From positions 1-64,000 of the forward strand of contig JASLMV010000007.1 of assembly GCA_030746435.1 (NCBI GenBank): a stretch of 64,000 bases of DNA, written 5' to 3'. The notes beneath the pieces were generated by a model. That model did not search any database. It saw only the letters and a list, made by a program, of their open reading frames with translations, and was not told the origin of the DNA. Positions within the stretch are counted from its first letter, which is position 1, and every line of letters begins with the position of its first letter. Below, piece by piece: positions 1 through 64,000 of the stretch. The DNA is from Gammaproteobacteria bacterium (lineage in GTDB: Bacteria > Pseudomonadota > Gammaproteobacteria > Steroidobacterales > GCA-2729495). The position numbers and the translations under genes were made by a program.

Positions 1-1
1 T

Positions 2-307
2 ATTGATGCCGCACCCCTGCCTTCACGCATCGTGCTGAGCAAAATTCTGCCACTGAAAACGCAGGCGGAAGACCATCTGAAGGCCAGCGGCCTCGATTAC
101 ACGATTATCCGGCCCGGCGGTCTGCCCTACACGACGAACAGTACCGGCCGCGGCCTTTTGAGCGAGGATCGCAACACCATGGGTTTCATCCTGCGCGCAG
201 ACCTTGCAAGATTAATCGTCGGTGTGCTGCACGACGACCGGACTATAGGAAAAACCTTTGCGGCCGTAGACCCGGAACTTACCTACCCGGGTGATACCGG
301 AGAATAA
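2..307 (+). CDS. NAD(P)H-binding (NmrA/atypical SDR-like) protein, C-terminal part
   Basis: The frame is open from the window edge to the TAA at 305-307, giving the last 101 residues of a longer protein. The visible part carries a segment of the type seen after the active site of atypical SDR / NAD(P)H-binding proteins (KTQAEDHLKASGLDYTIIRP, then a Gly-Gly turn), followed by a short domain ending in DPELTYPGD. The Rossmann N-terminus that would bind the nucleotide lies outside the window, so substrate and start cannot be judged. The next gene follows after 29 bases on the same strand and may be co-transcribed. The family call is by motif recognition; an NmrA-like regulator or a sugar epimerase relative are alternatives. 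Confidence 0.6.
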   Translation: MDAAPLPSRIVLSKILPLKTQAEDHLKASGLDYTIIRPGGLPYTTNSTGRGLLSEDRNTMGFILRADLARLIVGVLHDDRTIGKTFAAVDPELTYPGDTGE

Positions 308-336
308 AGCATGATCCTCAAGACCAGGAGTAAACG

Positions 337-1179
337 ATGCACTGTATGAAAAAGTTGTTAACCGTTTTGTTGCTTGCGGCATTTGCCATACCGGCCCTCG
401 CGCAGGAGACGCTGACGATGGAAGCGCTGCAAGGCGCTGATTATATGAAGGGGAAGCAGACCTTCCAGGGTCGCTGCAGCGCCTGTCACACGCTGGCGGA
501 TGACAGCGGCGATATTACCGGGCCCAACCTGTGGGGCATGTTCGACCGGGTCGTCGGTATGAAGGAGGGCTATTATTTTTCGGACGCCCTGGCTGATGCC
601 GGGTTCGTGTGGACTCCGGATATCCTTGATGCATGGCTGGCCGACCCGGAGGGCTATCTGCCCGGCAATTTTATGCGCATACCTGAAGCTGTTGCGGACA
701 GGGACAGGCTTAACCTGATTTCCTTCATGCTGATCGAGACGGGCGCGGTCGACTGGCCGCGGCCGGAAACCAACTTCGCTGCCGCCCAGCAGGACATGAG
801 TAAACCGCCATCGGAACGCTTCCCGAGTTTCTGGAACCACCTGATGTTCAACACGGTGAACTACCGCTGGAAGAATGAGGCTACCGGCGAAGACTTTCCC
901 TTCGAGGCCTACAACAAGCCTGACGGCACCATCGCGACGAATGTGAAAGACATGTTCGGCTTCTGGTACATCAACGACAAAAATTTTTTCTGCTATGCAC
1001 TGACCGGGATGCCGGTGGGGATCGGGCACATGGTGGAGTGTTTCCCCGTCGCCGCGATGGCGATACCGCGTTTCGCGGACCAGCTCTGGACATCGAAGCC
1101 GCAGCCCGGCGTGCAACTGGATGGCGGGATGCTACCGGGCAGACCCGACTGGGTTGAGGCGCGGCTGTACCCCGAATAA
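337..1179 (+). CDS. Secreted monohaem cytochrome c with extra C-terminal domain
   Basis: A protein of 280 residues. A Sec signal peptide (KKLLTVLLLAAFAIPALAQ) covers about the first 23 residues. A class-I-type cytochrome c domain follows, with haem-binding CSACH at residues 47-51 and a possible axial Met in the NFMRIPE segment, so it should be a periplasmic electron carrier. After about residue 145 comes a domain of roughly 130 residues, rich in Trp, Phe and Met (FWNHLMFNTVNY, DMFGFWYINDKNFFCYALTG), that I do not recognise. An AGGAG six bases upstream supports the ATG at 337; an in-frame ATG at 346 would still give a good signal peptide. It ends 6 bases from the convergent aldo/keto reductase gene. 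Confidence 0.8.
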   Translation: MHCMKKLLTVLLLAAFAIPALAQETLTMEALQGADYMKGKQTFQGRCSACHTLADDSGDITGPNLWGMFDRVVGMKEGYYFSDALADAGFVWTPDILDAWLADPEGYLPGNFMRIPEAVADRDRLNLISFMLIETGAVDWPRPETNFAAAQQDMSKPPSERFPSFWNHLMFNTVNYRWKNEATGEDFPFEAYNKPDGTIATNVKDMFGFWYINDKNFFCYALTGMPVGIGHMVECFPVAAMAIPRFADQLWTSKPQPGVQLDGGMLPGRPDWVEARLYPE

Positions 1180-1185
1180 AACCAC

Positions 1186-2103
1186 TTAAAGCGACGCGAA
1201 CAATTCTTCCTGCTGCTTGCGTTGCGCGCTGTCCGGCAACCTGCCGTGACCGGCACTCATGTTGTCCTCGACATGTTTTGCCTTGGTCATGCCGGGAATC
1301 GCACAGGTTACCGCCGGGTGGGCCACCACGTACTTCAGCATGTACTGCGCCCAGCTCGAGCAATCGAAGCCGGCGGCCCATGCCGGCAGCGATACGTCAG
1401 CCACTTTTTTGAACAACCGGCCACGCCCGAACGGCCGGTTCACGAGTACCGCCGTCTTGCGGTCGATTGCTGTGGGCAAAATGCGTTCTGCCGCCTGCGG
1501 CTCGCCTAATGAATAGTTCACCTGGATGAAATCGAGCGGGAAGGCATTCATCAGCCGTTCCATCTCGGCAAACTGGTCGACGCGCGATGTCGTGATACCG
1601 ACATAGCGCAGCAGGCCTTTGTCTTTCCAGTCGAACATGGTCTCGAGCTGATTGTCGGCGTCACGCATATTGTGTACCTGCATCAGGTCGAGCTGCTCGG
1701 TCCCGAGTTTGGTGAGCGAGTCCCGCATCCGGGCTATACCTTCCTCGGTACCGGCGCGATCGACTTTCGTCGCCAGGAAGAATGCATCACGTATGCCCAG
1801 TTCACTGATCAGCACACCGAGCGCTTTTTCCGAGGTGCGGTACGCGGGTGCGGTATCGATAACGCGGCCACCCAGTTCATTAAAAGTGCGCAGCGTCGAA
1901 CGCAGGCCGTCGATTTCAGCGGCGCTACCGTCTGCAACCCAGCGATTGGTGCCGATGCCGATGACCGGCAGGTTTTCGCCCGAAGCCGGGATTGCGCGGG
2001 TAATCAGTTTGCTGTTTGCTGCAAAGCTAGTGCCCAGTCCCAGCCCCATTAAGGCGCCTGTGCTTGCGCTCGCCGCGATCAGCTCTCGTCGGTTCAGCTT
2101 CAT
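1186..2103 (-). CDS. Tat-exported aldo/keto reductase
   Basis: A protein of 305 residues. The N-terminus has a twin-arginine signal (NRRELIAASASTGALMG) followed by a hydrophobic stretch ending near TSFAA, so a folded enzyme is probably exported to the periplasm. The mature part is an AKR-type TIM barrel. The catalytic tetrad is visible: Asp83 and Tyr88 in VIDTAPAYRTSEKA, Lys113 in LATKVD and His144 in MQVHNM. The family reduces carbonyls or oxidises alcohols with NAD(P)H; the substrate is unknown. It is divergent from the flavin oxidoreductase at 2314, and the 210-base gap between them should hold both promoters. Export of an NAD(P)H enzyme recurs several times in this window. Confidence 0.85.
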   Translation of the reverse strand: MKLNRRELIAASASTGALMGLGLGTSFAANSKLITRAIPASGENLPVIGIGTNRWVADGSAAEIDGLRSTLRTFNELGGRVIDTAPAYRTSEKALGVLISELGIRDAFFLATKVDRAGTEEGIARMRDSLTKLGTEQLDLMQVHNMRDADNQLETMFDWKDKGLLRYVGITTSRVDQFAEMERLMNAFPLDFIQVNYSLGEPQAAERILPTAIDRKTAVLVNRPFGRGRLFKKVADVSLPAWAAGFDCSSWAQYMLKYVVAHPAVTCAIPGMTKAKHVEDNMSAGHGRLPDSAQRKQQEELFASL

Positions 2104-2313
2104 AGAATCCCCCGCCCTGAAGGCCCGTTATTATTATTTCACTATATGAAACAAGCTCTTGTGTACCCGTGTCAAGCCCAAATTAGGGGTCCGCATCCTG
2201 TGGAAATCGTGTGTTTACGGCCCTTTTATGGCACATTTATGCTCTGGCGACGGTTTTTTAGGCCGTTTTTTTTGATGTGCGCAATTTGCTAAGCCGATCC
2301 GGTAACAGAATTA

Positions 2314-3573
2314 ATGACTGCATTGAATGACTTCCGACTGCGGTTGGGGGATGACGAGTACGCGCCCCTGATGGTGGGTGGTATGGGGGTGGATATTTCC
2401 ACGGCCGACCTGGCGCTGGAAGCCTGTCGCCTGGGCGGTATCGGGCATATATCGGATGCGATGACGCCGTGGGTGTCCGATCGTAAATTCAAGACGCACT
2501 TCACCAAGACAAAATCCGGTCGCTACAAGTTCAATCGCGACAATGTCGATAAATCCCAGATCAAGTTCAATCTCGAAGAGTTGTACAACGCGACGCTTAA
2601 AGTGGTGTCGGCTGCCGTTGAACGCAAAACCGGTGACGGTGGTTTGTTCATCAACGTGATGGAGAAGCTGACCATGGGTGCCGCTGCAGACACGCTGGGT
2701 ACGCGTCTCCGGGCAGCGCTCGATGCAGGCATCGATGGCATAACACTGTCTGCCGGTTTGCATAACGCCACCCTGAAACTGATCAAGGATCACCCGCGTT
2801 TTCGTGAAGTCAAGATCGGCATCATCGTTTCCAGTGTGCGTGCGCTGAAGATTTTTATTCGCTCTGCATTGAAGATGGACCGTTTGCCCGACTATGCGGT
2901 CGTAGAAGGTCCGCTGGCCGGTGGCCATCTTGGCTTTGGCGAGGACTGGGCTGACTTTGACCTGAAGAAAATCGTCCCGGAAGTGCTTGACTATATTAAA
3001 GACGAGAAACTCGATATCCCGGTTATTCCTGCGGGCGGCATTTTTACCGGCACCGACGCGGTCGAATACATGGAAATGGGTTGTGCCGCTGTGCAGGTTG
3101 CCACACGTTTCACGGTGACCGAGGAATGCGGCCTGCCCGAGCGGGTCAAGCAACGTTACCTGGCCGCGGAAGAGGAAGACATCGTGGTAAACAGCCTGTC
3201 GGCAACGGGCTACCTGATGCGCATGCTGAAATACAGCCCGGCGATTGGTTCGAATTACAAGCCGCAATGCGAGCCGCTGGGTTATACACTGAGCAGCAAG
3301 GGCACCTGTCTCTATCTGGATGCATACCATGCGACCGGCTTCGACGAGAACGGCAAGAAACTGCCCATCGAAGACAAAATCTGCCTTTGCCATCACTTCG
3401 GGCAGCATAATGTCTGGACCTGCGGGCAAAACACCTATCGCCTGAAAGACACCACCAACCAGCTGCCCGACGGTAGCTATCAGCTCCTGACGACAGAGCA
3501 CGTCTTCAACGACTACCTGTACAGCGAGAACCACGAGATCGCCTTGCCTGAGCTACAGGCCGTCCGCGCTTAA
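2314..3573 (+). CDS. Nitronate monooxygenase-like FMN oxidoreductase
   Basis: A protein of 419 residues resembling the nitronate monooxygenase / 2-nitropropane dioxygenase family. Visible family features are the N-terminal VGGMGVDIST segment of the FMN barrel, EGPLAGGHLGF with the conserved GGH, and the FMN-phosphate loop IPAGGIFTGTDAVEYMEMG. These enzymes oxidise nitronates or related acids using FMN; some members are enoyl reductases. There is no signal peptide, so it is cytoplasmic. The C-terminal 90 residues contain several Cys (CEPLGYTLSSKGTCLY, KICLCHHFG, VWTCGQ), longer than minimal family members and possibly metal-binding. The start lacks a clear Shine-Dalgarno. The stop is followed at once by an inverted-repeat element. 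Confidence 0.75.
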   Translation: MTALNDFRLRLGDDEYAPLMVGGMGVDISTADLALEACRLGGIGHISDAMTPWVSDRKFKTHFTKTKSGRYKFNRDNVDKSQIKFNLEELYNATLKVVSAAVERKTGDGGLFINVMEKLTMGAAADTLGTRLRAALDAGIDGITLSAGLHNATLKLIKDHPRFREVKIGIIVSSVRALKIFIRSALKMDRLPDYAVVEGPLAGGHLGFGEDWADFDLKKIVPEVLDYIKDEKLDIPVIPAGGIFTGTDAVEYMEMGCAAVQVATRFTVTEECGLPERVKQRYLAAEEEDIVVNSLSATGYLMRMLKYSPAIGSNYKPQCEPLGYTLSSKGTCLYLDAYHATGFDENGKKLPIEDKICLCHHFGQHNVWTCGQNTYRLKDTTNQLPDGSYQLLTTEHVFNDYLYSENHEIALPELQAVRA

Positions 3574-3575
3574 TT

Positions 3576-3739
3576 GGGGACAGTGACCAAAACTCTGTCG
3601 ATGCACAAAATATTTTGCGACGGACTCAACTCAGACATCGGTAAGCATCACGATTGGCGATCCGTGGCAAACCTGACTAACTGACGATTGTGCCCCCGCA
3701 AGCGCGGTCCGCAACCAAAAAGTTATGGTCACTGTCCCC
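3576..3739. repeat. MITE/REP-like inverted-repeat element, long copy
   Basis: Terminal inverted repeats of 19 bases: GGGGACAGTGACCAAAACT at 3576-3594 and its complement at 3721-3739, with one mismatch. They enclose 126 bases without a credible gene. The right half (about 3686-3745) is clearly related to 4912-4974 in the second copy, so this is one family. The long copy looks like the short one with roughly 75 bases inserted near 3609-3685. It lies between the flavin oxidoreductase stop and the ribosome binding site of the PNPOx-fold gene. Ends of this kind are often seen with non-autonomous elements mobilised by a transposase elsewhere; no transposase is present here. Confidence 0.75.
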
Positions 3740-3759
3740 GAACTTACAGGAGAACAACG

Positions 3760-4278
3760 ATGGGTGTCGCCTATCCCTGGTGCGAACCGCCGTGGCCCGA
3801 AAAAGAATTGCCCCGGGATCAACTGGAAGACCGTATCCAGGAACTTCTGGGGCACGTGAACACGATGGTCATGGCGACCATCAGCAAGGCCGGCAAGCCG
3901 ATCGCGAGCCCGATCGAGTTTTATGCCGACGGTCTCGATCTTATTTGCCTGCCTGATCCCGGCACACCGAAACTCGCAGCCATGCAACGCGATCCCGAGA
4001 TCTGCTGTGCGATCCACATGCCATACCACGGCTGGCAGAGTGGCCGCGGCGCGCAATTCTTCGGCAAGGCCGAGATCATCGAACCGCATGCGCCGGGCTG
4101 GGACCGTGGCATGGAAATTTTCAAATGGCAGCCATGGATGGAAGACCTGGGGCTGGACACGAGCAAACCGTTTGAGCGGCAGATTGCGAAGATCGTGCCA
4201 GACAAGATTCTGTACACGGACGTATGGCTATGGAAGCAGGGCTACCACGCGAAGCAGACATGGTTGAGGGAAGGGTAA
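3760..4278 (+). CDS. PNPOx-like FMN-binding split-barrel protein
   Basis: A protein of 172 residues resembling the pyridoxamine 5'-phosphate oxidase-like superfamily: a strand region TMVMATISKAGKPIASPIEF, then LDLICLPDPGTPKLAAMQRD, and a C-terminal Trp-rich segment ending in WLREG. Members bind FMN, F420 or haem and reduce small organic substrates; this member cannot be assigned further. The ATG at 3760 has AGGAG seven bases upstream, directly after the repeat element; a longer frame from 3688 would start inside the repeat and is rejected. Its stop overlaps the start of the lipoprotein gene (TAATG), so the two are translationally coupled. Confidence 0.75.
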   Translation: MGVAYPWCEPPWPEKELPRDQLEDRIQELLGHVNTMVMATISKAGKPIASPIEFYADGLDLICLPDPGTPKLAAMQRDPEICCAIHMPYHGWQSGRGAQFFGKAEIIEPHAPGWDRGMEIFKWQPWMEDLGLDTSKPFERQIAKIVPDKILYTDVWLWKQGYHAKQTWLREG

Positions 4279-4880
4279 TGAGGCATTGTAAGTTCGCAGG
4301 CCGCATGTTTATTTATGCGGTTGTGACTTTGCTCAGTGCCTGCGTCGTTGGCCCGAGTTACCAGGAGTTCTGGGGTGGCGAGCGGGTCTACCAGCCCGGG
4401 GTTTCCTTTGAGCTGCCCGCGGGCAAATCCTGGGTTGCACTAATCCGGACTACCTACCAGGCGGCGATCGGCACCAGGGATATGCCCCCGAACGAAACAC
4501 TTATCGTGGCCACTTCGGTATATGACCTTCCGGGTTACGCAAATAAGGAGGAGTTTCTCCAGGCAGTGAAGCAAGGACGCGCTGCTGAACCGGCAACAGG
4601 CCGCTTTGAAAAAATAAGTCTTGTGGAACGTCTCTACGACGCTCGTCCGGAAACATGTGTTTTCCACCAGTCTGCCTCGAACGATTATGGTGTGGAAGCG
4701 AAAAGAGGTGGCCAGTACACAGTTTACGAGACCTTCGGTATGAATTGTATGCACCCGGATTATCCGGCTGTAGGTATATTGGTGGAGTTGTCCAGGAAGG
4801 CGCCCCCTGGAACAACTTTTCCGGAGTTTGAAACTATGGGTAGTTTCCTTCTCCAGTCAGTTCAGTTCGGTGAATTTTAA
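4278..4880 (+). CDS. Lipoprotein of unknown function
   Basis: A protein of 200 residues. The start at 4278 overlaps the previous stop (TAATG) and gives a typical lipoprotein signal: MRHCKFAGRM, a hydrophobic run, then the lipobox LLSAC with the modified Cys near residue 22. The mature domain has two further Cys (PETCVFHQ and GMNCMHPD) that could form a disulfide. I do not recognise the domain. The residue after the Cys is Val, which by the usual +2 rule does not suggest inner-membrane retention, so the outer membrane is likely. Coupling to the flavin-type gene upstream suggests a shared transcript. It converges on the UbiD gene across a perfect hairpin. Confidence 0.6.
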   Translation: MRHCKFAGRMFIYAVVTLLSACVVGPSYQEFWGGERVYQPGVSFELPAGKSWVALIRTTYQAAIGTRDMPPNETLIVATSVYDLPGYANKEEFLQAVKQGRAAEPATGRFEKISLVERLYDARPETCVFHQSASNDYGVEAKRGGQYTVYETFGMNCMHPDYPAVGILVELSRKAPPGTTFPEFETMGSFLLQSVQFGEF

Positions 4881-4885
4881 GCTAT

Positions 4886-4969
4886 TTTGGGGACAGTGAC
4901 CTTAACTTTTCGATTGCGCCCCTCAAAGAATAAGCCTGCAACCGAAAAGTTAAGGTCACTGTCCCCAAA
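4886..4969. repeat. MITE/REP-like element, short palindromic copy; possible bidirectional terminator
   Basis: A perfect 27-base inverted repeat: 4886-4912 pairs with 4943-4969 around a 30-base loop. The core GGGGACAGTGACC is the same as in the copy at 3576. It sits 5 bases after the lipoprotein stop and 3 bases before the stop of the convergent UbiD gene, filling the whole intergenic space. As RNA it would form a very stable hairpin from either strand and could act as a transcript end, although there is no clear T-run after it. Confidence 0.75.
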
Positions 4970-4972
4970 CTT

Positions 4973-6646
4973 CTAAACTTCCTTCCAGCCCTTAATTTTC
5001 TCCCCAAACTTGCTGTCCACAATCGTCCAGATATCAGGTGCGCCTTTCTCCAAGAGCGCCCGGTTGGTTTCCGGGAACACTTCCTGGCCGCCTTCGCCCG
5101 GTATCTGCTTGGTTGCGTCGATCACGATCTTGCTGGTCTTCTGGTACTCGACCTGGCTCGGGTCAGTCATGAGCCCGAAGGCGTTCTCGAGTATCTCGCT
5201 GGCCGGGTAGGGCTGCCAGCGTGAGCCAACCGCAAACAGCATCTCAAGCGGATCCAGGATATTGATGTCGTCATCCACGACGATAATGACCTTCGCGATC
5301 GGATTGCTCTTGGCAATCGCCAGGCCCGATTTCAGACCCTCGCCCGGTTCCTGTTTGTCGATGCTCATAAAAATGACACCCATGCAGTACTGCGGTGTCT
5401 GGTAGGCAACGAGGTTGGGTATGCGTTTCTTGAGGAAATTTTCGTACAGCGCATCCATCGGCGCGGTGACCATGCCCCGCTGCATGCCGGTGAACGCGTT
5501 CATGAGCCACGGGTCTTTCCGGTGGGTGACCCTGGTGACGTTAATAATAAAATTGGTTTCCTTGCGCGGACCCAGGTAACCGAACATCTCGCCAAACGGT
5601 CCTTCCGGGCGCATTGATGCATCGTCGAGCGGCACCTCCCCTTCGATAACCATCTCGCAGTGCGCGGGAACCAGCATATCGTTGGTGTCGCACCGGACGA
5701 CATCCACGGCTTTACCGCGGAAGCCGCCGGCTACTGCCAGTTCATCGACCGGTTTCGGGCCGAAGCGCGGTGCCACGCGCGTGCCGCTGATCATCCAGAC
5801 CATCGGGTCCTGGCCGAGCACCAGTGCAATCGGCAGGGTCGCCTCGCCGCGTTCCTTTGCGTTCATCAGCATCTTGTAACCGGTCTGGTTCGGCTCGGGA
5901 TTCAGCGCGAGGTAGCGTGGCCCCCTTAGCGCGCATCGGTAGGTGCCATAGTTGTTGCCCATGTCCGGATCGGAGGTGAACACCGAGGCGGTGTTTACGT
6001 AACGTCCGTCGTCGTAGGGGTTGGTTTGCATGAAGGCAAACTTGGTCAGGTCAATGTCGTCGCCTTCCAGCGTTATTTCTTTACACGGTGCGTCTTCGCG
6101 TGCGACCTCAACCGGCGGTATCTCCGGGTACTTGCCGCCGTTCGCCTTGAGGATCTCGGCCATTAGGTCCTTAACGGCCTGGTAGTTCTTGTAATGTTCA
6201 CGTGGCTCAGGTTTCAGGCCGAATGCGATGCTGTCGGTATTCCAGTGGCCCTGCATGTTTGCGAGCACGGGTCCGTCGTACCACTTGCCGCCCATCTTCA
6301 CTTTCTCGAAAAGAAATCCCGGTGCGCCATACTGGCCGTAAAGGTCCGTAGACCGAAACACGATACCCGTTGCTTCGTACTTATCCTGGTCTATCTCCGG
6401 AAACCTCAGCAACAGGCCGTGTGCGTCCAGTGCAGCAACCCAGTCGCGGATTGAATCGAAGGGTGCCGTTGGTACAGGGCCCGTCGGTGTCCTGCCGGCC
6501 ACGGGGGTGCCCTGCGAGGCAATGGAACTGCAGCCGGCCGTCAGGGCAGCGATGCCCGTAGTCACGGCAAGGAACTGGCGGCGGTCCACCTGCGCTTGGT
6601 TATCCGATTGGTCATCCGATAGGTCATCACGATCTGAATCTGTCAT
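4973..6646 (-). CDS. UbiD-family decarboxylase with Tat lipoprotein signal
   Basis: A protein of 557 residues. UbiD enzymes use prenylated FMN to decarboxylate or carboxylate aromatic and alpha,beta-unsaturated acids reversibly. Family features: NYGTYR with Arg237, LVPAHCEMVIEGE, and EGPFGE with Glu348 and Glu353, matching the catalytic Arg-Glu-Glu set of fungal Fdc1; then THRKDP. The N-terminus is unusual: a hydrophilic lead, twin arginine at 22-23 (DRRQFLAVTT), a hydrophobic run and a lipobox-like LTAGC with Cys39. This suggests a cofactor-loaded enzyme exported by Tat and possibly lipid-anchored. Most UbiD proteins are cytoplasmic. It is divergent from the MDR gene at 6921 with a 29-base dyad between them. 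Confidence 0.85.
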   Translation of the reverse strand: MTDSDRDDLSDDQSDNQAQVDRRQFLAVTTGIAALTAGCSSIASQGTPVAGRTPTGPVPTAPFDSIRDWVAALDAHGLLLRFPEIDQDKYEATGIVFRSTDLYGQYGAPGFLFEKVKMGGKWYDGPVLANMQGHWNTDSIAFGLKPEPREHYKNYQAVKDLMAEILKANGGKYPEIPPVEVAREDAPCKEITLEGDDIDLTKFAFMQTNPYDDGRYVNTASVFTSDPDMGNNYGTYRCALRGPRYLALNPEPNQTGYKMLMNAKERGEATLPIALVLGQDPMVWMISGTRVAPRFGPKPVDELAVAGGFRGKAVDVVRCDTNDMLVPAHCEMVIEGEVPLDDASMRPEGPFGEMFGYLGPRKETNFIINVTRVTHRKDPWLMNAFTGMQRGMVTAPMDALYENFLKKRIPNLVAYQTPQYCMGVIFMSIDKQEPGEGLKSGLAIAKSNPIAKVIIVVDDDINILDPLEMLFAVGSRWQPYPASEILENAFGLMTDPSQVEYQKTSKIVIDATKQIPGEGGQEVFPETNRALLEKGAPDIWTIVDSKFGEKIKGWKEV

Positions 6647-6751
6647 CCGAGGTCTCCGGCGAGGTAGTTTGATTCTTGCTGTAGGTTTGTTCGTCAGGTT
6701 TGTTCTTAACAGACTAATTCTGGCGCAACTTTTTCTGACCCGGTATGTATA

Positions 6752-6780
6752 TCACGCCTGTGACCACAGGTTGCGCGTGA
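6752..6780. promoter_or_regulatory. Imperfect dyad in divergent promoter region, candidate operator
   Basis: TCACGC at 6752-6757 and GCGTGA at 6775-6780 are complementary and flank a tighter palindrome, CCTGTG at 6757-6762 and CACAGG at 6765-6770. The whole lies between the divergent UbiD and MDR genes. Such a dyad is a reasonable binding site for a dimeric regulator, but no regulator gene is adjacent and no promoter motif was firmly placed. Confidence 0.35.
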
Positions 6781-6920
6781 CCTGCATAAGACCGGTATGC
6801 CTGCCCAAGCCCCGCCTGACCGGACCGCAGGGCGGTAGGCCCATGGTCGAAACACAGACCGGTTTTGGCGCAGCGGCCCCGGGGGCGTTATGCTGCGCAG
6901 GGGAAAGCCGGAGAACAATA

Positions 6921-7865
6921 ATGAAAGCAGCCGTGCTGGACGAATTCGGCCCTTCGTCCGTAATACATATCAGGGACATACCGAAACCAACTGTCAGCGA
7001 TGGGAAGGTGCTCGTGGAGGTCCATGCGACCAGCATCAACCCGATCGACTGGAAGATGCGTGACGGCCAGATGGCTGCCCGCTTCGGCGAGGATTTTCCA
7101 ATGGTGCTGGGCTTCGACTGTTCCGGCGTGGTTGCCGATGTCGCCGCGGATGTCAGCGGTTTCGAAGTCGGTGACGTGGTGTTCGGACGTTCGGACCTCG
7201 GCACTGGCGGATGTTATGCCGAGTACGCTGAAGTAAGTGCCGGCACGCTTGTCAAAAAGCCCGACCAGCTTAGCCATGAAGAAGCGGCCTCGATCGTCCT
7301 GGTCGGCTTAACAGTTATTAACGGATTGGTCCGGTGTGCGAAAGCGCAGCCCGGTCAGAAGGTGCTGATTGTCGGCGCCTCGGGCGGTGTCGGTACGCTG
7401 GCGGTACAGATTGCCAAGAACGTCGGGGCGCACGTCACCGGTGTGTGCAGCGGTAAGAATGCCGACTTGGTTGCGTCGTTAGGTGCCGATGCCGTGATCG
7501 ACTACACGAAAGAGAATGCGCTGGAGACCGGCCCGTATGACATCGTCTATGACACTGTTGGTGTCCACCAGTACGACGAGGCCAGGCAAGCGCTGACCGA
7601 AGACGGAATTTATTTAACTCTGGTGCCGGTTCCCGGCATCGACTTTTTTATCCCGGGCCAGTCCGAGTTCGAGAAAGGCAAAGGCTATTTTGTCGCCTGG
7701 ACGACACTGACCGAAGATATCGAGCAGCTCGCCGCCTGGGTGCGCGAGGGCAAGCTGCGGCCGGTGATCGACAGCGAGTTCACGCTCGACCAGATACGCG
7801 AAGCGCACGAGCGCAGCCAGACCGAACGCGCGGTAGGCAAGATCGTGGTCAGGGTGCGCGACTAA
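6921..7865 (+). CDS. Zinc-independent MDR: quinone oxidoreductase-like NADP oxidoreductase
   Basis: A protein of 314 residues of the medium-chain dehydrogenase/reductase superfamily. The N-terminus MKAAVLDEFG is typical of quinone-oxidoreductase-like members. The GroES-like domain (NPIDWKMRDGQ, FDCSGVVADV) is followed by a Rossmann domain with the glycine-rich loop GASGGVGTLAVQIAK. The usual Cys/His zinc ligands are absent, as expected for the zinc-free class. A much longer reading frame begins at 6507 but overlaps the UbiD promoter; the ATG at 6921, preceded by a GGAGAA, is chosen. It ends 6 bases before the acyl-CoA synthetase gene and probably starts the operon with it. Confidence 0.85.
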   Translation: MKAAVLDEFGPSSVIHIRDIPKPTVSDGKVLVEVHATSINPIDWKMRDGQMAARFGEDFPMVLGFDCSGVVADVAADVSGFEVGDVVFGRSDLGTGGCYAEYAEVSAGTLVKKPDQLSHEEAASIVLVGLTVINGLVRCAKAQPGQKVLIVGASGGVGTLAVQIAKNVGAHVTGVCSGKNADLVASLGADAVIDYTKENALETGPYDIVYDTVGVHQYDEARQALTEDGIYLTLVPVPGIDFFIPGQSEFEKGKGYFVAWTTLTEDIEQLAAWVREGKLRPVIDSEFTLDQIREAHERSQTERAVGKIVVRVRD

Positions 7866-7871
7866 AACTTT

Positions 7872-9761
7872 ATGACCGGCGACTACGAATCTGCATACAG
7901 GCGGTCGATCGAGTCGCCGGAGGAGTTCTGGGCAGAGCAGGCCGAAGGCATCTACTGGGACAAACCCTGGGACACGGTGCTCGACAAATCGAACCCACCT
8001 TTTTACCGTTGGTTCACGGGCGCACGCCTGAACACCTGCTACAACGCGCTCGACCGGCATATAGAGGCAGGCAGAGGCGACCAGCCGGCGCTTTATTTCG
8101 ACAGCGCGATGACGGGCACCAAAAGAAAATACACATTCGGCGAGTTGCGCGACGAAGTCGCATTGTTCGCGGGGGTACTAAGCGGGCAGGGGGTGGTCAG
8201 GGGTGACCGGGTCATTATTTATATGCCGATGGTGCCTGAGGCGTTGATCGCGATGCTGGCCTGCGCGCGTCTCGGTGCCGTGCATTCGGTCGTGTTCGGT
8301 GGCTTCGCGGCACGGGAACTTGCAACCCGTATAGACGATGCCAAGCCTGTGCTCGTGGTCGCCGGCAGTTGCGGGCTCGAGCCGGGCCGCATCGTGGAAT
8401 ACAAGCCGCTGCTCGACGAAGCGATCGAGATCGCAGCAAACAAACCCGAGCACTGCATCATCCTGCAGCGTGACGAATGCCGCGCGGAGATGAACGAGCG
8501 TGACATCGACTGGCAGGATGCACTCAAGGACGCCACCCCGCATGACTGCGTATCGGTAGAAGCGACCGACCCGCTGTATATCCTGTATACCTCGGGCACG
8601 ACAGGACAGCCCAAGGGCGTCGTGCACGACAACGGCGGTCATGCCGTTGCGCTGAACTGGACGATGGAAAACGTATACGGCGTCGATACCGGCGACGTGT
8701 TCTGGGCGGCCTCCGATGTCGGCTGGGTCGTCGGGCATTCGTACATCGTGTACGGACCGCTGTTGCGCGGCTGCACGACGGTGATGTTCGAGGGCAAACC
8801 GGTCGGTACACCCGATGCCGGAGAGTTCTGGCGCGTTATCGCGGACTACGGCGTGGATGCCATGTTCACCGCGCCCACGGCCATACGCGCGATCCGGCGC
8901 GAAGACCCGGGCGGTGAACTGTTACGCCAACACGACCTGTCGCAATACCGTACCCAGTTCGTTGCCGGTGAGCGCTGCGATCCCGAAACATTATTCTGGA
9001 CCCGCGATCAACTCGGCGTGCCCGTGCTCGACCACTGGTGGCAGACCGAAACGGCCTGGGCTATCGCGGCGAACGCGGCCGGACTGGCCACGGGCGAAGT
9101 TAAAGCGGGGTCCGCAGGTAAGGCGATGCCGGGCTGGGATGTCTGCATACTCGATGACGAAGGCAACGAGCTGCCCGCGGGCGGGCAGGGTGCGGTGGTC
9201 TGCCGCCTGCCGATGGCGCCGGGCGCGTTCCCGACACTGTGGAATGCGGATGACCGGTTTGTCGATTCGTACCTGAACGAGTTCCCCGGTTATTACCAGA
9301 CAGGCGATGCAGGGCTCATGGATGAGGACGGTTACCTCTACATCATGAGCCGCACGGATGACGTTATTAACGTTGCCGGCCACCGTCTGTCCACGGGCGC
9401 CATCGAAGAAGTACTGGCCACGCACACCGACGTTGCCGAGTGCGCGGTGACCGGCATACACGATGAACTGAAAGGCCAGGTGCCGATGGCATTCCTGGTG
9501 CTCAAGGCAGGCGTCGACCGAACCGAAGCCGACCTCGTCGGCGAGACCGTGCAGCTCGTGCGCGACAAAATTGGCCCGGTGGCTGCGTTCCGCAAAGCGC
9601 TCGTAGTTAAACGCCTGCCGAAGACCCGATCCGGAAAAATCCTGCGGCGCACCCTGCGTAATTTAGTGGATGGCGACGACTACAGCGTACCGCCTACGAT
9701 AGACGACCCGGCGATACTGCAGGAAATCGAGGACCGCCTGGATGCGTCCGGTGCGGCCTGA
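7872..9761 (+). CDS. prpE: Propionyl-CoA synthetase-like acyl-CoA synthetase
   Basis: A protein of 629 residues, the length of PrpE. The N-terminus (YRRSIESPEEFWAEQAEGI, then NPPFYRWFTGARLN) closely follows enterobacterial PrpE. Adenylate-forming motifs are in order: YILYTSGTTGQPKGVVHD, HWWQTETAWAI, YIMSRTDDVINVAGHRLSTG, and the catalytic Lys in KTRSGKILRRTLR. It should convert a short-chain acid, ATP and CoA to acyl-CoA in the cytoplasm. The context (a UbiD decarboxylase, nitrilase and CMD protein rather than methylcitrate-cycle genes) leaves room for another small acid such as acrylate or a branched acid. It is followed by the nitrilase after 17 bases. Confidence 0.85.
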   Translation: MTGDYESAYRRSIESPEEFWAEQAEGIYWDKPWDTVLDKSNPPFYRWFTGARLNTCYNALDRHIEAGRGDQPALYFDSAMTGTKRKYTFGELRDEVALFAGVLSGQGVVRGDRVIIYMPMVPEALIAMLACARLGAVHSVVFGGFAARELATRIDDAKPVLVVAGSCGLEPGRIVEYKPLLDEAIEIAANKPEHCIILQRDECRAEMNERDIDWQDALKDATPHDCVSVEATDPLYILYTSGTTGQPKGVVHDNGGHAVALNWTMENVYGVDTGDVFWAASDVGWVVGHSYIVYGPLLRGCTTVMFEGKPVGTPDAGEFWRVIADYGVDAMFTAPTAIRAIRREDPGGELLRQHDLSQYRTQFVAGERCDPETLFWTRDQLGVPVLDHWWQTETAWAIAANAAGLATGEVKAGSAGKAMPGWDVCILDDEGNELPAGGQGAVVCRLPMAPGAFPTLWNADDRFVDSYLNEFPGYYQTGDAGLMDEDGYLYIMSRTDDVINVAGHRLSTGAIEEVLATHTDVAECAVTGIHDELKGQVPMAFLVLKAGVDRTEADLVGETVQLVRDKIGPVAAFRKALVVKRLPKTRSGKILRRTLRNLVDGDDYSVPPTIDDPAILQEIEDRLDASGAA

Positions 9762-9778
9762 GTTAATGGGATAAGAAA

Positions 9779-10858
9779 ATGACTAAGGAAAACCCGATCG
9801 AACAGTACATGGCGCTCGCTCTGCAGCCGGTCATGGTGGGTGCGCACAAGCGCGCGGATATCGGGCGCAACCTGGAACACATCGCGGAACTTGCCTTTGC
9901 CGCGAAGAACGTGACCGAGATCGAGCTGCCGGTGCGTCTGTACACACTGCCGGAAGGCGCGTTGCAGGGCTTTACCGACGAAATCTTTGACTGGGACCAT
10001 GTCGATTACATCAAGAAGATGGCCATCGACCTGCCCGGCAAGGAAACCAGTTTCCTGGCTGACCTCGCGCGCGGGCTGAATGCCTACATCATCGCGCAGG
10101 CCAAGGTAACGCACCCGGAATTTCCTGAACGTTTTTTCAATTGCGCGTTCGCGATTTCGCCCGAGGGCGAGATCGTACACAAGCATTACAAACTGCAGGT
10201 GTTTGCGCGCGAACATTCGACAGTGCCGCACGACCTGTGGGACCGCTGGACGGAACTTTACGGCGAAGGACTCGATGCCTTCTTCCCGGTAACGGACACC
10301 GACATCGGTCGCATTGGCTGCCTGATCTGCATGGAAGGCAGTTTCCCGGAAACCGCGCGAGGTCTCGCGATGAACGGTGCTGAGATCATCTACCGGCCGA
10401 GTTACCCGGAACCCTACGTGTCGAATGGCCTGTGGGAAGTGCAGAACCGCGCCCGCGCGCTCGACAACACCTGTTACGTAGTTGCACCCAACCCGGCTTC
10501 CTACGCTCCCGCCGCGGAGAGCGCGTTCCCGCTGGATATGTTCGGCGGGCAGTCCATGATCGTTGATTACCAGGGCCGCCTGATCGCGAACCATACGTCG
10601 GGTGGGGCCGCCTCTTACGCCGGCGCGATTATTAACATCGAAGGGCTGCGCGAGTACCGTGAACGCACGCTGTGGGGCAACTGGTTAAAGGACCTGCGCA
10701 CGGAGCAGTACAAGCTGATTTATGAGCAGTCACTTTACGAAAAGAACCGTTGTCTCGATCAGCCGCCACTCAAGCATGCACCCAACGACGATGTCGTGCG
10801 TGCGGCCGTCGAGCGGGTCTTCGAGCGCGGGATCTGGAAACGGCCGACACGGAGTTAA
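9779..10858 (+). CDS. Nitrilase-superfamily carbon-nitrogen hydrolase
   Basis: A protein of 359 residues of the nitrilase / amidase superfamily. The catalytic Glu-Lys-Cys triad can be placed: Glu in LPEGALQGF, Lys in VHKHYKLQVF and Cys in IGCLICMEGSFPE. Members hydrolyse nitriles or amides to acids and ammonia. The length suits the nitrilase / aliphatic amidase branch rather than the short beta-ureidopropionase type; the exact substrate is not visible. No export signal is seen. It lies in a tight operon: acyl-CoA synthetase upstream, CMD protein two bases downstream. An attractive but unproven link is that it supplies the acid activated by the upstream ligase. Confidence 0.8.
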   Translation: MTKENPIEQYMALALQPVMVGAHKRADIGRNLEHIAELAFAAKNVTEIELPVRLYTLPEGALQGFTDEIFDWDHVDYIKKMAIDLPGKETSFLADLARGLNAYIIAQAKVTHPEFPERFFNCAFAISPEGEIVHKHYKLQVFAREHSTVPHDLWDRWTELYGEGLDAFFPVTDTDIGRIGCLICMEGSFPETARGLAMNGAEIIYRPSYPEPYVSNGLWEVQNRARALDNTCYVVAPNPASYAPAAESAFPLDMFGGQSMIVDYQGRLIANHTSGGAASYAGAIINIEGLREYRERTLWGNWLKDLRTEQYKLIYEQSLYEKNRCLDQPPLKHAPNDDVVRAAVERVFERGIWKRPTRS

Positions 10859-10860
10859 GG

Positions 10861-11424
10861 ATGGCGCGCATTCCCTACCCGGACCCTGAATCGTTACCGG
10901 ACGATGACCGCGAGTTTCTCGCCAATCTTCCGCAGCTGAATATCTCGCGGATGCTGGCCGGGAGTCCGTCCATGTTTCAGCCACTCACGCGCGTTTTTAA
11001 CGCCTATCTCAATAACGGTGTGCTCGATACCGAATTGCGTGAGATCGTTATCCTGCGGGTTGCACACCTGCGCGAGAGCTACTACGAACTCGAGAACCAC
11101 AAGCGCGCTGCGCGTGTGCTTGGCATGAGCCCCGAGCGTATCGATGCCCTGGAACCGGGTAAATCGCTGGATGAGTTCACTGAACAGGAGCAGCTCGTCA
11201 TAAAGTTCACCGACGAGGTTGTGCTCGACGGCGGCGCATCACCGGAGACTTTCACCCGGGTTAACGGGTTCATGAATACCGCCGAACTGATTGAACTTAC
11301 GGTCGTGATCGGCGTGTACACGATGGTGAGCCAGATATGCGAGACCTTCGATATCGAGTTCGAGGAAAACCCCATAGCCGAGACTGGCATCGATGACATA
11401 GGCAAAGCCGTCAGCAAGCTCTAG
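10861..11424 (+). CDS. Carboxymuconolactone decarboxylase (CMD) family protein
   Basis: A protein of 187 residues starting MARIPYPDP two bases after the nitrilase stop, with GGAGTTAAGG as ribosome binding site. The all-helical CMD/AhpD fold is indicated by LREIVILRVAHLRESYYELENH, in which the family's E-x-x-x-H arrangement is visible. The CxxC of AhpD peroxidases is absent, so it belongs to the non-redox branch. Members include gamma-carboxymuconolactone decarboxylase and many uncharacterised proteins. Its place at the end of the operon suggests a role in the same acid-degradation pathway. The longer frame from 10750 overlaps the nitrilase and is not used. Confidence 0.8.
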   Translation: MARIPYPDPESLPDDDREFLANLPQLNISRMLAGSPSMFQPLTRVFNAYLNNGVLDTELREIVILRVAHLRESYYELENHKRAARVLGMSPERIDALEPGKSLDEFTEQEQLVIKFTDEVVLDGGASPETFTRVNGFMNTAELIELTVVIGVYTMVSQICETFDIEFEENPIAETGIDDIGKAVSKL

Positions 11425-11434
11425 TCAGGCTCGT

Positions 11435-12256
11435 TTAACCCTCGACCAGTTCCAGCAGTAATTCGGCAACTTCGCACGGTGCGACCAGCATCGCCTGGTG
11501 ACCTGCCAGCAGCTCACGGTAGTTCCAGCTCTCGTCCGCATCGATTTCTTTCATGCGTTTGCGGGCAAAGGGCTGCAGTTTGTCCAGTGGCGTCATCAGG
11601 ACGAAAGTACGGTCCAGACCTTGTGTGCCGCCATTGGGCAATTCCAGCGGCTCGCTAAGCGTGCGGATGGGATGGCCGGTCATGCGTCTTTCCAGCAACG
11701 CGGTCAGTTCTTCGTCTGCCGGGTCAATGCCGAGTCGTGCGGGAGGCAGCGCCGGCACCAGGTAGCCGTTTTCCGGCGGTTGGCCAGTCACTTTCTCGAC
11801 CAGTTCGGGCGTCAGGCCCGGGATGGTCGGCTGGCCGTCCTCAGGTGCGTTGGCATCGAGAAAGACCACCTTTTTAATGCGTTCGCGTAACGCATCGCAG
11901 GCGCCGGTCACGACGGTGCCGCCGTAACTGTGGCCCACCAGCAGCACGTCATCCAATTCTTCAGTATCGATAACGTTGACGATATCGGCAATGTGATCAC
12001 GCAGGCCGATGTTGGGCGACACCCGGTGGCTCAATGCGCCCAACCCCGTGAGTGTGGGCGTAAACACCTGGTAACCTTCGAGCCGCAGTACCGTTTCAAC
12101 GTCACGCCATATCCAGGCACCCTGGTTGGCGCCGTGCACGAGTACGAATGTCCCCTTTGTGTTACCCGGCTTGCACCCGGGATCCTCGGCGTCCGCGGGA
12201 GCCGACGCCGTAATCGCAAGGGCGCCGGCTTTCAGCAGGTCGCGCCTGCGCATCAT
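11435..12256 (-). CDS. Tat-exported alpha/beta hydrolase (esterase-like)
   Basis: A protein of 273 residues. Twin arginines at the very start (MMRRRDLLKAGALAITASA) give a Tat signal. The mature enzyme resembles the plant methyl-esterase / hydroxynitrile-lyase branch: FVLVHGANQGAWIWRDV with the oxyanion HG, the nucleophile elbow GHSYGGT, and a terminal GHQAMLVAPCE carrying the catalytic His. It should hydrolyse a small ester or amide in the periplasm. Its ATG overlaps the stop of the UbiD homologue by four bases, so the two are made together; the hydrolase may provide or use the partner's substrate. Confidence 0.8.
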   Translation of the reverse strand: MMRRRDLLKAGALAITASAPADAEDPGCKPGNTKGTFVLVHGANQGAWIWRDVETVLRLEGYQVFTPTLTGLGALSHRVSPNIGLRDHIADIVNVIDTEELDDVLLVGHSYGGTVVTGACDALRERIKKVVFLDANAPEDGQPTIPGLTPELVEKVTGQPPENGYLVPALPPARLGIDPADEELTALLERRMTGHPIRTLSEPLELPNGGTQGLDRTFVLMTPLDKLQPFARKRMKEIDADESWNYRELLAGHQAMLVAPCEVAELLLELVEG

Positions 12257-13749
12257 CCCAGGACCGGTTTCAGCAGCTCCGCGATGCGCGCTACGTCATC
12301 GGGATCTGCCTGGCTGACTTCCCTGTATTCATCGAAGCGTTCCGGTACCTTGATGGTGGCGTCGATACCCATCTGTTCGGACACGGCAGGAAAACCGAAT
12401 TCGGTCATCGGGGCGGACGGGTCGTCGACAAAGGCCTGGCCATGGGGATTCATGATTGTGTCGGATACGGGCTGCACGCGGGACATGATCGCCCACTCGA
12501 CGCTCGCGAGGTCGTAGGGGTCCACGTCCGGGCCGACAACAACCACGATCTTGGCCGTGCGCCCCCAGCGACCGGATGAACCCCAGACCGCGTGGATTAT
12601 GTACTTGCCGAATTCGGCGTGCGGTTTGCGCGCGCCGTCGACCGAGAGCTGCACTATATAGAGGAAGGACGGCGTAACCACAACGTCCTGTACTTCCGGG
12701 ATCTTGCGCTGCAGGTCGGCAAGTATTTCGCCCTCGACCGGGACCATGCCGATGTAGTCGTGGTCGAAGGGCGGCACCATTTCGATCGTTGCGTGCCACA
12801 TAGGGTCCTTGCGGTGGGTAATGCAGTTCACCTTCATGACCGGTATCCGGTGGATTTTGTCGTAATAGCCCGCGACATTGGAATGCCAGCCGATCGCCAC
12901 CTGGTCCGTGTAGTGCAGCTCGCCTTCGAGCACGTACTCAGCATGTGCAGGCACCTCGAGGTCGACGGTCTCGCATTTCACGAGTTCGACGGGTGCACCG
13001 CGCAACCCGCCCGCGAACTCGTACTCGTCCTGGCCGTAGGGCAGACCGGTGCATGCGGCGAGGTGCACGGCGGGATCGCAGGAACACGCGAACGCGACTT
13101 CCAGCGGCTTGTTCTGCAGGCTGGATTTGAACAGGTGGTTGCCGATGTGGTTCATCGGCGGGTTCCAGTAGGCATACACCGCCATGTAGCGCTGGTCATA
13201 ACCCTCGGGGTATTCCTCACCGGCCGGGTTGAACGCGTCCCAGAGCAAAGCCGTGCGGTACCAGCCGACGTTACGTTCGCCGGTTTCCGGGTCTTTCGTT
13301 ATGCCCACACCGTTCGTGATGTAGGCGGGACCTTCCTTGCCGAACCAGATGTGCGGGATCTGTTTGTCGAGCCGCACATCGTCGCCCTTGATAATGACTT
13401 CACGGCAGGATGCATCCTTTTGGTCGATAATCTCCGGTTCGATCCATGTGCTGCTATCTGCGAGCACGCGCGCGTGCTCAACTTTGGCTTCGTGTGGATC
13501 GCGCAGGCCGATGGTCATCGACGTGCGTTCGCGTGTCCCGAAGGGATTAAAAATCAGCGGCACGTCCGGCGTGTTGTAGCCTTGCAGGTTTTCGAGGATG
13601 AGTGCGACATTGTTGTCGTTATGCAGATGCCGCATCAGCGGCTGCATGTCCTTGTTGTCGCGGCTAACGTCCAGCGGAATGTCGCTATGTTTCAGTTGTC
13701 CGTCCGACTCCAGCAGCGCGAGGTATTCACGCATGTCCCTGAATTTCAT
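12253..13749 (-). CDS. UbiD-family protein lacking the EGPFGE catalytic motif
   Basis: A protein of 498 residues with overall UbiD similarity: REVIIKGDDVRLDKQIPH, NVGWYR with Arg165, LPYGQDEYEFAGGLRG, VPAHAEYVLEGE and THRKDP. At the place where the other copy in this window has EGPFGE, this protein reads IGWHSN (286-291), so both catalytic glutamates appear replaced by Ile and Asn. It has no export signal and is cytoplasmic. The family normally needs prenylated FMN and these acids for decarboxylation, so the reaction here may differ or be lost. It is translated with the downstream Tat hydrolase (4-base overlap). Function remains open. Confidence 0.8.
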   Translation of the reverse strand: MKFRDMREYLALLESDGQLKHSDIPLDVSRDNKDMQPLMRHLHNDNNVALILENLQGYNTPDVPLIFNPFGTRERTSMTIGLRDPHEAKVEHARVLADSSTWIEPEIIDQKDASCREVIIKGDDVRLDKQIPHIWFGKEGPAYITNGVGITKDPETGERNVGWYRTALLWDAFNPAGEEYPEGYDQRYMAVYAYWNPPMNHIGNHLFKSSLQNKPLEVAFACSCDPAVHLAACTGLPYGQDEYEFAGGLRGAPVELVKCETVDLEVPAHAEYVLEGELHYTDQVAIGWHSNVAGYYDKIHRIPVMKVNCITHRKDPMWHATIEMVPPFDHDYIGMVPVEGEILADLQRKIPEVQDVVVTPSFLYIVQLSVDGARKPHAEFGKYIIHAVWGSSGRWGRTAKIVVVVGPDVDPYDLASVEWAIMSRVQPVSDTIMNPHGQAFVDDPSAPMTEFGFPAVSEQMGIDATIKVPERFDEYREVSQADPDDVARIAELLKPVLG

Positions 13750-14033
13750 TACCTGATCCCCGGATTATTCATTCTTACAGGCCCGGGCCGGGCCTTTATG
13801 CACCCATAGTAACTTTGGCCCGGTTCGCGAAGTATCGGGGCCTGCGCGGCGTTCCCGTGGTGGGCATCGTGCCTGATCAACTTATAAACCATTGTATTTA
13901 AAGATAAATAATCGGTTTTGGCTGCATGCATATGAAGCACAGTGCGCGGGCTTTTGATAAGGGTATAAATGAGTGTGACCGGCGGGCCGGCGAGACGAAG
14001 AACAACCCGAACAACAATACTAAGGAGCAGACG

Positions 14034-14984
14034 ATGGGTTCCGCAAGATTTGCAGCTGTTTTACTTGCCGGACTGGCAATGCAGTGGCTGTGCTTTGGCG
14101 ATGCACAGGCACAGGTGCGGCGCATGGAGGGCGAAATAGAAACCATTCATGTCCGCGACAATATCCATATGCTTGTCATGGAGCCGGCCGGTAACGTTAC
14201 GGTGTTCACGGGCGAGGACGGCGTCGCGATTGTGGATGACCAGTTCCGGCCGATGACGGAACGCATTATCGATGCGGTCACCGAACTCTCGGACGAACCC
14301 ATACGTTACTTGTTTAATACGCACTGGCACGGCGACCACACGGGCGGTAACCGCAACTTCGGCAAGTTGGGACCCGTTATTGTCGCGCACGACAACGTGC
14401 GCAAACGCATGAGCGAAGAACAGTTCCACCTCATATTTAAAGCCCGGTCCGCCCCGACTCCGCCCGAGGGTCTGCCGGTGATCACCTTCAGCGAGAGCAT
14501 GACTTTCTATCTGAACGGCGATGCCATCGACGTACTGCACGTCCCGGACGCGCACACGGACGGTGACTCGGTGTTCTATTTCAGGAATGCTGACGTGATG
14601 CTGACCGGTGATGCGTACATCAACGGTGGCTATCCGCTCATCGATATCGCGACCGGCGGCACGGTGGCGGGACAGATCGAAGCCACCAACCGGATGATCG
14701 AAATGGCGGGGCCGGACACGGTTATTGTTTCTGGCCACGGGCCGTTGTCGGGGCGTGACCGGCTCATCGAGGTGCGGGACATGCTGGTTGAATGCCGCAA
14801 GCGCATACGCGCGCTTATCGACGAGGGCCTGACCCTTAAAGAAATGAAACGCAGGAAACCATTTGCGGATCTTGATGCGGTCTGGGGCCAGCGCCTGATC
14901 AAGGGCAACCTGTTCGTGACGATTGTCTACCAGAGCGAAACCGGCGACTGGGTGAAGCCTGAGAACATGCCGCTGGCGGAATGA
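14034..14984 (+). CDS. Secreted metallo-beta-lactamase-fold hydrolase
   Basis: A protein of 316 residues from the ATG at 14034, which has TAAGGAG upstream; a longer frame from 13926 adds a polar lead that would spoil the signal peptide. The signal MGSARFAAVLLAGLAMQW leads to a cut near GDAQA. Zinc ligands of the MBL fold are all visible: THWHGDHTGGN, VPDAHTDGDS, TGDAYINGG and SGHGPLS. This arrangement is common in periplasmic MBL hydrolases of unknown substrate (quinoprotein-relay or lactonase-like). It ends 9 bases from the convergent DUF839 gene. A 284-base gap upstream, divergent from the UbiD homologue, should hold the promoter. Confidence 0.85.
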   Translation: MGSARFAAVLLAGLAMQWLCFGDAQAQVRRMEGEIETIHVRDNIHMLVMEPAGNVTVFTGEDGVAIVDDQFRPMTERIIDAVTELSDEPIRYLFNTHWHGDHTGGNRNFGKLGPVIVAHDNVRKRMSEEQFHLIFKARSAPTPPEGLPVITFSESMTFYLNGDAIDVLHVPDAHTDGDSVFYFRNADVMLTGDAYINGGYPLIDIATGGTVAGQIEATNRMIEMAGPDTVIVSGHGPLSGRDRLIEVRDMLVECRKRIRALIDEGLTLKEMKRRKPFADLDAVWGQRLIKGNLFVTIVYQSETGDWVKPENMPLAE

Positions 14985-14993
14985 GAGAGCCGT

Positions 14994-16613
14994 TCAGCCT
15001 GCCGGTTTTTTTGCCGCCGACAGCATGACGAGCTGACCGCCCTGGAACAGGTTGCGGCGTCCTCCGAGCGACCCGCCCCGAATCGTATGCGCCTGGACTG
15101 CCGTGATGAGCAGCAGTTCGTCGGCGGGTGCGCCGAATTCCTGCGATACATCGATAAGGCCGGTGCATTCCCAGGCCCCGTGCACCATGTACGCGAAGTC
15201 GCGTGCGTCTGCCGGCAGCACAACGCTGCGGTCGATTTCGGCGATACGCCGGTAAGCGGACGGATTCTCCGGGTCGATGATCCAGGTCGATGTCTCCCGA
15301 CCCGACTCACCGCCGAATTCATGGCGCCTGGTGGCCTTGTCCTCCTGTACGTAGATCATGTCATCTGAAGCCCAGACGACATTGTCCGGGCTGCGAATCC
15401 CGAAGTCGCCGAAGTCATCCCCGTCATGCAGGATCGTCAGCCGTGCCGTTGCGGAGGGTGAGTCCCCGTTCAAGACGATACGAACATCGATCAGGTAGAT
15501 CGTGCCCCAGTCATCGGCAGGGAACCTGTCGCCATGTCCTGCCGAACAGAACACCGCCGTGGTGCCGGTCTTGCGACGGGTGTGCAGATCTTCCGGGCGG
15601 GAAAACATAAATGCGCCAACTTCCCGGGCCCGCTCGCGCAGCCCCGTGTCATTAACATAGCCGTCGCGGTCGAAACCCTCTTTACCGGCGCTGGCCGGAG
15701 TGCGGGTGCTGACCGGCACGAAGCGGCCGCTGCGTACCGATCCGGTGCCGTTCCAGTCGCCCGGGTCACGGTCGTCTTTATACGATGTCCATACGTGCAG
15801 CTGACCTTCGGCCAGGCCGTTACGGGCGACGTATCCTGCCCCCGGTTTTTTTCTGCCGATCCACAGGTACAGGGGTGCACCGCCGAACTCGAGGTCGTCG
15901 CTCAGGAGTAGAGCAATGTGGCCGTCGTCGCTGTCCTGGTCGTCGGTGCGGATCGCGGTGACGTTCTCCCAGGCGCCACGGCCGAGTTCGGGCAGCGCCC
16001 AGAGCTGCCCGCTGCGCACGTCCAGTCCCCAGACGGTGCCCCCGTGCGGGTGCCTCTCGGGCGAGGTGACTTCTTCGTGCGAGAACAGGATGTCATCGAC
16101 GAAGCCGAATTCTCCCGCCCGGTAGCCCTGCGCAGAGCAGAGGTTGCTCAGCCCCTTGTCGGTCTCCTCGCTCCAGAGTTCACTGACCTGTGCCGGCCGG
16201 GTCACGATTTCACCCCGCCGGTCACGGATTTCGCGTATCGCGTTGCCGGCATCCGCTATCTGCCTCGATTCCTTGTCGATATCGATCCAGGAGATCCGTG
16301 CGCCGGTCAGACCGGTGCCATTCGCAAGCAAAAAGCGATAACCCACATTCGGTTGAAGTTCGTGGTTGACAAACAGGCGTACGGTCGTCGCGTTCCAGTC
16401 CCACGCGCCCATGCCGTCCATGATCCCGGGCGGCTGGTAGGTACCGAAAGTCTGGCCGGTATGCATCAGCGCCTCTATCCGCAAGCCTGAATCCTTCAGG
16501 GGCTTTAGCATCGATGGCCGCGTACGCTGTTCCTGAGCTTGCAGCCGGGCAGAGCCTGCCCCCAGCAGGACGCCGGCCCCCAGTCGTACGAAGTCACGTC
16601 GGTCTATGGGCAT
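14994..16613 (-). CDS. DUF839/PhoX-like Tat-exported protein
   Basis: The protein from the ATG at 16613 is 539 residues: MPIDRRDFVRLGAGVLLGAG is a clean Tat signal. The frame extends to 16691, but that part runs into the terminator of the next gene, so the shorter start is preferred; an intermediate ATG at 16637 is possible. The mature part resembles the DUF839 / PhoX beta-propeller family: LFVNHELQPN, LFSHEEVTSPERHPHGGTVW, DNVVWASDDMIYVQED. PhoX members are Ca/Fe alkaline phosphatases, but many DUF839 proteins are uncharacterised; conserved acidic and Glu metal ligands (HEE, QED) are present. It acts in the periplasm. Confidence 0.7.
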   Translation of the reverse strand: MPIDRRDFVRLGAGVLLGAGSARLQAQEQRTRPSMLKPLKDSGLRIEALMHTGQTFGTYQPPGIMDGMGAWDWNATTVRLFVNHELQPNVGYRFLLANGTGLTGARISWIDIDKESRQIADAGNAIREIRDRRGEIVTRPAQVSELWSEETDKGLSNLCSAQGYRAGEFGFVDDILFSHEEVTSPERHPHGGTVWGLDVRSGQLWALPELGRGAWENVTAIRTDDQDSDDGHIALLLSDDLEFGGAPLYLWIGRKKPGAGYVARNGLAEGQLHVWTSYKDDRDPGDWNGTGSVRSGRFVPVSTRTPASAGKEGFDRDGYVNDTGLRERAREVGAFMFSRPEDLHTRRKTGTTAVFCSAGHGDRFPADDWGTIYLIDVRIVLNGDSPSATARLTILHDGDDFGDFGIRSPDNVVWASDDMIYVQEDKATRRHEFGGESGRETSTWIIDPENPSAYRRIAEIDRSVVLPADARDFAYMVHGAWECTGLIDVSQEFGAPADELLLITAVQAHTIRGGSLGGRRNLFQGGQLVMLSAAKKPAG

Positions 16614-16667
16614 CGCGTGGACTAACTCCTGTCGCATTTTGTCACGGACGCGCGGGGCGGGCAAAAG

Positions 16668-16700
16668 AAAGGCCGGTTGAGCATCGCTCAACCGGCCTTT
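16668..16700 (-). terminator. Intrinsic terminator of the small membrane protein gene
   Basis: A perfect 15-base-pair stem: 16668-16682 pairs with 16686-16700 around a 3-base loop. Read on the minus strand the stem is followed by TTTCTTTTGC. It lies 25 bases after the small protein stop and should insulate it from the DUF839 gene. Confidence 0.85.
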
Positions 16701-16724
16701 CCTGGAAGTATCAGGGCTGTCTGT

Positions 16725-16919
16725 CTAGCCTGTGGGTCCCAGGTCGGTACTGACCAGTTCCTGCTTGGACGCCGTAAAACTTTTATCGGCTTCCTGCTTT
16801 TCAGCAGATATGGTCGGCTGGTCTGCGACCTTGTCGTGGGTGCCCGCCAGGGTAATCATGGTGCCTACTAATACGAACGCAAACACTATCAGCCGAACCG
16901 CGGCTTTAAAGAATTCCAA
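16725..16919 (-). CDS. Small membrane-anchored or secreted protein (64 aa)
   Basis: Short frame starting with TTG at 16919, preceded by AGGGAA about nine bases upstream. The N-terminus EFFKAAVRLIVFAFVLVG then TMITLAG is a hydrophobic segment that could be a signal peptide or single membrane anchor; the remaining 35 residues are polar (THDKVADQPTISAEKQEADK). No family is recognised. A strong intrinsic terminator directly downstream and its own space upstream support a real single-gene transcript. The rare start codon lowers certainty. It could be a small stress or accessory protein of the respiratory genes nearby, but nothing in the sequence proves this. Confidence 0.5.
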   Translation of the reverse strand: MEFFKAAVRLIVFAFVLVGTMITLAGTHDKVADQPTISAEKQEADKSFTASKQELVSTDLGPTG

Positions 16920-17279
16920 TTGTAGAGTTCCCTATATTATTTAGTTGTATTCCGCCCCGGATGACCGGGGGCGCGAGGTGTTTTATGTGCAGTCATTATC
17001 TCGCGCCGTCATATTAAGCTGGTACCGGGGTGGTTACAAGACGATAAAAACTCTATTCGTGAATATTGACGCGCTGCCAGATTATGAATACAAGTCGCAT
17101 ACAAGTAGGCGTGGTTTAAAGTGTGCATGAAGCAGCCGTGTGTCCGTGCCCGAGGTATTTTGGGCCTTACAATCTGTTCCAGGTCACGCACTTAAGGTTG
17201 TTTTATAAGGCTGTTAATCCGGCCGGGTGGCTGGCAAGGCGCGCTGTTTAGCAGGCGGAACTGTATACAGGAGCCGGGA
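16920..17279. other. Intergenic region between small protein and cytochrome b561
   Basis: About 360 bases between divergent genes. It contains a short GC hairpin (CCCCGG 16955-16960 with CCGGGG 16965-16970) and AT-rich stretches suited to promoters for both sides. I see no credible gene, tRNA or repeat here. Confidence 0.5.
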
Positions 17280-17867
17280 ATGGGAGTCAGAAATACCGTA
17301 TCGCAGTGGGGCAGGGTTTCCCGAGCTTTCCACTGGGCGATGCTGGCGATGATCGCAGTCCAGATTCCGGTGGGTTTCTGGATGGTCGAAGTCTACGAGG
17401 TCTATACCGAGACCTACGCTGACGATACCTGGGTGATGTACACGTCGAGGATTCACCACACGATGGGCTTGCTCGTACTGGGCATGGCGTTTGCCAGGCT
17501 CGGCTGGCGGGTCAGCAACCCGACCCCTGATTTGCCGCCGGCGCTCGCTGCTTACACGCGCTGGCTCGTGCGGGTTACCCATATTGTGCTGTACGCATTA
17601 ATACTTATATACCCTTTGTCGGGCTGGGCATCGCTATCTGCTTACGAAGGCGAGTTCCCGATATTCTTTTTGTTTTGGGACGATATGCCCCGGATTGTGC
17701 CGCAGGTGAAAGAGGGCGCGACGTTTACATACGAGTTTTTCGCAGAAATTCACCGCTATTGCTGGAAAGCGGGGGCCGGGATTCTTGGTCTCCATGTGCT
17801 CGGCGCATTGTGGCACCACTATGTTGCCAGGGACGGCGTACTCCTGCGTATGTGGCGGGGTAGCTAG
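17280..17867 (+). CDS. Cytochrome b561-type membrane protein
   Basis: A protein of 195 residues with four hydrophobic segments and the layout of bacterial cytochrome b561: RAFHWAMLAMIAVQIPVGF (first helix with haem His), SRIHHTMGLLVLGMAF, VTHIVLYALILIYPLSGW and IHRYCWKAGAGILGLHVLGALWHHY. The paired histidines would bind two haems b in the inner membrane and move electrons between quinol and a periplasmic partner. The ATG at 17280 has AGGAG upstream. It lies before the oxidase operon, separated by 409 bases, and may serve the same respiratory chain. Confidence 0.85.
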   Translation: MGVRNTVSQWGRVSRAFHWAMLAMIAVQIPVGFWMVEVYEVYTETYADDTWVMYTSRIHHTMGLLVLGMAFARLGWRVSNPTPDLPPALAAYTRWLVRVTHIVLYALILIYPLSGWASLSAYEGEFPIFFLFWDDMPRIVPQVKEGATFTYEFFAEIHRYCWKAGAGILGLHVLGALWHHYVARDGVLLRMWRGS

Positions 17868-18276
17868 GTTTGGGCAGCCCTGACTGTGTCAGGGCTCAGG
17901 CGCAGCGGAGCTTTGTGGCTGTTATTCAAACCGGCTACATATGAAATCCATAGGGGAAATTTTTCTTCACCGAGTCTGCAAAAAGTCAGGAAATGTGCGA
18001 GACTCGCGTACGTGCATATACGTATAAGACCTTGGCGCAGCCGGCGGTTATGCCAAGATGCACCTCACAACGGACAGTATTTTTCAGGGCTGAAAACGAC
18101 CCTGCCAGGGATGAGCATGGGGAATATCTGGCTGTTTCAAAATAATAACCTGACGGGCGTCTTGCTGAAGGGCAATTTAATGAAGTGTGTTTACTATCTT
18201 GCACCAAAGACAAACGTTCGTAACGTCCTGAGTTTTTGCAGTTCCGAGACTGGTCTGTAAGGGGGGGGAGCAGGGA
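17868..18276. other. Intergenic region upstream of the oxidase operon
   Basis: 409 bases. A hairpin directly follows the b561 stop (AGCCCTGAC 17876-17884 with GTCAGGGCT 17888-17896) but lacks a T-run, so it is only a weak terminator. The rest presumably carries the promoter of the oxidase operon; a reading frame from 17886 to 18260 has no protein-like composition. Just before the subunit II start there is a very purine-rich ribosome binding site (AGGGGGGGAG). Confidence 0.5.
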
Positions 18277-19671
18277 ATGGCAATTGCAGTGGTAGTGATC
18301 CTGCTGGTAGTCGGGTCGGTCATATTTCACGTCTTGAGTCCTTGGTGGTTTACACCTATTGCCTCGAACTGGCAGTCGGTTGATGACACCGTAAACATTA
18401 CAATCTGGGTTACCGGGGTTGTGTTTGTGTCGGTCAATCTGTTTCTGGCCTGGTGCGTACTCAAATTCCGCCATAAAGAAGGCCGGAAGTCCGAATACGA
18501 ACCGGAAAATAAGAAACTCGAAATCTGGTTGGTAGGTATTTCTGCGGTGGGTATTGCGGCACTGCTGGCACCCGGCCTGATCGTCTGGGACGATATTGTT
18601 ACCGTACCCGAAGATGCCATGGAAGTTGAAACCGTTGGCCAGCAGTGGCACTGGAGCCATCGCTTTCCGGGTAAAGACGGCAAATTCGGCGATATTAACC
18701 AGTCACTTATAAGTGTCGACAACCCGTTCGGTATGGATTCGGATGATCCGGCCGGTATGGACGATATCCTGGTTTCCAGCCCGGAGCTGCATCTGCCCGT
18801 CAATCAGCCGGTGAAGGTATTGCTCCGCTCCAAGGATGTGCTGCATAACTTTGCGGTGCCGCAGTTCCGGGTGAAAATGGATTTGGTACCCGGCATGGTT
18901 ACCTTCTTCTGGTTTGAGCCAACGGTCGAAGGTAGATACGACCTCTTGTGCGAAGAGCTGTGCGGAATAGCGCACCACGCCATGAGTGGCAGCGTAGTAG
19001 TCGAGAGCAGGGATGCCTATGAGCAGTGGCTGGGTTCGCATCCGACCTATGCTGACACTCTCAATATGCCTGAGCCTGATCTGCAGGCGGGCAGGGCTTC
19101 ATATGCGCCGTGTAGTGGGTGTCACGGCCAAAACGGCGAAGGTAACCTGGCGCTTAATGCGCCGAAACTGACCGGTCTCGATACTGCATATCTCGTACGG
19201 CAGATAAAGAATTTCCAACAGGGGATACGTGGGACCGATCCGGCCGATACGCTGGGAATGCAAATGCGGGGGATGGCATCAACATTATCCAACGATGCCG
19301 CCATCGATAACGTCGTCGCTTATATCGGGACATTGCCTGATTTGCCGGCAGCAAAAACGATTACGGGCGATGTGGAGCATGGCGAGGAACTTTATGAGAC
19401 CTGCAGCTACTGCCACGGCAAGGACGGGCAGGGGATCTGGGCAATGAATGCGCCACGTGCTGCCGGCATGGATGACTGGTACACCGCCGCCCAGCTAAAG
19501 TCATTCCGCGATGGATTGCGCGGCACGCACCCGCAGGATCCATACGGACAGCAGATGGCGCAGATCGCACGGATGCTGAATGAAGACCAGGAGATAAATG
19601 ACCTGGTCGCTTACATGAATACGCTCGGCAGTACACGAGTAGCGAGTCTGGACAGTGCCGAAAGTCACTAG
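18277..19671 (+). CDS. coxB: Cytochrome c oxidase subunit II with two fused cytochrome c domains
   Basis: A protein of 464 residues. About 110 N-terminal residues hold hydrophobic segments, then the periplasmic cupredoxin domain with the CuA site: Cys225 and Cys229 in CEELCGIAHHAM, His233 and Met236, and the earlier HNFAVPQF His. Two c-type cytochrome domains follow, with CSGCH at 279-283 and CSYCH at 376-380, each followed by a Gly-rich loop and a Met candidate (MQMRGMAS; QQMAQIARM). It accepts electrons from the periplasm and passes them through CuA to subunit I. One fused cytochrome c defines caa3 oxidases; two make a di-haem form. It is the first gene of the operon. Confidence 0.9.
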   Translation: MAIAVVVILLVVGSVIFHVLSPWWFTPIASNWQSVDDTVNITIWVTGVVFVSVNLFLAWCVLKFRHKEGRKSEYEPENKKLEIWLVGISAVGIAALLAPGLIVWDDIVTVPEDAMEVETVGQQWHWSHRFPGKDGKFGDINQSLISVDNPFGMDSDDPAGMDDILVSSPELHLPVNQPVKVLLRSKDVLHNFAVPQFRVKMDLVPGMVTFFWFEPTVEGRYDLLCEELCGIAHHAMSGSVVVESRDAYEQWLGSHPTYADTLNMPEPDLQAGRASYAPCSGCHGQNGEGNLALNAPKLTGLDTAYLVRQIKNFQQGIRGTDPADTLGMQMRGMASTLSNDAAIDNVVAYIGTLPDLPAAKTITGDVEHGEELYETCSYCHGKDGQGIWAMNAPRAAGMDDWYTAAQLKSFRDGLRGTHPQDPYGQQMAQIARMLNEDQEINDLVAYMNTLGSTRVASLDSAESH

Positions 19672-19704
19672 CCGGTACCGAATACAGCCTTGAGGGGACG
19701 ATAG

Positions 19705-21486
19705 ATGGCTTACGTTGCAATCGCAGATCGCGATCATGAACATGATTTGCACGATCCACAGAGCTTCGTCACGAAATATATATGGAGCCAGGATCATAAA
19801 GTTATCGCGGTCCAGTACGGGGTGACCGCGATCCTGGTTGGCGTGGTTGCGCTGGTGCTTTCTGGCCTGATGCGCCTGCAGATTGCGTTTCCGGACGCGT
19901 TTGCGTTTATTGCCGTTACGGAGTATTTGCAGGCCATAACCCTGCACGGCATGATCATGGTGATTTATCTGCTGACCGCATTGCTTCTTGGCGGTTTTGG
20001 CAATTACCTGATTCCTCTCATGTGCGGCGCACGGGATATGGTGTTCCCGTTCATGAACATGTTGAGTTACTGGGCGTACCTGCTGTCCGTGTTGATTCTT
20101 TTGGCCAGTTTTTTTGTCCCGGGCGGACCCACGGGGGCAGGATGGACGCTCTATCCACCCCAGGCAATACTCGGTGGGGGGACCCCGGGCGCGACCTGGG
20201 GAATAACACTCATGCTCGTTTCCCTGGTCGTGTTTATCGTGGCGTTCACGATGGGTGGCCTGAACTATGTTACGACGGTCCTGCAGGCTCGCTGCAACGG
20301 CATGACGCTGATGCGGCTGCCGCTGTCGGTGTGGGGCATATTCATGGCGACCGTGCTTGGCTTGCTGGTATTCCCGGCGCTGCTGGTCAGCGGCCTCATG
20401 ATGACGCTGGACGCCTTGCTGGGCACCAGCTTCTTTATGCCGGCACTCCTGGAAGCAGGTGAACATGCGGATTACACGGGCGGCAGCCCGATATTGTTCC
20501 AGCACCTGTTCTGGTTCTTCGGGCACCCGGAGGTCTATATCGTTGCGCTGCCCGCCTTCGGTATTGTGTCGGATATCCTTGCCTGCCATGCGCGCAAGAA
20601 CATATTCGGCTATCGGCAAATGGTCTGGGCAATTGTTGCAATTGGTGGTTTGAGTTGTATCGTCTGGGCGCACCACATGTATGTCAGCGGCATGAATCCT
20701 TATTTCGGGTTCTTTTTCGCGACGACGACGCTGATGGTTGCGGTGCCGACCGCCATCAAGGTTTATAACTGGGTGCTGACGCTTTACCAGGGCAATATAC
20801 ACCTGCGCGTACCCATGTTGTTCTGTATCGGGTTTATCTTTACCTTTACCCATGGCGGGCTAACAGGCCTGTTCCTCGGCAATGTCGTTGTCGATGTGCC
20901 ACTAACGGAGACCTATTTCGTAGTCGCGCATTTCCACATGGTGATGGGGGTATCGCCTGTGATGGTCGTATTCGCCGCGATCTACCACTGGTATCCAAAG
21001 ATTACCGGCAGGAAATACAACGAAACGCTGGGTAAATGGCATTTCTGGGCAACCTTCCTCGGGACCTATTCCATTTACCTGCCGATGCATTACCTCGGTA
21101 TCCTCGGTATACCACGCCGCTACTATTCATACGGGATGACAGACTTCATTCCGGAGTCGGCCCAGACCCTGAACGTAGGCATAACTTACGCGACACTGTT
21201 CGTAGCTGCTATGCAGGTACTGTTCTTCATCAATATGATTATCAGCCTGCGGGGTGAGAAATCAGACCCGAACCCATGGGGTGCGACAACGCTCGAATGG
21301 CAGACACCGGATCATCCGCCGAAGCACGGTAACTGGGGGCAGGAACTGCCGACCGTATATCGCTGGGCCTTCGATTACAGTGTGCCGGGCGAGTCTCTGG
21401 ACTTTATCCCGCAGAGCGAACCACCGGCCGGGCACCAGGAAGGCTTCCATCCGGGGCACCCCCATGAAGGGCCGCACCACGTATGA
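19705..21486 (+). CDS. coxA: Cytochrome c oxidase subunit I
   Basis: A protein of 593 residues with twelve or more membrane helices, the catalytic haem a / haem a3-CuB subunit. Key motifs are intact: low-spin haem His in ITLHGMIMV, D-channel entry GARDMVFPFMNMLSYW, the CuB His-Tyr crosslink with proton Glu in FFGHPEVYI, CuB ligands in VWAHHMYVSG, K-channel Lys in VPTAIKVYNW, and the haem ligands in YFVVAHFHMVMG. The pattern is that of A1-type proton-pumping oxidases. It begins 33 bases after subunit II and overlaps the next gene by four bases. Confidence 0.95.
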   Translation: MAYVAIADRDHEHDLHDPQSFVTKYIWSQDHKVIAVQYGVTAILVGVVALVLSGLMRLQIAFPDAFAFIAVTEYLQAITLHGMIMVIYLLTALLLGGFGNYLIPLMCGARDMVFPFMNMLSYWAYLLSVLILLASFFVPGGPTGAGWTLYPPQAILGGGTPGATWGITLMLVSLVVFIVAFTMGGLNYVTTVLQARCNGMTLMRLPLSVWGIFMATVLGLLVFPALLVSGLMMTLDALLGTSFFMPALLEAGEHADYTGGSPILFQHLFWFFGHPEVYIVALPAFGIVSDILACHARKNIFGYRQMVWAIVAIGGLSCIVWAHHMYVSGMNPYFGFFFATTTLMVAVPTAIKVYNWVLTLYQGNIHLRVPMLFCIGFIFTFTHGGLTGLFLGNVVVDVPLTETYFVVAHFHMVMGVSPVMVVFAAIYHWYPKITGRKYNETLGKWHFWATFLGTYSIYLPMHYLGILGIPRRYYSYGMTDFIPESAQTLNVGITYATLFVAAMQVLFFINMIISLRGEKSDPNPWGATTLEWQTPDHPPKHGNWGQELPTVYRWAFDYSVPGESLDFIPQSEPPAGHQEGFHPGHPHEGPHHV

Positions 21487-22097
21487 GCATCTTTAAAGAA
21501 CTCATGGACAAGAGCTGGGCGACCCAGGGGGTCATTGGCCAGATTAATGACCGGAGCGCGGGGCAGGGTCCGGCGGCCAGGACCGGTCTGACCATGTTGC
21601 TCGCGGTACTGAGCAGCATGTTTTTGCTGTTTGTATTCGGCTATCGCCTGCGCATGGAAGAGGCCGACTGGGTTGCCATCTCGGATCCCCAAATTCTGTG
21701 GCTGAATACGGCCCTGCTTTTGTTCAGCAGCGTCGCCATGCAGCGTGCGCGCATTGCGGCCAAACAGGGTTCTGTTACCACGGTTCGCAACAACCTGATC
21801 ATGGCGGGTGTGTTAGCTATCGGGTTCCTGGTTGGCCAGTACATGGCCTGGCAGGAGCTGCGGGGACTCGGTTTCTATGCCGCCGGCAATCCGGCCACCG
21901 CATTCTTTATCCTGCTTACTACCTTGCATGCCGTCCACCTGGCCGGTGGTCTGCTTGTCTGGTCCAAAGCGACGGTGCGCTCGTGGCAGGGCATGGAGGT
22001 CAAGCGACTGAGCCTGAGTGTCGAGCTTTGCACCACCTACTGGCATTACCTGTTGATAGTCTGGTTAGTATTTTTTACCTTATTGCTGTCTACCTGA
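21483..22097 (+). CDS. Cytochrome c oxidase subunit III-type protein, first copy
   Basis: A protein of 204 residues with five hydrophobic segments. The C-terminal part matches subunit III: AFFILLTTLHAVHLAGGLLVW (the HxxH helix) and CTTYWHYLLIVWLVFF. Subunit III stabilises proton uptake by subunit I in the membrane. The ATG overlaps the coxA stop (ATGA). It is followed after 12 bases by a second subunit-III-type gene, which is unusual; the two are clearly different in sequence, so they are not a recent duplication. Confidence 0.8.
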   Translation: MSIFKELMDKSWATQGVIGQINDRSAGQGPAARTGLTMLLAVLSSMFLLFVFGYRLRMEEADWVAISDPQILWLNTALLLFSSVAMQRARIAAKQGSVTTVRNNLIMAGVLAIGFLVGQYMAWQELRGLGFYAAGNPATAFFILLTTLHAVHLAGGLLVWSKATVRSWQGMEVKRLSLSVELCTTYWHYLLIVWLVFFTLLLST

Positions 22098-22109
22098 GGG
22101 GATTGGTTT

Positions 22110-22790
22110 ATGGCCAATGATGCTGCAAGTACCGTAGACGAAACGCGGATGGGAAGCATCGTCAACGACTGGTCTGGCGATAAGCAGGCGTTCCAGGTGC
22201 CCTGGGGCAAGGCCATGATGTGGATCTTCCTCCTCAGCGACACCTTTATCTTTTCATGTTTCCTCGTCGGCTACATGCACGTGCGGATTTCCTCATCGAT
22301 TCCGTGGCCGAACCCGAGTGAAGTTTTTGCACTGAGTTTCGGTGGTGAGCCTATTCCGCTGATCCTTATCGCGATCATGACATTTATCCTGATCACGAGC
22401 AGCGGCACGATGGCTATGGCGGTTAACTTCGGTTACCGGCGAGACAAGGCAAAAACTGTTTTTTTGATGTTCGCTACCGCGCTGCTTGGAGCGAGCTTTG
22501 TCGGCATGCAGGCTTTCGAATGGACCAAGCTTATTGTCGAAGAGGGCGTGCGGCCATGGGGCAACCCGATGGGTGCACCGCAGTTTGGTGCCAGCTTTTT
22601 CATGATTACCGGCTTCCACGGCGCGCACGTTTCAGCGGGGGTTATTTATCTCGCGATCATTGCGAACCGGGTGAGGCGTGGTGATTACGACAAGAAAGGC
22701 AGTTACGAGACTGTCGAGATCGCCGGGCTTTACTGGCATTTCGTGGACCTTGTCTGGGTATTTATTTTTGCATTTTTCTATCTCTGGTAG
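22110..22790 (+). CDS. Cytochrome c oxidase subunit III-type protein, second copy
   Basis: A protein of 226 residues with hydrophobic segments and subunit III features: WGKAMMWIFLLSDTFIFSCF, VGMQAFEWTKLI with Glu, FFMITGFHGAHVSAGVIYL, and the terminal ETVEIAGLYWHFVDLVWVF. This is closer to textbook subunit III than the preceding copy. Together the two may sit on different faces of subunit I, or one may be recruited to an alternative complex. It lies in the same operon, ahead of the small subunit IV-type gene. Confidence 0.85.
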   Translation: MANDAASTVDETRMGSIVNDWSGDKQAFQVPWGKAMMWIFLLSDTFIFSCFLVGYMHVRISSSIPWPNPSEVFALSFGGEPIPLILIAIMTFILITSSGTMAMAVNFGYRRDKAKTVFLMFATALLGASFVGMQAFEWTKLIVEEGVRPWGNPMGAPQFGASFFMITGFHGAHVSAGVIYLAIIANRVRRGDYDKKGSYETVEIAGLYWHFVDLVWVFIFAFFYLW

Positions 22791-22826
22791 GCGCAGAAAC
22801 CTGCCGTTATAAGGAGAGTCAGGCTT

Positions 22827-23177
22827 ATGTCTGCAGCAGAAGGGCAACAACATCCAATTTCAATTTACCTTTGGATATGGGGGCTGCTGTTTGTGCTCAG
22901 CGGGTTTTCATACCTGGTTGACTATATGCAGCTTGAGGGGTATTTACGCTGGTCCCTGATCCTGTTATTCATGTTCCTGAAGGCAGGATTTATAGTTGCC
23001 ATATTCATGCACATGCTGTGGGAGCGTATGGCGCTGATTACGGTAATTCTGCTGCCGCCTATTCTGATCCTGTTCCTGATCTGGTTTATGGTTGATGAAG
23101 GTGATTACACTTATCTGACCCGCCAGGTTGTGTTTTCGGCCCCGGACTTTGTGCCGGAAGAGCCAGTGCATCACTGA
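22827..23177 (+). CDS. Cytochrome c oxidase subunit IV-type protein
   Basis: A protein of 116 residues with three membrane helices: IYLWIWGLLFVLSGFSYLVD, LRWSLILLFMFLKAGFIVAI with FMHM, and LITVILLPPILILFLIWFM. This is the prokaryotic subunit IV layout (CtaF/CyoD-like). It probably stabilises the oxidase complex. It is preceded by AAGGAG and is the last gene before the terminator at 23199. No assembly factors (CtaG, Cox11, haem A synthase) follow within the operon. Confidence 0.8.
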   Translation: MSAAEGQQHPISIYLWIWGLLFVLSGFSYLVDYMQLEGYLRWSLILLFMFLKAGFIVAIFMHMLWERMALITVILLPPILILFLIWFMVDEGDYTYLTRQVVFSAPDFVPEEPVHH

Positions 23178-23198
23178 TCTGTTCATACAGTGCATACC

Positions 23199-23227
23199 AA
23201 AAGGTCGGCTATATGCCGGCCTTTTTT
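23199..23227 (+). terminator. Intrinsic terminator of the oxidase operon
   Basis: AAAAGGTCGGC at 23199-23209 pairs with GCCGGCCTTTT at 23215-23225 (one G-T pair) around a 5-base loop, and the 3' arm runs into a T-tract. It lies 22 bases after the subunit IV stop. Confidence 0.85.
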
Positions 23228-23275
23228 GTGGGCATGTTATAAATGCATAAAAGAAGCATAAACAGGGTGACCCCA

Positions 23276-24607
23276 ATGAATGTTCTTTCCTTCTCGCGTT
23301 GTCTTCTTCCCGCCGCAGTGATCCTGCTGAGTAGCTGCGCGGTAGCTCCTGATCAGGCGCCCGGGCGGGCAGCCGAGCCATTGCCTGAAAACTGGGAAAC
23401 AGTGCAGCCGATATTGCCCGATGGTTTCGCCACCACAATTTTCCACCCAGCCGCCGGGGCGACGCGCCATATTGCCGTGCGCGACAACGGTGACGTCTTT
23501 GTTGCGCGGGATTTCAGGCTGGCGGCGCCCATGTTCGGGCAGGATGCTGCCTGGGGTGCGCTGCTCGCGATGCGCGACAATGACGGCGACGGGGTCGCAG
23601 ACCAGGTCGAGGAATTCGGCCCGCAGACGACTGCGACGGAAGTCGTCATTCACGACGGGTGGTTGTACTTCGGAACGGACCTGGCTGTGTACAGGATTGA
23701 ACTGGACGACAACCTCGTTCCCGCGGGCGTTGCCGAGCCCATCGCCGGCGGTTTTCCGATGCAGCGCTCGCATGCGGACAAGACCTTTGAAATCGATCCG
23801 GAAGGGGTGCTGTATGTAAACTCGGGCGTACCTACGAATGCGTGTGAGACCAAGCGTATGACGCCCCGGGCACCGGGTTTCGATCCCTGCCCGCAGCTCG
23901 AGCGCTCGGGGGGCATCTGGAAATTCGATGCGGACCGCAAACTGCAGGACCAGTTGCGCGATGGTGAGCGTTTCGTCACCGGCACCCGCAACGTACTGGC
24001 GATGGAATGGAATCCGTGGGCAAACAAGCTGTACTTCGTCATGCACGGCCGCGACAGCCTCGGCATGCTATGGAAAGATTTCTATACACGCGAAGACAAC
24101 GCCGAATTGCCCGCGGAGGAGTTTCACGCGGCCGAACAGGGGGACAATTTCGGTTGGCCCTACACTTATTACGATCATCTCAGGAATATGCGTATGCAGG
24201 CGCCCGAGTATGGTGGTGACGGCAAGACCGAGGCTGAGGGCGATTACAAGGAACCATTGCTGGGCTTCCCCGGCCACTGGGCGCCGATGGACATGATTTT
24301 CCATTCCGGTAAAAACATGCCTGGAAAATATGCACAGGGTGCATTCATCGTTTTCCACGGTTCCTGGAACCGCATGCCGCTGGAGCAACAGGGTTACAAC
24401 GTTGTGTTTGTGCCCATGCGCGACGGGAAAGTTACGGGAGACTGGGAGGTTTTTGCCGATGGTTTTACAGGAGTCGACAAACTCATGAACCCGGGGCTGA
24501 CAGCATACAGGCCGGTCGGCATCGCCGAGGGGCCGAACGGTGAGATCTATCTGAGCGAGGACAAGCACGGCCGCATGTGGCGCGTGACCTGGTCCGGCAA
24601 TCCCTAA
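23276..24607 (+). CDS. PQQ-type sugar dehydrogenase (sorbosone dehydrogenase-like) lipoprotein
   Basis: A protein of 443 residues from the ATG at 23276; an ATG at 23243 adds eleven residues and cannot be excluded. A lipoprotein signal MNVLSFSRCLLPAAVILL ends in the lipobox LSSC. The mature part resembles the six-bladed propeller of soluble glucose/sorbosone dehydrogenases: FVARDFRLAAPMFGQD, TGTRNVLAMEWNPWANKLY, GDNFGWPYTYYDH, FIVFHGSWNR and the ending GEIYLSEDKHGRMWRVTW. Members oxidise sugars or aldehydes with PQQ and donate electrons to the respiratory chain. It sits directly after the oxidase terminator, so it is a separate transcript. Confidence 0.8.
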   Translation: MNVLSFSRCLLPAAVILLSSCAVAPDQAPGRAAEPLPENWETVQPILPDGFATTIFHPAAGATRHIAVRDNGDVFVARDFRLAAPMFGQDAAWGALLAMRDNDGDGVADQVEEFGPQTTATEVVIHDGWLYFGTDLAVYRIELDDNLVPAGVAEPIAGGFPMQRSHADKTFEIDPEGVLYVNSGVPTNACETKRMTPRAPGFDPCPQLERSGGIWKFDADRKLQDQLRDGERFVTGTRNVLAMEWNPWANKLYFVMHGRDSLGMLWKDFYTREDNAELPAEEFHAAEQGDNFGWPYTYYDHLRNMRMQAPEYGGDGKTEAEGDYKEPLLGFPGHWAPMDMIFHSGKNMPGKYAQGAFIVFHGSWNRMPLEQQGYNVVFVPMRDGKVTGDWEVFADGFTGVDKLMNPGLTAYRPVGIAEGPNGEIYLSEDKHGRMWRVTWSGNP

Positions 24608-24637
24608 GGCCGGGGACCTGTTTACAAACGCAGGCTG

Positions 24638-25360
24638 TTAACGCGCCACAGGCGTGGTTTGAGCGTCATCTGCCGTCGTCATCACCGTACCGGGTTCGAC
24701 CGCTCCAGTGGCGACGGCCTTCATATAGGAAACGGTTGGAATATGGCAGTAGGTCTGCCCGCGGATCACGTTGGGCATAAGCCAGAACTTCCAGTTGTCC
24801 CAGTCCACCTGCAGGCCCGGCGAATTGAAATGAATATTGCCGTCATCGCCTTTGAAGCTCAACGGAAAATCCGACAGGTAACTGCGCCCGGTCGTGTAGG
24901 GTTCGTTGACATCGATAACGAATGACTTTGCCTTCTCAACTACATTGTCGGGGTTATCGACTTCCAGTTCCGCTATTGCCTGCGCTTTTACCAGTTTCGT
25001 TACGTCGGCACAGTTTCCCTGTTCACCGGCGGCATCTTCACCATAAACGGCACGGATATGATCCGCTGCCTTGATTTTGCAGGACACCATGACCGGTCTC
25101 TTCTCATCATAAGTAACTACCTGGTAGATCATTAGCGGGTCGGGGGATGGTTTGGAGTGCCTGTATTCCGGCATGTCGTCGAATATGGTATTCGTGCTTT
25201 CTACTTGCGTATCCGCCAGCATATTCTGGACTGCGATGCAGAAATCTGTGGAGGTGGGATTCGGCAGCGGGGCATCATCAGCACTGACGGGTGAAGCAAT
25301 AAAAAGGATGGTTGTCAGTGTCCCGGCCAGCAGGCGAAAGCTTGTTAATAAAGGTGTCAT
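24638..25360 (-). CDS. Secreted protein of unknown function
   Basis: A protein of 240 residues. A Sec signal peptide (LLTSFRLLAGTLTTILFIAS) ends near PVSADD. The mature protein has four Cys (TDFCIAVQ, VSCKIKAADH, GNCADVTK, TYCHIPTV) that could pair as disulfides, and a C-terminal segment DWDNWKFWLMPNVIRGQTYC rich in aromatic residues. I do not recognise the family. The ATG at 25360 has a GGGGAA upstream. It converges on the sugar dehydrogenase gene (30 bases between stops) and diverges from the flavodoxin-like gene. Confidence 0.65.
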   Translation of the reverse strand: MTPLLTSFRLLAGTLTTILFIASPVSADDAPLPNPTSTDFCIAVQNMLADTQVESTNTIFDDMPEYRHSKPSPDPLMIYQVVTYDEKRPVMVSCKIKAADHIRAVYGEDAAGEQGNCADVTKLVKAQAIAELEVDNPDNVVEKAKSFVIDVNEPYTTGRSYLSDFPLSFKGDDGNIHFNSPGLQVDWDNWKFWLMPNVIRGQTYCHIPTVSYMKAVATGAVEPGTVMTTADDAQTTPVAR

Positions 25361-25562
25361 GACACGAGTTCCCCGTTTCTGTTTTTGTTTCTGCAGCCCC
25401 GTTTCCTCGGGAGCCTCGAGACAGCGTAAACCAGCGCATTACGGCAGTCCACCAGTTGAATTGTTTGGTGGTGTTTGGGTGCACAACTCCTGCGGCGTAT
25501 ATCATTATGCGGACCACAGGGGCTATATGCCCGCTCGTCAAATCGTTGTGATTCAGATTCCT

Positions 25563-26357
25563 ATGGACCCTTTAAACATACTGGTGCTGGTGGGTTCGCC
25601 TCGCAACGAGGAGAGCTGGACCTACAGGAGTATCCGCATCATTGAGGAAAAGATACAGGAAATTCAACCAGTTAGCTTTGAATATATTTTCTTGCAGCGG
25701 CTGAATGTACCGTTTTGTGATGGTTGCCTGAAATGCATCACCGTCAGCGAAACGGCCTGTCCGGAGTACGCGACGATCGGACCCATCGCTGAAAAAATGA
25801 AAAAAGCAGATGGCCTGATCCTGGGTTCGCCCATACACACATTCAATGTCACAGGGCTCATGAAAAACTTTGTTGAGTACTTTATGTACCAGCGGAATCG
25901 CCCGACTTTTTTTGGAAAAAAGGCGGTAGTTACCGCGACGGCATCGGGTGGCGGCCATAAGGTTGTACTCGATTTTCTTGAGCAGACCGCAAACGCATGG
26001 GGCTGTGATGTTGTCAGCCGTATGGGGGTCTCCAGTACACAGATGCATAAACCACATTATCTTGAAAAGGTAGATTCAGTTGCGGAAGAGATAGCAAAAA
26101 TATTTATAGAGAAAATAAACAAAGGTGAGCTGGGCTCGCCAAAGTTCAGGCACCTGATGAATTTTCGGGCAATGCAGAACATGTCGCGCAACCAGAAGGA
26201 TTCACCCAATTGGCGTTACTGGGAAGAACACAACTGGTTCGATGCCGAGTACTATACTGATGTACGTATCAATCCCCTTGCCCGCATGATGGCGGGATAT
26301 ATTGCGCGTAAGATGCGTAAAGGTGTGCGCAAGGGGAACCAGAAACCTTACAGGTGA
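25563..26357 (+). CDS. NADPH-dependent FMN reductase / flavodoxin-like protein
   Basis: A protein of 264 residues from the ATG at 25563; an in-frame ATG at 25527 with AGGGG upstream adds twelve residues and is equally possible. The flavodoxin fold is shown by NILVLVGSPRNEESW (FMN phosphate loop), CDGCLKC with a later Cys, and ADGLILGSPIHTFNVTGLMKNFVEY. Such proteins reduce FMN, quinones or iron. The C-terminal 75 residues (NFRAMQNMSRNQKDSPNWRY onward) extend beyond the core domain and end in basic residues. Only four bases separate it from the LLM flavoenzyme, which may use the reduced flavin this protein makes. Confidence 0.8.
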   Translation: MDPLNILVLVGSPRNEESWTYRSIRIIEEKIQEIQPVSFEYIFLQRLNVPFCDGCLKCITVSETACPEYATIGPIAEKMKKADGLILGSPIHTFNVTGLMKNFVEYFMYQRNRPTFFGKKAVVTATASGGGHKVVLDFLEQTANAWGCDVVSRMGVSSTQMHKPHYLEKVDSVAEEIAKIFIEKINKGELGSPKFRHLMNFRAMQNMSRNQKDSPNWRYWEEHNWFDAEYYTDVRINPLARMMAGYIARKMRKGVRKGNQKPYR

Positions 26358-26361
26358 TGAG

Positions 26362-27372
26362 ATGGAAATAGACATCATTCTTAATGAGTTTGCGACGGTT
26401 GCGGAGTCGGCAGAACTCGCGGAGCTTGCCGAAAGCTATGGCCTCCGTGCGGTATGGTCCAGCAGCTACCATGATCGGCGTGATCCCTTCATGACTCTGA
26501 TCCTGGCGGCAGACCGGACATCCGACATCCGGCTGGGGCCGCTGGCGATCTGTGCGAAGGAACTGCACCCTCTCAAGATCGGCAATGCACTGCATACACT
26601 GAACGAAACCAGCAACGGACGCGCCATGGTCTGTGTCGGCGGGGGTGGTGGCGTCATCCAGGGGATAGGCATGACGCGAGATCACATGATCGGCGACCTG
26701 AAGGAATGCCTGGAAATCCTGACTGGCATCACGACCGACACTCCCCTCAACTACGACGGAAAGTATTACAAGACCTGGAATTATTGCCTGAACTGGGCGA
26801 CGGATCCCAAGCCGCAGATCTATGTTGCATCCAATCATCCGCAAACCATGCAACTGGCGGTCAAGTATGCAGATGGCCTGATGACCAGTGATTTCTGCGT
26901 TCCGCTGATGGAGCGTTTTGTCGGCAAGATCAATGCAGCGCTGGATGAGGCGGGTAGGCCACGCGACAGCTTCAGGATCAACAATTTCTGGGCATGGCAT
27001 ATCAAGGAGGATGCGGAGGCCTCGTGGAAGGAAGCGCGGCTTGAACTAATACTGCGCGGCTACCTTGGTGAGCAGTACTTCGACCCATTCCTGACGCCCG
27101 AAGAAGTTAAGTTCATGCGCGAACATTTCCAGGATTTTCTGGACGCGTGGATTGCTAAGACTGGCGTCATTGCCAACGTGCCGGATGAACTGGTGACCAA
27201 GATGATCGAAAATATTTCCTTCGTGGGCGGCCTGGACGCCATTGACGGCGCGATCGAGGTTCTGCACCAGTTCGCCGCAGCCGGCCTGACCGAAATCGCT
27301 CTTCGAGTACATGAAGATCCGGCCGACGCTATCAGGCTTATAGGCGAGCGCGTCGCCCCCGCCCTCCGCTAG
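26362..27372 (+). CDS. LLM-class flavin-dependent oxidoreductase
   Basis: A protein of 336 residues from the ATG at 26362 (AGGTGATGAG upstream). It has the luciferase-like TIM-barrel pattern: IILNEFATVAESAEL, DPFMTLILAADRTSDIRLG, AMVCVGGGGGVIQG, KPQIYVASNHPQTMQLAVKYADG. These enzymes use FMN or F420 for oxidation or monooxygenation. Coupling to the adjacent flavin reductase fits a two-component flavin system. The stop codon lies inside the left arm of the inverted repeat at 27368. Confidence 0.8.
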   Translation: MEIDIILNEFATVAESAELAELAESYGLRAVWSSSYHDRRDPFMTLILAADRTSDIRLGPLAICAKELHPLKIGNALHTLNETSNGRAMVCVGGGGGVIQGIGMTRDHMIGDLKECLEILTGITTDTPLNYDGKYYKTWNYCLNWATDPKPQIYVASNHPQTMQLAVKYADGLMTSDFCVPLMERFVGKINAALDEAGRPRDSFRINNFWAWHIKEDAEASWKEARLELILRGYLGEQYFDPFLTPEEVKFMREHFQDFLDAWIAKTGVIANVPDELVTKMIENISFVGGLDAIDGAIEVLHQFAAAGLTEIALRVHEDPADAIRLIGERVAPALR

Positions 27373-27515
27373 CCACCTGCTGAGAAACCTCAGCCGGCAC
27401 GATGCGGCGTTAAGAATCAACTCACAATGCTCATGTACTGGCGTGTACACTCCGCTTGTTCGTCGATTCTTGCCTTGCCTCGCACTCGACTGAGGGTTCT
27501 CAGCAGGTGGCTAGC
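27368..27515. repeat. Inverted repeat bracketing a hairpin-rich intergenic element
   Basis: Arms 27368-27393 and 27490-27515 are complementary at 25 of 26 positions (core GCTAGCCACCTGCTGAGAA) and enclose 96 bases. Inside, near 27431-27450, a GTAC..GTAC half-palindrome is present. The left arm begins inside the stop codon of the LLM gene. No transposase gene is present. Confidence 0.75.
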
Positions 27516-27706
27516 CGCTTACTGAAAACCCCCAGGCGCTCTCCTGACCTTCGGTCAGGTTGAGTCGCTACGCGACTTGTTAATAGCGTGTCCGAATACA
27601 CGCACTACCAATGTGGCGTTAAGAATCGACTTACCTGCGGCCCCTTCAGAAGTCTGCGGCCGGGCAGGCCGCCTGGCTCCGGTTGCCCGGTATTGGGGTT
27701 TACGCC
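27373..27706. other. Gene-free region with serial hairpins and a short direct repeat
   Basis: Apart from the long inverted repeat, three short perfect hairpins follow in tandem: CCTGACC/GGTCAGG (27543-27559), AGTCGC/GCGACT (27563-27577) and GCGTGT/ACACGC (27586-27603). A 20-base direct repeat, GGCGTTAAGAATC(A/G)ACT(C/T)AC, occurs at 27406-27425 and 27615-27634 with two differences. The region separates convergent genes and encodes no credible protein. Confidence 0.6.
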
Positions 27707-28429
27707 TCAGTGATATCGGGCAAAAAATTCAGCGGTTGTTTGATTGGCAAAATCGATCTGTTCCATCCAGTCGATTTTCGCGTCCTTGTCGAAAAACTGG
27801 TGCGAGTACATAGCGAAGTTCTTGTGGTTCGCACCTTCGAGCGTGACATAGCTAACCGAGCGGGGCAGGTTGAAGCGGCTCAGTTTGAACCGTTCCTCGG
27901 GGAGCAGGCCGTCGTTATCCCCCCAGATATAGAGGATAGGCACATCCACATGGGCGTAACTGCTCGGCATGCTGCCCGCCCATAATGCGATGGCCTGAAT
28001 ATTGATGCTGTGGCGGGTAGCAACTTCCATGCTGGCCATGGCCCCCATCGAGTGGCCGATCAGAAACCATTTGTCCGGTTCCATTTCGAGCATTCTCGAA
28101 GCGGCCCGGTCGACAGCGCCTATGGACAAACGGGCGGGCCCCATGGGCACATAAACGGTGTAACCCAGGCCGGCAAAGTATGCAGCGGTCTTGGCATAGC
28201 TCAGTGGCATGATCAACGCGCCGTGCATGATCAGGATGCCGCGGCCGTTGCTGTCCGCCGGGTGAAACAAAAGGCTGCCATCCTCCTCTTCCGTAGACGT
28301 GAAGTTATCGCCGGACAGAAAGGACTCGGTTTCCTCGATCGGAATGCCGTCAACCTGGTACCAACCAAGCAAAATGAGCATGGCCAGCGACGCCACGCCG
28401 AGAAAGAGCAGTACAAGCTTTCGCACCAT
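27707..28429 (-). CDS. Membrane-anchored alpha/beta hydrolase
   Basis: A protein of 240 residues. An N-terminal helix (LVLLFLGVASLAMLILLGWY) anchors it to the inner membrane or is a signal peptide. The catalytic domain shows LIMHGALIMPL (oxyanion), nucleophile elbow GHSMGAMASM, the acid in ILYIWGDNDGLLP and His in EGANHKNF. The layout GxSxG with GANH closely parallels the hydrolase at 31126, and the two are likely paralogues. Substrate unknown; periplasmic action is inferred from the anchor. Confidence 0.75.
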   Translation of the reverse strand: MVRKLVLLFLGVASLAMLILLGWYQVDGIPIEETESFLSGDNFTSTEEEDGSLLFHPADSNGRGILIMHGALIMPLSYAKTAAYFAGLGYTVYVPMGPARLSIGAVDRAASRMLEMEPDKWFLIGHSMGAMASMEVATRHSINIQAIALWAGSMPSSYAHVDVPILYIWGDNDGLLPEERFKLSRFNLPRSVSYVTLEGANHKNFAMYSHQFFDKDAKIDWMEQIDFANQTTAEFFARYH

Positions 28430-28641
28430 TGTTGCCAGCCTTCGCGGACTGTGACGGTCGCGGGGTCGGTATGTTAGCCATGCCGGAGCCAGGTACCGGG
28501 CGCCCGGTAAGTCGAGCCTGCGAAGATTTAAGCATGAACCGAGCGGTCTTTGTTAGCCTTTCGTCTCCCTTCGGTATTCGGCCCTGATGGCTCCGAAAAC
28601 TGGTATTCTTGCCCGCCCTGTAACCACTAAGTCACTTCGCT

Positions 28642-29079
28642 ATGCCGATATTCGATTACCGGTGCCAGGCCTGCGGACATACTTTCGACATCCTGCAGAA
28701 GCTCGGTGCCGATGCGCTGACGGATTGTCCTGAATGCGGGCAGCCCGAACTCAGGAAACTCCTGTCGGCACCTGCCTTTCACCTGAAGGGCAAGGGTTGG
28801 CGTAATTCAGACGACACGCCCAGGAAGCCGAATGTACGGCCGAAGTTCGGACACATGTTCGATTCCGCAACTCCGCATGCGGAACACACCGATCCGGCTC
28901 CTGCAGGCCACAGCCATGACCATGGTGAGGAAAAGGGCGGGGTAGGCAAAATAGTGCGCGACCATGTGCACTCGCACGATCATTCTCACAACCATGGCAA
29001 CGACAAAAAATCAGGTTCGGACAGCCATGATCACTCTCATGGCCATTCGCACGGCCACAGTCATAAGCACGATGATTGA
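28642..29079 (+). CDS. FmdB-family zinc ribbon protein with histidine-rich tail
   Basis: A protein of 145 residues. The first 50 are a typical FmdB/CxxC zinc ribbon (PIFDYRCQACGHTFDILQ, then TDCPECG) followed by the usual LSAPAFHLKGKGW. After residue 75 the sequence is a low-complexity His/Asp/Ser tail with about twenty His (GHSHDHGEE, DHVHSHDHSHNHG, HSHGHSHGHSHKHDD). Plain FmdB proteins are 70-110 residues. The tail looks able to bind several Zn, Ni or Cu ions, as in metallochaperones and ZIP/CDF loops. No signal peptide, so cytoplasmic. A metal storage or zinc-delivery role is inference. Confidence 0.8.
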   Translation: MPIFDYRCQACGHTFDILQKLGADALTDCPECGQPELRKLLSAPAFHLKGKGWRNSDDTPRKPNVRPKFGHMFDSATPHAEHTDPAPAGHSHDHGEEKGGVGKIVRDHVHSHDHSHNHGNDKKSGSDSHDHSHGHSHGHSHKHDD

Positions 29080-29101
29080 GAGCTGCAAGCTTCCTGTCAT
29101 T

Positions 29102-29929
29102 TCACCATGGAATAATCTCGCCTTTATGCGAAATAAAGGTGCCCGTATCCTCGATATCGTAATCGTCGATAACCGCAATCACGAAGGCTGCACTTTCCTG
29201 CGGGGTGATCATCATGGGCAGGTCCAGACCCGGCGTGAAACCGGTCTTGACGAAGCCTGGCGAGATCAGCGCTACCGTAATACCTTTCTTTTTTAGTTCC
29301 AGCGAAATGTTGCGCATGACCATGTTCAGCGCCGCTTTGCTGCTGCGGTAGATGTAGCAGCATCCCCAGGTTCCGGCTATAGAGCCCTGGCCGCTGGTGA
29401 TATTGACAATCTTCTTCTGCTGGCTGATCGAAACACTATCGAGGAAGGCTTCCGCCATCTTGGTGGGGCCGAGGACATTAACCGTATGCACCTGCCGGTA
29501 GACATCGTGGTTGAACGATCCAAATTTAGCATTTTCATGCCCGCCGGAAATCGCGGCATTGTTGATCAGGATGTCGATCGGTTTGCCGCGGTAAATCTCT
29601 GCCAGTTCATCGATGCGTTCATTGTCCGTCACATCGAGCTGCTCGATGACGAGCCCGGGGTGTTGTGCGCGGATGGCTTTCAGTTCCCCGGTCGCTTCGG
29701 GCCTGCGCGCGGTAGCGATGACATTCCAGCCCCGCTCGGCATAGTCACGGGCCACTTCGAGGCCGATACCGCGGTTGGAGCCGGTAATCAGCACGGTGGG
29801 TACGTATTCTGCTGAAATATCAGTGGATGCCTCGTGCCCACCGGCGAAAACATTCGTCTGGAAGCCAAGCGTGGCGAGGCATACGGAAGCGACTATCAGG
29901 GTCCTTATTGGCATTGTTGTTCTATACAT
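29102..29929 (-). CDS. Short-chain dehydrogenase with N-terminal export signal
   Basis: A protein of 275 residues. A Sec-type signal (PIRTLIVASVCLATLGF ... NVFAGG) precedes a full SDR: GSNRGIGLEVARDYAERG (cofactor loop), NNAAIS, and catalytic Ser with YRSSK. The active-site segment reads CCYIYRSSKAALNMV, so the Tyr-x-x-x-Lys is intact. The ATG at 29929 has AAAGG upstream. Its C-terminus SHKGEIIPW nearly matches SHRGEEIPW of the SDR at 31945, marking them as paralogues. An exported NAD(P)-dependent SDR is unusual, since Sec export would not carry the cofactor. An uncleaved membrane anchor is the alternative. Confidence 0.8.
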   Translation of the reverse strand: MYRTTMPIRTLIVASVCLATLGFQTNVFAGGHEASTDISAEYVPTVLITGSNRGIGLEVARDYAERGWNVIATARRPEATGELKAIRAQHPGLVIEQLDVTDNERIDELAEIYRGKPIDILINNAAISGGHENAKFGSFNHDVYRQVHTVNVLGPTKMAEAFLDSVSISQQKKIVNITSGQGSIAGTWGCCYIYRSSKAALNMVMRNISLELKKKGITVALISPGFVKTGFTPGLDLPMMITPQESAAFVIAVIDDYDIEDTGTFISHKGEIIPW

Positions 29930-30121
29930 GGCATTACCTTTGAACGATACCTGTGAACGATTGAGAGAAGTTTGGTCTAACTATGGTCAGTCGGCATATT
30001 GAATCAACGGATTACCGGCTGCTCACCGCGGTGCGGTTTAGCATTGCGGCAATGCTTAGCCCGACCAACGGATTGGCCGAGACTGAGGAACTGACAGAAC
30101 CGAAAAGGCTGGGGGAAACTG

Positions 30122-31129
30122 GTGACAACAATCAATCGGCGTGAGCTCATTCTGGGTACTTCGGTCGCAGGCCTGAACACATTGCTGCCTATGCGCGGTT
30201 GGGCGGCGGGTATCGATGATATTCCACGTAGTGACTATGGCTTCGCCACAACCGCGGATGATGTCGCTGCCAACATAGACCTGACCGGTAAGACAGTACT
30301 TATCACGGGCTGCAATTCAGGCCTGGGCTACGAGTCGATGCGGGTCATGGCCGCCCAGGGAGCACACGTAATCGGGGCGGCCCGCAATATGGAAAAGGCT
30401 GTGACCGCCTGCGAGAGCGTGGGGGGAAAGACAACGCCCGTCGTCTGCGAACTGACCGACTTCAACTCGGTGGTTGCATGCAGCGAGCGTGTTAAATCGC
30501 TCGATGAACCGATTGATATCCTGATGAATAACGCGGGCATCATGGCCCTGCCGAAACTTGAGCAGGTCTATGGCCTGGAAAAACAATTCGTCGTGAATCA
30601 CCTTGGTCATTTCTTACTTACAAAACATTTACTCAGCCGGGTAGAAGCAGCGCCGGAAGGCCGAATTGTTGTTTTGTCCAGTATCGGTTACCAGAACGCA
30701 CCTAAAAAGGAAGGTATTCAATTCGATAACCTCTCGGGTGAGAAGAGTTACAGCCCGTTTGTCGCATACGGACAAACCAAGCTTGCGAATGCACTGTTTG
30801 CATTCGAACTGGCGCGCCGTTATGAGGGCACCAGCGTAAGCGCCAATGCGGTACACCCCGGATTCGTCGCGACCGAGCTGGGCCGTCATGTACGCGGCGG
30901 CAAGCCGCGTGACCCCGATGAACCGCTGCGCAAAGGTTTCAAGACAGCCGATCAGGGCGCATCAACACAGGTCTATGTCGCGATTGAGCCCGCATTGAAA
31001 GGGGTCAGTGGTTATTATTTCGAGGACTGCAACCCGGTAGAGCCGACCGGCCCGCACATGCACGATACGGAACTTGCCGCGAATCTCTGGCAGGTGTCCG
31101 AGGAGCTGACCGCGGAATACCTGTCCTAG
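30122..31129 (+). CDS. Tat-signal short-chain dehydrogenase
   Basis: A protein of 335 residues with a GTG start at 30122 (GGGGGAA upstream). The N-terminus TTINRRELILGTSVAG is a Tat signal. The SDR core follows: GCNSGLGYESMRVMAAQG, NNAGIMALP, catalytic YGQTKLANALFAFELARR. The family resemblance is to retinol-dehydrogenase/WW-oxidoreductase-like SDRs. It is closely related to the Tat SDR at 38227 (both have EEVTAG/DDVAAN then DLTGKT and end in SEE). Tat export would allow the folded enzyme to leave with bound NAD(P). Its stop overlaps the convergent hydrolase gene by four bases. Confidence 0.85.
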   Translation: MTTINRRELILGTSVAGLNTLLPMRGWAAGIDDIPRSDYGFATTADDVAANIDLTGKTVLITGCNSGLGYESMRVMAAQGAHVIGAARNMEKAVTACESVGGKTTPVVCELTDFNSVVACSERVKSLDEPIDILMNNAGIMALPKLEQVYGLEKQFVVNHLGHFLLTKHLLSRVEAAPEGRIVVLSSIGYQNAPKKEGIQFDNLSGEKSYSPFVAYGQTKLANALFAFELARRYEGTSVSANAVHPGFVATELGRHVRGGKPRDPDEPLRKGFKTADQGASTQVYVAIEPALKGVSGYYFEDCNPVEPTGPHMHDTELAANLWQVSEELTAEYLS

Positions 31130-31872
31130 TCTGTAATCGAATCCATAAAGTTAATAGTGGCCCGGGCAACCCGTTCGATCTGAGTATCGTGCGCCAGTTC
31201 CGCCGGCGGTTCATCGCGGTACATCCTGCCTGCAATGAAGCTGCCGAAGTTAAGGTGGTTACCGCCGACTATGGGTACATACCGTGTATCCTCCGGCAGC
31301 ATAGGCAGATACTTGATGTAGGATTCGGGTGGCTGCAAAGACTTGTCGGAGCGGTGGATCATGGCCACCGCCAGGCCGCTGCCGGTCAGGTCTTTATCTG
31401 AGTAGGAATCCCAGAGCAGGAGACCGTCCAGCAACTGCGGGTGGTTAAGGGCGTAGCGGGCTGCCATCGATCCGCCCAGCGAATGTCCCGCGAGCGACCA
31501 GCTCTGAATGTCCGGAAACGCGGCGATAACGTCATCCGCTTTGTTTATGCCGAGAATGGCCAACTGCAACGGCATGGGCACAAGGACCACCAGGTACCCC
31601 GCGTCGGCAATTGCTCTCAGGGTTTCCGCGTAACCGCGTTCGTCGCATTCACCGCCGGGGTAAAAAATAAGTCCCCTGGCCGGTGTGCTGTCGGCCGGGC
31701 TGAAGACTATGTAGTCACCCTGGCGGATTGTTACGTTTGAATCCGATTCCAGTGCGGCCAGCGCCTGCGGAGTGGGGCGGTGCTCACGGTCGGCGTGGTC
31801 ATAACGGTTGTAGGCAAACACCGCTATGAGAATAATCAGGATCGCAGCCAGGATTCTGCGGAGAATTTTCAT
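31126..31872 (-). CDS. Membrane-anchored alpha/beta hydrolase, second copy
   Basis: A protein of 248 residues from MKILRRILAAILIILIAVF at 31872; a frame from 31938 adds a polar lead and is not used. After the anchor come FSPADSTPARGLIFYPGG, nucleophile elbow GHSLGGSMAARYA and the terminal IVGGNHLNFG with the catalytic His. The arrangement parallels the hydrolase at 27707 (FHPADSNGRGILI...GANHKNF), so these are probably paralogues. It is followed upstream on the same strand by an SDR 72 bases away, a pairing that repeats in this region. Confidence 0.75.
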   Translation of the reverse strand: MKILRRILAAILIILIAVFAYNRYDHADREHRPTPQALAALESDSNVTIRQGDYIVFSPADSTPARGLIFYPGGECDERGYAETLRAIADAGYLVVLVPMPLQLAILGINKADDVIAAFPDIQSWSLAGHSLGGSMAARYALNHPQLLDGLLLWDSYSDKDLTGSGLAVAMIHRSDKSLQPPESYIKYLPMLPEDTRYVPIVGGNHLNFGSFIAGRMYRDEPPAELAHDTQIERVARATINFMDSITD

Positions 31873-31944
31873 GTTTTTTCCATTTTTTTGTCTGTCAGTC
31901 GCGCTGTGATTGTTCGTCAGAATCGCTGCCCCCGACAATTTATT

Positions 31945-32838
31945 TCACCAGGGAATCTCCTCCCCGCGGTGCGACATGAAGGCTGCCGTCATGTCCAGCG
32001 TGTACTGGTCGATTATATTGATAACCGCTTCCGCGCTTTGTTCCGGCGTAATCAGGAATCCGCCTTTCACGCCGGCATAGTCCAGGGCAGAATTCATCAT
32101 ATCGGTATCGACTGCGCCCGGCGAAATCAGCACGACGGTAACTTTCTTGCGTTTCAGGCGGCGAGATATGGACTTCATGCCCATGTTCAGCGCTGTCTTG
32201 CTCATCTTGTAAAAAGGAATTAACGGATCGCGCAGGCTCCCTATCGATGCCTGCTGGCTGGTAACCGCCACCAGTTTCTTCTGCTCGCTCGCCGCCACAT
32301 TGTCAAGAAAGGCCTCGGCCATTTTCATCGTGCCGATGGTGTTGACCGCAAGGACACGTTCGAGCAGTTCATAGTCGTACGTGCCGATATCCTGGCCCGC
32401 CGGATCACCGAGCATCGCCGCATTGTTCAGCAATACGTCTATGGGGACATCTCTATATTTTGCGGCCAGCGCATCGATGCTGGCGTGGTCGAGCAGATCC
32501 ATCCGCTCAACCGATACTTTAGGGTTGGCTTTCGCCAGTTCGTTCAGTTCATCTGCCTTTCCAGGCTTGCGGGCGGTGGCGATGACGGTCCAGCCGCGCT
32601 CCGCGTAGTTCCGCGCAAGACGCAACCCGATGCCGCGGTTGGCGCCCGATACCAGCACTGTTCCCGTGATGCCGCTGCGCGCTTCCGGGTCCAGGATAAT
32701 GGGTTCTTTCGCCTTGGGGGCGGCCGTGTGCCCCCCGGCCATTACCGGTCCCGACAGGCCGGCCAGTACGAAAGCCGCTAGAACTGTAAACAGGGGATAT
32801 ATGTTACGGGCTGTTGCCCGGTGTTGATGCGTGGTCAT
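31945..32838 (-). CDS. Short-chain dehydrogenase with signal peptide, second copy
   Basis: A protein of 297 residues. The signal region YPLFTVLAAFVLAGLSGPVMAGG resembles a Sec signal. The SDR core shows GANRGIGLRLARNYAERG, NNAAMLG, and catalytic FYKMSKTALNMGMKS with Tyr-x-x-x-Lys. It shares its ending (SHRGEEIPW) and many internal positions with the SDR at 29102. It is transcribed toward the hydrolase at 31126. The cofactor question for an exported SDR is the same as for the paralogue. Confidence 0.8.
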   Translation of the reverse strand: MTTHQHRATARNIYPLFTVLAAFVLAGLSGPVMAGGHTAAPKAKEPIILDPEARSGITGTVLVSGANRGIGLRLARNYAERGWTVIATARKPGKADELNELAKANPKVSVERMDLLDHASIDALAAKYRDVPIDVLLNNAAMLGDPAGQDIGTYDYELLERVLAVNTIGTMKMAEAFLDNVAASEQKKLVAVTSQQASIGSLRDPLIPFYKMSKTALNMGMKSISRRLKRKKVTVVLISPGAVDTDMMNSALDYAGVKGGFLITPEQSAEAVINIIDQYTLDMTAAFMSHRGEEIPW

Positions 32839-33020
32839 CGTATAACTCCGCTACGCTTCGTTATTGTGAGATGTAGCTTAACAAGCCATCGCAGCAGCGC
32901 TATGGTCGGGCTCCAATCAAGCGCGGGCTGTCCACTGTGCGCATGGCTGCAACACGCAATGCCACCACATACCTGCGGGTAGTGGCAAACTGCGCCGAAG
33001 AAGAATAAGGATCAACCCCT

Positions 33021-34001
33021 ATGAATACCCACGAGAAAGACACCTTCTTTGCGACCTATGACTGGGCAAAGGGCTGGGAAGACCTCCCATGGTCACACGA
33101 GGAGCCCACACTTTTCCTCGCAGAAATCTGCCGCAGGCGGGCCCCGGGAGCTGCACTCGATATCGGCTGCGGGTCCGGCACCGACTCACTTTTTCTTGCA
33201 CAGCAAGGTTGGGATGTCACCGCGCTGGATTTCATGCCCATGGCACTCGAGTACACGCAGCAACGTGCAAACGAGGCGGGTGTATCTGTAACCCCGATCG
33301 AGGCCGATATCACGGACTGGGAGCCACCGCGGCAATACGACCTCGTGCTGGACCATGGCTTGCTACACAACATGGACCCGGTCCGCTACGACGCCTATCG
33401 TGCATGCGTGCTTAAAACGCTGGCGCCCGGTGCCGAGTTTGTTCTGCTGCACTGGCATCCACGTTTTCCCGGTCAGGAAAACGGGCAAATGGGACCCACG
33501 CGTGTCGATCGTGACACCATCAAGGCCTTTTTTGCGCCCGAGTTACAGGAACGCTTTTTCGCGCGTGAAGAATTCGAAGACCTTACCAGTGCGGTCGGCG
33601 GCGGCATGGTGCAGGCTTACTACTGGTTTCGTCCCAACCAGGCCTGGTACCAGCCAGCGGAACTGATCAGCCAGATCGAACGGACACTGGCGAAGCACGA
33701 TGTCGACTATTCGGGTCTGATTGAAGCAGCCGGCGACGGACCGGTTGAATCCGATGTCGATAACGAGTTGATCGCTATCATGCTCGGGCCGGGCAGGTTC
33801 GGAGTACGGCATGTACAGCCGGAGGCGGGGGAGGTCGATGCGGTGCTGGAGGATTTCTGTGCCAGGGCCGGCGCGGACAAACGTTACGTTGAAAACCTGT
33901 TGCGCCTGTTCGGCAATGAAGCGACCGGCAATGTTTGTGTTGCCAACGCACGTTGCGAGGTATGCGAGGTGAGTTTCTGCAAGCGGCTACGGTACCGCTA
34001 G
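33021..34001 (+). CDS. Class I SAM methyltransferase with cysteine-rich C-terminal tail
   Basis: A protein of 326 residues. The first 200 form a class I methyltransferase: LDIGCGSGTDSLFLAQQGWD (SAM loop), VTALDFMPMAL, VLDHGLLHNMD. This resembles thiol and small-molecule methyltransferases. Residues 215-326 are an extra domain that ends in a cluster CVANARCEVCEVSFCKRLRY, spacing C-x6-C-x2-C-x4-C, which could hold Zn or an iron-sulfur cluster. I do not recognise that domain. The start at 33021 has AAGG upstream. It precedes the DUF1838 gene by 27 bases. Confidence 0.75.
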   Translation: MNTHEKDTFFATYDWAKGWEDLPWSHEEPTLFLAEICRRRAPGAALDIGCGSGTDSLFLAQQGWDVTALDFMPMALEYTQQRANEAGVSVTPIEADITDWEPPRQYDLVLDHGLLHNMDPVRYDAYRACVLKTLAPGAEFVLLHWHPRFPGQENGQMGPTRVDRDTIKAFFAPELQERFFAREEFEDLTSAVGGGMVQAYYWFRPNQAWYQPAELISQIERTLAKHDVDYSGLIEAAGDGPVESDVDNELIAIMLGPGRFGVRHVQPEAGEVDAVLEDFCARAGADKRYVENLLRLFGNEATGNVCVANARCEVCEVSFCKRLRYR

Positions 34002-34028
34002 TCTTATTTACTAAAAACGGAGAAGGCA

Positions 34029-34889
34029 ATGACTTTGCGTCTTTTGAAGTCGACTAATCTTTCCATGGATAAGGATCCGGACCTTGATCTTGACGATCCG
34101 GAGGTTAATTTCAACTCCCTGCTGAAACTCAGGGGTGACCTGAGCGGCGACGATTTCTTTTTTGCATTTCCGGGCCAGGCCTGGGCGATGGTTCCGCAGG
34201 AGCAGAACTACCGGTGCTTTCGAACCTTTGGGTTTGGGTCAGGCCGATACGAGAAAGTCGACGAGGGTTACCGGATCTACAGCCGCGAGGTTTTGTATTA
34301 CCTCGATCCCGACACCGGGGAAATCCTCGAAGAGTGGGATAATCCCTTCCTGGATGGGCGCACTGTTAAAGTCGTGCATATTGCCAACGATCCGGTTAAT
34401 GGCGTGTTTTCACTCAAGGGGCCGGGGCCGCTGACACCACCGTACCCCTATGTAAGCATCGGCGATCATGTCGTGTTTCAGTGGAATTTCTTTATCCAGC
34501 ATCCTGCAGCGATGAACCGGAAGGACTATCCGTTGTATTCATCGGGGGACATCGATCAACACGCGGAGTTGTGGGGCCTGATGGGCCGCAAGAGCGATAT
34601 TCTGGATCCGGATACCACTTCGGCGTACTGCACGATGTCCTGGAGCCGGGTTGCCGACTGGCTGCCGTTTATGGAAATGGGCAATGCACCCGGCAAGATG
34701 GTATTCCACAGTCATTCCATGAAACTGATGGAAGGCCCGTCAGAACTGCCTCGGCCGATACTCGATTACATCGAGAAGCATCACTCGGAATACCTGACCG
34801 CGCCAACGGAATGGAACGGCCCACAGATGACCAGCTCCGCGGGTGAATTCAAGAAAATGATTGATGCGCGCCGGGCGGCAGGCGGCTGA
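34029..34889 (+). CDS. DUF1838-family protein
   Basis: A protein of 286 residues that matches the DUF1838 pattern: LRGDLSGDDFFFAFPGQAWA, SREVLYYLDPDTGEILEEWD and the later DYIEKHHSEYLTAP. The function of this family is not known; its conserved Trp, His and acidic residues suggest a small-molecule-binding barrel. No signal peptide, so cytoplasmic, whereas many relatives are exported. The start has GGAGAAGG upstream. It probably forms one operon with the methyltransferase. Confidence 0.75.
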   Translation: MTLRLLKSTNLSMDKDPDLDLDDPEVNFNSLLKLRGDLSGDDFFFAFPGQAWAMVPQEQNYRCFRTFGFGSGRYEKVDEGYRIYSREVLYYLDPDTGEILEEWDNPFLDGRTVKVVHIANDPVNGVFSLKGPGPLTPPYPYVSIGDHVVFQWNFFIQHPAAMNRKDYPLYSSGDIDQHAELWGLMGRKSDILDPDTTSAYCTMSWSRVADWLPFMEMGNAPGKMVFHSHSMKLMEGPSELPRPILDYIEKHHSEYLTAPTEWNGPQMTSSAGEFKKMIDARRAAGG

Positions 34890-34946
34890 ATCAGGCCCGC
34901 CTGGCGTTTGCCTGTCGCGAATATGAAAATCTGCAGCAAATAAAGA

Positions 34947-34968
34947 AGGGCCACATCGCTGCGGCCCT
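34947..34968 (-). terminator. Intrinsic terminator, minus strand
   Basis: AGGGCC at 34947-34952 pairs with GGCCCT at 34963-34968, with further partial pairing inside. On the minus strand the stem is followed by TCTTTATTTGC, a usable T-rich tract. On the plus strand it also lies 57 bases after the DUF1838 stop but without a T-run. Confidence 0.6.
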
Positions 34969-35038
34969 CCGTGAGATTGAATCGCTTCAACCTCCGGGCC
35001 ATCGCTATTGCCAGCGAGGCCCCTGATTATACGGTGCA

Positions 35039-35119
35039 TCAGCCGAACGGCGGAGGCTGCTCCACAAAACGACCGATACACCCAGGTTGATACGACTTAC
35101 TCGCTATCTCACTAGACAC
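35039..35119 (-). CDS. Putative 26-residue peptide with near-perfect ribosome binding site
   Basis: A GTG-started frame of 26 codons ending in TGA. The ribosome binding site AAGGAGGTGATCAC is essentially the full complement of the 16S rRNA tail, with eight bases between GGAGG and the GTG: the strongest Shine-Dalgarno in the window. The peptide begins VSSEIASKSYQPG, has a single Cys at residue 14 and ends FVEQPPPFG. No homologue is recognised and there is no membrane segment. The strong initiation signal plus own promoter and terminator argue that it is translated. A leader peptide, a peptide natural product precursor or a small regulator are all open. Confidence 0.4.
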   Translation of the reverse strand: MSSEIASKSYQPGCIGRFVEQPPPFG

Positions 35120-35157
35120 TGTGATCACCTCCTTGATAATGGCTGAACAAGGGGTTC

Positions 35158-35185
35158 AGTATCCCACAAAAATAGCGAATGACAA
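35158..35185 (-). promoter_or_regulatory. Sigma-70-like promoter with overlapping palindrome
   Basis: On the minus strand TTGTCA (35185-35180) and GATACT (35163-35158) are separated by 16 bases, five and four of six matches to consensus. A palindrome CTGAAC (35143-35148) / GTTCAG (35154-35159) touches the -10 element and could be an operator. A start of transcription near 35150 leaves a 30-base leader before the GTG at 35119. Confidence 0.4.
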
Positions 35186-35225
35186 CAAGTACTCCGTCTA
35201 TGCAGCCTTGAGGGAGCACCTGGAG

Positions 35226-35714
35226 TCAGAGTTGGAAGGACATCGTGCCGGTATCGGTTACGTGTATAGGGGCAAAGAAATTACCGGTACTCAGTTTGAC
35301 GCTGAATTCATAGACAAAACTGTCGCGGGGTTCAGTCGTCAGGCTGCGCGCAAACTGCATGCTGTGGAACAGGTCGGCCTGTGCATTGATCACAATTTCT
35401 GCCTGACCGTAGCCATCGATGGCCGGGAGTTCGTTACTCACGCCTGTCAGGATTTCATAGTTGTCGAGCTTGACGCTGTAAGAAGCGCCTTCGAGTTCGA
35501 GCGTTGCGTCGTTCGGGTTCGTGACCCACAGGCCTATTTCGAAACGCAACGTGACGCCGTCTGACGGCATGGGTTTGATATAGCTGACCGTAACCCCCGG
35601 CGCCTCATAATTCGGCGTCAGGCCTGCGCAGCCAGTGAGCAGCGCCAGCCCGCACATGCAGAATACATATGCGGCCTGGCGTGCCTGATATGGTTTAGAG
35701 CGGATCGATCTCAC
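35226..35714 (-). CDS. LEA type 2 / WHy-domain lipoprotein
   Basis: A protein of 162 residues from the GTG at 35714, which has GAAGG nine bases upstream and overlaps the previous gene by 20 bases; a longer frame to 35795 overlaps by 100 bases and is less likely. Signal peptide ends in the lipobox LLTGC. The mature domain fits the late-embryogenesis-abundant type 2 fold: LRFEIGLWVTNPNDATLELEGASYSVKLD and a C-terminal VTDTGTMSF. Such lipoproteins are common in gammaproteobacteria; the role is uncertain, possibly stress or envelope related. Transcribed with the upstream lipoprotein gene. Confidence 0.7.
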   Translation of the reverse strand: MRSIRSKPYQARQAAYVFCMCGLALLTGCAGLTPNYEAPGVTVSYIKPMPSDGVTLRFEIGLWVTNPNDATLELEGASYSVKLDNYEILTGVSNELPAIDGYGQAEIVINAQADLFHSMQFARSLTTEPRDSFVYEFSVKLSTGNFFAPIHVTDTGTMSFQL

Positions 35715-36702
35715 GGCATTTACCTTCGTCGCGCGGACCCGTCGGCGCATCACATTCAACACCTTCGAGCGCGACCCAGTAGGGCGTACCCGCAACGATC
35801 ATCGTGGATACCGATTTGTAGCCCGGGATGGCGGCGATATCGAGATTGGGCAGTGGCCCCACAATAATGTCCTGTTTACCTGCCTCGATCTGTGCATGGC
35901 AATCGGTCAGGTCCGATATGTAGCGCGTTGTCACTTTGTGCTCGGGCACGTATGCCTTGATTGTCTGAGTCGATAGCGGCCCGGCACATATACGTACATC
36001 CGGGCGGGCTCGCAGATCCGCCAGCGAGTTTAGTTCGCCTGCAAGTGCAGATTCCCGTGGTACGTGGATGTACTGCATCAGTCCGGACATAGTGCAGCCG
36101 AAGCGGCGGGAAGTACGGCGGCGCATATCCTGCGTTCGTCCGCCGGTTGCGTTGAGTTGGGAAACGAAGTCCACCTCGTCGTCGACCAGGGCGGAAGTGC
36201 TGGCCAGGGGTCCCGGCGGCTTGGCCACGTCTATCACCTCGATCTCGACTCCGTAATGGTTTTCGATCTCGGCAAAGATGAGGCCCATGTATTGATTGGT
36301 CGCACCCGAGAAGTAATAGGCCGTGTCTTTTGGCGTACTGGGAGCTGATTGAATCAGCCTGCGGATCTTGCCCGTTTCGAGGACCTTCTTTAAGAGGCCG
36401 GTTGGATTCTGGGGAAACGGGGTCAGGTGCGGCAGGGGTAAACAGTCGGCAATCCTGACTAAATATGACGACGCCAGTCCCGGCTGATTGGGCGGCTGGG
36501 TGGCGATGGCTTCTTCGGCCTTGCCACTTGCAACGACACGGACCCATGCCGCATCGAATGCACGGATCATTTGTTCGCGTCCTCGCGCCACATCGGCATC
36601 CTGCTCGCTACTGCCGGTCGTTGCGCATCCGGCGAGTACAGTTAGTGTCATGATACTGGCGATGGCCGTAATCACTGTCCGCATTCTGTTGTTTCGAATC
36701 AT
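35695..36702 (-). CDS. Periplasmic solute-binding-like lipoprotein
   Basis: A protein of 335 residues from the ATG at 36702. The signal RTVITAIASIMTLTV ends in the lipobox LAGC. The mature part resembles family 3 amino-acid-type binding proteins: YYFSGATNQYMGLIFAEIEN, VDFVSQLNATGG, ICAGPLSTQTIKAY, QDIIVGPLPNLD. There are about five Cys, two near the end (GVECDAP and GKCREID) that could form a disulfide. No transporter permease or ATPase gene is adjacent, so it may act as a sensor or orphan binding protein. It overlaps the following LEA-type lipoprotein gene. Confidence 0.6.
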   Translation of the reverse strand: MIRNNRMRTVITAIASIMTLTVLAGCATTGSSEQDADVARGREQMIRAFDAAWVRVVASGKAEEAIATQPPNQPGLASSYLVRIADCLPLPHLTPFPQNPTGLLKKVLETGKIRRLIQSAPSTPKDTAYYFSGATNQYMGLIFAEIENHYGVEIEVIDVAKPPGPLASTSALVDDEVDFVSQLNATGGRTQDMRRRTSRRFGCTMSGLMQYIHVPRESALAGELNSLADLRARPDVRICAGPLSTQTIKAYVPEHKVTTRYISDLTDCHAQIEAGKQDIIVGPLPNLDIAAIPGYKSVSTMIVAGTPYWVALEGVECDAPTGPRDEGKCREIDPL

Positions 36703-36870
36703 GACAAACCCGGTTCCCAATGTGTTAAAGGATTTTCACTGTACCTTAATTCAGCTGCAGGCCGTGCTATTTTCCGGCGACGACCGATGCACAAACACGG
36801 CCAGTGCACCGCCGATATGGCAGAATAGAGTACCTTCAGCGCCGGCACTCCTGCCGGGTTTACACGAGGT

Positions 36871-38256
36871 TTGCTGACTTTGTCTTCTGACCTGACAACG
36901 GGGCCAGTTCCTGCGCATTTGCGGCGCCAGGCCATACCCATGGGCCTGGGTTTGATCGCAATTATTTCCTTCGATGCGGTCGACCTGTTCTTCGTGTCAC
37001 GGCTTGGCGATATGCCACTGGCCGCGATCAGTTTTTGTTTTCCGGTCCTGTGGCTCCTGACGAGTGTGATCATCGGTTTCGAGGCCGGCGCTGCGTCGAC
37101 GATTTCACGCGCGGTCGGCCGTAACGACCGGTTGAGCGCGCGCCGCCAGACCACCGACACGGCTATGCTTGCCGGCCTTGTGGTTGCGGCCCTTTGCCTT
37201 GCCGGCCTGTTTACGATCGCGCCCGTGTTCGGGTTGCTCGGTGCAACCCCTGAAGTCATGCCCTTCGTAAGGGACTACATGGAAGTCTGGTACTGGTCGG
37301 CGCCCGTGTCGGCAGTAACCTGGATTTGCCTTGCGTCGATGCGCGCGCGCGGCAATACGATGCTCGAGGGCAAGATTATTATTATTGCCGCCGCCCTTAA
37401 CGCGATACTGGACCCCATCATGATCTTCGGCCTGCTCGGTTTCCCGCGGTTGGAGATTGCCGGCGCAGCCTGGGCGACACTGACTTCGAATATGCTGGTG
37501 CTTACGGGCACACTCGGGTATCTGCACTTCGGCTTGCGTGTGTTCGCTACGCCATTTACGCACATACGCAACGTGATGGATTCATGGGGACGCATGCTGC
37601 ATGTAGGTTTGCCGGCCATGCTGACCAATGCCATCGTGCCGCTTGCGAACGGTATTGTTGTGGCGTTGCTGGCCACTTACGGTGTCGATGCCGTGGCAGG
37701 TTTCGGCGTGGCTATACGTATCGAGCCGATCGCATTGATAGCGTTCTATGCGATGTCGGCGATAACCAGCCCGTTTATGGGTCAGAACATTGCGGCCCAC
37801 AAGTTCGGACGGCTGGATGAAGCGCGCCGGACTATCGGGAAGTTCGCGGTTGTCTACGGACTGATCCTGACCGTTGCGTTCGCTTTCCTTGCCGGGCCGT
37901 TAACGGCGGTATTCACCGATACCGAAAGCATCCAGACGGTTGCGGTCGAATACCTGTGGATCATGGTGATTAGTTACGCCGGTTACGGCATCGTCATGTC
38001 CATGTGCGCTGGCTTCAATGGCATCGGCGACCCGCTGCCGGGTGTTGCGATTTCGGCGTCGCGGGCCTTCGTCGTGTTCCTGCCGCTCGCCTTTGCGGGG
38101 CAGGCACTGATCGGCATGAATGGCATTTTTGTCGCTGCCGCGATTTCAAACCTGGTTTTGGGCATAGCGGCGTATACCTGGTTCGGCCGGCACATAAGGC
38201 GCGACGAGGCAACACATCGCGCGGGCTCAGACATAGCCAGCAGCGATCTCCTCTGA
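36871..38256 (+). CDS. MATE-family efflux transporter
   Basis: A protein of about 461 residues with twelve membrane helices and MATE character: IPMGLGLIAIISFDAVDLFFVSRLGD at the start, IIGFEAGAASTISRAVG, and repeated second half VAGFGVAIRIEPIALIAFYAMS, ITSPFMGQNIAA. MATE proteins export drugs or metabolites using Na+ or H+. The start is uncertain: TTG at 36871 or TTG at 36880, the latter spaced better from CGAGG. It overlaps the convergent SDR gene by 30 bases. It could export a product of this region, but nothing ties it to the NRPS cluster 20 kb away. Confidence 0.85.
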   Translation: MLTLSSDLTTGPVPAHLRRQAIPMGLGLIAIISFDAVDLFFVSRLGDMPLAAISFCFPVLWLLTSVIIGFEAGAASTISRAVGRNDRLSARRQTTDTAMLAGLVVAALCLAGLFTIAPVFGLLGATPEVMPFVRDYMEVWYWSAPVSAVTWICLASMRARGNTMLEGKIIIIAAALNAILDPIMIFGLLGFPRLEIAGAAWATLTSNMLVLTGTLGYLHFGLRVFATPFTHIRNVMDSWGRMLHVGLPAMLTNAIVPLANGIVVALLATYGVDAVAGFGVAIRIEPIALIAFYAMSAITSPFMGQNIAAHKFGRLDEARRTIGKFAVVYGLILTVAFAFLAGPLTAVFTDTESIQTVAVEYLWIMVISYAGYGIVMSMCAGFNGIGDPLPGVAISASRAFVVFLPLAFAGQALIGMNGIFVAAAISNLVLGIAAYTWFGRHIRRDEATHRAGSDIASSDLL

Positions 38257-39252
38257 TACCGCCCACAGTTTCGCGGCCATCTCGGTGTCTTCGGTATAAC
38301 CACCGGCGCGAATCGGGTTGCAGTGCTCGAAGAAATAGCCGCTCGTCTCGCTCAATGCCGGCGCCGTGGCGACGTAACAGGTGGTCGCCGCCCCCTGGCC
38401 CATGGTCTTGGTAAACAGCGAGCCGACGGTTTCGAGTGCGATGACTTGCCAGCGAGGCAGATGCCGGCCGAGGTTCGTTGCTATGACCCCCGGGCGTAAT
38501 GCGTTCGCCGTTGCACGGGTGTCTCGCAGGCGTCGTGCAAGTTCAAGCGTGAACAGTACGTTTGCCAGTTTGGATTGCCCGTAGGCCTTGCTCGGGTCGT
38601 AGCCCGCTTCGCCGGAGAGATTATCGAACTGGATGCCTTCTTCCGGTGGGTTGCCGGTCGCGCGTCCGCTGCTAACGTTGATGATGCGTCCCTGGGGTGA
38701 GGCGACGACCTGTTCGAGCAATTGATTGACGAGGACGAAATGTCCGATATGGTTTACGAAGAATTGCTTCTCGAAGCCGTTGACCTGTTCGAGTTCCGGC
38801 AGTTGCATGATGCCCGCGTTGCAGATGAGCATGTCGATCGGGATATTCATGCTACGTATCTGCCCGGCGGTAGTGGCAATCGTATCGAGTTCGGTCAGCT
38901 CGACCACGATCGGCGTCGTACGGCCCTCGACGCTTGCGCAGGCGTCCGCGGCCTTTTCCGGCGTGCGGGCGGCACCGAGCACATGAGCGCCGCGCAGCGC
39001 CAGGACACGCATGGTTTCGAAGCCGATCCCCGAGTTGCAGCCCGTCACCAGGGCGGTCTTGCCAGTGAGGTCGAGTCCGGCGGTTACTTCTTCCGCGGTG
39101 GAATTTGCGCCGAAGGGTCCGACCGGGACACCCGCGGGCCGTGGCAGATCATTCGATGTGCATGCACTTAGCGTGGCCACCGGAGGTGCGGCAAAAAGGG
39201 CAGGTGCAGCCTTAAGGAATCGGCGGCGCTGGTAAGAAAACTCCATGCTCAT
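38227..39252 (-). CDS. Tat-signal short-chain dehydrogenase, second copy
   Basis: A protein of 341 residues. Tat signal with three arginines (YQRRRFLKAAPALFAAPP) and a possible lipobox (LSAC). The SDR core follows: GCNSGIGFETMRVLALRG, CNAGIMQLPELEQVNGFEKQ, catalytic YGQSKLANVLFTLELARR. It is clearly related to the SDR at 30122 along the whole length. In-frame ATGs at 39252 and 39246; an AGGGA upstream favours 39246. It converges on the MATE gene with a 30-base overlap. Confidence 0.85.
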   Translation of the reverse strand: MSMEFSYQRRRFLKAAPALFAAPPVATLSACTSNDLPRPAGVPVGPFGANSTAEEVTAGLDLTGKTALVTGCNSGIGFETMRVLALRGAHVLGAARTPEKAADACASVEGRTTPIVVELTELDTIATTAGQIRSMNIPIDMLICNAGIMQLPELEQVNGFEKQFFVNHIGHFVLVNQLLEQVVASPQGRIINVSSGRATGNPPEEGIQFDNLSGEAGYDPSKAYGQSKLANVLFTLELARRLRDTRATANALRPGVIATNLGRHLPRWQVIALETVGSLFTKTMGQGAATTCYVATAPALSETSGYFFEHCNPIRAGGYTEDTEMAAKLWAVSEEIAAGYV

Positions 39253-39274
39253 TTCCCTGGTCTTATTTATGTGC

Positions 39275-40399
39275 TCACCATAATTGTTCGCTGCGACGGG
39301 CTACGAATTCCCGGAAACCCTGGATCGCTGACCAGTTCAGCAGGCAGAAAGTCATCGGGATGCGGATGGCGATAAGCCGGTGCGTAGCCGGCAGCATAAT
39401 CCCGATAAATGCTGCCGCGTAAAGAACCAGTTGAATGGCCAGGATTAGCGCATAAAACAGTGACTGGTCGGCCAGCGCGATGTTGGCCACAAAGCCCGAC
39501 AGCAAAAAAACCGGTGCAATGAGCCTTAGCAACTTATGGGATACGAACTGGATCCAGATGGGGTTTCGCCATGGCAACAGTAATCCGGGAGAGCGTTGTA
39601 CAAGCTGGTAATTACCCGCGAGCGTACGTACCTTCCTTTTATGTTCCCATTCGGGACTGGGTGGAGGAATGTCGTAAGCCAGTGCCTCCGGTTCGAATAT
39701 CACGCGCTCACCGCTGCGCACAGCGTTCATGGGGATCAGCACGTCGTCCAGGATCAGTCCCGCGGGGATATCTTTGTAGCAAGACCTGCGCAGTGCATAG
39801 ATTGCACCCGTGACTCCGACGACCGATCCGCAACGCGCTTCCGCCTGGCGTATGAATTTTTCGTACTGCCAGTAAAAGTCGATCCCCTGCGAAAAACCAG
39901 ATCCCGTTTCAGTTTCGATAATCAACTCACCGCTGACCGCGCCTACGGAAGGGTCGGCAAAATTCTCCACCAGTTTACGCAGTGAACTGTCTGCGAAGCG
40001 CTGGCGCGTATCCGCGAAGACGATGAAGTCCGTGCTGCACGCGGCAACGGCATCGTTCAGGCAGGCAGCCTTGCCGCGCTGGTCGCTAAAGTCGAGCAGC
40101 CGTATACGCGGGTCTTCAAGTGATTCAACGATCTGAGCCGTGCTGTCTGTCGAACCGTCCGATGCAACGATAATTGACACTTTGTCCGGCGGATATTCCT
40201 GACCGAGAAGGTTGTACAGTTTCTGCCGGATAGTGGCCTCTTCGTTGTGGGCCACAAGGATGACCGTCAGGTTGGGTGTAAAGCCGGACCGGGCGATGGG
40301 GCGTGAAAACAATTTGGCCGCGACTGCAATCAATAGCGGGTAACCGAAATAGGTGTAAACAATAGTTCCCGCAGACAACCAGAAAATTACTTCCCACAT
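39275..40399 (-). CDS. Membrane-bound family 2 glycosyltransferase
   Basis: A protein of 374 residues. One N-terminal helix, a GT-A domain (ILVAHNEEATIRQKLYNLLG, VASDGSTDSTAQI, FADTRQRF with the DxD-like acid) and three or four C-terminal helices (LIAPVFLLSGFVANIAL, LFYALILAIQLVLYAAAFIG). This is the layout of processive or membrane-linked GT2 enzymes such as those that extend exopolysaccharides on the cytoplasmic side. LDDVLIPMNAVRSGERVIFEPEA carries the expected acceptor-site acids. It opens the polysaccharide locus. Confidence 0.85.
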   Translation of the reverse strand: MWEVIFWLSAGTIVYTYFGYPLLIAVAAKLFSRPIARSGFTPNLTVILVAHNEEATIRQKLYNLLGQEYPPDKVSIIVASDGSTDSTAQIVESLEDPRIRLLDFSDQRGKAACLNDAVAACSTDFIVFADTRQRFADSSLRKLVENFADPSVGAVSGELIIETETGSGFSQGIDFYWQYEKFIRQAEARCGSVVGVTGAIYALRRSCYKDIPAGLILDDVLIPMNAVRSGERVIFEPEALAYDIPPPSPEWEHKRKVRTLAGNYQLVQRSPGLLLPWRNPIWIQFVSHKLLRLIAPVFLLSGFVANIALADQSLFYALILAIQLVLYAAAFIGIMLPATHRLIAIRIPMTFCLLNWSAIQGFREFVARRSEQLW

Positions 40400-40477
40400 C
40401 GGCTGGTTACTCGCTACAGGGAGGTGTCGGGTCGCGTGGCTCCGGGTTATTACAGGCGTGCGACGTGTGGTGCCCGA

Positions 40478-41671
40478 TCAAGCCGTAATTGCTTCGACGT
40501 CAGCCCCGGCCGGTGCGTCTGCCTGGCTATGAAAAATGAGCTGGAGGCCGCCGCCGAACCCGATAATGTCCCCATCGTTAAGCTTGTGGTCACGCCGGAT
40601 ACGCTTGCCGTTGACGTACGTGCCGTTATAGCTGTTGTAGTCCTGCACAAACAACTCGCCCTCATGCTCATCGATAAATGCATGTCGGCGACTGATGTGC
40701 GGGTGGCGGAGTTGCAGACTGGTCGTTGCTGACCGCCCCAGAAAGAAGGGCAGTTCACTAATCGGAACCCAGGACTCCTTCTTGCTCGTATCGGTTTTTA
40801 ACAACCAGCCTCTGGGTGTATCCGTCCCCCCATTTTCGGTCAGGGTTTGAACCGTCGATGTAGGCACCTGCCAGCGTAACTCCTGGGCCGCATTGTCGAC
40901 GTGTTCGATATCGACCTTCTTGGCCTTATCAACCCAGGCCGCTGTGAATGCCATCTCGCAGAGTGTATTAACCATCCGGGGCGTGCCCGAGGTATAGGCA
41001 TAGACCTGCTCAATGGCTTTGTCGGTCATTATTTTTTTTACATTGCCGCCGGCAACTTCGAGCCGGCGCGCCAGGTACTCACTGGTTTCTTTCTCGTTCA
41101 GTGGAAGAATGTGCTGTCGGATCCGTGTGCGCTGGCTTAACTGTTCGAGTTCGGCTGAGTCGATCATTCTGTTCAGTTTGGGTTGACCCAGCAGGACGAT
41201 GCTCACGAGTCCGGACAGGTCGAGTTCCTGGCACGACAGCAACCGCAGTTCTTCGAGAGCCTTTTTAGACAGGTTCTGGGCCTCATCGATAAGGATCGCC
41301 ACCTGTTTACCCGCTTCCCTCTGTTTACGGAAGAAGTCCTTGAGTTGTTTCAGCAGGTAGACCTTGTTCTTCTTGTAGGACTCGATCTTGAACTCCAGCA
41401 GGATATTCTGCAGAAGTTCAGTAGGGCTAAGTGTCGTATGGGTGAGGCGTGCAATAACAACATCCCTCGGCAGATCATCGAGTATCTGGTTAAGCAGGGT
41501 GGTTTTTCCAACCCCGATATCGCCTGAGATAACCACGAAGTTGTCGCGGTTGGTCAGGGCGAACTCAATGTTGGCAAGTGCCTTCGCATGCTGGGGACTC
41601 AGGTACAGAAACCTGTGATCCGGAGAGCTTTCAAATGGTCTGCAATCGAGTTTGAAATGTTCTAGATACAT
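40478..41671 (-). CDS. ExeA-type AAA ATPase fused to an FHA domain
   Basis: A protein of 397 residues. Residues 1-270 are an ExeA/GspA-like ATPase: MYLEHFKLDCRPFESSPDHR, Walker A GDIGVGKTTLLN (50-61), Walker B ILIDEAQNLS (127-136), sensor region SGTPRMVNTLC. Residues 300-385 are a forkhead-associated domain (FLGRSATTSLQLRH, HISRRHAFIDE, YNSYNGTYVNGKRI), which binds phosphothreonine. ExeA relatives lacking FHA occur in polysaccharide export and exosortase loci; the fusion suggests control of export by Ser/Thr kinases. It lies divergent from the O-antigen ligase gene. Confidence 0.85.
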   Translation of the reverse strand: MYLEHFKLDCRPFESSPDHRFLYLSPQHAKALANIEFALTNRDNFVVISGDIGVGKTTLLNQILDDLPRDVVIARLTHTTLSPTELLQNILLEFKIESYKKNKVYLLKQLKDFFRKQREAGKQVAILIDEAQNLSKKALEELRLLSCQELDLSGLVSIVLLGQPKLNRMIDSAELEQLSQRTRIRQHILPLNEKETSEYLARRLEVAGGNVKKIMTDKAIEQVYAYTSGTPRMVNTLCEMAFTAAWVDKAKKVDIEHVDNAAQELRWQVPTSTVQTLTENGGTDTPRGWLLKTDTSKKESWVPISELPFFLGRSATTSLQLRHPHISRRHAFIDEHEGELFVQDYNSYNGTYVNGKRIRRDHKLNDGDIIGFGGGLQLIFHSQADAPAGADVEAITA

Positions 41672-42085
41672 GGGTTGTTATTATTTTTTTGTATCCCAAG
41701 AACGGCGGAGCATCTCACGATTTCCCCGTATCCACAATTGTACAGGTCACACACTGGAACATACCGCTGTCGCTAGGCAATAAAAGGGCTTGAATGCCCC
41801 GTCACTATTAAACTTAAGCTGGTTCGGGCCGCAAAAAGGCTGCTTTTTGTACCCCCAGGTGACATAAGGGAATCACTGATTTTGCGCGACTTGACACCTT
41901 ATTTAAGATGGGCGTAAATCATTGTTCAAATCTTTAAGAAACAAGGCGCTAGAGTGCAACCCTAAAGGTTTTTGCGCCTGATCTGCTTGCATCGAGCATA
42001 TGCCCTCCGGAAAAGTTTGGATGATTTTTCCAGGGTTTGAAGCTGATTCCGGACACCAGAAAGAGTTTTCGATTAACTGGCCGCC
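41672..42085. other. Intergenic region between ATPase-FHA and ligase genes
   Basis: 414 bases between divergent genes. A perfect AT-rich hairpin CAAAAAG/CTTTTTG (41832-41849) may end a short transcript. A TTGACA at 41891-41896 is followed 18 bases later by TAAATC, a weak sigma-70 candidate for the ligase gene. No protein-coding gene seen. Confidence 0.4.
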
Positions 42086-43405
42086 ATGACAATCATAAGT
42101 ACAAACAAGTGGGCCCCGCCTTTCTATTTGTTGACAGCGTACTTGTTGGTCGTACTGTTGCGGCCACACGAGTACGAGCTTAGTCCGCTTATCGATGTGC
42201 CGGTACTGCCGGTACTTATGCTTGCCGGTTTCGTTGCCTGGTTTCTGTACGGCCGGCGTGATTTCGAAGCCCCGCAATATTATCTTGCGCCGCTGTTGCT
42301 GGCAGTTATGTGTATATCCATGATCGCCAGTGACTGGGCCGGTGGTGCGGTGTTGGTGTTTCGCAATAACCTGCCGTCTATCGGCCTGTTTTTTCTGATC
42401 GCCTGTACTGCAGATTCTGCACCACGCACAAGGTTGCTGCTAAAAATTATAGTCCTGGCCGCAACGGTAATGGCCTGGCATGGCATTCTGCAGGTTGAGT
42501 CGGGCACCGGCTGGAGCGGGGCGGAGTTGCTGGCGGGTCGGATAACCTACGTAGGAATATTCAACGACCCTAACGACCTGGGCATGCTTTTTATTGCATC
42601 GCTGCCTGTCCTTATATTTCTCTACAACGATGCCCGTTTTATCTTATGGCGACTTATTCTGGTCGCCTCGTTCGTGTCGATTATCTATGCGATCTATCTG
42701 ACTAATTCGCGGGGCACCGTTATCGGACTGGCTGCTACGGCCGGGGTTTATTTCTGGTCACGATTCGGTCTGTTGCGCACTGCAGTTCTTGGGGCGGTTC
42801 TGGGCCCGCTGGCATTTATTCTGGCGCCGTCGCGATTCAGGGACATGGCTGAGGCCGGCACGCTGGACGATTCCGCTCTGTTTCGGTTTGAGGCCTGGTA
42901 CGAGGGTTTCAATATGGCCCGACTGGAGCCTTTTTTCGGTGTCGGGGTCGACCGGTTCAGTGAACATTTTTTCATGACGGCGCATAATTCTTTCGTGGTT
43001 GCGCTGGCCGAGCTGGGTTTTATCGGCGCTTTCGTCTGGACCGCCTTTCTGGGGCTCAGCCTGTATATGATGTACCGGTTTCAGCGAGCAGAAGTCCCTG
43101 ACGACATCCTTGAGAATCCGGGCGAAATAGCCGCATATCTCAATCAGCAGAAGATTGCCAGGGCATTGATGTTTTCGCTGGTTGCTTTCTGTTCAGCAGG
43201 GCTTTTCCTCAGCCGTTCCTATGACCTTACTTTATTTATCTGGTGCGGTCTTGCTGTCGCTCACTATCAGAATTGCAGGCGGCGCTGGCCAGAAACAACC
43301 GAAGTGATCGGGTTAAAAGGTAATATCACCAAGGTTATAGCTTTCTGGATATTTACCCTGGTTATTTCTTATCTGGGTATGAAAGTAGGTTTGTCTCTGG
43401 CCTAG
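42086..43405 (+). CDS. O-antigen ligase / Wzy-type polymerase
   Basis: A protein of 439 residues with ten or more hydrophobic segments. The ligase-type periplasmic loop and helix AHNSFVVALAELGFIGAFVW with its HN and Glu is the hallmark of the O-antigen ligase / Wzy family, preceded by TNSRGTVIGLAA and FFGVGVDRFSEHF. It joins polysaccharide units or attaches them to an acceptor on the periplasmic face. There is no obvious Shine-Dalgarno. The next gene follows after 31 bases in the same direction. Confidence 0.85.
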   Translation: MTIISTNKWAPPFYLLTAYLLVVLLRPHEYELSPLIDVPVLPVLMLAGFVAWFLYGRRDFEAPQYYLAPLLLAVMCISMIASDWAGGAVLVFRNNLPSIGLFFLIACTADSAPRTRLLLKIIVLAATVMAWHGILQVESGTGWSGAELLAGRITYVGIFNDPNDLGMLFIASLPVLIFLYNDARFILWRLILVASFVSIIYAIYLTNSRGTVIGLAATAGVYFWSRFGLLRTAVLGAVLGPLAFILAPSRFRDMAEAGTLDDSALFRFEAWYEGFNMARLEPFFGVGVDRFSEHFFMTAHNSFVVALAELGFIGAFVWTAFLGLSLYMMYRFQRAEVPDDILENPGEIAAYLNQQKIARALMFSLVAFCSAGLFLSRSYDLTLFIWCGLAVAHYQNCRRRWPETTEVIGLKGNITKVIAFWIFTLVISYLGMKVGLSLA

Positions 43406-43436
43406 AACCCGTTGGCTTACGCGACCTTCTGCACCC

Positions 43437-44624
43437 ATGCGCATACTAGCTTTTAGCAATCTGTATCCAAACTCGTGCGAGCCACTGCGAGCACGTTTTA
43501 ATCATCTGCAGTTCGCTGCACTGAACGATCTTGCCGGTGTGGACGTCACGGTAATCAGCCCGATAGAGCTGGCCCGGCGAGTGCAATACACCGGTTCCGG
43601 GAAAGGCTGGGGGCCGCGTGGCAGCCACCGGTGGGAAGAACTTGAAGTACGCTATCCAACGGCCTGGTTGATACCGAAAATACTGCGTTTCCTGAATGGT
43701 TTCCTGATGGCCATCTCGGTATTGCCGGCGTGGCTGCGGCAGAGGCACAATCCGCCAGATGTCGTGTTCTCAACGTGGGCATTTCCTGATGGTTATGCAG
43801 CCGTAATGCTGGGGCGGCTGTTTGGTTTGCCGGTATACGTCAAGGTGCATGGAACGGATGTTGCCCAGTTGGTGGGGCGCAGAACAATCAGACGGACGCT
43901 TACCGTTCGCGCTCTGACAAGAGCAACAGGCGTCATCACGGTCAGTAATTACCTGCGTGACCGGCTTATCTACTGCGGCGTACCCGCCGAGCAGATTCAC
44001 ACCGTGTACAACGGCATCGACCGGCAGAAGTTTCGTCCGCAGGACCAGGATGACTGCCGCCGCAGGCTTGGGTTGCAGCATTCCGGCGCTGTCGGGCTGT
44101 TTGTCGGTAACCTCGTCGGGGTCAAGGGTCTTGACGATCTGCTCGACGCATTGACTCCCGCGTTGTGCAGTAAGTTCAACCTGGCGTTCTATATCATCGG
44201 TGCGGGTCCGCTGGAGGGAAAGCTGCGCGAGCGGGTTCGGGAAGCGGGGATGGAGTCAGCGATCCATTTTGTGGGGCAGGTGGAGCACACGGCCCTGGCC
44301 GACTGGATGAATGCCGCAGATTTTCTTTGTCTTCCCAGCCACCATGAAGGGCTGCCCAATGTATTGCTCGAGAGCCTGGCCTGCGGGCTGCCTGTCGTAG
44401 CGACCGCTGTCGGCGGCGTGCCGGAAATAATCGATGACTCTAACGGCCGGCTGACCCTTCCCGGTGACCCGCTGGCGCTGACCACAGCAATGGCTTCGGT
44501 GCTGGAGCGCAAACCGGCCGGGACCGCAAATTCATCAACGGTCAATGCAGGCGGATGGAGCGATAATGCAGCAACCCTGGGACGGCTGTTCGCGGAAGAT
44601 AGCGGGGGAAGCTCACGGTCATGA
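43437..44624 (+). CDS. Family 4 glycosyltransferase
   Basis: A protein of 395 residues with the two Rossmann domains of GT-B enzymes. The N-terminal domain has FSNLYPNSCEPLRARFNHLQ and VKVHGTDVAQLVG; the C-terminal domain has GLFVGNLVGVKGLDDLLDAL and the donor-binding E-x7-E signature in PSHHEGLPNVLLESLACGLP followed by VGGVPEII. It transfers a sugar from a nucleotide donor in the cytoplasm, sugar unknown. Its stop overlaps the GT2 start by four bases. Confidence 0.9.
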   Translation: MRILAFSNLYPNSCEPLRARFNHLQFAALNDLAGVDVTVISPIELARRVQYTGSGKGWGPRGSHRWEELEVRYPTAWLIPKILRFLNGFLMAISVLPAWLRQRHNPPDVVFSTWAFPDGYAAVMLGRLFGLPVYVKVHGTDVAQLVGRRTIRRTLTVRALTRATGVITVSNYLRDRLIYCGVPAEQIHTVYNGIDRQKFRPQDQDDCRRRLGLQHSGAVGLFVGNLVGVKGLDDLLDALTPALCSKFNLAFYIIGAGPLEGKLRERVREAGMESAIHFVGQVEHTALADWMNAADFLCLPSHHEGLPNVLLESLACGLPVVATAVGGVPEIIDDSNGRLTLPGDPLALTTAMASVLERKPAGTANSSTVNAGGWSDNAATLGRLFAEDSGGSSRS

Positions 44625-45589
44625 GTGCCTCATCCACCATCAGCGTCGTAATCCCGGCCTACAACGCAGAGGCTTTTGTCGTCGAAGCGGTCGAGAGTGC
44701 ATTTGCACAAACGGTCGCCCCGCTTGAAGTAATCGTTGTCAACGACGGCTCTACGGACAGGACGGAAGAACTATTACGTGGCTTCGGCGACCGCATCACA
44801 CTGATTTCCCAACAGAACAGCGGCGTAGCAAGGGCCAGGAATGCCGGTCTGGAAGTCGCCGTGGGCGAGTACGTCGCTTTTCTGGATTCGGATGACGCGT
44901 GGTTGCCGGATAAGACCGCAAAGCAACTGGACGTCATGCAAAGTTATCCTGATATGGCTGCCTTGGGTTCGGACTGTATTGAAGTGGACCCGGACGGACA
45001 GGTAATCCGCAAAGTCGTTTCGGAAGCCTACGGCAATACTTTCTGGATCAGCCATGAGCCGCCGCTGATCGACCGCTCGGATATAGGCGACAACCTGATG
45101 CGTAACACGCTGGGGTCGCCTTCGGGTCTGTTGGTGCGCCGTGCCTGCCTGGAAGAAGTGCAACTATTCGACGAATCGTTGGTGAACGGCAGCGAGGACT
45201 GGGACCTGTTTATTCGGCTGGCCCTGAAATTCAGGACAGCCGTCTACGCCGATCAGTTATTCCGGTACCGGATCACCGGTGAGGGTCTGTGTTCACCGAA
45301 AAATGCCGAGCGGTTGCTGAAGACCGACCTGATGGTCCTCGACAAGATATTTAACTCGGGGGACCTGGAGGTATCGTGGTGGCTGCGTCGCAAAGCCTAC
45401 GGCAACCGGTATTTCAGGAATTCCCAGGCCTTCATGGATAACTGGCAGTTTTCCAGATCGCGGTCCACGCTGCTGACCGCCATCGCTTACTGGCCCACAT
45501 TGCTGCTGCAAAGGGCCACTATATTTATGCTGATCGCCCTGGTCATGGGCGAGGGCTGGGTCAGGAAACGCCGCGCAGCCGGGGCTTGA
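44621..45589 (+). CDS. Family 2 glycosyltransferase
   Basis: A protein of 322 residues with a GT-A domain at the N-terminus: VVIPAYNAEAFVVEAVESAF, VVNDGSTDRTEELL, RARNAGLEVAVGEYVAFLDS-DD (the DxD). The rest is a helical C-terminal extension with a hydrophobic end (AYWPTLLLQRATIFMLIAL). It resembles rhamnosyl- or galactosyltransferases of surface polysaccharide loci. The start overlaps the GT4 stop (ATGA), so the pair is coupled. It converges on the epimerase gene. Confidence 0.9.
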   Translation: MSASSTISVVIPAYNAEAFVVEAVESAFAQTVAPLEVIVVNDGSTDRTEELLRGFGDRITLISQQNSGVARARNAGLEVAVGEYVAFLDSDDAWLPDKTAKQLDVMQSYPDMAALGSDCIEVDPDGQVIRKVVSEAYGNTFWISHEPPLIDRSDIGDNLMRNTLGSPSGLLVRRACLEEVQLFDESLVNGSEDWDLFIRLALKFRTAVYADQLFRYRITGEGLCSPKNAERLLKTDLMVLDKIFNSGDLEVSWWLRRKAYGNRYFRNSQAFMDNWQFSRSRSTLLTAIAYWPTLLLQRATIFMLIALVMGEGWVRKRRAAGA

Positions 45590-45601
45590 GTCCGTTGCCG
45601 A

Positions 45602-46774
45602 TCAGGTGTCGCGGCGCCCGTCGATCATGCGTGCAAAGTTCAGCCACTGGCCGGTAAGTTGCACGCCTTCCTCGAAACTGTAGGCGGGCGCCCAGCCGAG
45701 CGCATTCTTTGCCTTCTGGTTGGAAAGCACTATCGGATAACACTCCCTGACCAGCCGGCCCGGGTCGGGCCACTCGACACTTGTTGCCGACCGTCGTACC
45801 GGCGCACTGCTCTGGCCGAGTTTCAGCTTGATGCGTAATTTCTGCTGATCGCTGAGCTTCTCACCCAGAAAATTCTTGGTCCAGCCCAGTATCGACCCGA
45901 ACAGCGGTACCCGTGCCAACTCTGTATGAAAGTCGTTCGAAGCGAGCAGGCCGGCCAGTTGACGGAAGTTATCCGTAAACCCGGGCGCCTGTGAATCCCA
46001 GTATTCCCTGACCTCGGCCGATGCCAGGTTGCTCACGTCGAAAGGCTTGCCGACCAGCATGGCCAGCTGCAGATTAAAATCGTGCCAGCTAACCGGTATA
46101 TCGCCGTTGATAACAAAAGCCCCGCCAATTACGCTCTCGGCCTGCATGGCGGCAACAATCGCATCGCAAACATCGTCGACATAAACCGCATTGCAGATGC
46201 CCTTGCCATCATCGATAAGCGTGATATGACCGTGCTGAGCCGCTTCGATAACCGGGGGTACGAAACCGCTGTAGGGGCCGTAAACGACCGTCGGCCTGAC
46301 GATGACAGCAGGGAAATTGCGGTTCCTGACGGCTGCCATAACGACTGCTTCCTGGCTGGCTTTCGAATCCGAATACGCCTCACCGTAGTGACCGACCACC
46401 GCCGTTTCTTCCGATGAACATTCAGGCCCGGGTTCCGGGCCGTAAACTGCCATCGAACTCACGTGTACGAAACGCTGAATACCCGCTTGCAGGCAGGCAT
46501 CGACCAGCGCGCGGGTTTCCTTTTTTGCAAGCCGGTCTTCCGCGTGCGCGAGGTGCATGACCACGTCGCAACCCGAAAGCGCTTCTTGCAGTGCTGCTTT
46601 ATCGAGCAACTCGCCGCTTACCATCTCCGCGTCGACGCGCGCGATCCGGTTGGCGCGCGAGAAATTTCTCACAAGCGCGCGGTACGGGAGGTTATGGACA
46701 AGACTCAGTCGTTCGCAAAGCCGTGAACCGATAAATCCGGTAGCGCCGGTGACAAGAATTCTGGTTGGTTTCAT
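45602..46774 (-). CDS. NAD-dependent epimerase/dehydratase (extended SDR)
   Basis: A protein of 390 residues from the ATG at 46774 (MKPTRILVTGATGFIGSRLC); a longer frame to 46924 overlaps the previous gene and is not used. The Rossmann loop GATGFIG, VVMHLAHAEDR, and the catalytic YSDSKASQEAVVMAA (Tyr-x-x-x-Lys) mark an extended SDR acting on a nucleotide sugar. The C-terminal 90 residues (LKLGQSSAPVRRSATSVEWP, then LGWAPAYSFEEG) are longer than the minimal family. It is the last of three coupled minus-strand genes. Confidence 0.85.
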   Translation of the reverse strand: MKPTRILVTGATGFIGSRLCERLSLVHNLPYRALVRNFSRANRIARVDAEMVSGELLDKAALQEALSGCDVVMHLAHAEDRLAKKETRALVDACLQAGIQRFVHVSSMAVYGPEPGPECSSEETAVVGHYGEAYSDSKASQEAVVMAAVRNRNFPAVIVRPTVVYGPYSGFVPPVIEAAQHGHITLIDDGKGICNAVYVDDVCDAIVAAMQAESVIGGAFVINGDIPVSWHDFNLQLAMLVGKPFDVSNLASAEVREYWDSQAPGFTDNFRQLAGLLASNDFHTELARVPLFGSILGWTKNFLGEKLSDQQKLRIKLKLGQSSAPVRRSATSVEWPDPGRLVRECYPIVLSNQKAKNALGWAPAYSFEEGVQLTGQWLNFARMIDGRRDT

Positions 46775-47805
46775 ATCGCCGACCGTCCGGTCTCGACCCA
46801 TGGCTGTGCCATGCGCGTGCGGATCCGGTAGGCCTCTTCTATTACCTGTAAAGCTCTTACCGTGGTGTCTGCCGCTGCCTGAGGCGGTGTCCGGTCGGCA
46901 ACCGCATCGAGGAAATCCTGCCATTGATCGGCCAGCGGGTTCGTATCGCCGGCGTCACCTGGCGGATTCACGACCATGTCGAATGTACGGTCGCCGGCCC
47001 GGCGGCGCAGGTGTACGTGGTCCGTGTCATCCAGGCGAGCCTCGGCGATCGCTTCGGTGCCGACAATGCGGATACAGTTGTCGAGCATGTGTGTCCAGCT
47101 AAAGCTGCCCTGAAACGGCACAGTTTTTCCGGGGAGGTGCAGGTCCGCCGTCAAGATGCCGTTCGATTCAACGCCGCCGTAGGAGTCATCCTCATAGCCC
47201 AGGTTATCGAGGTCGCCCAGCAGCCAGATAACGCGATCGAGCATGTGCACGCCCACGTCGTAAAATACCCCCCCTGCGGTCGTGGCCTTGTTGTAGTAGG
47301 CGTCAGTCGTCATAGCCCAGTCGAGAGGCGCGCCCATCTCGCCGGCGACCTCGACGATCTCGCCCAGTTCGCCGCTGTCGACCAGTGCTTTGAGTACCTG
47401 GTTGTTGCGGTGAAAGCGGGTAGTCAGGCCGACCGACAGCACGCGGTCCAGCTTTTTCGCCTCGTCGGCCATTCGCTGCGCCTGGACTGCCTCGTCCGCG
47501 GTGGGTTTCTCGCACATCACGTCTATGCCCATTTGCATGAGCCGCATACTGATAGGCGCATGCAGCCTGGGCGGTACTGCGACCAGCGCGCAATCGACCA
47601 GGTTACTCAGGTCGGAAATGTCGTTGGTGATCTCTGCGTCGAGGCCGAACTCCAGTTGCGCGAGTTCCGCGAATTCGTACGTGGTATCGCACAGGAACCG
47701 TACCTCGACATTCGGGAAGCGCAGTAGTTGCGGCAGGTGCCCCTCACGGGTGATCGCGCCGCAACCGACAATCCCCAGCCTTACAGTGTCACTGCCGTTA
47801 GTCAT
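46771..47805 (-). CDS. Gfo/Idh/MocA-family oxidoreductase
   Basis: A protein of 344 residues. The Rossmann domain starts with VRLGIVGCGAITREGHLPQLL, followed by VAVPPRLHAPISMRLMQMGI and the EKPTADEAVQAQ segment with the conserved Lys. The C-terminal domain carries GGVFYDVGVHMLDRVIWLLG with the catalytic Asp/His pair. Such enzymes oxidise or reduce sugars on nucleotide carriers, for example at C3. It overlaps the epimerase by four bases and follows the SGNH gene with no gap, so all three work on one pathway, probably making or modifying a sugar of the exopolysaccharide. Confidence 0.9.
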   Translation of the reverse strand: MTNGSDTVRLGIVGCGAITREGHLPQLLRFPNVEVRFLCDTTYEFAELAQLEFGLDAEITNDISDLSNLVDCALVAVPPRLHAPISMRLMQMGIDVMCEKPTADEAVQAQRMADEAKKLDRVLSVGLTTRFHRNNQVLKALVDSGELGEIVEVAGEMGAPLDWAMTTDAYYNKATTAGGVFYDVGVHMLDRVIWLLGDLDNLGYEDDSYGGVESNGILTADLHLPGKTVPFQGSFSWTHMLDNCIRIVGTEAIAEARLDDTDHVHLRRRAGDRTFDMVVNPPGDAGDTNPLADQWQDFLDAVADRTPPQAAADTTVRALQVIEEAYRIRTRMAQPWVETGRSAI

Positions 47806-49110
47806 TTATTCCCCGCCGCCTGGTGCTGCTGCATCCGGAACGTCAATCCGGAGTTTAGCGGCGATGGTTTCGGCGGTCAGCTTGTTGCCGTAGGGCGTCA
47901 GATGACCCTGGTAGATCAGGCTCCATTCCTCGTCGGGTCTGGCCCGGAAAACATCGCTGAAATTGATGAAACCCGTGCCGGAGTCCGCAGCCCAGGCTTC
48001 CATCACCCGTTCGATTTCGGCGGGCTGCAGGCTTTCGGAATCTGCAATATAGCCGAGCAGGAACTTCGCGCCGACGGATTCCGATGTGCGCCGCGCCTCG
48101 GCCAGTATCGCGCTGGTTATTTTCCAGCGCTCCCATTCCTCAAGCGGGGGGTAAAGTTTAGTCGCGGTTATGATGTCCATCCAGGCATTGATAAGCAGCT
48201 TGCCGATCCAGAAGCGTGGTAACGAGACCTCCATCCGGCGAAACTCTTCGCGGGTCAGGACCGGTGAATTGAGCAGCACGAGCTGGTCGTTATCGAGCAG
48301 AAACTGTGGTTTGCCGTAATCGCGAAAACCCAGCACATTGCGGGTGATATTGCCTTCGAAGAAAACCAGCATCACAACATCAGGGCTGTAGGCAAGCCCC
48401 TCCCGCTGCAGGCGCAACAGCTGCTGGTCCGTTCCGAATCCGTGTACGCCGAGGTTAATGACCTCCGATCCGGACAGCAGGTTTTCGAGTTGGGCAGCGA
48501 AAGTATCCTCGTTGCGGACATCCTCTCCCCAGGTGAAGGAATCGCCGACAATAACGACGCGGAGAGAGTCCGGTGTTTTCTCCAGCGGGTACTCGCGGTC
48601 TGACCGCACCCCGCGCGAGTTGACACGGATATTGTCGGACTGATAGCCGGGCTTGGGTTTCCAGCCTACCAGCGGGTCATAAATATCAAAGGAAAACCCT
48701 TCCGGAGTAAGCGTATTAGCATCTGCCGACGCTTGGTTGGCCTGCCAGCGGAGTTGCCACCAGCCGTCTTCATCGTCACGAAACAGGTGCTGAGGGTCGA
48801 GTATAACCCGCACGGCTGCCTCGGCCAGCAACAGTGCGACGCCGGCGCCAATAACCAGTGCTACCAGCGCGATCTGCACCGATCTCGAATCTACGGGTGT
48901 CACGTGTGCTGCTCTAGCACGCACGATCAGAATGATACCCAGGACCAGGAGCAGGGCGTCGGCAGCAAGCACATAGGTTTTCTGGTCCAGGGTGCCATCG
49001 CGCACGAGACCGGATTCTATGAACCAGGGGTTCAGGAGCAGGCCGGCAAGTACAAGCAGTAATCCTGCGGCAACCTGCAGGCGGCTCAGTAGCGGCGCGA
49101 CATTGGACAT
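47806..49110 (-). CDS. Membrane protein with SGNH-hydrolase-like domain
   Basis: A protein of 434 residues from the ATG at 49110 (MSNVAPLLSRLQ). The N-terminal 110 residues have three hydrophobic helices; the remaining part is periplasmic and SGNH-like: VVIVGDSFTWGEDVRNEDTF with the nucleophile Ser, INLGVHGFGTDQQLL with block-II Gly, and near the end YQGHLTPYGNKLTAE with the His. This resembles AlgJ/AlgX-type and other acyl-esterase/transferase proteins of polysaccharide loci. It could add or remove acyl groups from the polymer in the periplasm. It is first in the three-gene minus-strand operon. Confidence 0.75.
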   Translation of the reverse strand: MSNVAPLLSRLQVAAGLLLVLAGLLLNPWFIESGLVRDGTLDQKTYVLAADALLLVLGIILIVRARAAHVTPVDSRSVQIALVALVIGAGVALLLAEAAVRVILDPQHLFRDDEDGWWQLRWQANQASADANTLTPEGFSFDIYDPLVGWKPKPGYQSDNIRVNSRGVRSDREYPLEKTPDSLRVVIVGDSFTWGEDVRNEDTFAAQLENLLSGSEVINLGVHGFGTDQQLLRLQREGLAYSPDVVMLVFFEGNITRNVLGFRDYGKPQFLLDNDQLVLLNSPVLTREEFRRMEVSLPRFWIGKLLINAWMDIITATKLYPPLEEWERWKITSAILAEARRTSESVGAKFLLGYIADSESLQPAEIERVMEAWAADSGTGFINFSDVFRARPDEEWSLIYQGHLTPYGNKLTAETIAAKLRIDVPDAAAPGGGE

Positions 49111-49284
49111 GACTTTATGGTGTTGAGATTCGGATGCGGGAGGGCAGGTTTTCACAAAAGTCTCGAGACAGTCAAATCACGGCGATTATGTAGTCTGCGT
49201 CTGACAGTGCCGCAGAGTCTGCTATGTTCGGTGGCTGGTGCTTGTTATGCTGCGTTTGCCGAAAAGAATATCCATGAAAGATCC

Positions 49285-50445
49285 ATGTCCGTCTTGACCT
49301 ATTTCCTTGTCTTGCTTGGGATCCTGACCGTTGCCGTGGTCGCAGAGGGCCGGCGGCGTAACCTGCAGATATGGTTGCCTGCCTACATAACGCGGGACTC
49401 CAGGCGGGAATATGCGGGCACCAGGCACGTCCTGTTTTGTTTTGCGGACCACTATGAACCGCGGTGGGGCAACCCGGCCTACGAGGTTGAGCAGGAACGC
49501 GTAAACCGGTGGATGGATGCTTACCCGAAAATGGCATCGCAATTCAGGGATGCTGACGGCAACCCACCGAAACACAGCTTCTTTTACCCCGAAGAGGAAT
49601 ACCGACAGGAACACCTGGACAAGCTGGCAGCGCTGTGCAGGCAGGGTTTCGGCGAAATAGAAATTCACCTGCACCACCATAACGATACGGAAACAGGTTT
49701 GCGGGCGAAGTTAACGAGTTTTGTCGCTACCCTGCATAACCGGCACGGTTCCCTGCCGGTCAACCCGGAAACGGGGCAGCCGATGTTTGCTTTCATACAC
49801 GGTAACTGGGCACTCGATAATTCGGCACCCGATGGCAGCGCGTGTGGTATCAACAACGAACTTATCGTCTTGCGGGAACTTGGCTGTTACGCAGACTTCA
49901 CTCTGCCTTCCGCACCGGACCCGGCCCAGACCAGCAAGATAAACAGCATCTATTACGCTACCGACGATCCCGACCGGCCCAAATCACATGATACGGGCAC
50001 GGATGTTCGTGTGGGCGGCAGCGCGGAAGGTGACCTGCTGATGATCCAGGGACCGCTCGCGCTGAACTGGAAACAACGCAAGTTTGGATTAATACCCAAA
50101 GTCGAAAATAGTGAAGTACGCGGCGGATTCAACCCGACACCGGACCGCATAGACCTGTGGATCCGGGAGGCTCCCGTGGTGCAGGGTCGGCCAGACTGGC
50201 TGTTCGTAAAAATATACACGCACGGCGCCCAGGAGGATGCCCACGAGGCGCTGTTGGGTGAGCCTATCCGGGCAATGCATGCTTATCTCAACAGCGCGTA
50301 CAACGACGGCGAGGACTACCAGCTGCATTACGTCAGCGCGCGAGAGATGTATAACCTGGTTAAAGCGGCAGAGGCAGGGTGCTCGGGCAATCCGAATGAA
50401 TACCGGGACTACGAATTACCGCCTCCGCCATTGTTGCAGCAGTAA
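49285..50445 (+). CDS. Membrane-anchored polysaccharide-deacetylase-like protein
   Basis: A protein of 386 residues from the ATG at 49285; a longer frame from 49117 has an improbable N-terminus. One N-terminal helix (SVLTYFLVLLGILTVAVVAE) anchors it. The domain has HVLFCFADHYEPRWGN with an Asp-His pair and GFGEIEIHLHHHNDTE with a His cluster, which is the metal-site arrangement of the polysaccharide deacetylase (NodB/CE4-like) barrel, although divergent. It likely acts on the exopolysaccharide or a precursor. Divergent from the SGNH operon, with 174 bases between. Confidence 0.6.
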   Translation: MSVLTYFLVLLGILTVAVVAEGRRRNLQIWLPAYITRDSRREYAGTRHVLFCFADHYEPRWGNPAYEVEQERVNRWMDAYPKMASQFRDADGNPPKHSFFYPEEEYRQEHLDKLAALCRQGFGEIEIHLHHHNDTETGLRAKLTSFVATLHNRHGSLPVNPETGQPMFAFIHGNWALDNSAPDGSACGINNELIVLRELGCYADFTLPSAPDPAQTSKINSIYYATDDPDRPKSHDTGTDVRVGGSAEGDLLMIQGPLALNWKQRKFGLIPKVENSEVRGGFNPTPDRIDLWIREAPVVQGRPDWLFVKIYTHGAQEDAHEALLGEPIRAMHAYLNSAYNDGEDYQLHYVSAREMYNLVKAAEAGCSGNPNEYRDYELPPPPLLQQ

Positions 50446-50454
50446 CGGGTATCT

Positions 50455-53400
50455 TTATTCGTAGGTGGCGGTTGCGGTACTGCCGTCCAGTTCGAAGCTC
50501 AGCAAACCGCCGTCGTCTGTGACGATACCGGAGCCGGAGTCTTCACTTATCGTCAGGCTGACGCTGCCGCTATTGCTCACGGCCTGTATGCTGTAGCTCA
50601 CTTCGGGTTTCAGGCCAGCCAGCCAGATACGCCCGACGGTAGCCGGAAGGTTGACCGCCAGGTTGCCGGCGCCCGGCGTGTAGCGCAGGTCATCTTTAAG
50701 AAACAGCACCGCTTCACCGCCGATGACGGCACCCGCAAGCTGTGGCGTGTCTATGCCGGCCGGGTTCATAGCGACGAAACCGTCGGCATTGGATGCGCGC
50801 AGTACGCTAACCATGGCCAGTTGCTGTGCCGCCGTCCCCGGATCGATGTCGACCCGGTGGGTGTGGTAACCACCCGGGTAGTCGCCGGGTTGTGCGCCGG
50901 ATGCGCCGAGGTGCTCAAGCGACGAACTGGACGGTAAAACCGCCGCGATTTCGATGCGTTGCGAAACGTCGCCGAGGTTTGACGTTGCCGTAGCGGTACG
51001 GCCCGTAATCTGTGGCGCCATATCGATATGGAAACGCAGCTTGCGTGGCGGACTGCCTGCCGACGGATTGTTGTGCACCTGGTCGAAGATCACAACCGTG
51101 TCCGGCGTGTTCGATTCGTCACTTTTCAGCCAGACCAGTGAGCGCTGCACGAGGTCGTAGCCGGCGAAATTATCAAGGGCAGACGTGTAAGCGCCGCGCA
51201 GGTCGGAGGCCACGTAACTGTGCGCCGAATTGGAACTGGCCCGTACCACACGCTGGGTCTGCGCGGCGTTGTAGGAGTACTGCACCCGGTCATCGTGGAC
51301 CTGTAATTGCAAGGTATTCGCTCCACCACCGTTAGCGATCGCTCCCTGGTAACCGAAGGGCTCGTGCGTAATCCAGGCACCCCTTCTATAGAGCTGGAAG
51401 TGACCGGCATCGGCGTGATTGTGGTCGATACCGGACCAGCCGCCCGAGAACATCAGTTGCGAGGCATTCTCTGACCATGATGTACGGTCAAGCAGGATAT
51501 CCAGGCCGGAATCGAGGTTGGCGAGCGGCACATCCAGGCGGTAATCGCGTGGTGCCAGCGTGTCGGTATTGAAGAGCAGCAAAGGCAGGCTGCGTGCGTC
51601 GGCGCCCGATGGCGGGAAATGCCGCTCGAGCACAAATTGTGCCCAGCCCGCCTCGGTATGCAGACCGCTGATCTCGAGCAACCCGCGTAACCATGCATAG
51701 TTCTGCTGATCAAGCCTGGTGATCTCGTAACTGTTTGACTCGGCGTTCGGATAACCCTCGATGTCGCCGGCTGTATAAGTGCCGCCTTCCGTGGGTGTAA
51801 TGGCGTGCAGCGTGATCGACTGTAGCTGGTGACTCAGGTAGGGCGCATAACTCGTAATCGGGACCCCCGAGTTATGCAGCACCCAGAAGTTCTGGTACCA
51901 GTAACCCATCGTCGCGCCGTCATAGAAAACGCCGTCGGGATGCGTGCCGCCGCTCTGGGCGAAGAACCCTTCCGAGCGCCGCGCTTTGGGCAATTCGAAT
52001 CCGAACCAGCCTCGCAGGCCTGCATCCATGACAGCACACGAACGACTGGCCACGTCGCTGGATAACCCGCTGCTGCCGCAGGCGGTGAGCCCGTCGATGA
52101 GCATGTTACGCACACGACCCACGGTGTCGTCGGTGTCCACGAGTACCAGCGGTACATTGTTCAGCCGGTGCTCGTCCTGGAAAAGCGTGGCCAGCACAGC
52201 GCGTTCACGCTGCGCGGGTGACAACTCGTTCCATAACATGTCGAGGCACATACCGAGCTGTGCATCCTCGAACATATAGGTGAGCTCACTCATTAAGCCG
52301 CCTTCCCAGAAATCGACATTGCTGTCGAACAGCGTCAGTGCTGCGTTCCGGTAGCGCTCGTCGTCGGTAACCTGGTAAAGCAGGGCCGAGATGCTGCAAT
52401 AGAGGCGTGACTGGAATACCGATCCGGGGCTTGCCGCGGCCTGGAGGGCCCGGCCGCCGAGTTCATCGGCCCATTCCTGCCAGACATCGTCACCTGCGCT
52501 GTGGTGCCCGCGCAGTCGGTTAATAAGATCGTTGTTGGCATAAACGCGTGGATGCTGGCTGCCCAGGCTTATCTGCGGCGCGGACTGCGTGCGGAATGCC
52601 ACTACATTGCTCACCTCTCCTGACAGGCCGTCCCACGCGTCATGTACAACGACGGCATAGTAATCCGTGGCGGGATCCATATCGGTGATGATGAAAGGTT
52701 GTGCAAGGCTGTCGCCGTGGGGCTCGTATACCAACCGGTCCATGCTGTCGCCACGGTCGATCATTGCCTGCACCCCGTCGAGGCTGGTGGTCTCGGAGAT
52801 ATCCGTCGTCCAGGCCAGGGCTGCAGACCAGCCCCACTCGGTGGTTTGCGGCGAAGCAAAGCTGAACCAGGCGCCGTAAGGCGTGACGTGCTCAATACGC
52901 AGGTCGGTCACCGGGCCATTCAGTTGCGGCGGGGCAAAGCCGGGGTCGCAGGCGTTGCCGGTGCCGTCCGAATTGCTGTCCGCTTGTCCGGGGTTGTAAA
53001 TGTTCGGGCAGTTATCCGTGCCGGTTACGCCGTCACCGTCCGCGTCTGGGTGCCATTCGCTGCCCAGCGCCGATGCATTCGCCGGCGGGACAGGCGGAGG
53101 CGGTGGGGCCGGGTTGTCGTTCACGGGCACCGTCAATGTACGGCTGACCGAGCCGCCGGTGCCGGTGCACACGAGCCGGAATTTACTGGTCTCGAAGAGC
53201 GTACCCGTCTGTTCCTGTCCCTGGGTCGGGCGCGAGCCTTCCCACGCGTTGCTCGCGAGGCAGTCGGTTGCGTTCGTGGTGGACCAGATGATGGTTGCCG
53301 ATGACCCGGGCGTAACTTCCGCCGGATTGGCGACGATGGTCATCGTCGGTTTGGTCGTGGGAGAAGGTGGCGACGGCGGTACAGGGACACCCGGCGCAGT

Positions 53401-53526
53401 GGCGCCACCGGCGCCCTCGTCTTTGCCGGAGCTGCTGCTACCGCAGGCCGCGAGTACGAGCGTTAGTACTACAACGGCTGCCCGTCCCGCAATTGCCGGG
53501 AGGCAACTGGTCAGCGCCCGAGACAT
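50455..53526 (-). CDS. Heparinase II/III-like surface lipoprotein
   Basis: A protein of 1023 residues from the ATG at 53526; the frame continues upstream but without a signal peptide. Order: lipoprotein signal ending LAAC; Gly/Ser/Pro linker; one Ig-like repeat of the type found three times in the next gene (TIIWSTTNATDCLASNAWEG); a calcium-binding thrombospondin-3-like run (DADGDGVTGTDNCPNIYNPG); an FnIII-like segment; an (alpha/alpha) domain from about residue 300; and the heparinase II/III beta-sandwich with GWSGIDHNHADAGHFQLYRR. It should cleave acidic polysaccharide by elimination on the cell surface, perhaps trimming the organism's own polymer. Confidence 0.8.
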   Translation of the reverse strand: MSRALTSCLPAIAGRAAVVVLTLVLAACGSSSSGKDEGAGGATAPGVPVPPSPPSPTTKPTMTIVANPAEVTPGSSATIIWSTTNATDCLASNAWEGSRPTQGQEQTGTLFETSKFRLVCTGTGGSVSRTLTVPVNDNPAPPPPPVPPANASALGSEWHPDADGDGVTGTDNCPNIYNPGQADSNSDGTGNACDPGFAPPQLNGPVTDLRIEHVTPYGAWFSFASPQTTEWGWSAALAWTTDISETTSLDGVQAMIDRGDSMDRLVYEPHGDSLAQPFIITDMDPATDYYAVVVHDAWDGLSGEVSNVVAFRTQSAPQISLGSQHPRVYANNDLINRLRGHHSAGDDVWQEWADELGGRALQAAASPGSVFQSRLYCSISALLYQVTDDERYRNAALTLFDSNVDFWEGGLMSELTYMFEDAQLGMCLDMLWNELSPAQRERAVLATLFQDEHRLNNVPLVLVDTDDTVGRVRNMLIDGLTACGSSGLSSDVASRSCAVMDAGLRGWFGFELPKARRSEGFFAQSGGTHPDGVFYDGATMGYWYQNFWVLHNSGVPITSYAPYLSHQLQSITLHAITPTEGGTYTAGDIEGYPNAESNSYEITRLDQQNYAWLRGLLEISGLHTEAGWAQFVLERHFPPSGADARSLPLLLFNTDTLAPRDYRLDVPLANLDSGLDILLDRTSWSENASQLMFSGGWSGIDHNHADAGHFQLYRRGAWITHEPFGYQGAIANGGGANTLQLQVHDDRVQYSYNAAQTQRVVRASSNSAHSYVASDLRGAYTSALDNFAGYDLVQRSLVWLKSDESNTPDTVVIFDQVHNNPSAGSPPRKLRFHIDMAPQITGRTATATSNLGDVSQRIEIAAVLPSSSSLEHLGASGAQPGDYPGGYHTHRVDIDPGTAAQQLAMVSVLRASNADGFVAMNPAGIDTPQLAGAVIGGEAVLFLKDDLRYTPGAGNLAVNLPATVGRIWLAGLKPEVSYSIQAVSNSGSVSLTISEDSGSGIVTDDGGLLSFELDGSTATATYE

Positions 53527-53587
53527 CCCTGTGTCGACCACCACTAGACCCCAAACTCCGTACGCAACGACTGCACTATACCCGAGA

Positions 53588-55684
53588 TCACTCGAGTCTC
53601 CAGCGCACATAGTCGAAACTGTAGAAATAGTTCTGGTTGAACTGCTTGCCACCGCAGCTGAGGCAGGCACCGCGGACGCCGCCCGCGAATATCGCATCGC
53701 CCTGGATGCGCGCGGTTTCGTTGCCCGTCTGCTTGTAAACCCAGGCAAACGCAGGTGCGATCAGCATGTTCAGGTCCGGTGCCGGGGAGACGACGTCGGG
53801 GGACTGGCCCTCTGAGGTCGAGTAGCGGTCTGCGTAACGGAAGGCCTCGGCACTTTCATTCCACAGGCGCTGGCCGACGTACTGGGCAGGCGTGCCGCCC
53901 TGGGCGCGCACTACCGCTTCGGCAAACAGCCAGTTGGTGAAATCACTGAGTGCCGCTACGATCGTCGGCCACGAATTGTCGTCGGTCGGATCTTCCCAGT
54001 AAGCGTTCGGATCGCGGCCGTTCTCGACTTCCCACTCATAGAAATCGATCAGCGCCTTCATCGTCAGTCCCGTCATGAAGGGCTGCATCTGGTGGTAACC
54101 GGTATCCGGCTGATAACCCCGCTGTGCGTAGCTGATATTGCGCCATTGTTCCATCTGGCGCCCGATCCAGCGTATGTAGGTCTGCAGGCGGGCCTCGTTT
54201 ACGCCGAAGGTGTTATGCATCTTGCGCGCCAGGCCGGCCCGTTCGGATACGACGTGCGCAACGGTGATGTAAGCCAGCTCACGCGACATATTGGTGCAGG
54301 ACCCGCAGTAGTCACCCTGGAATTCGACCGGCCGGGCAAAAGCGCCAAGCTCGGTAATAGACTCGAAGTCCTGCAGCGTGAACGGCGAATTGATCGGTGC
54401 CGGCGATGCCGCGCTCGCGGTCGGATTGCCGCGCAGGAAGTCCTGGAGCATGCCCAGTGAGAAGCGATGGTAACCCGACATATAGTAGTTCGGCCGGTCG
54501 TAACGCTCTTCGTACCAGGTCTGGCGGGCCCAGCCGGCATAAGTCAGCCAGGGCTCGGTCTGACCGGTGTAGTCCATGATCCGCAAATGCACGTAGAGCC
54601 CGTCGTAATAGGCATGGTTCATGCGGCTGCTGTAACCGTAGGTGCCCGGATCCATCAACGGCGCAATCTGCTGGCCGTAGGTGATCATGTTCTGCTCCCA
54701 CTGGGCGAATTCCGGTATGCCGTTGTCGCCGCTGTCGACACTGACGGTGACCGAGCGCGAAACATCGCCGCCCGGGCCGCTGCAGTCCAGGCTGAAGGTG
54801 CTGGACTCGGTGAGCGAGCCGGTAGATTCGCTGTCATCCAGGTTCTTGTCCCCCGACCAGTCGCCGCTCGCTGTACAGGATGTCGCATCGGTGGAATCCC
54901 AGGTCAGCGTGGAAGATCCGTTGGCGCTTACGACTGTCGGGGATGCCGTCAGCGTCAGTGCCGGGGGAGGCGGCGGAACGCCGACGGACACGGTCACAGA
55001 CCGGTTCACGCTGCCGCCGTCGCCGGTACACTCAAGGTTGAACGCACTGGTTGCAGTCAGCGGCGGTGTATTGAAGGAACCCTGCGTAGCGAGTGAACCT
55101 GACCAGGCGCCGCTGGCTACGCATGTATTGGCGTGGTTGGATAACCAGTCGATCTTGCTCGTGCCATTCATGTCCACCGAGGTGGGCGATGCCCACATTG
55201 CCAGCGTCGGCGCATCAACAGGCGGTTCTTCTACGCTTACATTGATTGTCCGGCTGGTCTGACCACCGGGACCCGTGCAAACGAGCCGGAACTGGCTGTC
55301 TTCGCTAAGTGCGTCGGATTGCTCTATGCCCTGTGGCGGCCTGGTGCCCGACCAGTCCTGGCTAGCATCGCAGGATGTAGCATCCGTGGTGGCCCAGCGC
55401 AGCGTGGTCGTCGAACCGGGTTCTACGGTCGACGGGGTAGCCGTAAACAGCGTCAGCTGGGGCTTATTCGCATCGGGATCAGGCGGCGGGTCATCGGAGC
55501 CTCCGCCCGCGCCACCGGCCGCCGATGACGACGTGCTTTCACCGCCGCACGCGGCGAGTATCAGCGCGAGCGCAAGGGTGGATATAAGTCTGAATGTCCG
55601 GCCAGAGCTTTGGCCAAGAGTAAATCCGTTTAAAACCGGCAGCCGCGGTACCGCGCTGCGAATCCTTCGCACAGGAAAATCCAT
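53588..55684 (-). CDS. Surface lipoprotein: three Ig-like repeats plus unrecognised C-terminal domain
   Basis: A protein of 698 residues. Signal peptide ends in the lipobox LAAC. Three Ig-like repeats of about 80 residues follow, each with a Cys, a Trp and a second Cys in the pattern TSCxASxxWSG ... FxLxCxGxGG and ending SRSVTVSV. The last 370 residues (from FAQWEQNMITYGQQIAP) form a domain shared with the protein at 56033; both contain RIMDYTGQTEPWLTYAGWAR or a near match, GYHRFSLGML, and an ending FDYVRWR. I do not recognise it; helical repeats and many Trp/Tyr suggest a carbohydrate-active (alpha/alpha) barrel. A CGSC and a CLSC could form disulfides. Confidence 0.75.
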   Translation of the reverse strand: MDFPVRRIRSAVPRLPVLNGFTLGQSSGRTFRLISTLALALILAACGGESTSSSAAGGAGGGSDDPPPDPDANKPQLTLFTATPSTVEPGSTTTLRWATTDATSCDASQDWSGTRPPQGIEQSDALSEDSQFRLVCTGPGGQTSRTINVSVEEPPVDAPTLAMWASPTSVDMNGTSKIDWLSNHANTCVASGAWSGSLATQGSFNTPPLTATSAFNLECTGDGGSVNRSVTVSVGVPPPPPALTLTASPTVVSANGSSTLTWDSTDATSCTASGDWSGDKNLDDSESTGSLTESSTFSLDCSGPGGDVSRSVTVSVDSGDNGIPEFAQWEQNMITYGQQIAPLMDPGTYGYSSRMNHAYYDGLYVHLRIMDYTGQTEPWLTYAGWARQTWYEERYDRPNYYMSGYHRFSLGMLQDFLRGNPTASAASPAPINSPFTLQDFESITELGAFARPVEFQGDYCGSCTNMSRELAYITVAHVVSERAGLARKMHNTFGVNEARLQTYIRWIGRQMEQWRNISYAQRGYQPDTGYHQMQPFMTGLTMKALIDFYEWEVENGRDPNAYWEDPTDDNSWPTIVAALSDFTNWLFAEAVVRAQGGTPAQYVGQRLWNESAEAFRYADRYSTSEGQSPDVVSPAPDLNMLIAPAFAWVYKQTGNETARIQGDAIFAGGVRGACLSCGGKQFNQNYFYSFDYVRWRLE

Positions 55685-56032
55685 TTTTAACGCGCCTCAA
55701 CAACAATCAACGACGGTAAAACCGTCTGTGAATCGCTGGCTCTCTCCACATGCAAATCCGGTCTAACCCATAAAAAACCGGAATCGAGGGCCGCGATCTA
55801 ACCCGTGACAAAAGTCTCACTAATATGACTTCCGATTTGTGACGGAGGTCTCAATTAGTCGGGTTGGTGCAGATATTGGAGCCGCAGTTTAACGATAATT
55901 CCCGTTATGACAATTAGCCGTAGGCCGAGGAAAATCAATGCGTTGCGCCGCAATAACTGGACGGCATTTGTTTGTTTTTTACCAACAGGATTGATATTGC
56001 TAAGTGTGCCGCGTGGCTTAATTGCGACAAAG
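55685..56032. other. Intergenic region between the two paralogous lipoprotein genes
   Basis: 348 bases. The part next to 55684 should carry the promoter of the downstream lipoprotein gene (minus strand). I see no gene, no convincing terminator and no repeat; AT content is higher than in the flanking genes. Confidence 0.4.
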
Positions 56033-57361
56033 TTATTCGCCGGAACGCCAGCGCACGTAATCGAAGCCGTAAAAATATTGTTGATTAAACTGTTTACCTC
56101 CCCGATCGGGGGAGCCGTTGCGCACGCCTGCTGCAAATATTGCATCACCCTGGGTCCTGAATCGTGCGTTGCCGGTCTGCCGCCAGACCCAGGCGTAGGC
56201 TGGTGCAATGAGCAGGTTCAGGTCCGGAGCGGCCTCGACGACATCCGAGGTCTCACCCTCGTGGGGTGTGTAACGGTCTGCGTAGCGAAAGCCTGCAAAG
56301 GCTTCGTCCCACATTCGCTCGCCGACGTACATTTTCGGAGTGCCACCCCCGGCCCGCACCGTGGCGTCCGAGTACAACCAGTTACAGAAGTCCCCTAATG
56401 CCTCGACTATGGTCGGCCATGAACCGTCTGGCGTCGGGTCTTCCCAATAGGCGTCGGGGTCGCGGCCGTTCTCGACCTCCCATTCGTAGAAATCGATCAG
56501 CGCCTTCATGGTCAGGCCCGTCATGAAGGGCTGCATATAGTGGTAGCTCTCATCGGGTTGATATCCACGCTTCTCGTAACTGGCGTTGCGCCATTGTTCC
56601 AGGTGCCGGCCAGCCCAGCGCACGTAGGTTTGCAACCTGGGTTCACTGCCGGTACCGAAATCATTATGGTTTACCCGCGGCAAGCCCGCGCGTTCGGAGA
56701 CCACGGTGGCCACAATGCTGTAAGCGAGTTCGCGGGAAATATTGCTGCACGAACCGCAATACTCTTCGACGAAATAGAACGGTTGCGCAAACGAACCCAG
56801 GTCGCGAATGCGCACGAAATCATCCGGGGTCAGGGGTGTGTTGCCGGGTACCGGATGTTCAGCGTCTGCCGTCGGATGGCCGCGCCGGAAATCTTCCAGC
56901 ATGCCGAGCGAAAAACGGTGGTAACCGACCATGTTGTATTCGGGCCTGCCGTAGCGTTCTTCTATCCACGCATGCCTTGCCCAGCCGGCATAGGTTAGCC
57001 ACGGTTCCGTTTCGCCCGTGTAATCCATGATCCGGTAATAAACATACAGCGCATCGTAGTAGGCGTTGTTCTGTCGTTTGCCTGCATCCGATTCCGCCGG
57101 GTTGAGGGTCGGGCCCCACTTTTTGCCGTACTTGACCATCTGCTTTTCCCAGCGGCGGAGTTCCGGCACCGGCAAACCGGAAGTCTGTACATCCGTTGGG
57201 GCTGTCGCTTCGGGTGCTGCGTAGCTGACCGGGACGGCGGTTACCGTGGTCGCGCTGTTGTTTTCTGCTTCTGGTTTGACAGCCTCACCACACGCCACCG
57301 GCAGCGCCAGTGTGATGCTGATGCAAAGGGGCAGCAGGATTGACCGGATAATCTTGCGCAT
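56033..57361 (-). CDS. Lipoprotein with the same unrecognised domain, compact form
   Basis: A protein of 442 residues. Signal MRKIIRSILLPLCISITLAL ends in a lipobox-like PVAC. After a short linker (no Ig repeats) comes the domain shared with the preceding lipoprotein: RRWEKQMVKYGKKWGP, YYDALYVYYRIMDYTGETEP, GYHRFSLGMLEDFRRG, MQPFMTGLTMKALIDFYEWE, and an ending GFDYVRWR. Two copies of one family side by side, one bare and one on Ig spacers, fit enzymes or binders acting at different distances from the membrane. Function unknown; a role in handling the exopolysaccharide is inferred from context. Confidence 0.7.
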   Translation of the reverse strand: MRKIIRSILLPLCISITLALPVACGEAVKPEAENNSATTVTAVPVSYAAPEATAPTDVQTSGLPVPELRRWEKQMVKYGKKWGPTLNPAESDAGKRQNNAYYDALYVYYRIMDYTGETEPWLTYAGWARHAWIEERYGRPEYNMVGYHRFSLGMLEDFRRGHPTADAEHPVPGNTPLTPDDFVRIRDLGSFAQPFYFVEEYCGSCSNISRELAYSIVATVVSERAGLPRVNHNDFGTGSEPRLQTYVRWAGRHLEQWRNASYEKRGYQPDESYHYMQPFMTGLTMKALIDFYEWEVENGRDPDAYWEDPTPDGSWPTIVEALGDFCNWLYSDATVRAGGGTPKMYVGERMWDEAFAGFRYADRYTPHEGETSDVVEAAPDLNLLIAPAYAWVWRQTGNARFRTQGDAIFAAGVRNGSPDRGGKQFNQQYFYGFDYVRWRSGE

Positions 57362-57801
57362 CGGGCTCTTTATGGTCTTCTTATCGGAGGCAGGGCCCAG
57401 GCCCTGCTATCGCGCAGCATGTTGGCACAGAATTCCGGGCCTCGCCTGCTTTTTGGCCTGAACCGTTAATACAGTGGCCCGGGGCGCGGACAGACTTTGA
57501 CAATATCACCGTGTACAGTTCACATGCCGCGCGGAGCCTCGTTTTGCGGTACAAAAAAAGCGGGTTATTTCAATAAGAAACCGGCCCCTGCCGCACGGAC
57601 CCGAATCAGGGACTTACGCCGACTTGCGCTCCCGGCACAAAGTCCGTAATTTTAAAAACCCCCTGATATTTTAGGGGGTTGGAGGAAAGACATAACGCAG
57701 GCTATAGCTTGCTCATGTCTGATCCATAACAGGAAGAACGCCGCGAATAGCGAAAAATATAAGTGGCCGGGTCAGGGAATACCCACCTGAAAAAAGTAGC
57801 A

Positions 57802-57844
57802 GTCACCCTGCGGCACTCCATGGCGAGTGCAGCGAAGCGGTGAC
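57802..57844 (+). promoter_or_regulatory. Two-tier hairpin in the NRPS leader
   Basis: GTCACC (57802-57807) pairs with GGTGAC (57839-57844) outside GCACTC (57813-57818) / GAGTGC (57825-57830). The two stems stack into one long arm with a 6-base loop. It lies about 150 bases before the NRPS start and would be part of its mRNA if transcription starts further upstream. Confidence 0.45.
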
Positions 57845-57882
57845 CTGAAACAGGCGAAAAGTCGTTCTTGAATTCGACAGCG

Positions 57883-57938
57883 CCTGGTTCCGTGTGACCA
57901 GGAGGTCGCTACGGTCGACGACCATAGCGACAACTTTT
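57883..57938 (+). promoter_or_regulatory. Tandem hairpins, second with terminator character (candidate attenuator)
   Basis: First CCTGGT (57883-57888) / ACCAGG (57897-57902). Then GTCGCTA (57905-57911) and GGTC (57913-57916) pair with GACC (57920-57923) and TAGCGAC (57925-57931): eleven pairs with one mismatch, followed by AACTTTT. The first hairpin hides an AGGAGG-like sequence at 57900-57905. The arrangement resembles an attenuator 58 bases before the NRPS start. Confidence 0.4.
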
Positions 57939-57995
57939 CCCCGATGCAGCCAGCGTGTTGACAACCCGGGCAAGAAGAAGAACAAGAGGGATTCA

Positions 57996-60900
57996 ATGAG
58001 TTCTGGTAATCGCGTTACTGACAGTTATTCCCTGTCACCCATCCAGCAGGGCATGTTGTTCCATCATCTGTCCGGCGCTCATTCCGGGGTGGATATCGAG
58101 CAGATCGTTTGCCGTTTTGACGAAGCGATCGATACAGATGTGTTTGCCGCCGCATGGCAGTCTATCGCTGCCCGGCATCCGGCTTTGCGAACGGCATTTC
58201 GCTGGGAGGGCGTAGACCAGCCTGTACAGGATGTACATACCGATATTGAAGTGCCGTTCGTAAGCCACGACTGGTGCGGCCAGCCGGCCGATGTGCAGCA
58301 ACGTCAGCTCGATGAGTTTCTTGCCAGTGATCGGGCAGCCGGTTTTGAACTTGAGCAGCCGCCACTGGTTCGCCTGACCTTTTTCCGCACCGGCGATACC
58401 AGCGGCATCCTGATATGGACTTTCCACCACATACTTCTGGACGGGCGATCTTTCCCGGTGGTTCTGCGGGAAGTCTTCGCAGCTTACGCGGCACAGGTTG
58501 CCGGTCAGACTGTCGAGCTACCGGCAATTGCCGCCTACCAGGAGCACATAAACTGGTTGGAAAAACGTGATACCGAGGGCGATGCACAATTCTGGCGTGA
58601 ACTCCTGCAGGGAGTCAGTGGCCCGACACCATTACCGATGCTCGCCCAGGCGGAAGATGACACGGAGGCTGCCATCGACCGTGTGGAAATCGAAGTTCGC
58701 CTCGAACCCGAGCTGAGTGATGCGCTGAAGAAACTTGCCGGTGACCAGAAGGCCTCGCTCAACACCGTACTGCAGACTGCATGGGCTGTCCTGCTTAGTC
58801 GCTATACTGGTGAACGGCAGGTTGTGTTCGGTTCGACCCGCGCCGGCCGCCACACCATTGACGGCGCCAATGATGTCGTCGGCATGTTTATCAATACGCT
58901 CCCCGTACCTGTGACGGTAGACCCGGACACGACGCCGGCTGATTTGATAAAGGTCCTGCGTCAGCAGGAAGTCGACGTCCGTCCTTACGAGCACACCGCG
59001 CTGGTCGATATCCATCAGTGGAGCGAGGTGCCGGCCACGGCGCCCCTGTTCGATACGCTCGTGATTTACGACCGCGCCGCACTGGACCAGGTGTTGAAGG
59101 CGGAGGGTGGCGACTGGGCGAACCGGCACTTCAAGTTGCTGGATAAGACCAATTTACCGCTGACCCTTTATGCCTATGGCGAAGACCGGCTGTTGTTAAA
59201 CCTTGTCTACGACCGCAATCGCCTGGACGATGTTTCGATGGGCCGGCTGCTTGGCCACCTGCAGTCGATCCTTGCGGCGATGGCCTCCGATGCGTCACTC
59301 CCGGTCGGTAACATCTCGTTGCTAACGGATGCCGAGCGGCACCGTCAGTTGATCGACTGGAATGCAACCAGCGAGGACTATCAGCGGGAATCCCGCATCC
59401 ACGATCTGATCGGCCAGCAGGTTGCCAGCCAGCCGGACAAACTCGCTGTTGCGGCAAACGGGCAGGAACTCAGTTACCGGGAACTCGACGAAACTTCCAA
59501 TCGACTGGCACGTCATCTGCAGTCGCTGGGCGTAGGTCCGGACGTACTCGTCGGCATACATATGAACAGGTCGGTCGATATGCTGGCCGGCCTCCTTGCA
59601 ATTATGAAAGCAGGCGGGGCCTATTTGCCCCTCGATCCCGATTTTCCGGCCGACCGGTTGGCCTTCATGCTCGAAGATGCCAATGCGCCGTTGCTCCTGA
59701 CCGAGTCGAAACTGAAAGGTACGCTGCCGGCAGGCGACTACCAGACAGTGGTCATGGACGGCGATCGGGCAGCATGGGAGGCTAACGATGCTGCGGCAAT
59801 TCAGGATAAGGCCACCGCGGACAACCTCGCCTACGTAATCTATACGTCGGGTTCGACCGGCAAGCCGAAGGGCGTCATGGTCGAACACGGCAATGTCGTC
59901 AATTTCTTCATCGGCATGGATCAGTCCATCGCGCGCGGCGAACGGGATGCCTGGCTCGCGGTTACCAGCCTATCGTTCGATATTTCTGTGCTGGAACTCC
60001 TGTGGACCCTGGCACGCGGCTTCACGGTCGTGCTTGCGGCAGACATCGATGCAGAACAGGACCAGGGTGACGTGGTATTCGACCAGGCGATCGATTTCAG
60101 CCTGTTTTATTTCGCCAGTGATGACGGTGGTCATGGTCGTGGCAAGTACAGGTTGTTACTCGAAGGTGCCAGGTTCGCCGACAGGAACGGTTTTGTTGCG
60201 GTCTGGACGCCCGAACGTCATTTCCACGCTTTCGGCGGCATATTCCCGAACCCATCGGTTGCAGGTGCCGCCGTTGCGGCCATAACTGAAAACCTCCAGA
60301 TCCGCGCGGGCAGTTGCGTGTTGCCATTGCACAATCCCCTGCGAGTGGTGGAAGAGTGGTCGGTGGTAGACAACCTGTCCAACGGCGGGGTCGGTATAGG
60401 CTTTGCCTCCGGCTGGCAGCCGAATGACTTCGTGCTGGCGCCCGAGAACTACCCTGAACGCCAGGCCGTCATGTTCGAACACATCGAAACCGTGCGCAAA
60501 CTCTGGCGCGGCGAGAAGGTCAAGTTCAGGAATCCCAAGGGCGACATGGTCGAGATTCAGACCATGCCGCGCCCGGTGCAAAAAGAACTGCCTGTGTGGG
60601 TTACCACGGCCGGCAGTATCGAAACTTATATAAGTGCGGGCAAATCAGGGTCGAACGTGCTGACCCATTTGCTCGGCCAGGCTGTCGAAGACCTCGAGGA
60701 AAAGATCAGGGCTTACCGGCAGGCCTGGAAAGAAGCCGGCCATCCCGGCCAGGGCAGCGTGACGCTTATGCTGCACACCTTCGTCGGTAACGATAACGAC
60801 GAGGTCCGCGAAATCGTCCGCCAGCCGATGAAGAACTACCTCGGCAGCGCGCTAAGTCTCGTGAAAGGTTTCGCGGATAGCTGGAGTGCTTTCAAGAAAG

Positions 60901-62393
60901 ATGCTGCAGTAGACGTCAAACTCGAAAGTAACGCGCTCGATCAGCTTAGCGATGAAGATATGGACAGCCTGCTGGACTTTTCTTTCGAGCGCTATTTCGA
61001 AACGAGCAGTCTGTACGGTACGCCCGAAAAGTGTCTCAAGCTGATCAAGGCAGTACAGAGTGCCGGTGTCGATGAAATATCCTGTCTGATCGATTTCGGT
61101 GTCGATCACGACCTGGTTCTGGAGCACCTGGATAACCTCAACGAAGTTCGCCTGGCTGCTCAACCGGCTGCTGCGTCACCGGTCGCCGGTGAATCGCTTC
61201 CGGAGCAGATCAGCAAGTATGACATTAGCCACATGCAGTGCACGCCCTCTATGGCGCGTATGCTGCTGCTCAACGATGAAACCCGAACGGCGCTCGCGAA
61301 AGTCGATCACATATTGATCGGCGGTGAGGCCCTGCCGGTCGATCTCACCAAGGAGGTCCGTGAAGTCACGCAGGCGTCCATTACTAATATGTACGGTCCA
61401 ACCGAGACGACTATCTGGTCGTCTACCCAGTTGGTTAACGGTGCGGACCAGGCGGGTACGGTCGCGATCGGTAAACCTATCGCCAACACAACGATGTATG
61501 TCCTCGACGATCAACAACAGCCGGTCCCCGTGGGTATCGTCGGCGAACTGTATATAGGCGGTGATGGTGTCGTGCGTGGTTACCACGACCGACCCGAGCT
61601 GACTGCCGAGCGTTTCGTAGCCAATCCTTTCGATACCGAAGGTAAATCGCGGCTGTATCGCACGGGCGACCTGGTGCGCTATCGCGAAGACGGCGTACTC
61701 GAGTTTATCGGCCGCGTCGACCACCAGGTCAAGGTCCGTGGTTTCCGTATCGAGCTGGGTGAAATCGAGGCCGCGTTACTGGAATACGAAGGGTTAAGCG
61801 AAGCTGTGGTCATAGCACGCGAAGATGTGCCCGGCGACAAGCGCCTCGTGGCCTACATGGTGAGTGATAAGGAAATAGAACAAGCGGATCTGCGTGCGCA
61901 TTTGTCCGGTAGTTTGCCCGACTACATGGTGCCGTCGAATTTCATCGCTATGGACGCATTTCCGTTGACGCCGAACCGGAAGATCGACCGCAAGGCACTG
62001 CCTTCGCCTGCCGAAGTCGGTGTCAGCCGTGATGAAGCGTTGGCGCCGCCGTCCAACGAGATGGAAAAGGCAGTTGCCGCGGTGTGGGAAGAGGTGCTGA
62101 ACCTTCCCGACATCAGTGTGCAGGACAATTTCTTCAAGCTGGGCGGTCATTCAATACTTGCCGTCAAATTACACAGCCTGCTGCGCAAGTTGTCCGACCG
62201 TAAACTGATGGTGACCGATATATTCCGTTATCCGACGATCAAGGCTTACGCCGAGTTCCTGTCGGGTGGCGACGACAGCGGTGAACAAGTGCAGAAGAGC
62301 ATGGATCGAGGTGCCAGTCGCCGCGCCGCATTACAGCGGCGCCGTGGCAAGCGCACCGCCGGTTCGGCCTCGACGGGGGATGCCGCCCGGTGA
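57996..62393 (+). CDS. NRPS module C-A(with inserted luciferase-like monooxygenase)-PCP, predicted glycine
   Basis: A protein of 1465 residues from the ATG at 57996 (GAGGG upstream). Condensation domain about 1-440 with HHILLDG at 144-150. Adenylation begins near 460: A3 YVIYTSGSTGKPKG near 612, A4 FDISVLELL (Asp662). Residues about 690-1055 are a luciferase-like flavin monooxygenase (FSLFYFASDDGGHGRGKYRL, WTPERHFHAFGGIFPNP), after which A5-A10 resume (NMYGPTETTIWSS, YRTGDLVR, NRKIDRKAL). PCP with LGGHS, Ser1386. Aligning the pocket to GrsA gives DILQLGMIWK, a glycine-type code. The insert probably alpha-hydroxylates the bound glycine. No thioesterase or epimerase. Overlaps the PKS start. Confidence 0.9.
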   Translation: MSSGNRVTDSYSLSPIQQGMLFHHLSGAHSGVDIEQIVCRFDEAIDTDVFAAAWQSIAARHPALRTAFRWEGVDQPVQDVHTDIEVPFVSHDWCGQPADVQQRQLDEFLASDRAAGFELEQPPLVRLTFFRTGDTSGILIWTFHHILLDGRSFPVVLREVFAAYAAQVAGQTVELPAIAAYQEHINWLEKRDTEGDAQFWRELLQGVSGPTPLPMLAQAEDDTEAAIDRVEIEVRLEPELSDALKKLAGDQKASLNTVLQTAWAVLLSRYTGERQVVFGSTRAGRHTIDGANDVVGMFINTLPVPVTVDPDTTPADLIKVLRQQEVDVRPYEHTALVDIHQWSEVPATAPLFDTLVIYDRAALDQVLKAEGGDWANRHFKLLDKTNLPLTLYAYGEDRLLLNLVYDRNRLDDVSMGRLLGHLQSILAAMASDASLPVGNISLLTDAERHRQLIDWNATSEDYQRESRIHDLIGQQVASQPDKLAVAANGQELSYRELDETSNRLARHLQSLGVGPDVLVGIHMNRSVDMLAGLLAIMKAGGAYLPLDPDFPADRLAFMLEDANAPLLLTESKLKGTLPAGDYQTVVMDGDRAAWEANDAAAIQDKATADNLAYVIYTSGSTGKPKGVMVEHGNVVNFFIGMDQSIARGERDAWLAVTSLSFDISVLELLWTLARGFTVVLAADIDAEQDQGDVVFDQAIDFSLFYFASDDGGHGRGKYRLLLEGARFADRNGFVAVWTPERHFHAFGGIFPNPSVAGAAVAAITENLQIRAGSCVLPLHNPLRVVEEWSVVDNLSNGGVGIGFASGWQPNDFVLAPENYPERQAVMFEHIETVRKLWRGEKVKFRNPKGDMVEIQTMPRPVQKELPVWVTTAGSIETYISAGKSGSNVLTHLLGQAVEDLEEKIRAYRQAWKEAGHPGQGSVTLMLHTFVGNDNDEVREIVRQPMKNYLGSALSLVKGFADSWSAFKKDAAVDVKLESNALDQLSDEDMDSLLDFSFERYFETSSLYGTPEKCLKLIKAVQSAGVDEISCLIDFGVDHDLVLEHLDNLNEVRLAAQPAAASPVAGESLPEQISKYDISHMQCTPSMARMLLLNDETRTALAKVDHILIGGEALPVDLTKEVREVTQASITNMYGPTETTIWSSTQLVNGADQAGTVAIGKPIANTTMYVLDDQQQPVPVGIVGELYIGGDGVVRGYHDRPELTAERFVANPFDTEGKSRLYRTGDLVRYREDGVLEFIGRVDHQVKVRGFRIELGEIEAALLEYEGLSEAVVIAREDVPGDKRLVAYMVSDKEIEQADLRAHLSGSLPDYMVPSNFIAMDAFPLTPNRKIDRKALPSPAEVGVSRDEALAPPSNEMEKAVAAVWEEVLNLPDISVQDNFFKLGGHSILAVKLHSLLRKLSDRKLMVTDIFRYPTIKAYAEFLSGGDDSGEQVQKSMDRGASRRAALQRRRGKRTAGSASTGDAAR

Positions 62394-64000
62394 GCCAAAG
62401 CGAGTCGCAATTTGATATCGCCGTCGTCGGTATGTCGGGGCGATTTCCCGGCGCTGCCACAATCCGGCAGTTCTGGGAAAACCTGCGTGACGGCAGGGAA
62501 ACGCTTACGGATTTCACCGATGAACAGTTGCTGGCCGCCGGCGTTCCCGAGTCGGTGCTGAACGATCCCAACTACGTAAAGCGTGGTGCAGTGCTCGAGG
62601 ACATGGAAGGATTCGATGCCGGATTCTTCGGTTTCAACCCCAACGATGCGGCAGTCCTGGACCCGCAACACCGGCATTTCCTGGAATGCGCCTGGGAGGC
62701 AATGGAAGACGCGGGGCATCCGCCCGACCGCTTTAAAGGCCCGGTCGCCGTTTACGCCGGGGTGGGCATGGGTTCGTACATGTCCTTCAACCTCTTGAAT
62801 AACAGGGAACTGATGGACTCGATGGGGCTGTTCCTGGTTCGGCATACCGGTAACGATAAGGATTTTCTCGCTACCCGCGTAAGCTATGAATTCAACCTCA
62901 CAGGTCCCAGCGTTAATGTCCAGACAGCATGTTCGACATCACTGGTGGCGATTCATCTCGCTTACCAGGCTTTGTTGAACGGTGAGGCGGACATGGCACT
63001 TGCCGGCGGCGTCACGATAGAACTGCCGCACCGCCAGGGATACTTATATAAAGAAGGCGAAATACTTTCACCGGATGGCCGTTGTCGCGCATTCGATGCG
63101 GATTCGCAGGGCACTGTATTCGGCAGCGGGGCCGGCGTCGTTGTTCTGCGCCGGCTCGAAGATGCACTGGCCGACGGCGATCACATACATGCAATTATTA
63201 AAGGCTCGGCGATTAATAACGACGGTTCGGCCAAGGTAGGCTATCTGGCCCCGAGCGTGGATGGTCAGGCGAAGGCGATCTCTGAGGCGATTGCGGTTGC
63301 CGATATCGATCCCGAAACCATTAGCTATATCGAGACCCACGGAACCGGTACGAACGTGGGTGATCCGATCGAAATAGCGGCACTCACCCAGGCTTTCAGG
63401 GCCAGTACCGAGAAATCCGGATACTGCGGCGTCGGTTCGATTAAGCCGAACATCGGGCATCTGGACACAGCGGCGGGCGTTGCCAGTTTCATCAAGACAG
63501 TCGAGGCGCTCAAGCATCGGCAGATTCCGCCCAGTATCTGGTTCGATAGTCCGAACCCGGAATGTGACTTCGACAACAGTCCTTTCTACGTTGTCAGTGA
63601 ACTGGCCGACTGGAACCCTGGGTACGGGGACGCGGACAGTCCGCGCCGTGCGGGCGTCAGTTCGCTTGGTGTCGGTGGCACCAACGCACATGTGATTGTC
63701 GAAGAAGCGCCGTTGGTTGCGAGCGATATTTCGAAACAGGCAAGACAACTTCTGTTGCTGTCGGCAAAAACACCCGACGCACTGAAAGAAGCCGCTATCA
63801 ACCTTGCCGAACACATTGAATCCGAGTCCGAAATCAACCTTGCCGATGTTGCCTGGACACTGCAGGTAGGCCGGACGCGTATGACGCAGGCAACCGCTGT
63901 TGTTTGCGAGTCACGCAAGGATGCGATTGCCGCCCTGAAAGATACGGACAACCTTGAGTTGATTAGCGGTGTAGAAACCGGCGGACGCTCGATTGCGTTT
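62390..64000 (+). CDS. Type I polyketide synthase, N-terminal ketosynthase (continues past window)
   Basis: GTG start at 62390 overlapping the NRPS stop (GTGA). The frame is open to the window end, at least 537 residues. A full ketosynthase is visible: FDIAVVGMSGRFPGA at the N-terminus, active-site Cys in VQTACSTSLVAIH, His in ETHGTGTNVGDPIEI, and Lys/His in KPNIGHLDTAAG. After GVGGTNAHVIVEEAP the linker toward an acyltransferase begins (LLLSAKTPDALKEAAINLAE). It should take the NRPS-bound glycyl product and extend it with a malonyl-type unit. Later domains, and whether a reductase or thioesterase ends the chain, are outside the window. Confidence 0.9.
   Translation, partial: MSQSESQFDIAVVGMSGRFPGAATIRQFWENLRDGRETLTDFTDEQLLAAGVPESVLNDPNYVKRGAVLEDMEGFDAGFFGFNPNDAAVLDPQHRHFLECAWEAMEDAGHPPDRFKGPVAVYAGVGMGSYMSFNLLNNRELMDSMGLFLVRHTGNDKDFLATRVSYEFNLTGPSVNVQTACSTSLVAIHLAYQALLNGEADMALAGGVTIELPHRQGYLYKEGEILSPDGRCRAFDADSQGTVFGSGAGVVVLRRLEDALADGDHIHAIIKGSAINNDGSAKVGYLAPSVDGQAKAISEAIAVADIDPETISYIETHGTGTNVGDPIEIAALTQAFRASTEKSGYCGVGSIKPNIGHLDTAAGVASFIKTVEALKHRQIPPSIWFDSPNPECDFDNSPFYVVSELADWNPGYGDADSPRRAGVSSLGVGGTNAHVIVEEAPLVASDISKQARQLLLLSAKTPDALKEAAINLAEHIESESEINLADVAWTLQVGRTRMTQATAVVCESRKDAIAALKDTDNLELISGVETGGRSIAF

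Follow-up and report, generated by a model that had tools for sequence, protein, structure and literature searches.

CC2171 was reportedly named as a family by Landt in 2008. Its Rfam entry, RF01867, files it as an sRNA and names no reading frame in type or description. The family name and the terminator-ended sRNA are what was already known of it, and within the literature searched only PMC5596092 and PMC11701678 mention CC2171 or RF01867. For Sinorhizobium meliloti, PMC10117765 describes rnTrpL as a small RNA from which a short frame is translated, but that RNA is leaderless, codes for a functional peptide of 14 aa and originates from the trpE attenuator, whereas the element described here has an extreme Shine-Dalgarno (SD) sequence, no gene in cis and an unconstrained peptide. 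PMC10117765 also places 33% of 54 translated non-annotated S. meliloti sORFs on annotated sRNAs, and PMC4117421 describes two formerly predicted Caulobacter ncRNAs as translated. Long pairing of SD and 16S rRNA near the start codon is also found in Staphylococcus aureus, where it belongs to initiation in general according to PMC13009471, whereas the 12-mer of our element is singular in its genome. Dual-function sRNAs differ as well in that they encode a peptide that is itself functional. Judging from covariance models, the element is a divergent gammaproteobacterial branch of the sRNA family CC2171 that lies below the Rfam cut-off.

The window is the whole stretch of 64,000 nucleotides that was analysed, and the minus-strand element at about 35151-34938 in it is real and is a gene. 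Its sigma-70-type promoter TTGTCA-16-GATACT occupies 35158-35185 (TTGTCA at 35185-35180, a 16-nt spacer and GATACT at 35163-35158), and we infer the 5' end of the transcript 7 nt behind the -10 box, which gives a predicted RNA of about 210 nt (34938-35151) with its 3' end at a T run. The extended SD AAGGAGGTGATCAC (35121-35134) contains the 12-mer AAGGAGGTGATC and is followed by the 26-codon frame VSSEIASKSYQPGCIGRFVEQPPPFG (35039-35119), which runs from GTG at 35119 to TGA at 35041-35039. Behind it come a predicted bulged hairpin, GGGCCTCGCTGGCAATAGCGATGGCCC (34996-35022), which falls largely in gap columns of the relatives and is an insertion in the window's species, and an intrinsic terminator (34938-34970) with an 11-pair stem (34970-34945) and a T run. 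Promoter, SD, frame, bulged hairpin and terminator are packed into about 245 bases. All these parts had been listed in the initial annotation and are present, as is the palindrome CTGAAC/GTTCAG (35159-35143), which had been taken as a regulatory site; this role was dropped as the palindrome is not conserved, the close relative L002 having CTGACC/GTTCAG and the other compared sequences being without it. Single consensus scans are weak alone, with 3 promoter-like sites against 1.0 expected and 1 terminator against 1.0, yet the element as a whole is far beyond chance. The folding energy of the predicted RNA has z = -6.1 (0 of 200 shuffles equally stable), 22 of 25 relatives have a -10-like [ACG]ATA[CT]T in the corresponding position, where shuffling predicts 0.55, and the 12-mer occurs a single time in the 2.43-Mb assembly (G000).

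At its own cut-offs Rfam gave no match in the window, and the initial annotation held that nothing in the element matches a known family. This has to be revised, as the CC2171 model matches the window over its full length with 19 bits and E=0.044 when 341 bases are searched, where the gathering score is 75, and matches four of six relatives of the window with 29 to 42 bits (E 4.7e-6 to 0.0085, below the gathering score), the best among the six being L005 (4.7e-6) and L020 (3.4e-5). Among 18 alphaproteobacterial loci, ten pass the CC2171 cut-off, and one sphingomonad, one Rhodobacterales, one Bradyrhizobium and five other loci lie below it. For the opposite direction we used covariance model R1, built from the 16 members of alignment A2, which includes the window and holds no alphaproteobacterial sequences; A2 left out L008, L010, L014, L020, L021, L086, L186, L187, L193 and L195 for length, divergence or a bad end. 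R1 scores 129.8 bits at 34940-35148 of the window, itself one of the 16 training sequences, and among alphaproteobacterial loci outside its training it matches L132 (91.9 bits), L098 (59.5) and L107 (35.7), more weakly L105 (32.9 bits), L102 (25.8), L067 (19.4) and L031 (18.4), with no match in L032, L047 and L033. Matches both ways, from CC2171 to the gammaproteobacterial loci and from R1 to the alphaproteobacterial ones, argue for common descent, and we read the RNAs of the two classes as one family, wider than RF01867. The window and CC2171 share the order AAGGAGGUGAUCC, RUGUCU, closing helix, GGA and terminator, and the CC2171 consensus also holds a short frame, of 22 codons and ending in UAA. 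The 5' block AAGGAGGUGAUCC-N-RUGUCU of CC2171 is present in the window as AAGGAGGTGATCACAGTGTCT, with ACA replacing CA behind GATC. The position of the closing helix, behind the 5' block and before the terminator, is also held by the window's helix, although its sequence is another one (GTGAGAT/ATCTCAC against CATTGTC/GACAATG). As a separate observation, one strand of L151:1354-3020 carries a match to CC2171 and, about 1.2 kb from it, an alphaproteobacterial tmRNA.

Blastn recovers the element from 23 of 60 related genomes, a count that includes the genome of the window. A covariance search in relatives, the check named in the initial annotation, detects it at E<=1e-3 in 32 of the 40 genomes searched from the window's family; 27 of these exceed 60 bits with one strong match each, and the 8 genomes without a match include two of the window's genus. 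Across the class, 10 of 274 genomes match at E<=1e-4, and the strong matches are the window, G650 and G042 only. The exact pattern is present in 40 of 157 genomes of the window's order, and in the phylum 47 of 398 genomes match the pattern AAGGAGGTGATCN{1,4}TGTCT, its reversed form matching in 0. At least 118 stretches from named genomes match this pattern, and the titles among the matches listed are mostly of Alphaproteobacteria, with one named Woeseiaceae record. Comparison shows the element to be, as far as sequence can tell, an independent, single-copy RNA gene that is conserved as one unit.

For the comparison of frames, the pattern gave 167 places. Ten of them, L036, L048, L064, L080, L094, L100, L116, L118, L140 and L144, were judged to be chance matches and removed; most are from other phyla, start with TTG or are long genes. 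Members without a recognised terminator were dropped, leaving 134, and dereplication left 108; L042 is cut by its locus end, and L104, with a 59-aa frame, was additionally set aside for the comparison of neighbouring genes. The clade labels sphing, rhodob, brady, VSH, rhizobiac and woes were assigned by peptide start and record titles, and 'woes' comprises the window's family together with a few more from the same order. The pattern demanded TGTCT, and the constancy of these bases is therefore not evidence, while the base preceding them was free.

The frame is kept open in all members. Of the 108 members, 0 have a stop in the first 12 codons of frame 0, compared with 49 for frame 1, 38 for frame 2 and a mean of 37 (minimum 20) in 300 shuffles of the bodies; the 44 very divergent members have 0 in frame against 26 and 18. 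An in-frame stop precedes the terminator in 108/108, whereas it is missing for 20 members in frame 1 and for 23 in frame 2, and 107 of the 108 start with ATG or GTG. The length of the frame is fixed by clade, at 18 codons in 13/13 Rhodobacterales and 23/25 sphingomonads, 14 codons in 4/4 Bradyrhizobium and 26 codons in 14/21 of the window's group, and TAA, TAG and TGA swap for one another at the clade-fixed stop position. The peptide, in contrast, drifts. In five clades pN/pS is 0.99, 0.76, 1.45, 0.96 and 0.84, not consistently lower than out of frame, and the third codon position shows no excess in any of them; in the window's group substitutions fall evenly on the codon positions (0.341, 0.316 and 0.343). 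As the frame stays open and properly ended while the peptide changes, translation itself and not the peptide seems to matter, translation being strongly suggested by this comparison. The proposal of the initial annotation, a small gene that stands by itself, its frame translated within a structured RNA, is supported by blastn, the helix swap test described below, the frame stops and the covariance model. That annotation had also taken free drift of both peptide and stems as speaking against a gene; the drift is found for the peptide, whereas the stems are kept by covariation.

These numbers bear on whether the locus is a gene for a small functional peptide, which we consider very unlikely. The motif MSSEI..VS..P..LG...EQPS recurs at 26 codons in gammaproteobacterial members, and peptide similarity is in slight excess in two gammaproteobacterial sets (z 2.45 and 3.02), which may reflect a minor constraint on the peptide or could be a product of conserved RNA pairs, on which several of the conserved residues fall. 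However, peptides of different clades show no resemblance, and as the main reading a functional peptide is ruled out by pN/pS and the codon positions, so that the regulated peptide or peptide precursor suggested earlier finds no backing. By eye the peptide does not look like a hydrophobic helix, as would be expected of the toxin in a type I toxin-antitoxin pair.

The part of the element that is conserved across classes is the ribosome-binding block. Its core AAGGAGGTGATC, the most conserved sequence of the element, recurs in Alphaproteobacteria and is complementary to what we take to be the 16S rRNA tail, GATCACCUCCUU, a general 16S sequence and not one read from the window's clade. In the window's family the consensus fold lets the SD pair with GGAGCAGCCUUC in the frame, and the frame segment TGTGGAGCAGCCTCC (35052-35066) is able to pair with it, as in the RNAalifold consensus. 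The window itself reaches z -1.96 in the shuffle test of this pairing, but the mean of its clade is -0.36, no better than chance, and hiding of the SD is equally unsupported in sphingomonads (mean z -0.24) and VSH (-0.61). It is supported in Rhodobacterales (mean z -2.2) and Bradyrhizobium (-2.3). As a universal feature, internal hiding of the SD was dropped, given these scores in the window's clade, sphingomonads and VSH. Among individual loci, the Bradyrhizobium members L067, L073, L082 and others have a KRCHLAGIAR-coding stretch that looks nearly invariant in nucleotides and in which most of the predicted folds pair TCACCTC with the SD. In the Rhodobacterales L031, L041, L092 and others, either the SD or the frame can be paired by CACCTCCT or CATCTCCTT, which lies a short distance ahead of the terminator.

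Two other roles of the RNA were weighed. It could be a sink or sensor of ribosomes, using its extended SD to act directly on free 30S subunits or to measure them. The conservation of the block would suit such a role, as would the ability of several clades to hide the SD with an internal copy of the 16S end; in L096 (Rhodospirillaceae, minus strand), GCGGATCACCTCCG inside the RNA, presumably such a copy, pairs with the RNA's own SD at -24.5 kcal/mol. The chance-level hiding in the window's clade speaks against it, and a sink would need an abundance near that of ribosomes, so that we find this role quite unlikely, although a ribosome-sensing function stays in view because the most conserved part across classes is the one that meets the 30S subunit. 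The RNA could also be an ordinary trans-acting CC2171 sRNA, its frame and SD being incidental or protective and its anti-SD-like segment pairing with target mRNAs. The filing of the family as sRNA in Rfam is in line with this, as are the CCUCC-like segments in Rhodobacterales, Bradyrhizobium and others, which underlie the shuffle scores given above for the two named clades. An incidental frame, however, sits poorly with one that is open, started and stopped in nearly every member, and the sequence conserved across classes is no seed; we hold an ordinary trans-acting sRNA to be rather unlikely.

Besides the frame, the closing helix P1 is retained through its rewriting. Its 5' strand GTGAGAT (35106-35112) lies within the frame directly behind RUGUCU, and its 3' strand ATCTCAC (34971-34977) adjoins the terminator on its 5' side. 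The sequence is rewritten clade by clade with pairing kept, being CATTGTC/GACAATG in Rhizobiales and Caulobacterales and CATGGTTCAGC/GCTGACCATG in sphingomonads. As RNAalifold on MAFFT alignments gave poor consensus folds in most groups, we used an alignment-free swap test, in which the own strands of the 108 members pair at -12.3 kcal/mol against -7.8 for swapped strands (z=-14.4) and own pairing beats the swapped mean in 102/108; pair counts were also made for both strands. The covariation signal is seen in comparisons between clades and, inside single groups, in VSH, 'other' and rhizobiac. It is absent inside the window's clade, where P1 hardly varies and 4317 of 5000 permutations are as good, and also inside sphingomonads, Rhodobacterales and Bradyrhizobium. 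The 5' strands of P2 and P3 on the frame side (35084-35102) are predicted to pair with 34993-34979, and their 3' strands (34979-34993) are placed by the predicted fold and pair counts. In the window's family 4 of 7 P2 pairs show changes in both strands; P1, P2 and P3 together have 13 both-side-change cells against 4.6 in shuffles. Comparison shows an RNA gene that combines helix P1, a conserved start and an open, properly stopped frame with an unconstrained peptide.

A hairpin H3, GAGGTTGAA-GCGA-TTCAATCTC (34973-34994), can form in place of P1/P2 by pairing between the 3' strands of these two helices, and is predicted when the frame is occupied. In H3, 97.9% of cells are paired and two pairs have changes on both sides. 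We consider it somewhat better than an even chance that the element is an independent RNA of the CC2171 branch whose fold is switched by translation of its own frame, the peptide being irrelevant. The 5' module, with its near-complete complementarity to the 16S tail, would load a ribosome, which would translate the short frame whatever its peptide. As the frame holds the 5' strands of P1, P2 and P3 and their 3' strands lie between the stop codon and the terminator, an occupied frame would block the three helices and, in the window's family, the 3' strands would refold into H3; without ribosome loading the closed form P1/P2 would take over. Through this change of fold the RNA would report its own translation, or the availability of ribosomes. 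In silico, blocking the frame brings the probability of H3 to >=0.99 in 17/17 members with the H3 motif, window included, and the stop codon precedes H3 in 18/18 members. For the free RNA P1 is predicted to dominate in most members, with L002, L003, L186 and L195 already preferring H3 and L020 neither. The two-state fold switch predicted by these foldings is not universal, since L009, L010, L020, L021 and L086 lack the H3 motif and the free RNA of four members already forms H3. More tentatively, such RNAs may make up a class of Alphaproteobacteria and some Gammaproteobacteria with the ribosome as ligand, loaded by the complement of the 16S tail, carried through the 5' strands by a frame for an arbitrary peptide and released by the stop before the alternative hairpin, so that initiation capacity would be sensed without an encoded product.

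Frame, alternative helices and terminator also resemble a leader-peptide attenuator that controls a downstream gene in cis. A gene with an LEA_2 domain, on the strand of the element, ends upstream of it, and the next gene downstream, a DUF1838 gene (34029-34889 +), is convergent, so that the transcript stands alone. No neighbour is common to different clades, the largest mainly downstream gene family being found at 7 loci, and the alternative helices share no bases with the terminator. The differing neighbours and the convergent next gene argue against an attenuator in cis, which synteny rules out and which, barring a read-through product, is already refuted for the window; we find it hardly credible. 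Since no downstream gene is common to the clades, a translation-switched RNA should have its effect in trans or on its own stability, and trans activity or stability of the RNA is the most likely output, although neither a target nor a downstream gene was found as such.

Selection on translation and not on the peptide is a signature known chiefly from cis-acting leader peptides, and unlike these the present RNA has no cis gene common to the clades. An orphan sRNA family appears to be part of a larger one under such selection. Filters for peptide conservation would discard genes of this kind, and tools for RNA structure would call them non-coding. The frame, its conservation with a free peptide and the wider family had no description in the literature searched (outside Landt 2008 and the Caulobacter dataset), and as far as that literature goes the translated frame, the free peptide and the wider family are new. 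In the text available of PMC5082802 the Bradyrhizobium peptide has no match, and in that of PMC6943124 the anti-16S letters occur solely as test oligonucleotides. Caulobacter, in which CC2171 was named, offers a direct experiment.

Apart from these, two features were seen in the surroundings of the element. A 341-aa lipoprotein-like frame without a Pfam match at 1e-3 lies upstream at 35695-36720, and a relative of it also lies upstream of the element in L002. The window also encodes, by eye, two similar short-chain dehydrogenase-like proteins at 30122-31129 and 38227-39252, on opposite strands and about 7 kb apart.

Follow-up and report, generated by a model that had tools for sequence, protein, structure and literature searches.

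A glycine-loading NRPS module with an embedded flavin monooxygenase and its partner PKS gene in an exopolysaccharide locus

Assembly-line enzymes are usually regarded as makers of free metabolites. The closest described systems are the Gly-MOx modules of the myxothiazol and melithiazol lines. These modules contain a glycine adenylation (A) domain with a flavin monooxygenase (MOx) between motifs A4 and A5 (PMC10204066, PMC11342130). They are terminal, are followed by a thioesterase, and leave the product with a terminal amide. A Gly A domain with a flavin monooxygenase is also found in module 4 of SolF from Dickeya solani, the solanimycin enzyme. There, alpha-hydroxyglycine is kept and the chain is extended further (PMC10204066).

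We analyzed the first 64,000 nucleotides of contig JASLMV010000007.1 from a Gammaproteobacteria bacterium, referred to here as the window. Near its end lies an NRPS gene that starts at an ATG at 57996, preceded by an AGAGGG-like ribosome site. In the Pfam matches, the domain order of this reading frame is Condensation, AMP-binding in two pieces flanking Bac_luciferase, AMP-binding_C, and PCP. The features of the NRPS gene and of the PKS gene that follows it are:

57996..62393, plus strand: NRPS gene, C-A(Gly)-MOx-PCP, 1465 aa (ORF with ribosome site; Pfam and NCBIfam domains)
58017..59342, plus strand: Condensation domain with an intact HHILLDG motif (PF00668)
59415..60053, plus strand: N-terminal part of the adenylation domain (A1-A4), pocket residues D662, I663, and L666 (PF00501; code)
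60096..61151, plus strand: TIGR04020 luciferase-like FMN monooxygenase between A4 and A5 (profile, PuwE 6ket, fold)
61191..62003, plus strand: C-terminal part of the adenylation domain (A5-A10), pocket residues Q, L, G, M, I, W, and K (domain match; code)
62070..62261, plus strand: peptidyl carrier domain, DNFFKLGGHS (PF00550)
62390..64000, plus strand: PKS gene, KS part inside the window (the whole gene ends at contig position 68119)

Read off at the motif positions, the pocket code is DILQLGMIWK. The initial annotation had matched this code at nine of ten positions to the glycine code DILQLGLIWK. A 2025 survey reports DILQLGMIWK in all four MOX-bearing Gly domains that it found, so the match becomes 10/10 (PMC12283262). 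Nine of the ten positions were read again in a 15-sequence alignment and agree. In an AlphaFold model, the A core superposes on GrsA (1amu) with a Z score of 51.6 over 395 residues at 1.9 A rmsd, and the register of the pocket holds under this structural alignment. The register was taken from the 15-sequence alignment and the GrsA superposition, with LgrA module 2, whose pocket reads differently when aligned, left aside. Glycine is a strongly supported prediction, made from sequence, as the residue that the A domain loads onto the PCP.

The insert, about 350-365 residues long, is flanked by A4 (FDISVLE, Asp662) and A5 (NMYGPTE, about 1131-1137). Motif positions and the GrsA superposition, in which the insert is looped out, both bear out the location first proposed for it. 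The match to TIGR04020, the MupA/Atu3671 family with which comparison had been suggested, runs over the full model (1-341 of 341) at 514.5 bits in one scan and 519 bits in another, the former exceeding the curated cut-off of 244.45 bits by 270 bits. The closest solved relative is the PuwE domain 6ket (400 bits, about 50% identity), and the AlphaFold model gives the insert a PuwE-like fold looped out of the A core. A chance match was dismissed given the full-length curated match and the identical A4-A5 insertion in 27 relatives. In a tree of the monooxygenases, the window sequence falls within a weakly supported, open clade of 29 rows, together with C-type and formyl-type lines. The analysis confirms the glycine-loading module and the flavin oxygenase inside it.

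The monooxygenase could be inactive or otherwise employed, with N-acylglycine simply built into a 4-amino-crotonate unit. Homologous C-A-PCP genes that lack a MOx and precede KS-AT do exist (L041, L042, L045, and L046). Against this stand the TIGR04020 score far above its cut-off and the motifs ERHFH, RAGS, ASGW, and HLLGQ, conserved in 15 aligned proteins whose A-MOx regions are about 50-59% identical to that of the window. Retention of motifs at that identity is as expected under selection for function. Judged from its motifs and its identity to PuwE the domain appears intact, and we consider an idle or otherwise employed enzyme improbable. Hydroxylation of the glycine alpha-carbon by the embedded FMN monooxygenase is well supported as the predicted reaction, by family membership and by analogy.

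Placement of this module at the start of the line, as first supposed, is not established. An intact condensation domain (HHILLDG) sits at its N-terminus, and an acyl donor is therefore expected. Both tested relatives from other classes carry a formyltransferase-like domain instead of C, in the style of an initiation module, and this N-terminus is found only in relatives from other classes. Gene listings for ten relatives gave no obvious acyl donor among the genes upstream of the NRPS. The canonical XrtA acyl ligase (TIGR03098) was considered as the donor and rejected, as the genome has no match over the cut-off. A scan against viral contigs gave no match.

The PKS start overlaps the NRPS stop by 4 bases. 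The whole PKS gene encodes KS-AT-KR-DH-[AMP-binding_C remnant]-PCP in 1909 aa with conserved active-site motifs, which supports the earlier suggestion that the unit is passed to a PKS. Along its whole length, including the part beyond the window end, the gene has no thioesterase, whereas the PKS genes of relatives have one. Beyond the window end the PKS is followed by two alpha/beta hydrolases and then by an XrtA-type exopolysaccharide (EPS) locus. The usual nucleophile position holds Arg in one hydrolase (GLRLG) and Cys in the other (GLCSG). Both the lack of the relatives' thioesterase and these two residues were counted against a polysaccharide role.

A pathway can be proposed from these domains. 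The A domain would load glycine onto the PCP (step 1). The C domain may then N-acylate it from a putative acyl donor; in sister lines the formyltransferase-like domain would N-formylate it instead (step 2). The embedded FMN monooxygenase would hydroxylate the glycyl alpha-carbon, as family and precedent suggest (step 3). The resulting carbinolamide may be kept, as in solanimycin B, or split into an amide and glyoxylyl-PCP, as for myxothiazol (step 4). The PKS would take up the two-carbon thioester, add one malonyl-type unit, and reduce and dehydrate it, the catalytic residues being present. This would give a 4-amino-4-hydroxy-crotonyl or 4-oxo-crotonyl type thioester. Judged from the gene neighborhood, release, or transfer to a sugar of the polysaccharide that the surrounding genes make, would fall to the thioesterase in relatives (step 5); here the neighboring alpha/beta hydrolases probably act instead.

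The second branch of step 4 can also be taken as the sole purpose of the chemistry. Hydroxylation would then serve only to cleave the C-N bond, the N-acyl group would leave as a primary amide, and the glyoxylyl thioester would be the PKS starter. The product would be a nitrogen-free 4-oxo-2-butenoyl type unit, with formamide released by the formyl type. The A4-A5 insertion and Gly code of the myxothiazol/melithiazol type (PMC10204066, PMC11342130, PMC12283262) fit this alternative, as does the PKS directly downstream. However, the myxothiazol/melithiazol modules end in a thioesterase that frees glyoxylate, whereas a KS comes next here, and a carbinolamide can survive, as in solanimycin B (PMC10204066). 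We regard this use as rather unlikely; as a variant of step 4, it is compatible with a polysaccharide role.

XrtA-type EPS genes flank the NRPS-PKS pair on both sides. Other genes annotated within the window are:

39275..40399, minus strand: glycosyltransferase family 2, same polysaccharide region (PF00535)
40478..41671, minus strand: XrtA/PEP-CTERM system-associated ATPase-like protein with FHA domain (TIGR03015, 250 bits, below the cut-off of 324.5)
42086..43405, plus strand: putative O-antigen/O-glycosylation ligase-like membrane protein (TIGR03097, 68.5 bits, below cut-off)
43437..44624, plus strand: glycosyltransferase, GT4-like (domain match)
44621..45589, plus strand: glycosyltransferase family 2 (PF00535)
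47806..49155, minus strand: GDSL-like acylhydrolase (PF13472)

The EPS genes comprise a TIGR04063-like glycosyltransferase, a Wzx-like flippase, a TIGR03013 sugar transferase, a TIGR03007 chain-length determinant, a TIGR03018-like kinase, and a TIGR03015-like ATPase. Near the pair, TIGR03013 (534 bits, cut-off 393) and TIGR03007 (348 bits, cut-off 279) exceed their thresholds; matches to several further XrtA-associated families stay below theirs. An exosortase (PF09721) is present in the genome, on another contig. With these two families over cut-off and the exosortase, the locus is an XrtA-type exopolysaccharide locus. Co-location with polysaccharide genes is no proof of attachment to sugar.

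The arrangement recurs. Fourteen of 299 Pseudomonadota genomes are TIGR04020-positive, and in 10 of the 14, this one included, the A-MOx-PCP gene adjoins a homologous PKS. The window pair is a member of this two-gene line, in which an A(Gly)-MOx-PCP gene adjoins a KS-AT-KR-DH-PCP gene. Independent polysaccharide markers lie within 20 kb at 8 of the 9 other loci versus 1 of 20 random segments (Fisher p = 1.8e-5). A GT2 gene stands between PKS and NRPS in six loci, and a PPTase-type gene follows in six. The named plasmid loci of Ruegeria, Parasedimentitalea, Paracoccus, Aminobacter, and Shinella all lie within EPS loci, one Ruegeria locus carries the exosortase xrtD, and gammaproteobacterial PKS homologues adjoin flippase and glycosyltransferase genes.

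Related pairs are thus mostly found among polysaccharide genes, which suggests an acyl group for a sugar coat rather than an antibiotic. We put at roughly 0.5 the probability that the product of this two-module line is a small acyl unit destined for a glycoconjugate or a surface polysaccharide; both the hydroxyglycine or glyoxylyl product and its attachment to polysaccharide are what we infer. The pair could instead make a free small metabolite, such as an antibiotic, a toxin, or a lipopeptide-like signal, and merely neighbor the polysaccharide genes, for example through co-transfer. Other MOx-bearing NRPS lines do belong to ordinary metabolite clusters, in Streptomyces, in Nostoc, and in a Gloeocapsopsis siderophore region, and solanimycin is such a product (PMC10204066). 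Seven C-type relatives (L031, L032, L033, L036, and L038-L040) also have no polysaccharide markers in the surrounding sequence examined, which for L040 covers only part of the gene; by Pfam, L032 and L036 have a glycosyltransferase and other sugar genes. The marker enrichment, the glycosyltransferase gene within the operon in six loci, and the recurrence of this setting on different plasmids and across two classes of proteobacteria all argue against a free metabolite, which we hold to be possible though doubtful.

The polysaccharide reading can be extended, more tentatively, to a general one: widespread miniature NRPS-PKS lines may make acyl decorations of surface polysaccharides via an in-line alpha-hydroxyglycine (or glyoxylyl) thioester for a polyketide module. 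Such lines, if real, would imply that some of the cryptic NRPS-PKS genes in roseobacters, paracocci, and rhizobia serve to decorate the matrix or the cell surface. In Pseudomonadota, glycine-MOx domains would then be used mainly to modify polysaccharides and not to terminate antibiotic chains, and alpha-hydroxyglycine would gain another fate, hand-over to a ketosynthase. In the open-access literature, we found no description of such a system for exosortases with NRPS/PKS or for alphaproteobacterial EPS with hybrid NRPS-PKS; this is weak evidence of novelty, as only open-access literature was covered.

The likeness to the myxothiazol/melithiazol type noted at the outset is supported by the shared A4-A5 position and by the code common to the window and the surveyed Gly-MOX domains (PMC12283262), not by the MtaG/MelG sequences themselves. 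In those lines the module ends the chain; in the window a complete PKS module comes next and there is no thioesterase. The "different use" proposed initially calls for qualification: solanimycin B already retains alpha-hydroxyglycine in an extended chain (PMC10204066). The SolF insertion lies between A8 and A9, unlike the A4-A5 insertion here, and SolF module 4 is internal to a large antifungal line with a serine NRPS module next (PMC10204066). The PuwE monooxygenase, thought to hydroxylate the fatty acyl chain, lies between a PKS module with an aminotransferase and an NRPS module, whereas that of the window is inside the A domain (PMC4219810). Corallorazine-like clusters of Serratia and Pseudomonas share a MOx within a glycine A domain (A2); they are bimodular NRPSs, and the accessible part of the source describes no PKS extension (PMC11342130). 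The operon of Ruegeria, Paracoccus, Aminobacter, and Shinella, formyltransferase-A-MOx-PCP plus KS-AT-KR-DH-PCP-TE, shares with the window the A-MOx-PCP core (about 50-56% identity), the PKS order, and the EPS setting. It differs in its formyltransferase-like N-terminus in place of C, its thioesterase at the PKS end, and, often, a GT2 gene in between.

The NRPS gene lies on a contig of 109,654 bases (C36), whose positions 1-64000 form the window, in a 2.43-Mb genome that is 96.8% complete. An AGAGGG-like ribosome site precedes its ATG at 57996, and its terminal GTGA overlaps the start of the PKS gene, of which only the first part was visible to the initial annotation. The assembly line and the two genes after it are as follows:

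57996-62393, + strand: NRPS gene, 1465 residues
contig 62390-68119, + strand: PKS gene, 1909 residues; KS-AT-KR-DH, an AMP-binding_C remnant and PCP
contig 68152-68937: alpha/beta hydrolase 1, after the PKS gene
contig 68930-69823: alpha/beta hydrolase 2, after hydrolase 1

By Pfam, the NRPS consists of Condensation, AMP-binding in two pieces with Bac_luciferase between them, AMP-binding_C and PP-binding. The inserted monooxygenase (MOx) matches NCBIfam TIGR04020 over the full model length (514.5 bits; cut-off 244.45). It occupies the interval between A4 (FDISVLE) and A5 (NMYGPTE), and these flanking motifs confirm the position proposed in the initial annotation. The flavin domain also looks intact, and from residue conservation in an alignment of 15 sequences we infer that it binds FMN.

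The pocket had been read as DILQLGMIWK and compared with the code DILQLGLIWK. This reading stands. The motif positions give DILQLGMIWK, nine of the ten were reread in the 15-sequence alignment, and superposition on GrsA causes no shift. The 15 aligned rows differ in their code at a single position, the GrsA 299 equivalent (L, M, F or Y). In a survey of 2051 A domains, the four Gly domains with MOX all carried exactly DILQLGMIWK (PMC12283262). The segment window:59361-61895 was modelled with AlphaFold (mean pLDDT 81.0); its pTM of 0.55 is low enough that the way the A core and the insert are oriented to each other is unreliable. The A core superposes on GrsA 1amu over 395 residues (1.9 A, Z 51.6), with the aligned range bridging the insert. 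The insert shares its fold with the PuwE monooxygenase domain 6ket, at 50% identity and with a TM of 0.87 (by target length).

The PKS retains its catalytic residues: KS Cys/His/His, AT GHSMG, KR GGLGG with Tyr/Asn, DH His and Asp, and PCP Ser. These align with seven relatives. A domain search of all 1909 residues found no thioesterase, which relatives possess. An AMP-binding C-terminal subdomain remnant (residues 1740-1813) precedes the last PCP, as if the carrier derived from an NRPS module through recombination.

Polysaccharide genes flank the NRPS-PKS pair on both sides, placing the assembly line within an exopolysaccharide region. Both hydrolases are distant members of the exosortase-A-associated families TIGR03101/TIGR03100, below cut-off; one has GLRLG, with Arg at the nucleophile place, and the other GLCSG. 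Beyond them lie an asparagine-synthase-like amidotransferase (TIGR03108, below cut-off) and a TIGR04063-like glycosyltransferase. Further downstream are a flippase, a GDSL protein, a sugar transferase (TIGR03013) and a chain-length determinant (TIGR03007), the last two above cut-off, and a TIGR03018-like kinase. Upstream, the window encodes glycosyltransferases as well as a TIGR03015-like ATPase, a membrane protein resembling a ligase and a GDSL protein. Contig C35 carries an exosortase.

Just upstream of the NRPS (window 50455-57361, - strand), three proteins of 1097, 698 and 442 aa have almost no Pfam matches; the latter two share a C-terminal domain by eye. They are possibly polysaccharide-acting enzymes. 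An HvfC-family RiPP maturation protein (287 bits, cut-off 142) is encoded near the polysaccharide region (L010:9589-10374 = C36:86589-87374, - strand).

Elsewhere in the genome, contig C11 (G000:C11:97158-203846) holds 23 of the 24 condensation-domain matches, with open frames reaching 7252 aa; for a genome of 2.43 Mb this NRPS region is very large. A further TIGR04020 monooxygenase (449 bits) stands alone at G000:C5:48057-49094 (L163:9540-10640), with no NRPS or PKS domains detected in the 20 kb examined.

The TIGR04020 profile was run against 299 Pseudomonadota genomes, sampled evenly. Fourteen scored above cut-off, and ten of these, including the window genome, carry A-MOx-PCP beside a KS-AT-KR-DH-PCP gene. 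The nine other loci all come from classes other than the window's. None of the nine has the C-domain HHxxxD motif; a formyltransferase N-terminal domain is present in both loci that were run against Pfam (L152, L158). Six of the nine have a GT2 gene separating PKS from NRPS, and in six a PPTase-type gene follows. Plasmid relatives occur in Ruegeria sp. SCSIO 43209, Ruegeria conchae (with xrtD, rfbABCD), Parasedimentitalea marina, Paracoccus marcusii, Paracoccus liaowanqingii, Aminobacter sp. MSH1 and Shinella zoogloeoides, each surrounded by glycosyltransferase, flippase, sugar-transferase or export genes. In Phaeobacter inhibens, PKS Inhi_1972 and NRPS Inhi_1974 have locus tags two apart (PMC4062626) and may represent the same operon.

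Markers for testing the polysaccharide link came from the window region and the plasmid loci, which makes them independent of the nine genomic loci. Genes of the operon itself were masked. As controls, 20 segments of 20 kb were drawn at random: eight of the nine test genomes supplied 19, and G489 one. At least one marker was found in 8/9 loci versus 1/20 segments (Fisher p 1.8e-5), and at least two in 5/9 versus 0/20 (p 1.1e-3). For MOx in other settings, a marker occurred in 1/9 loci.

MAGs of Gammaproteobacteria, Myxococcota and Gemmatimonadales contain C-A-MOx-PCP relatives at 49-53% identity, and one of the relatives' genomes belongs to the window's genus (L032/L037). In two (L036, L039) a homologous PKS lies directly next, ending in a thioesterase. 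These relatives are less uniform. PKS homologues in G183, G043 and G177 accompany flippase and glycosyltransferase genes; those of G043 lie on other contigs, amid polysaccharide genes. The tblastn markers, an insensitive set, found nothing in L031, L032, L033, L036, L038, L039 and L040, several of which are short contigs or break off close to the gene; by Pfam, L032 and L036 have glycosyltransferase, deacetylase or epimerase genes. In two gammaproteobacterial genomes (L031, L033) the C-A-MOx-PCP gene has no PKS neighbour. The gene that follows it there encodes a conserved protein of 724-730 aa (L031:4833-7007, L033:1432-3624; 71% identical).

A GMC oxidoreductase and SDR pair adjoins a flippase in L170, L167 and L181. 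The pair recurs in polysaccharide loci of Paracoccus and a same-genus relative, and perhaps serves a common unusual sugar.

The Gly-MOx domain in itself is already known. As far as the open-access literature shows, two things are new: a reducing PKS module is paired with it downstream, and the pair turns up repeatedly in polysaccharide loci, in two proteobacterial classes. Because subscription papers fell outside the search, absence from the literature is weak evidence of novelty.

In this family the A domain loads glycine and the MOx hydroxylates the glycyl alpha-carbon (PMC10204066). Here the C domain would take an acyl donor, and the finished unit may then be transferred to a sugar; its release would be in trans, as the absent thioesterase and adjoining hydrolases suggest. 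The carbinolamide breaks into an amide and a glyoxylyl thioester in myxothiazol and melithiazol, and in solanimycin B it is retained and the chain continues (PMC10204066). In the window line a PKS with KR and DH comes next, so the expected product would be an N-acyl-4-amino-4-hydroxy-crotonyl thioester if the carbinolamide is kept, or a 4-oxo-crotonyl thioester if it is cleaved.
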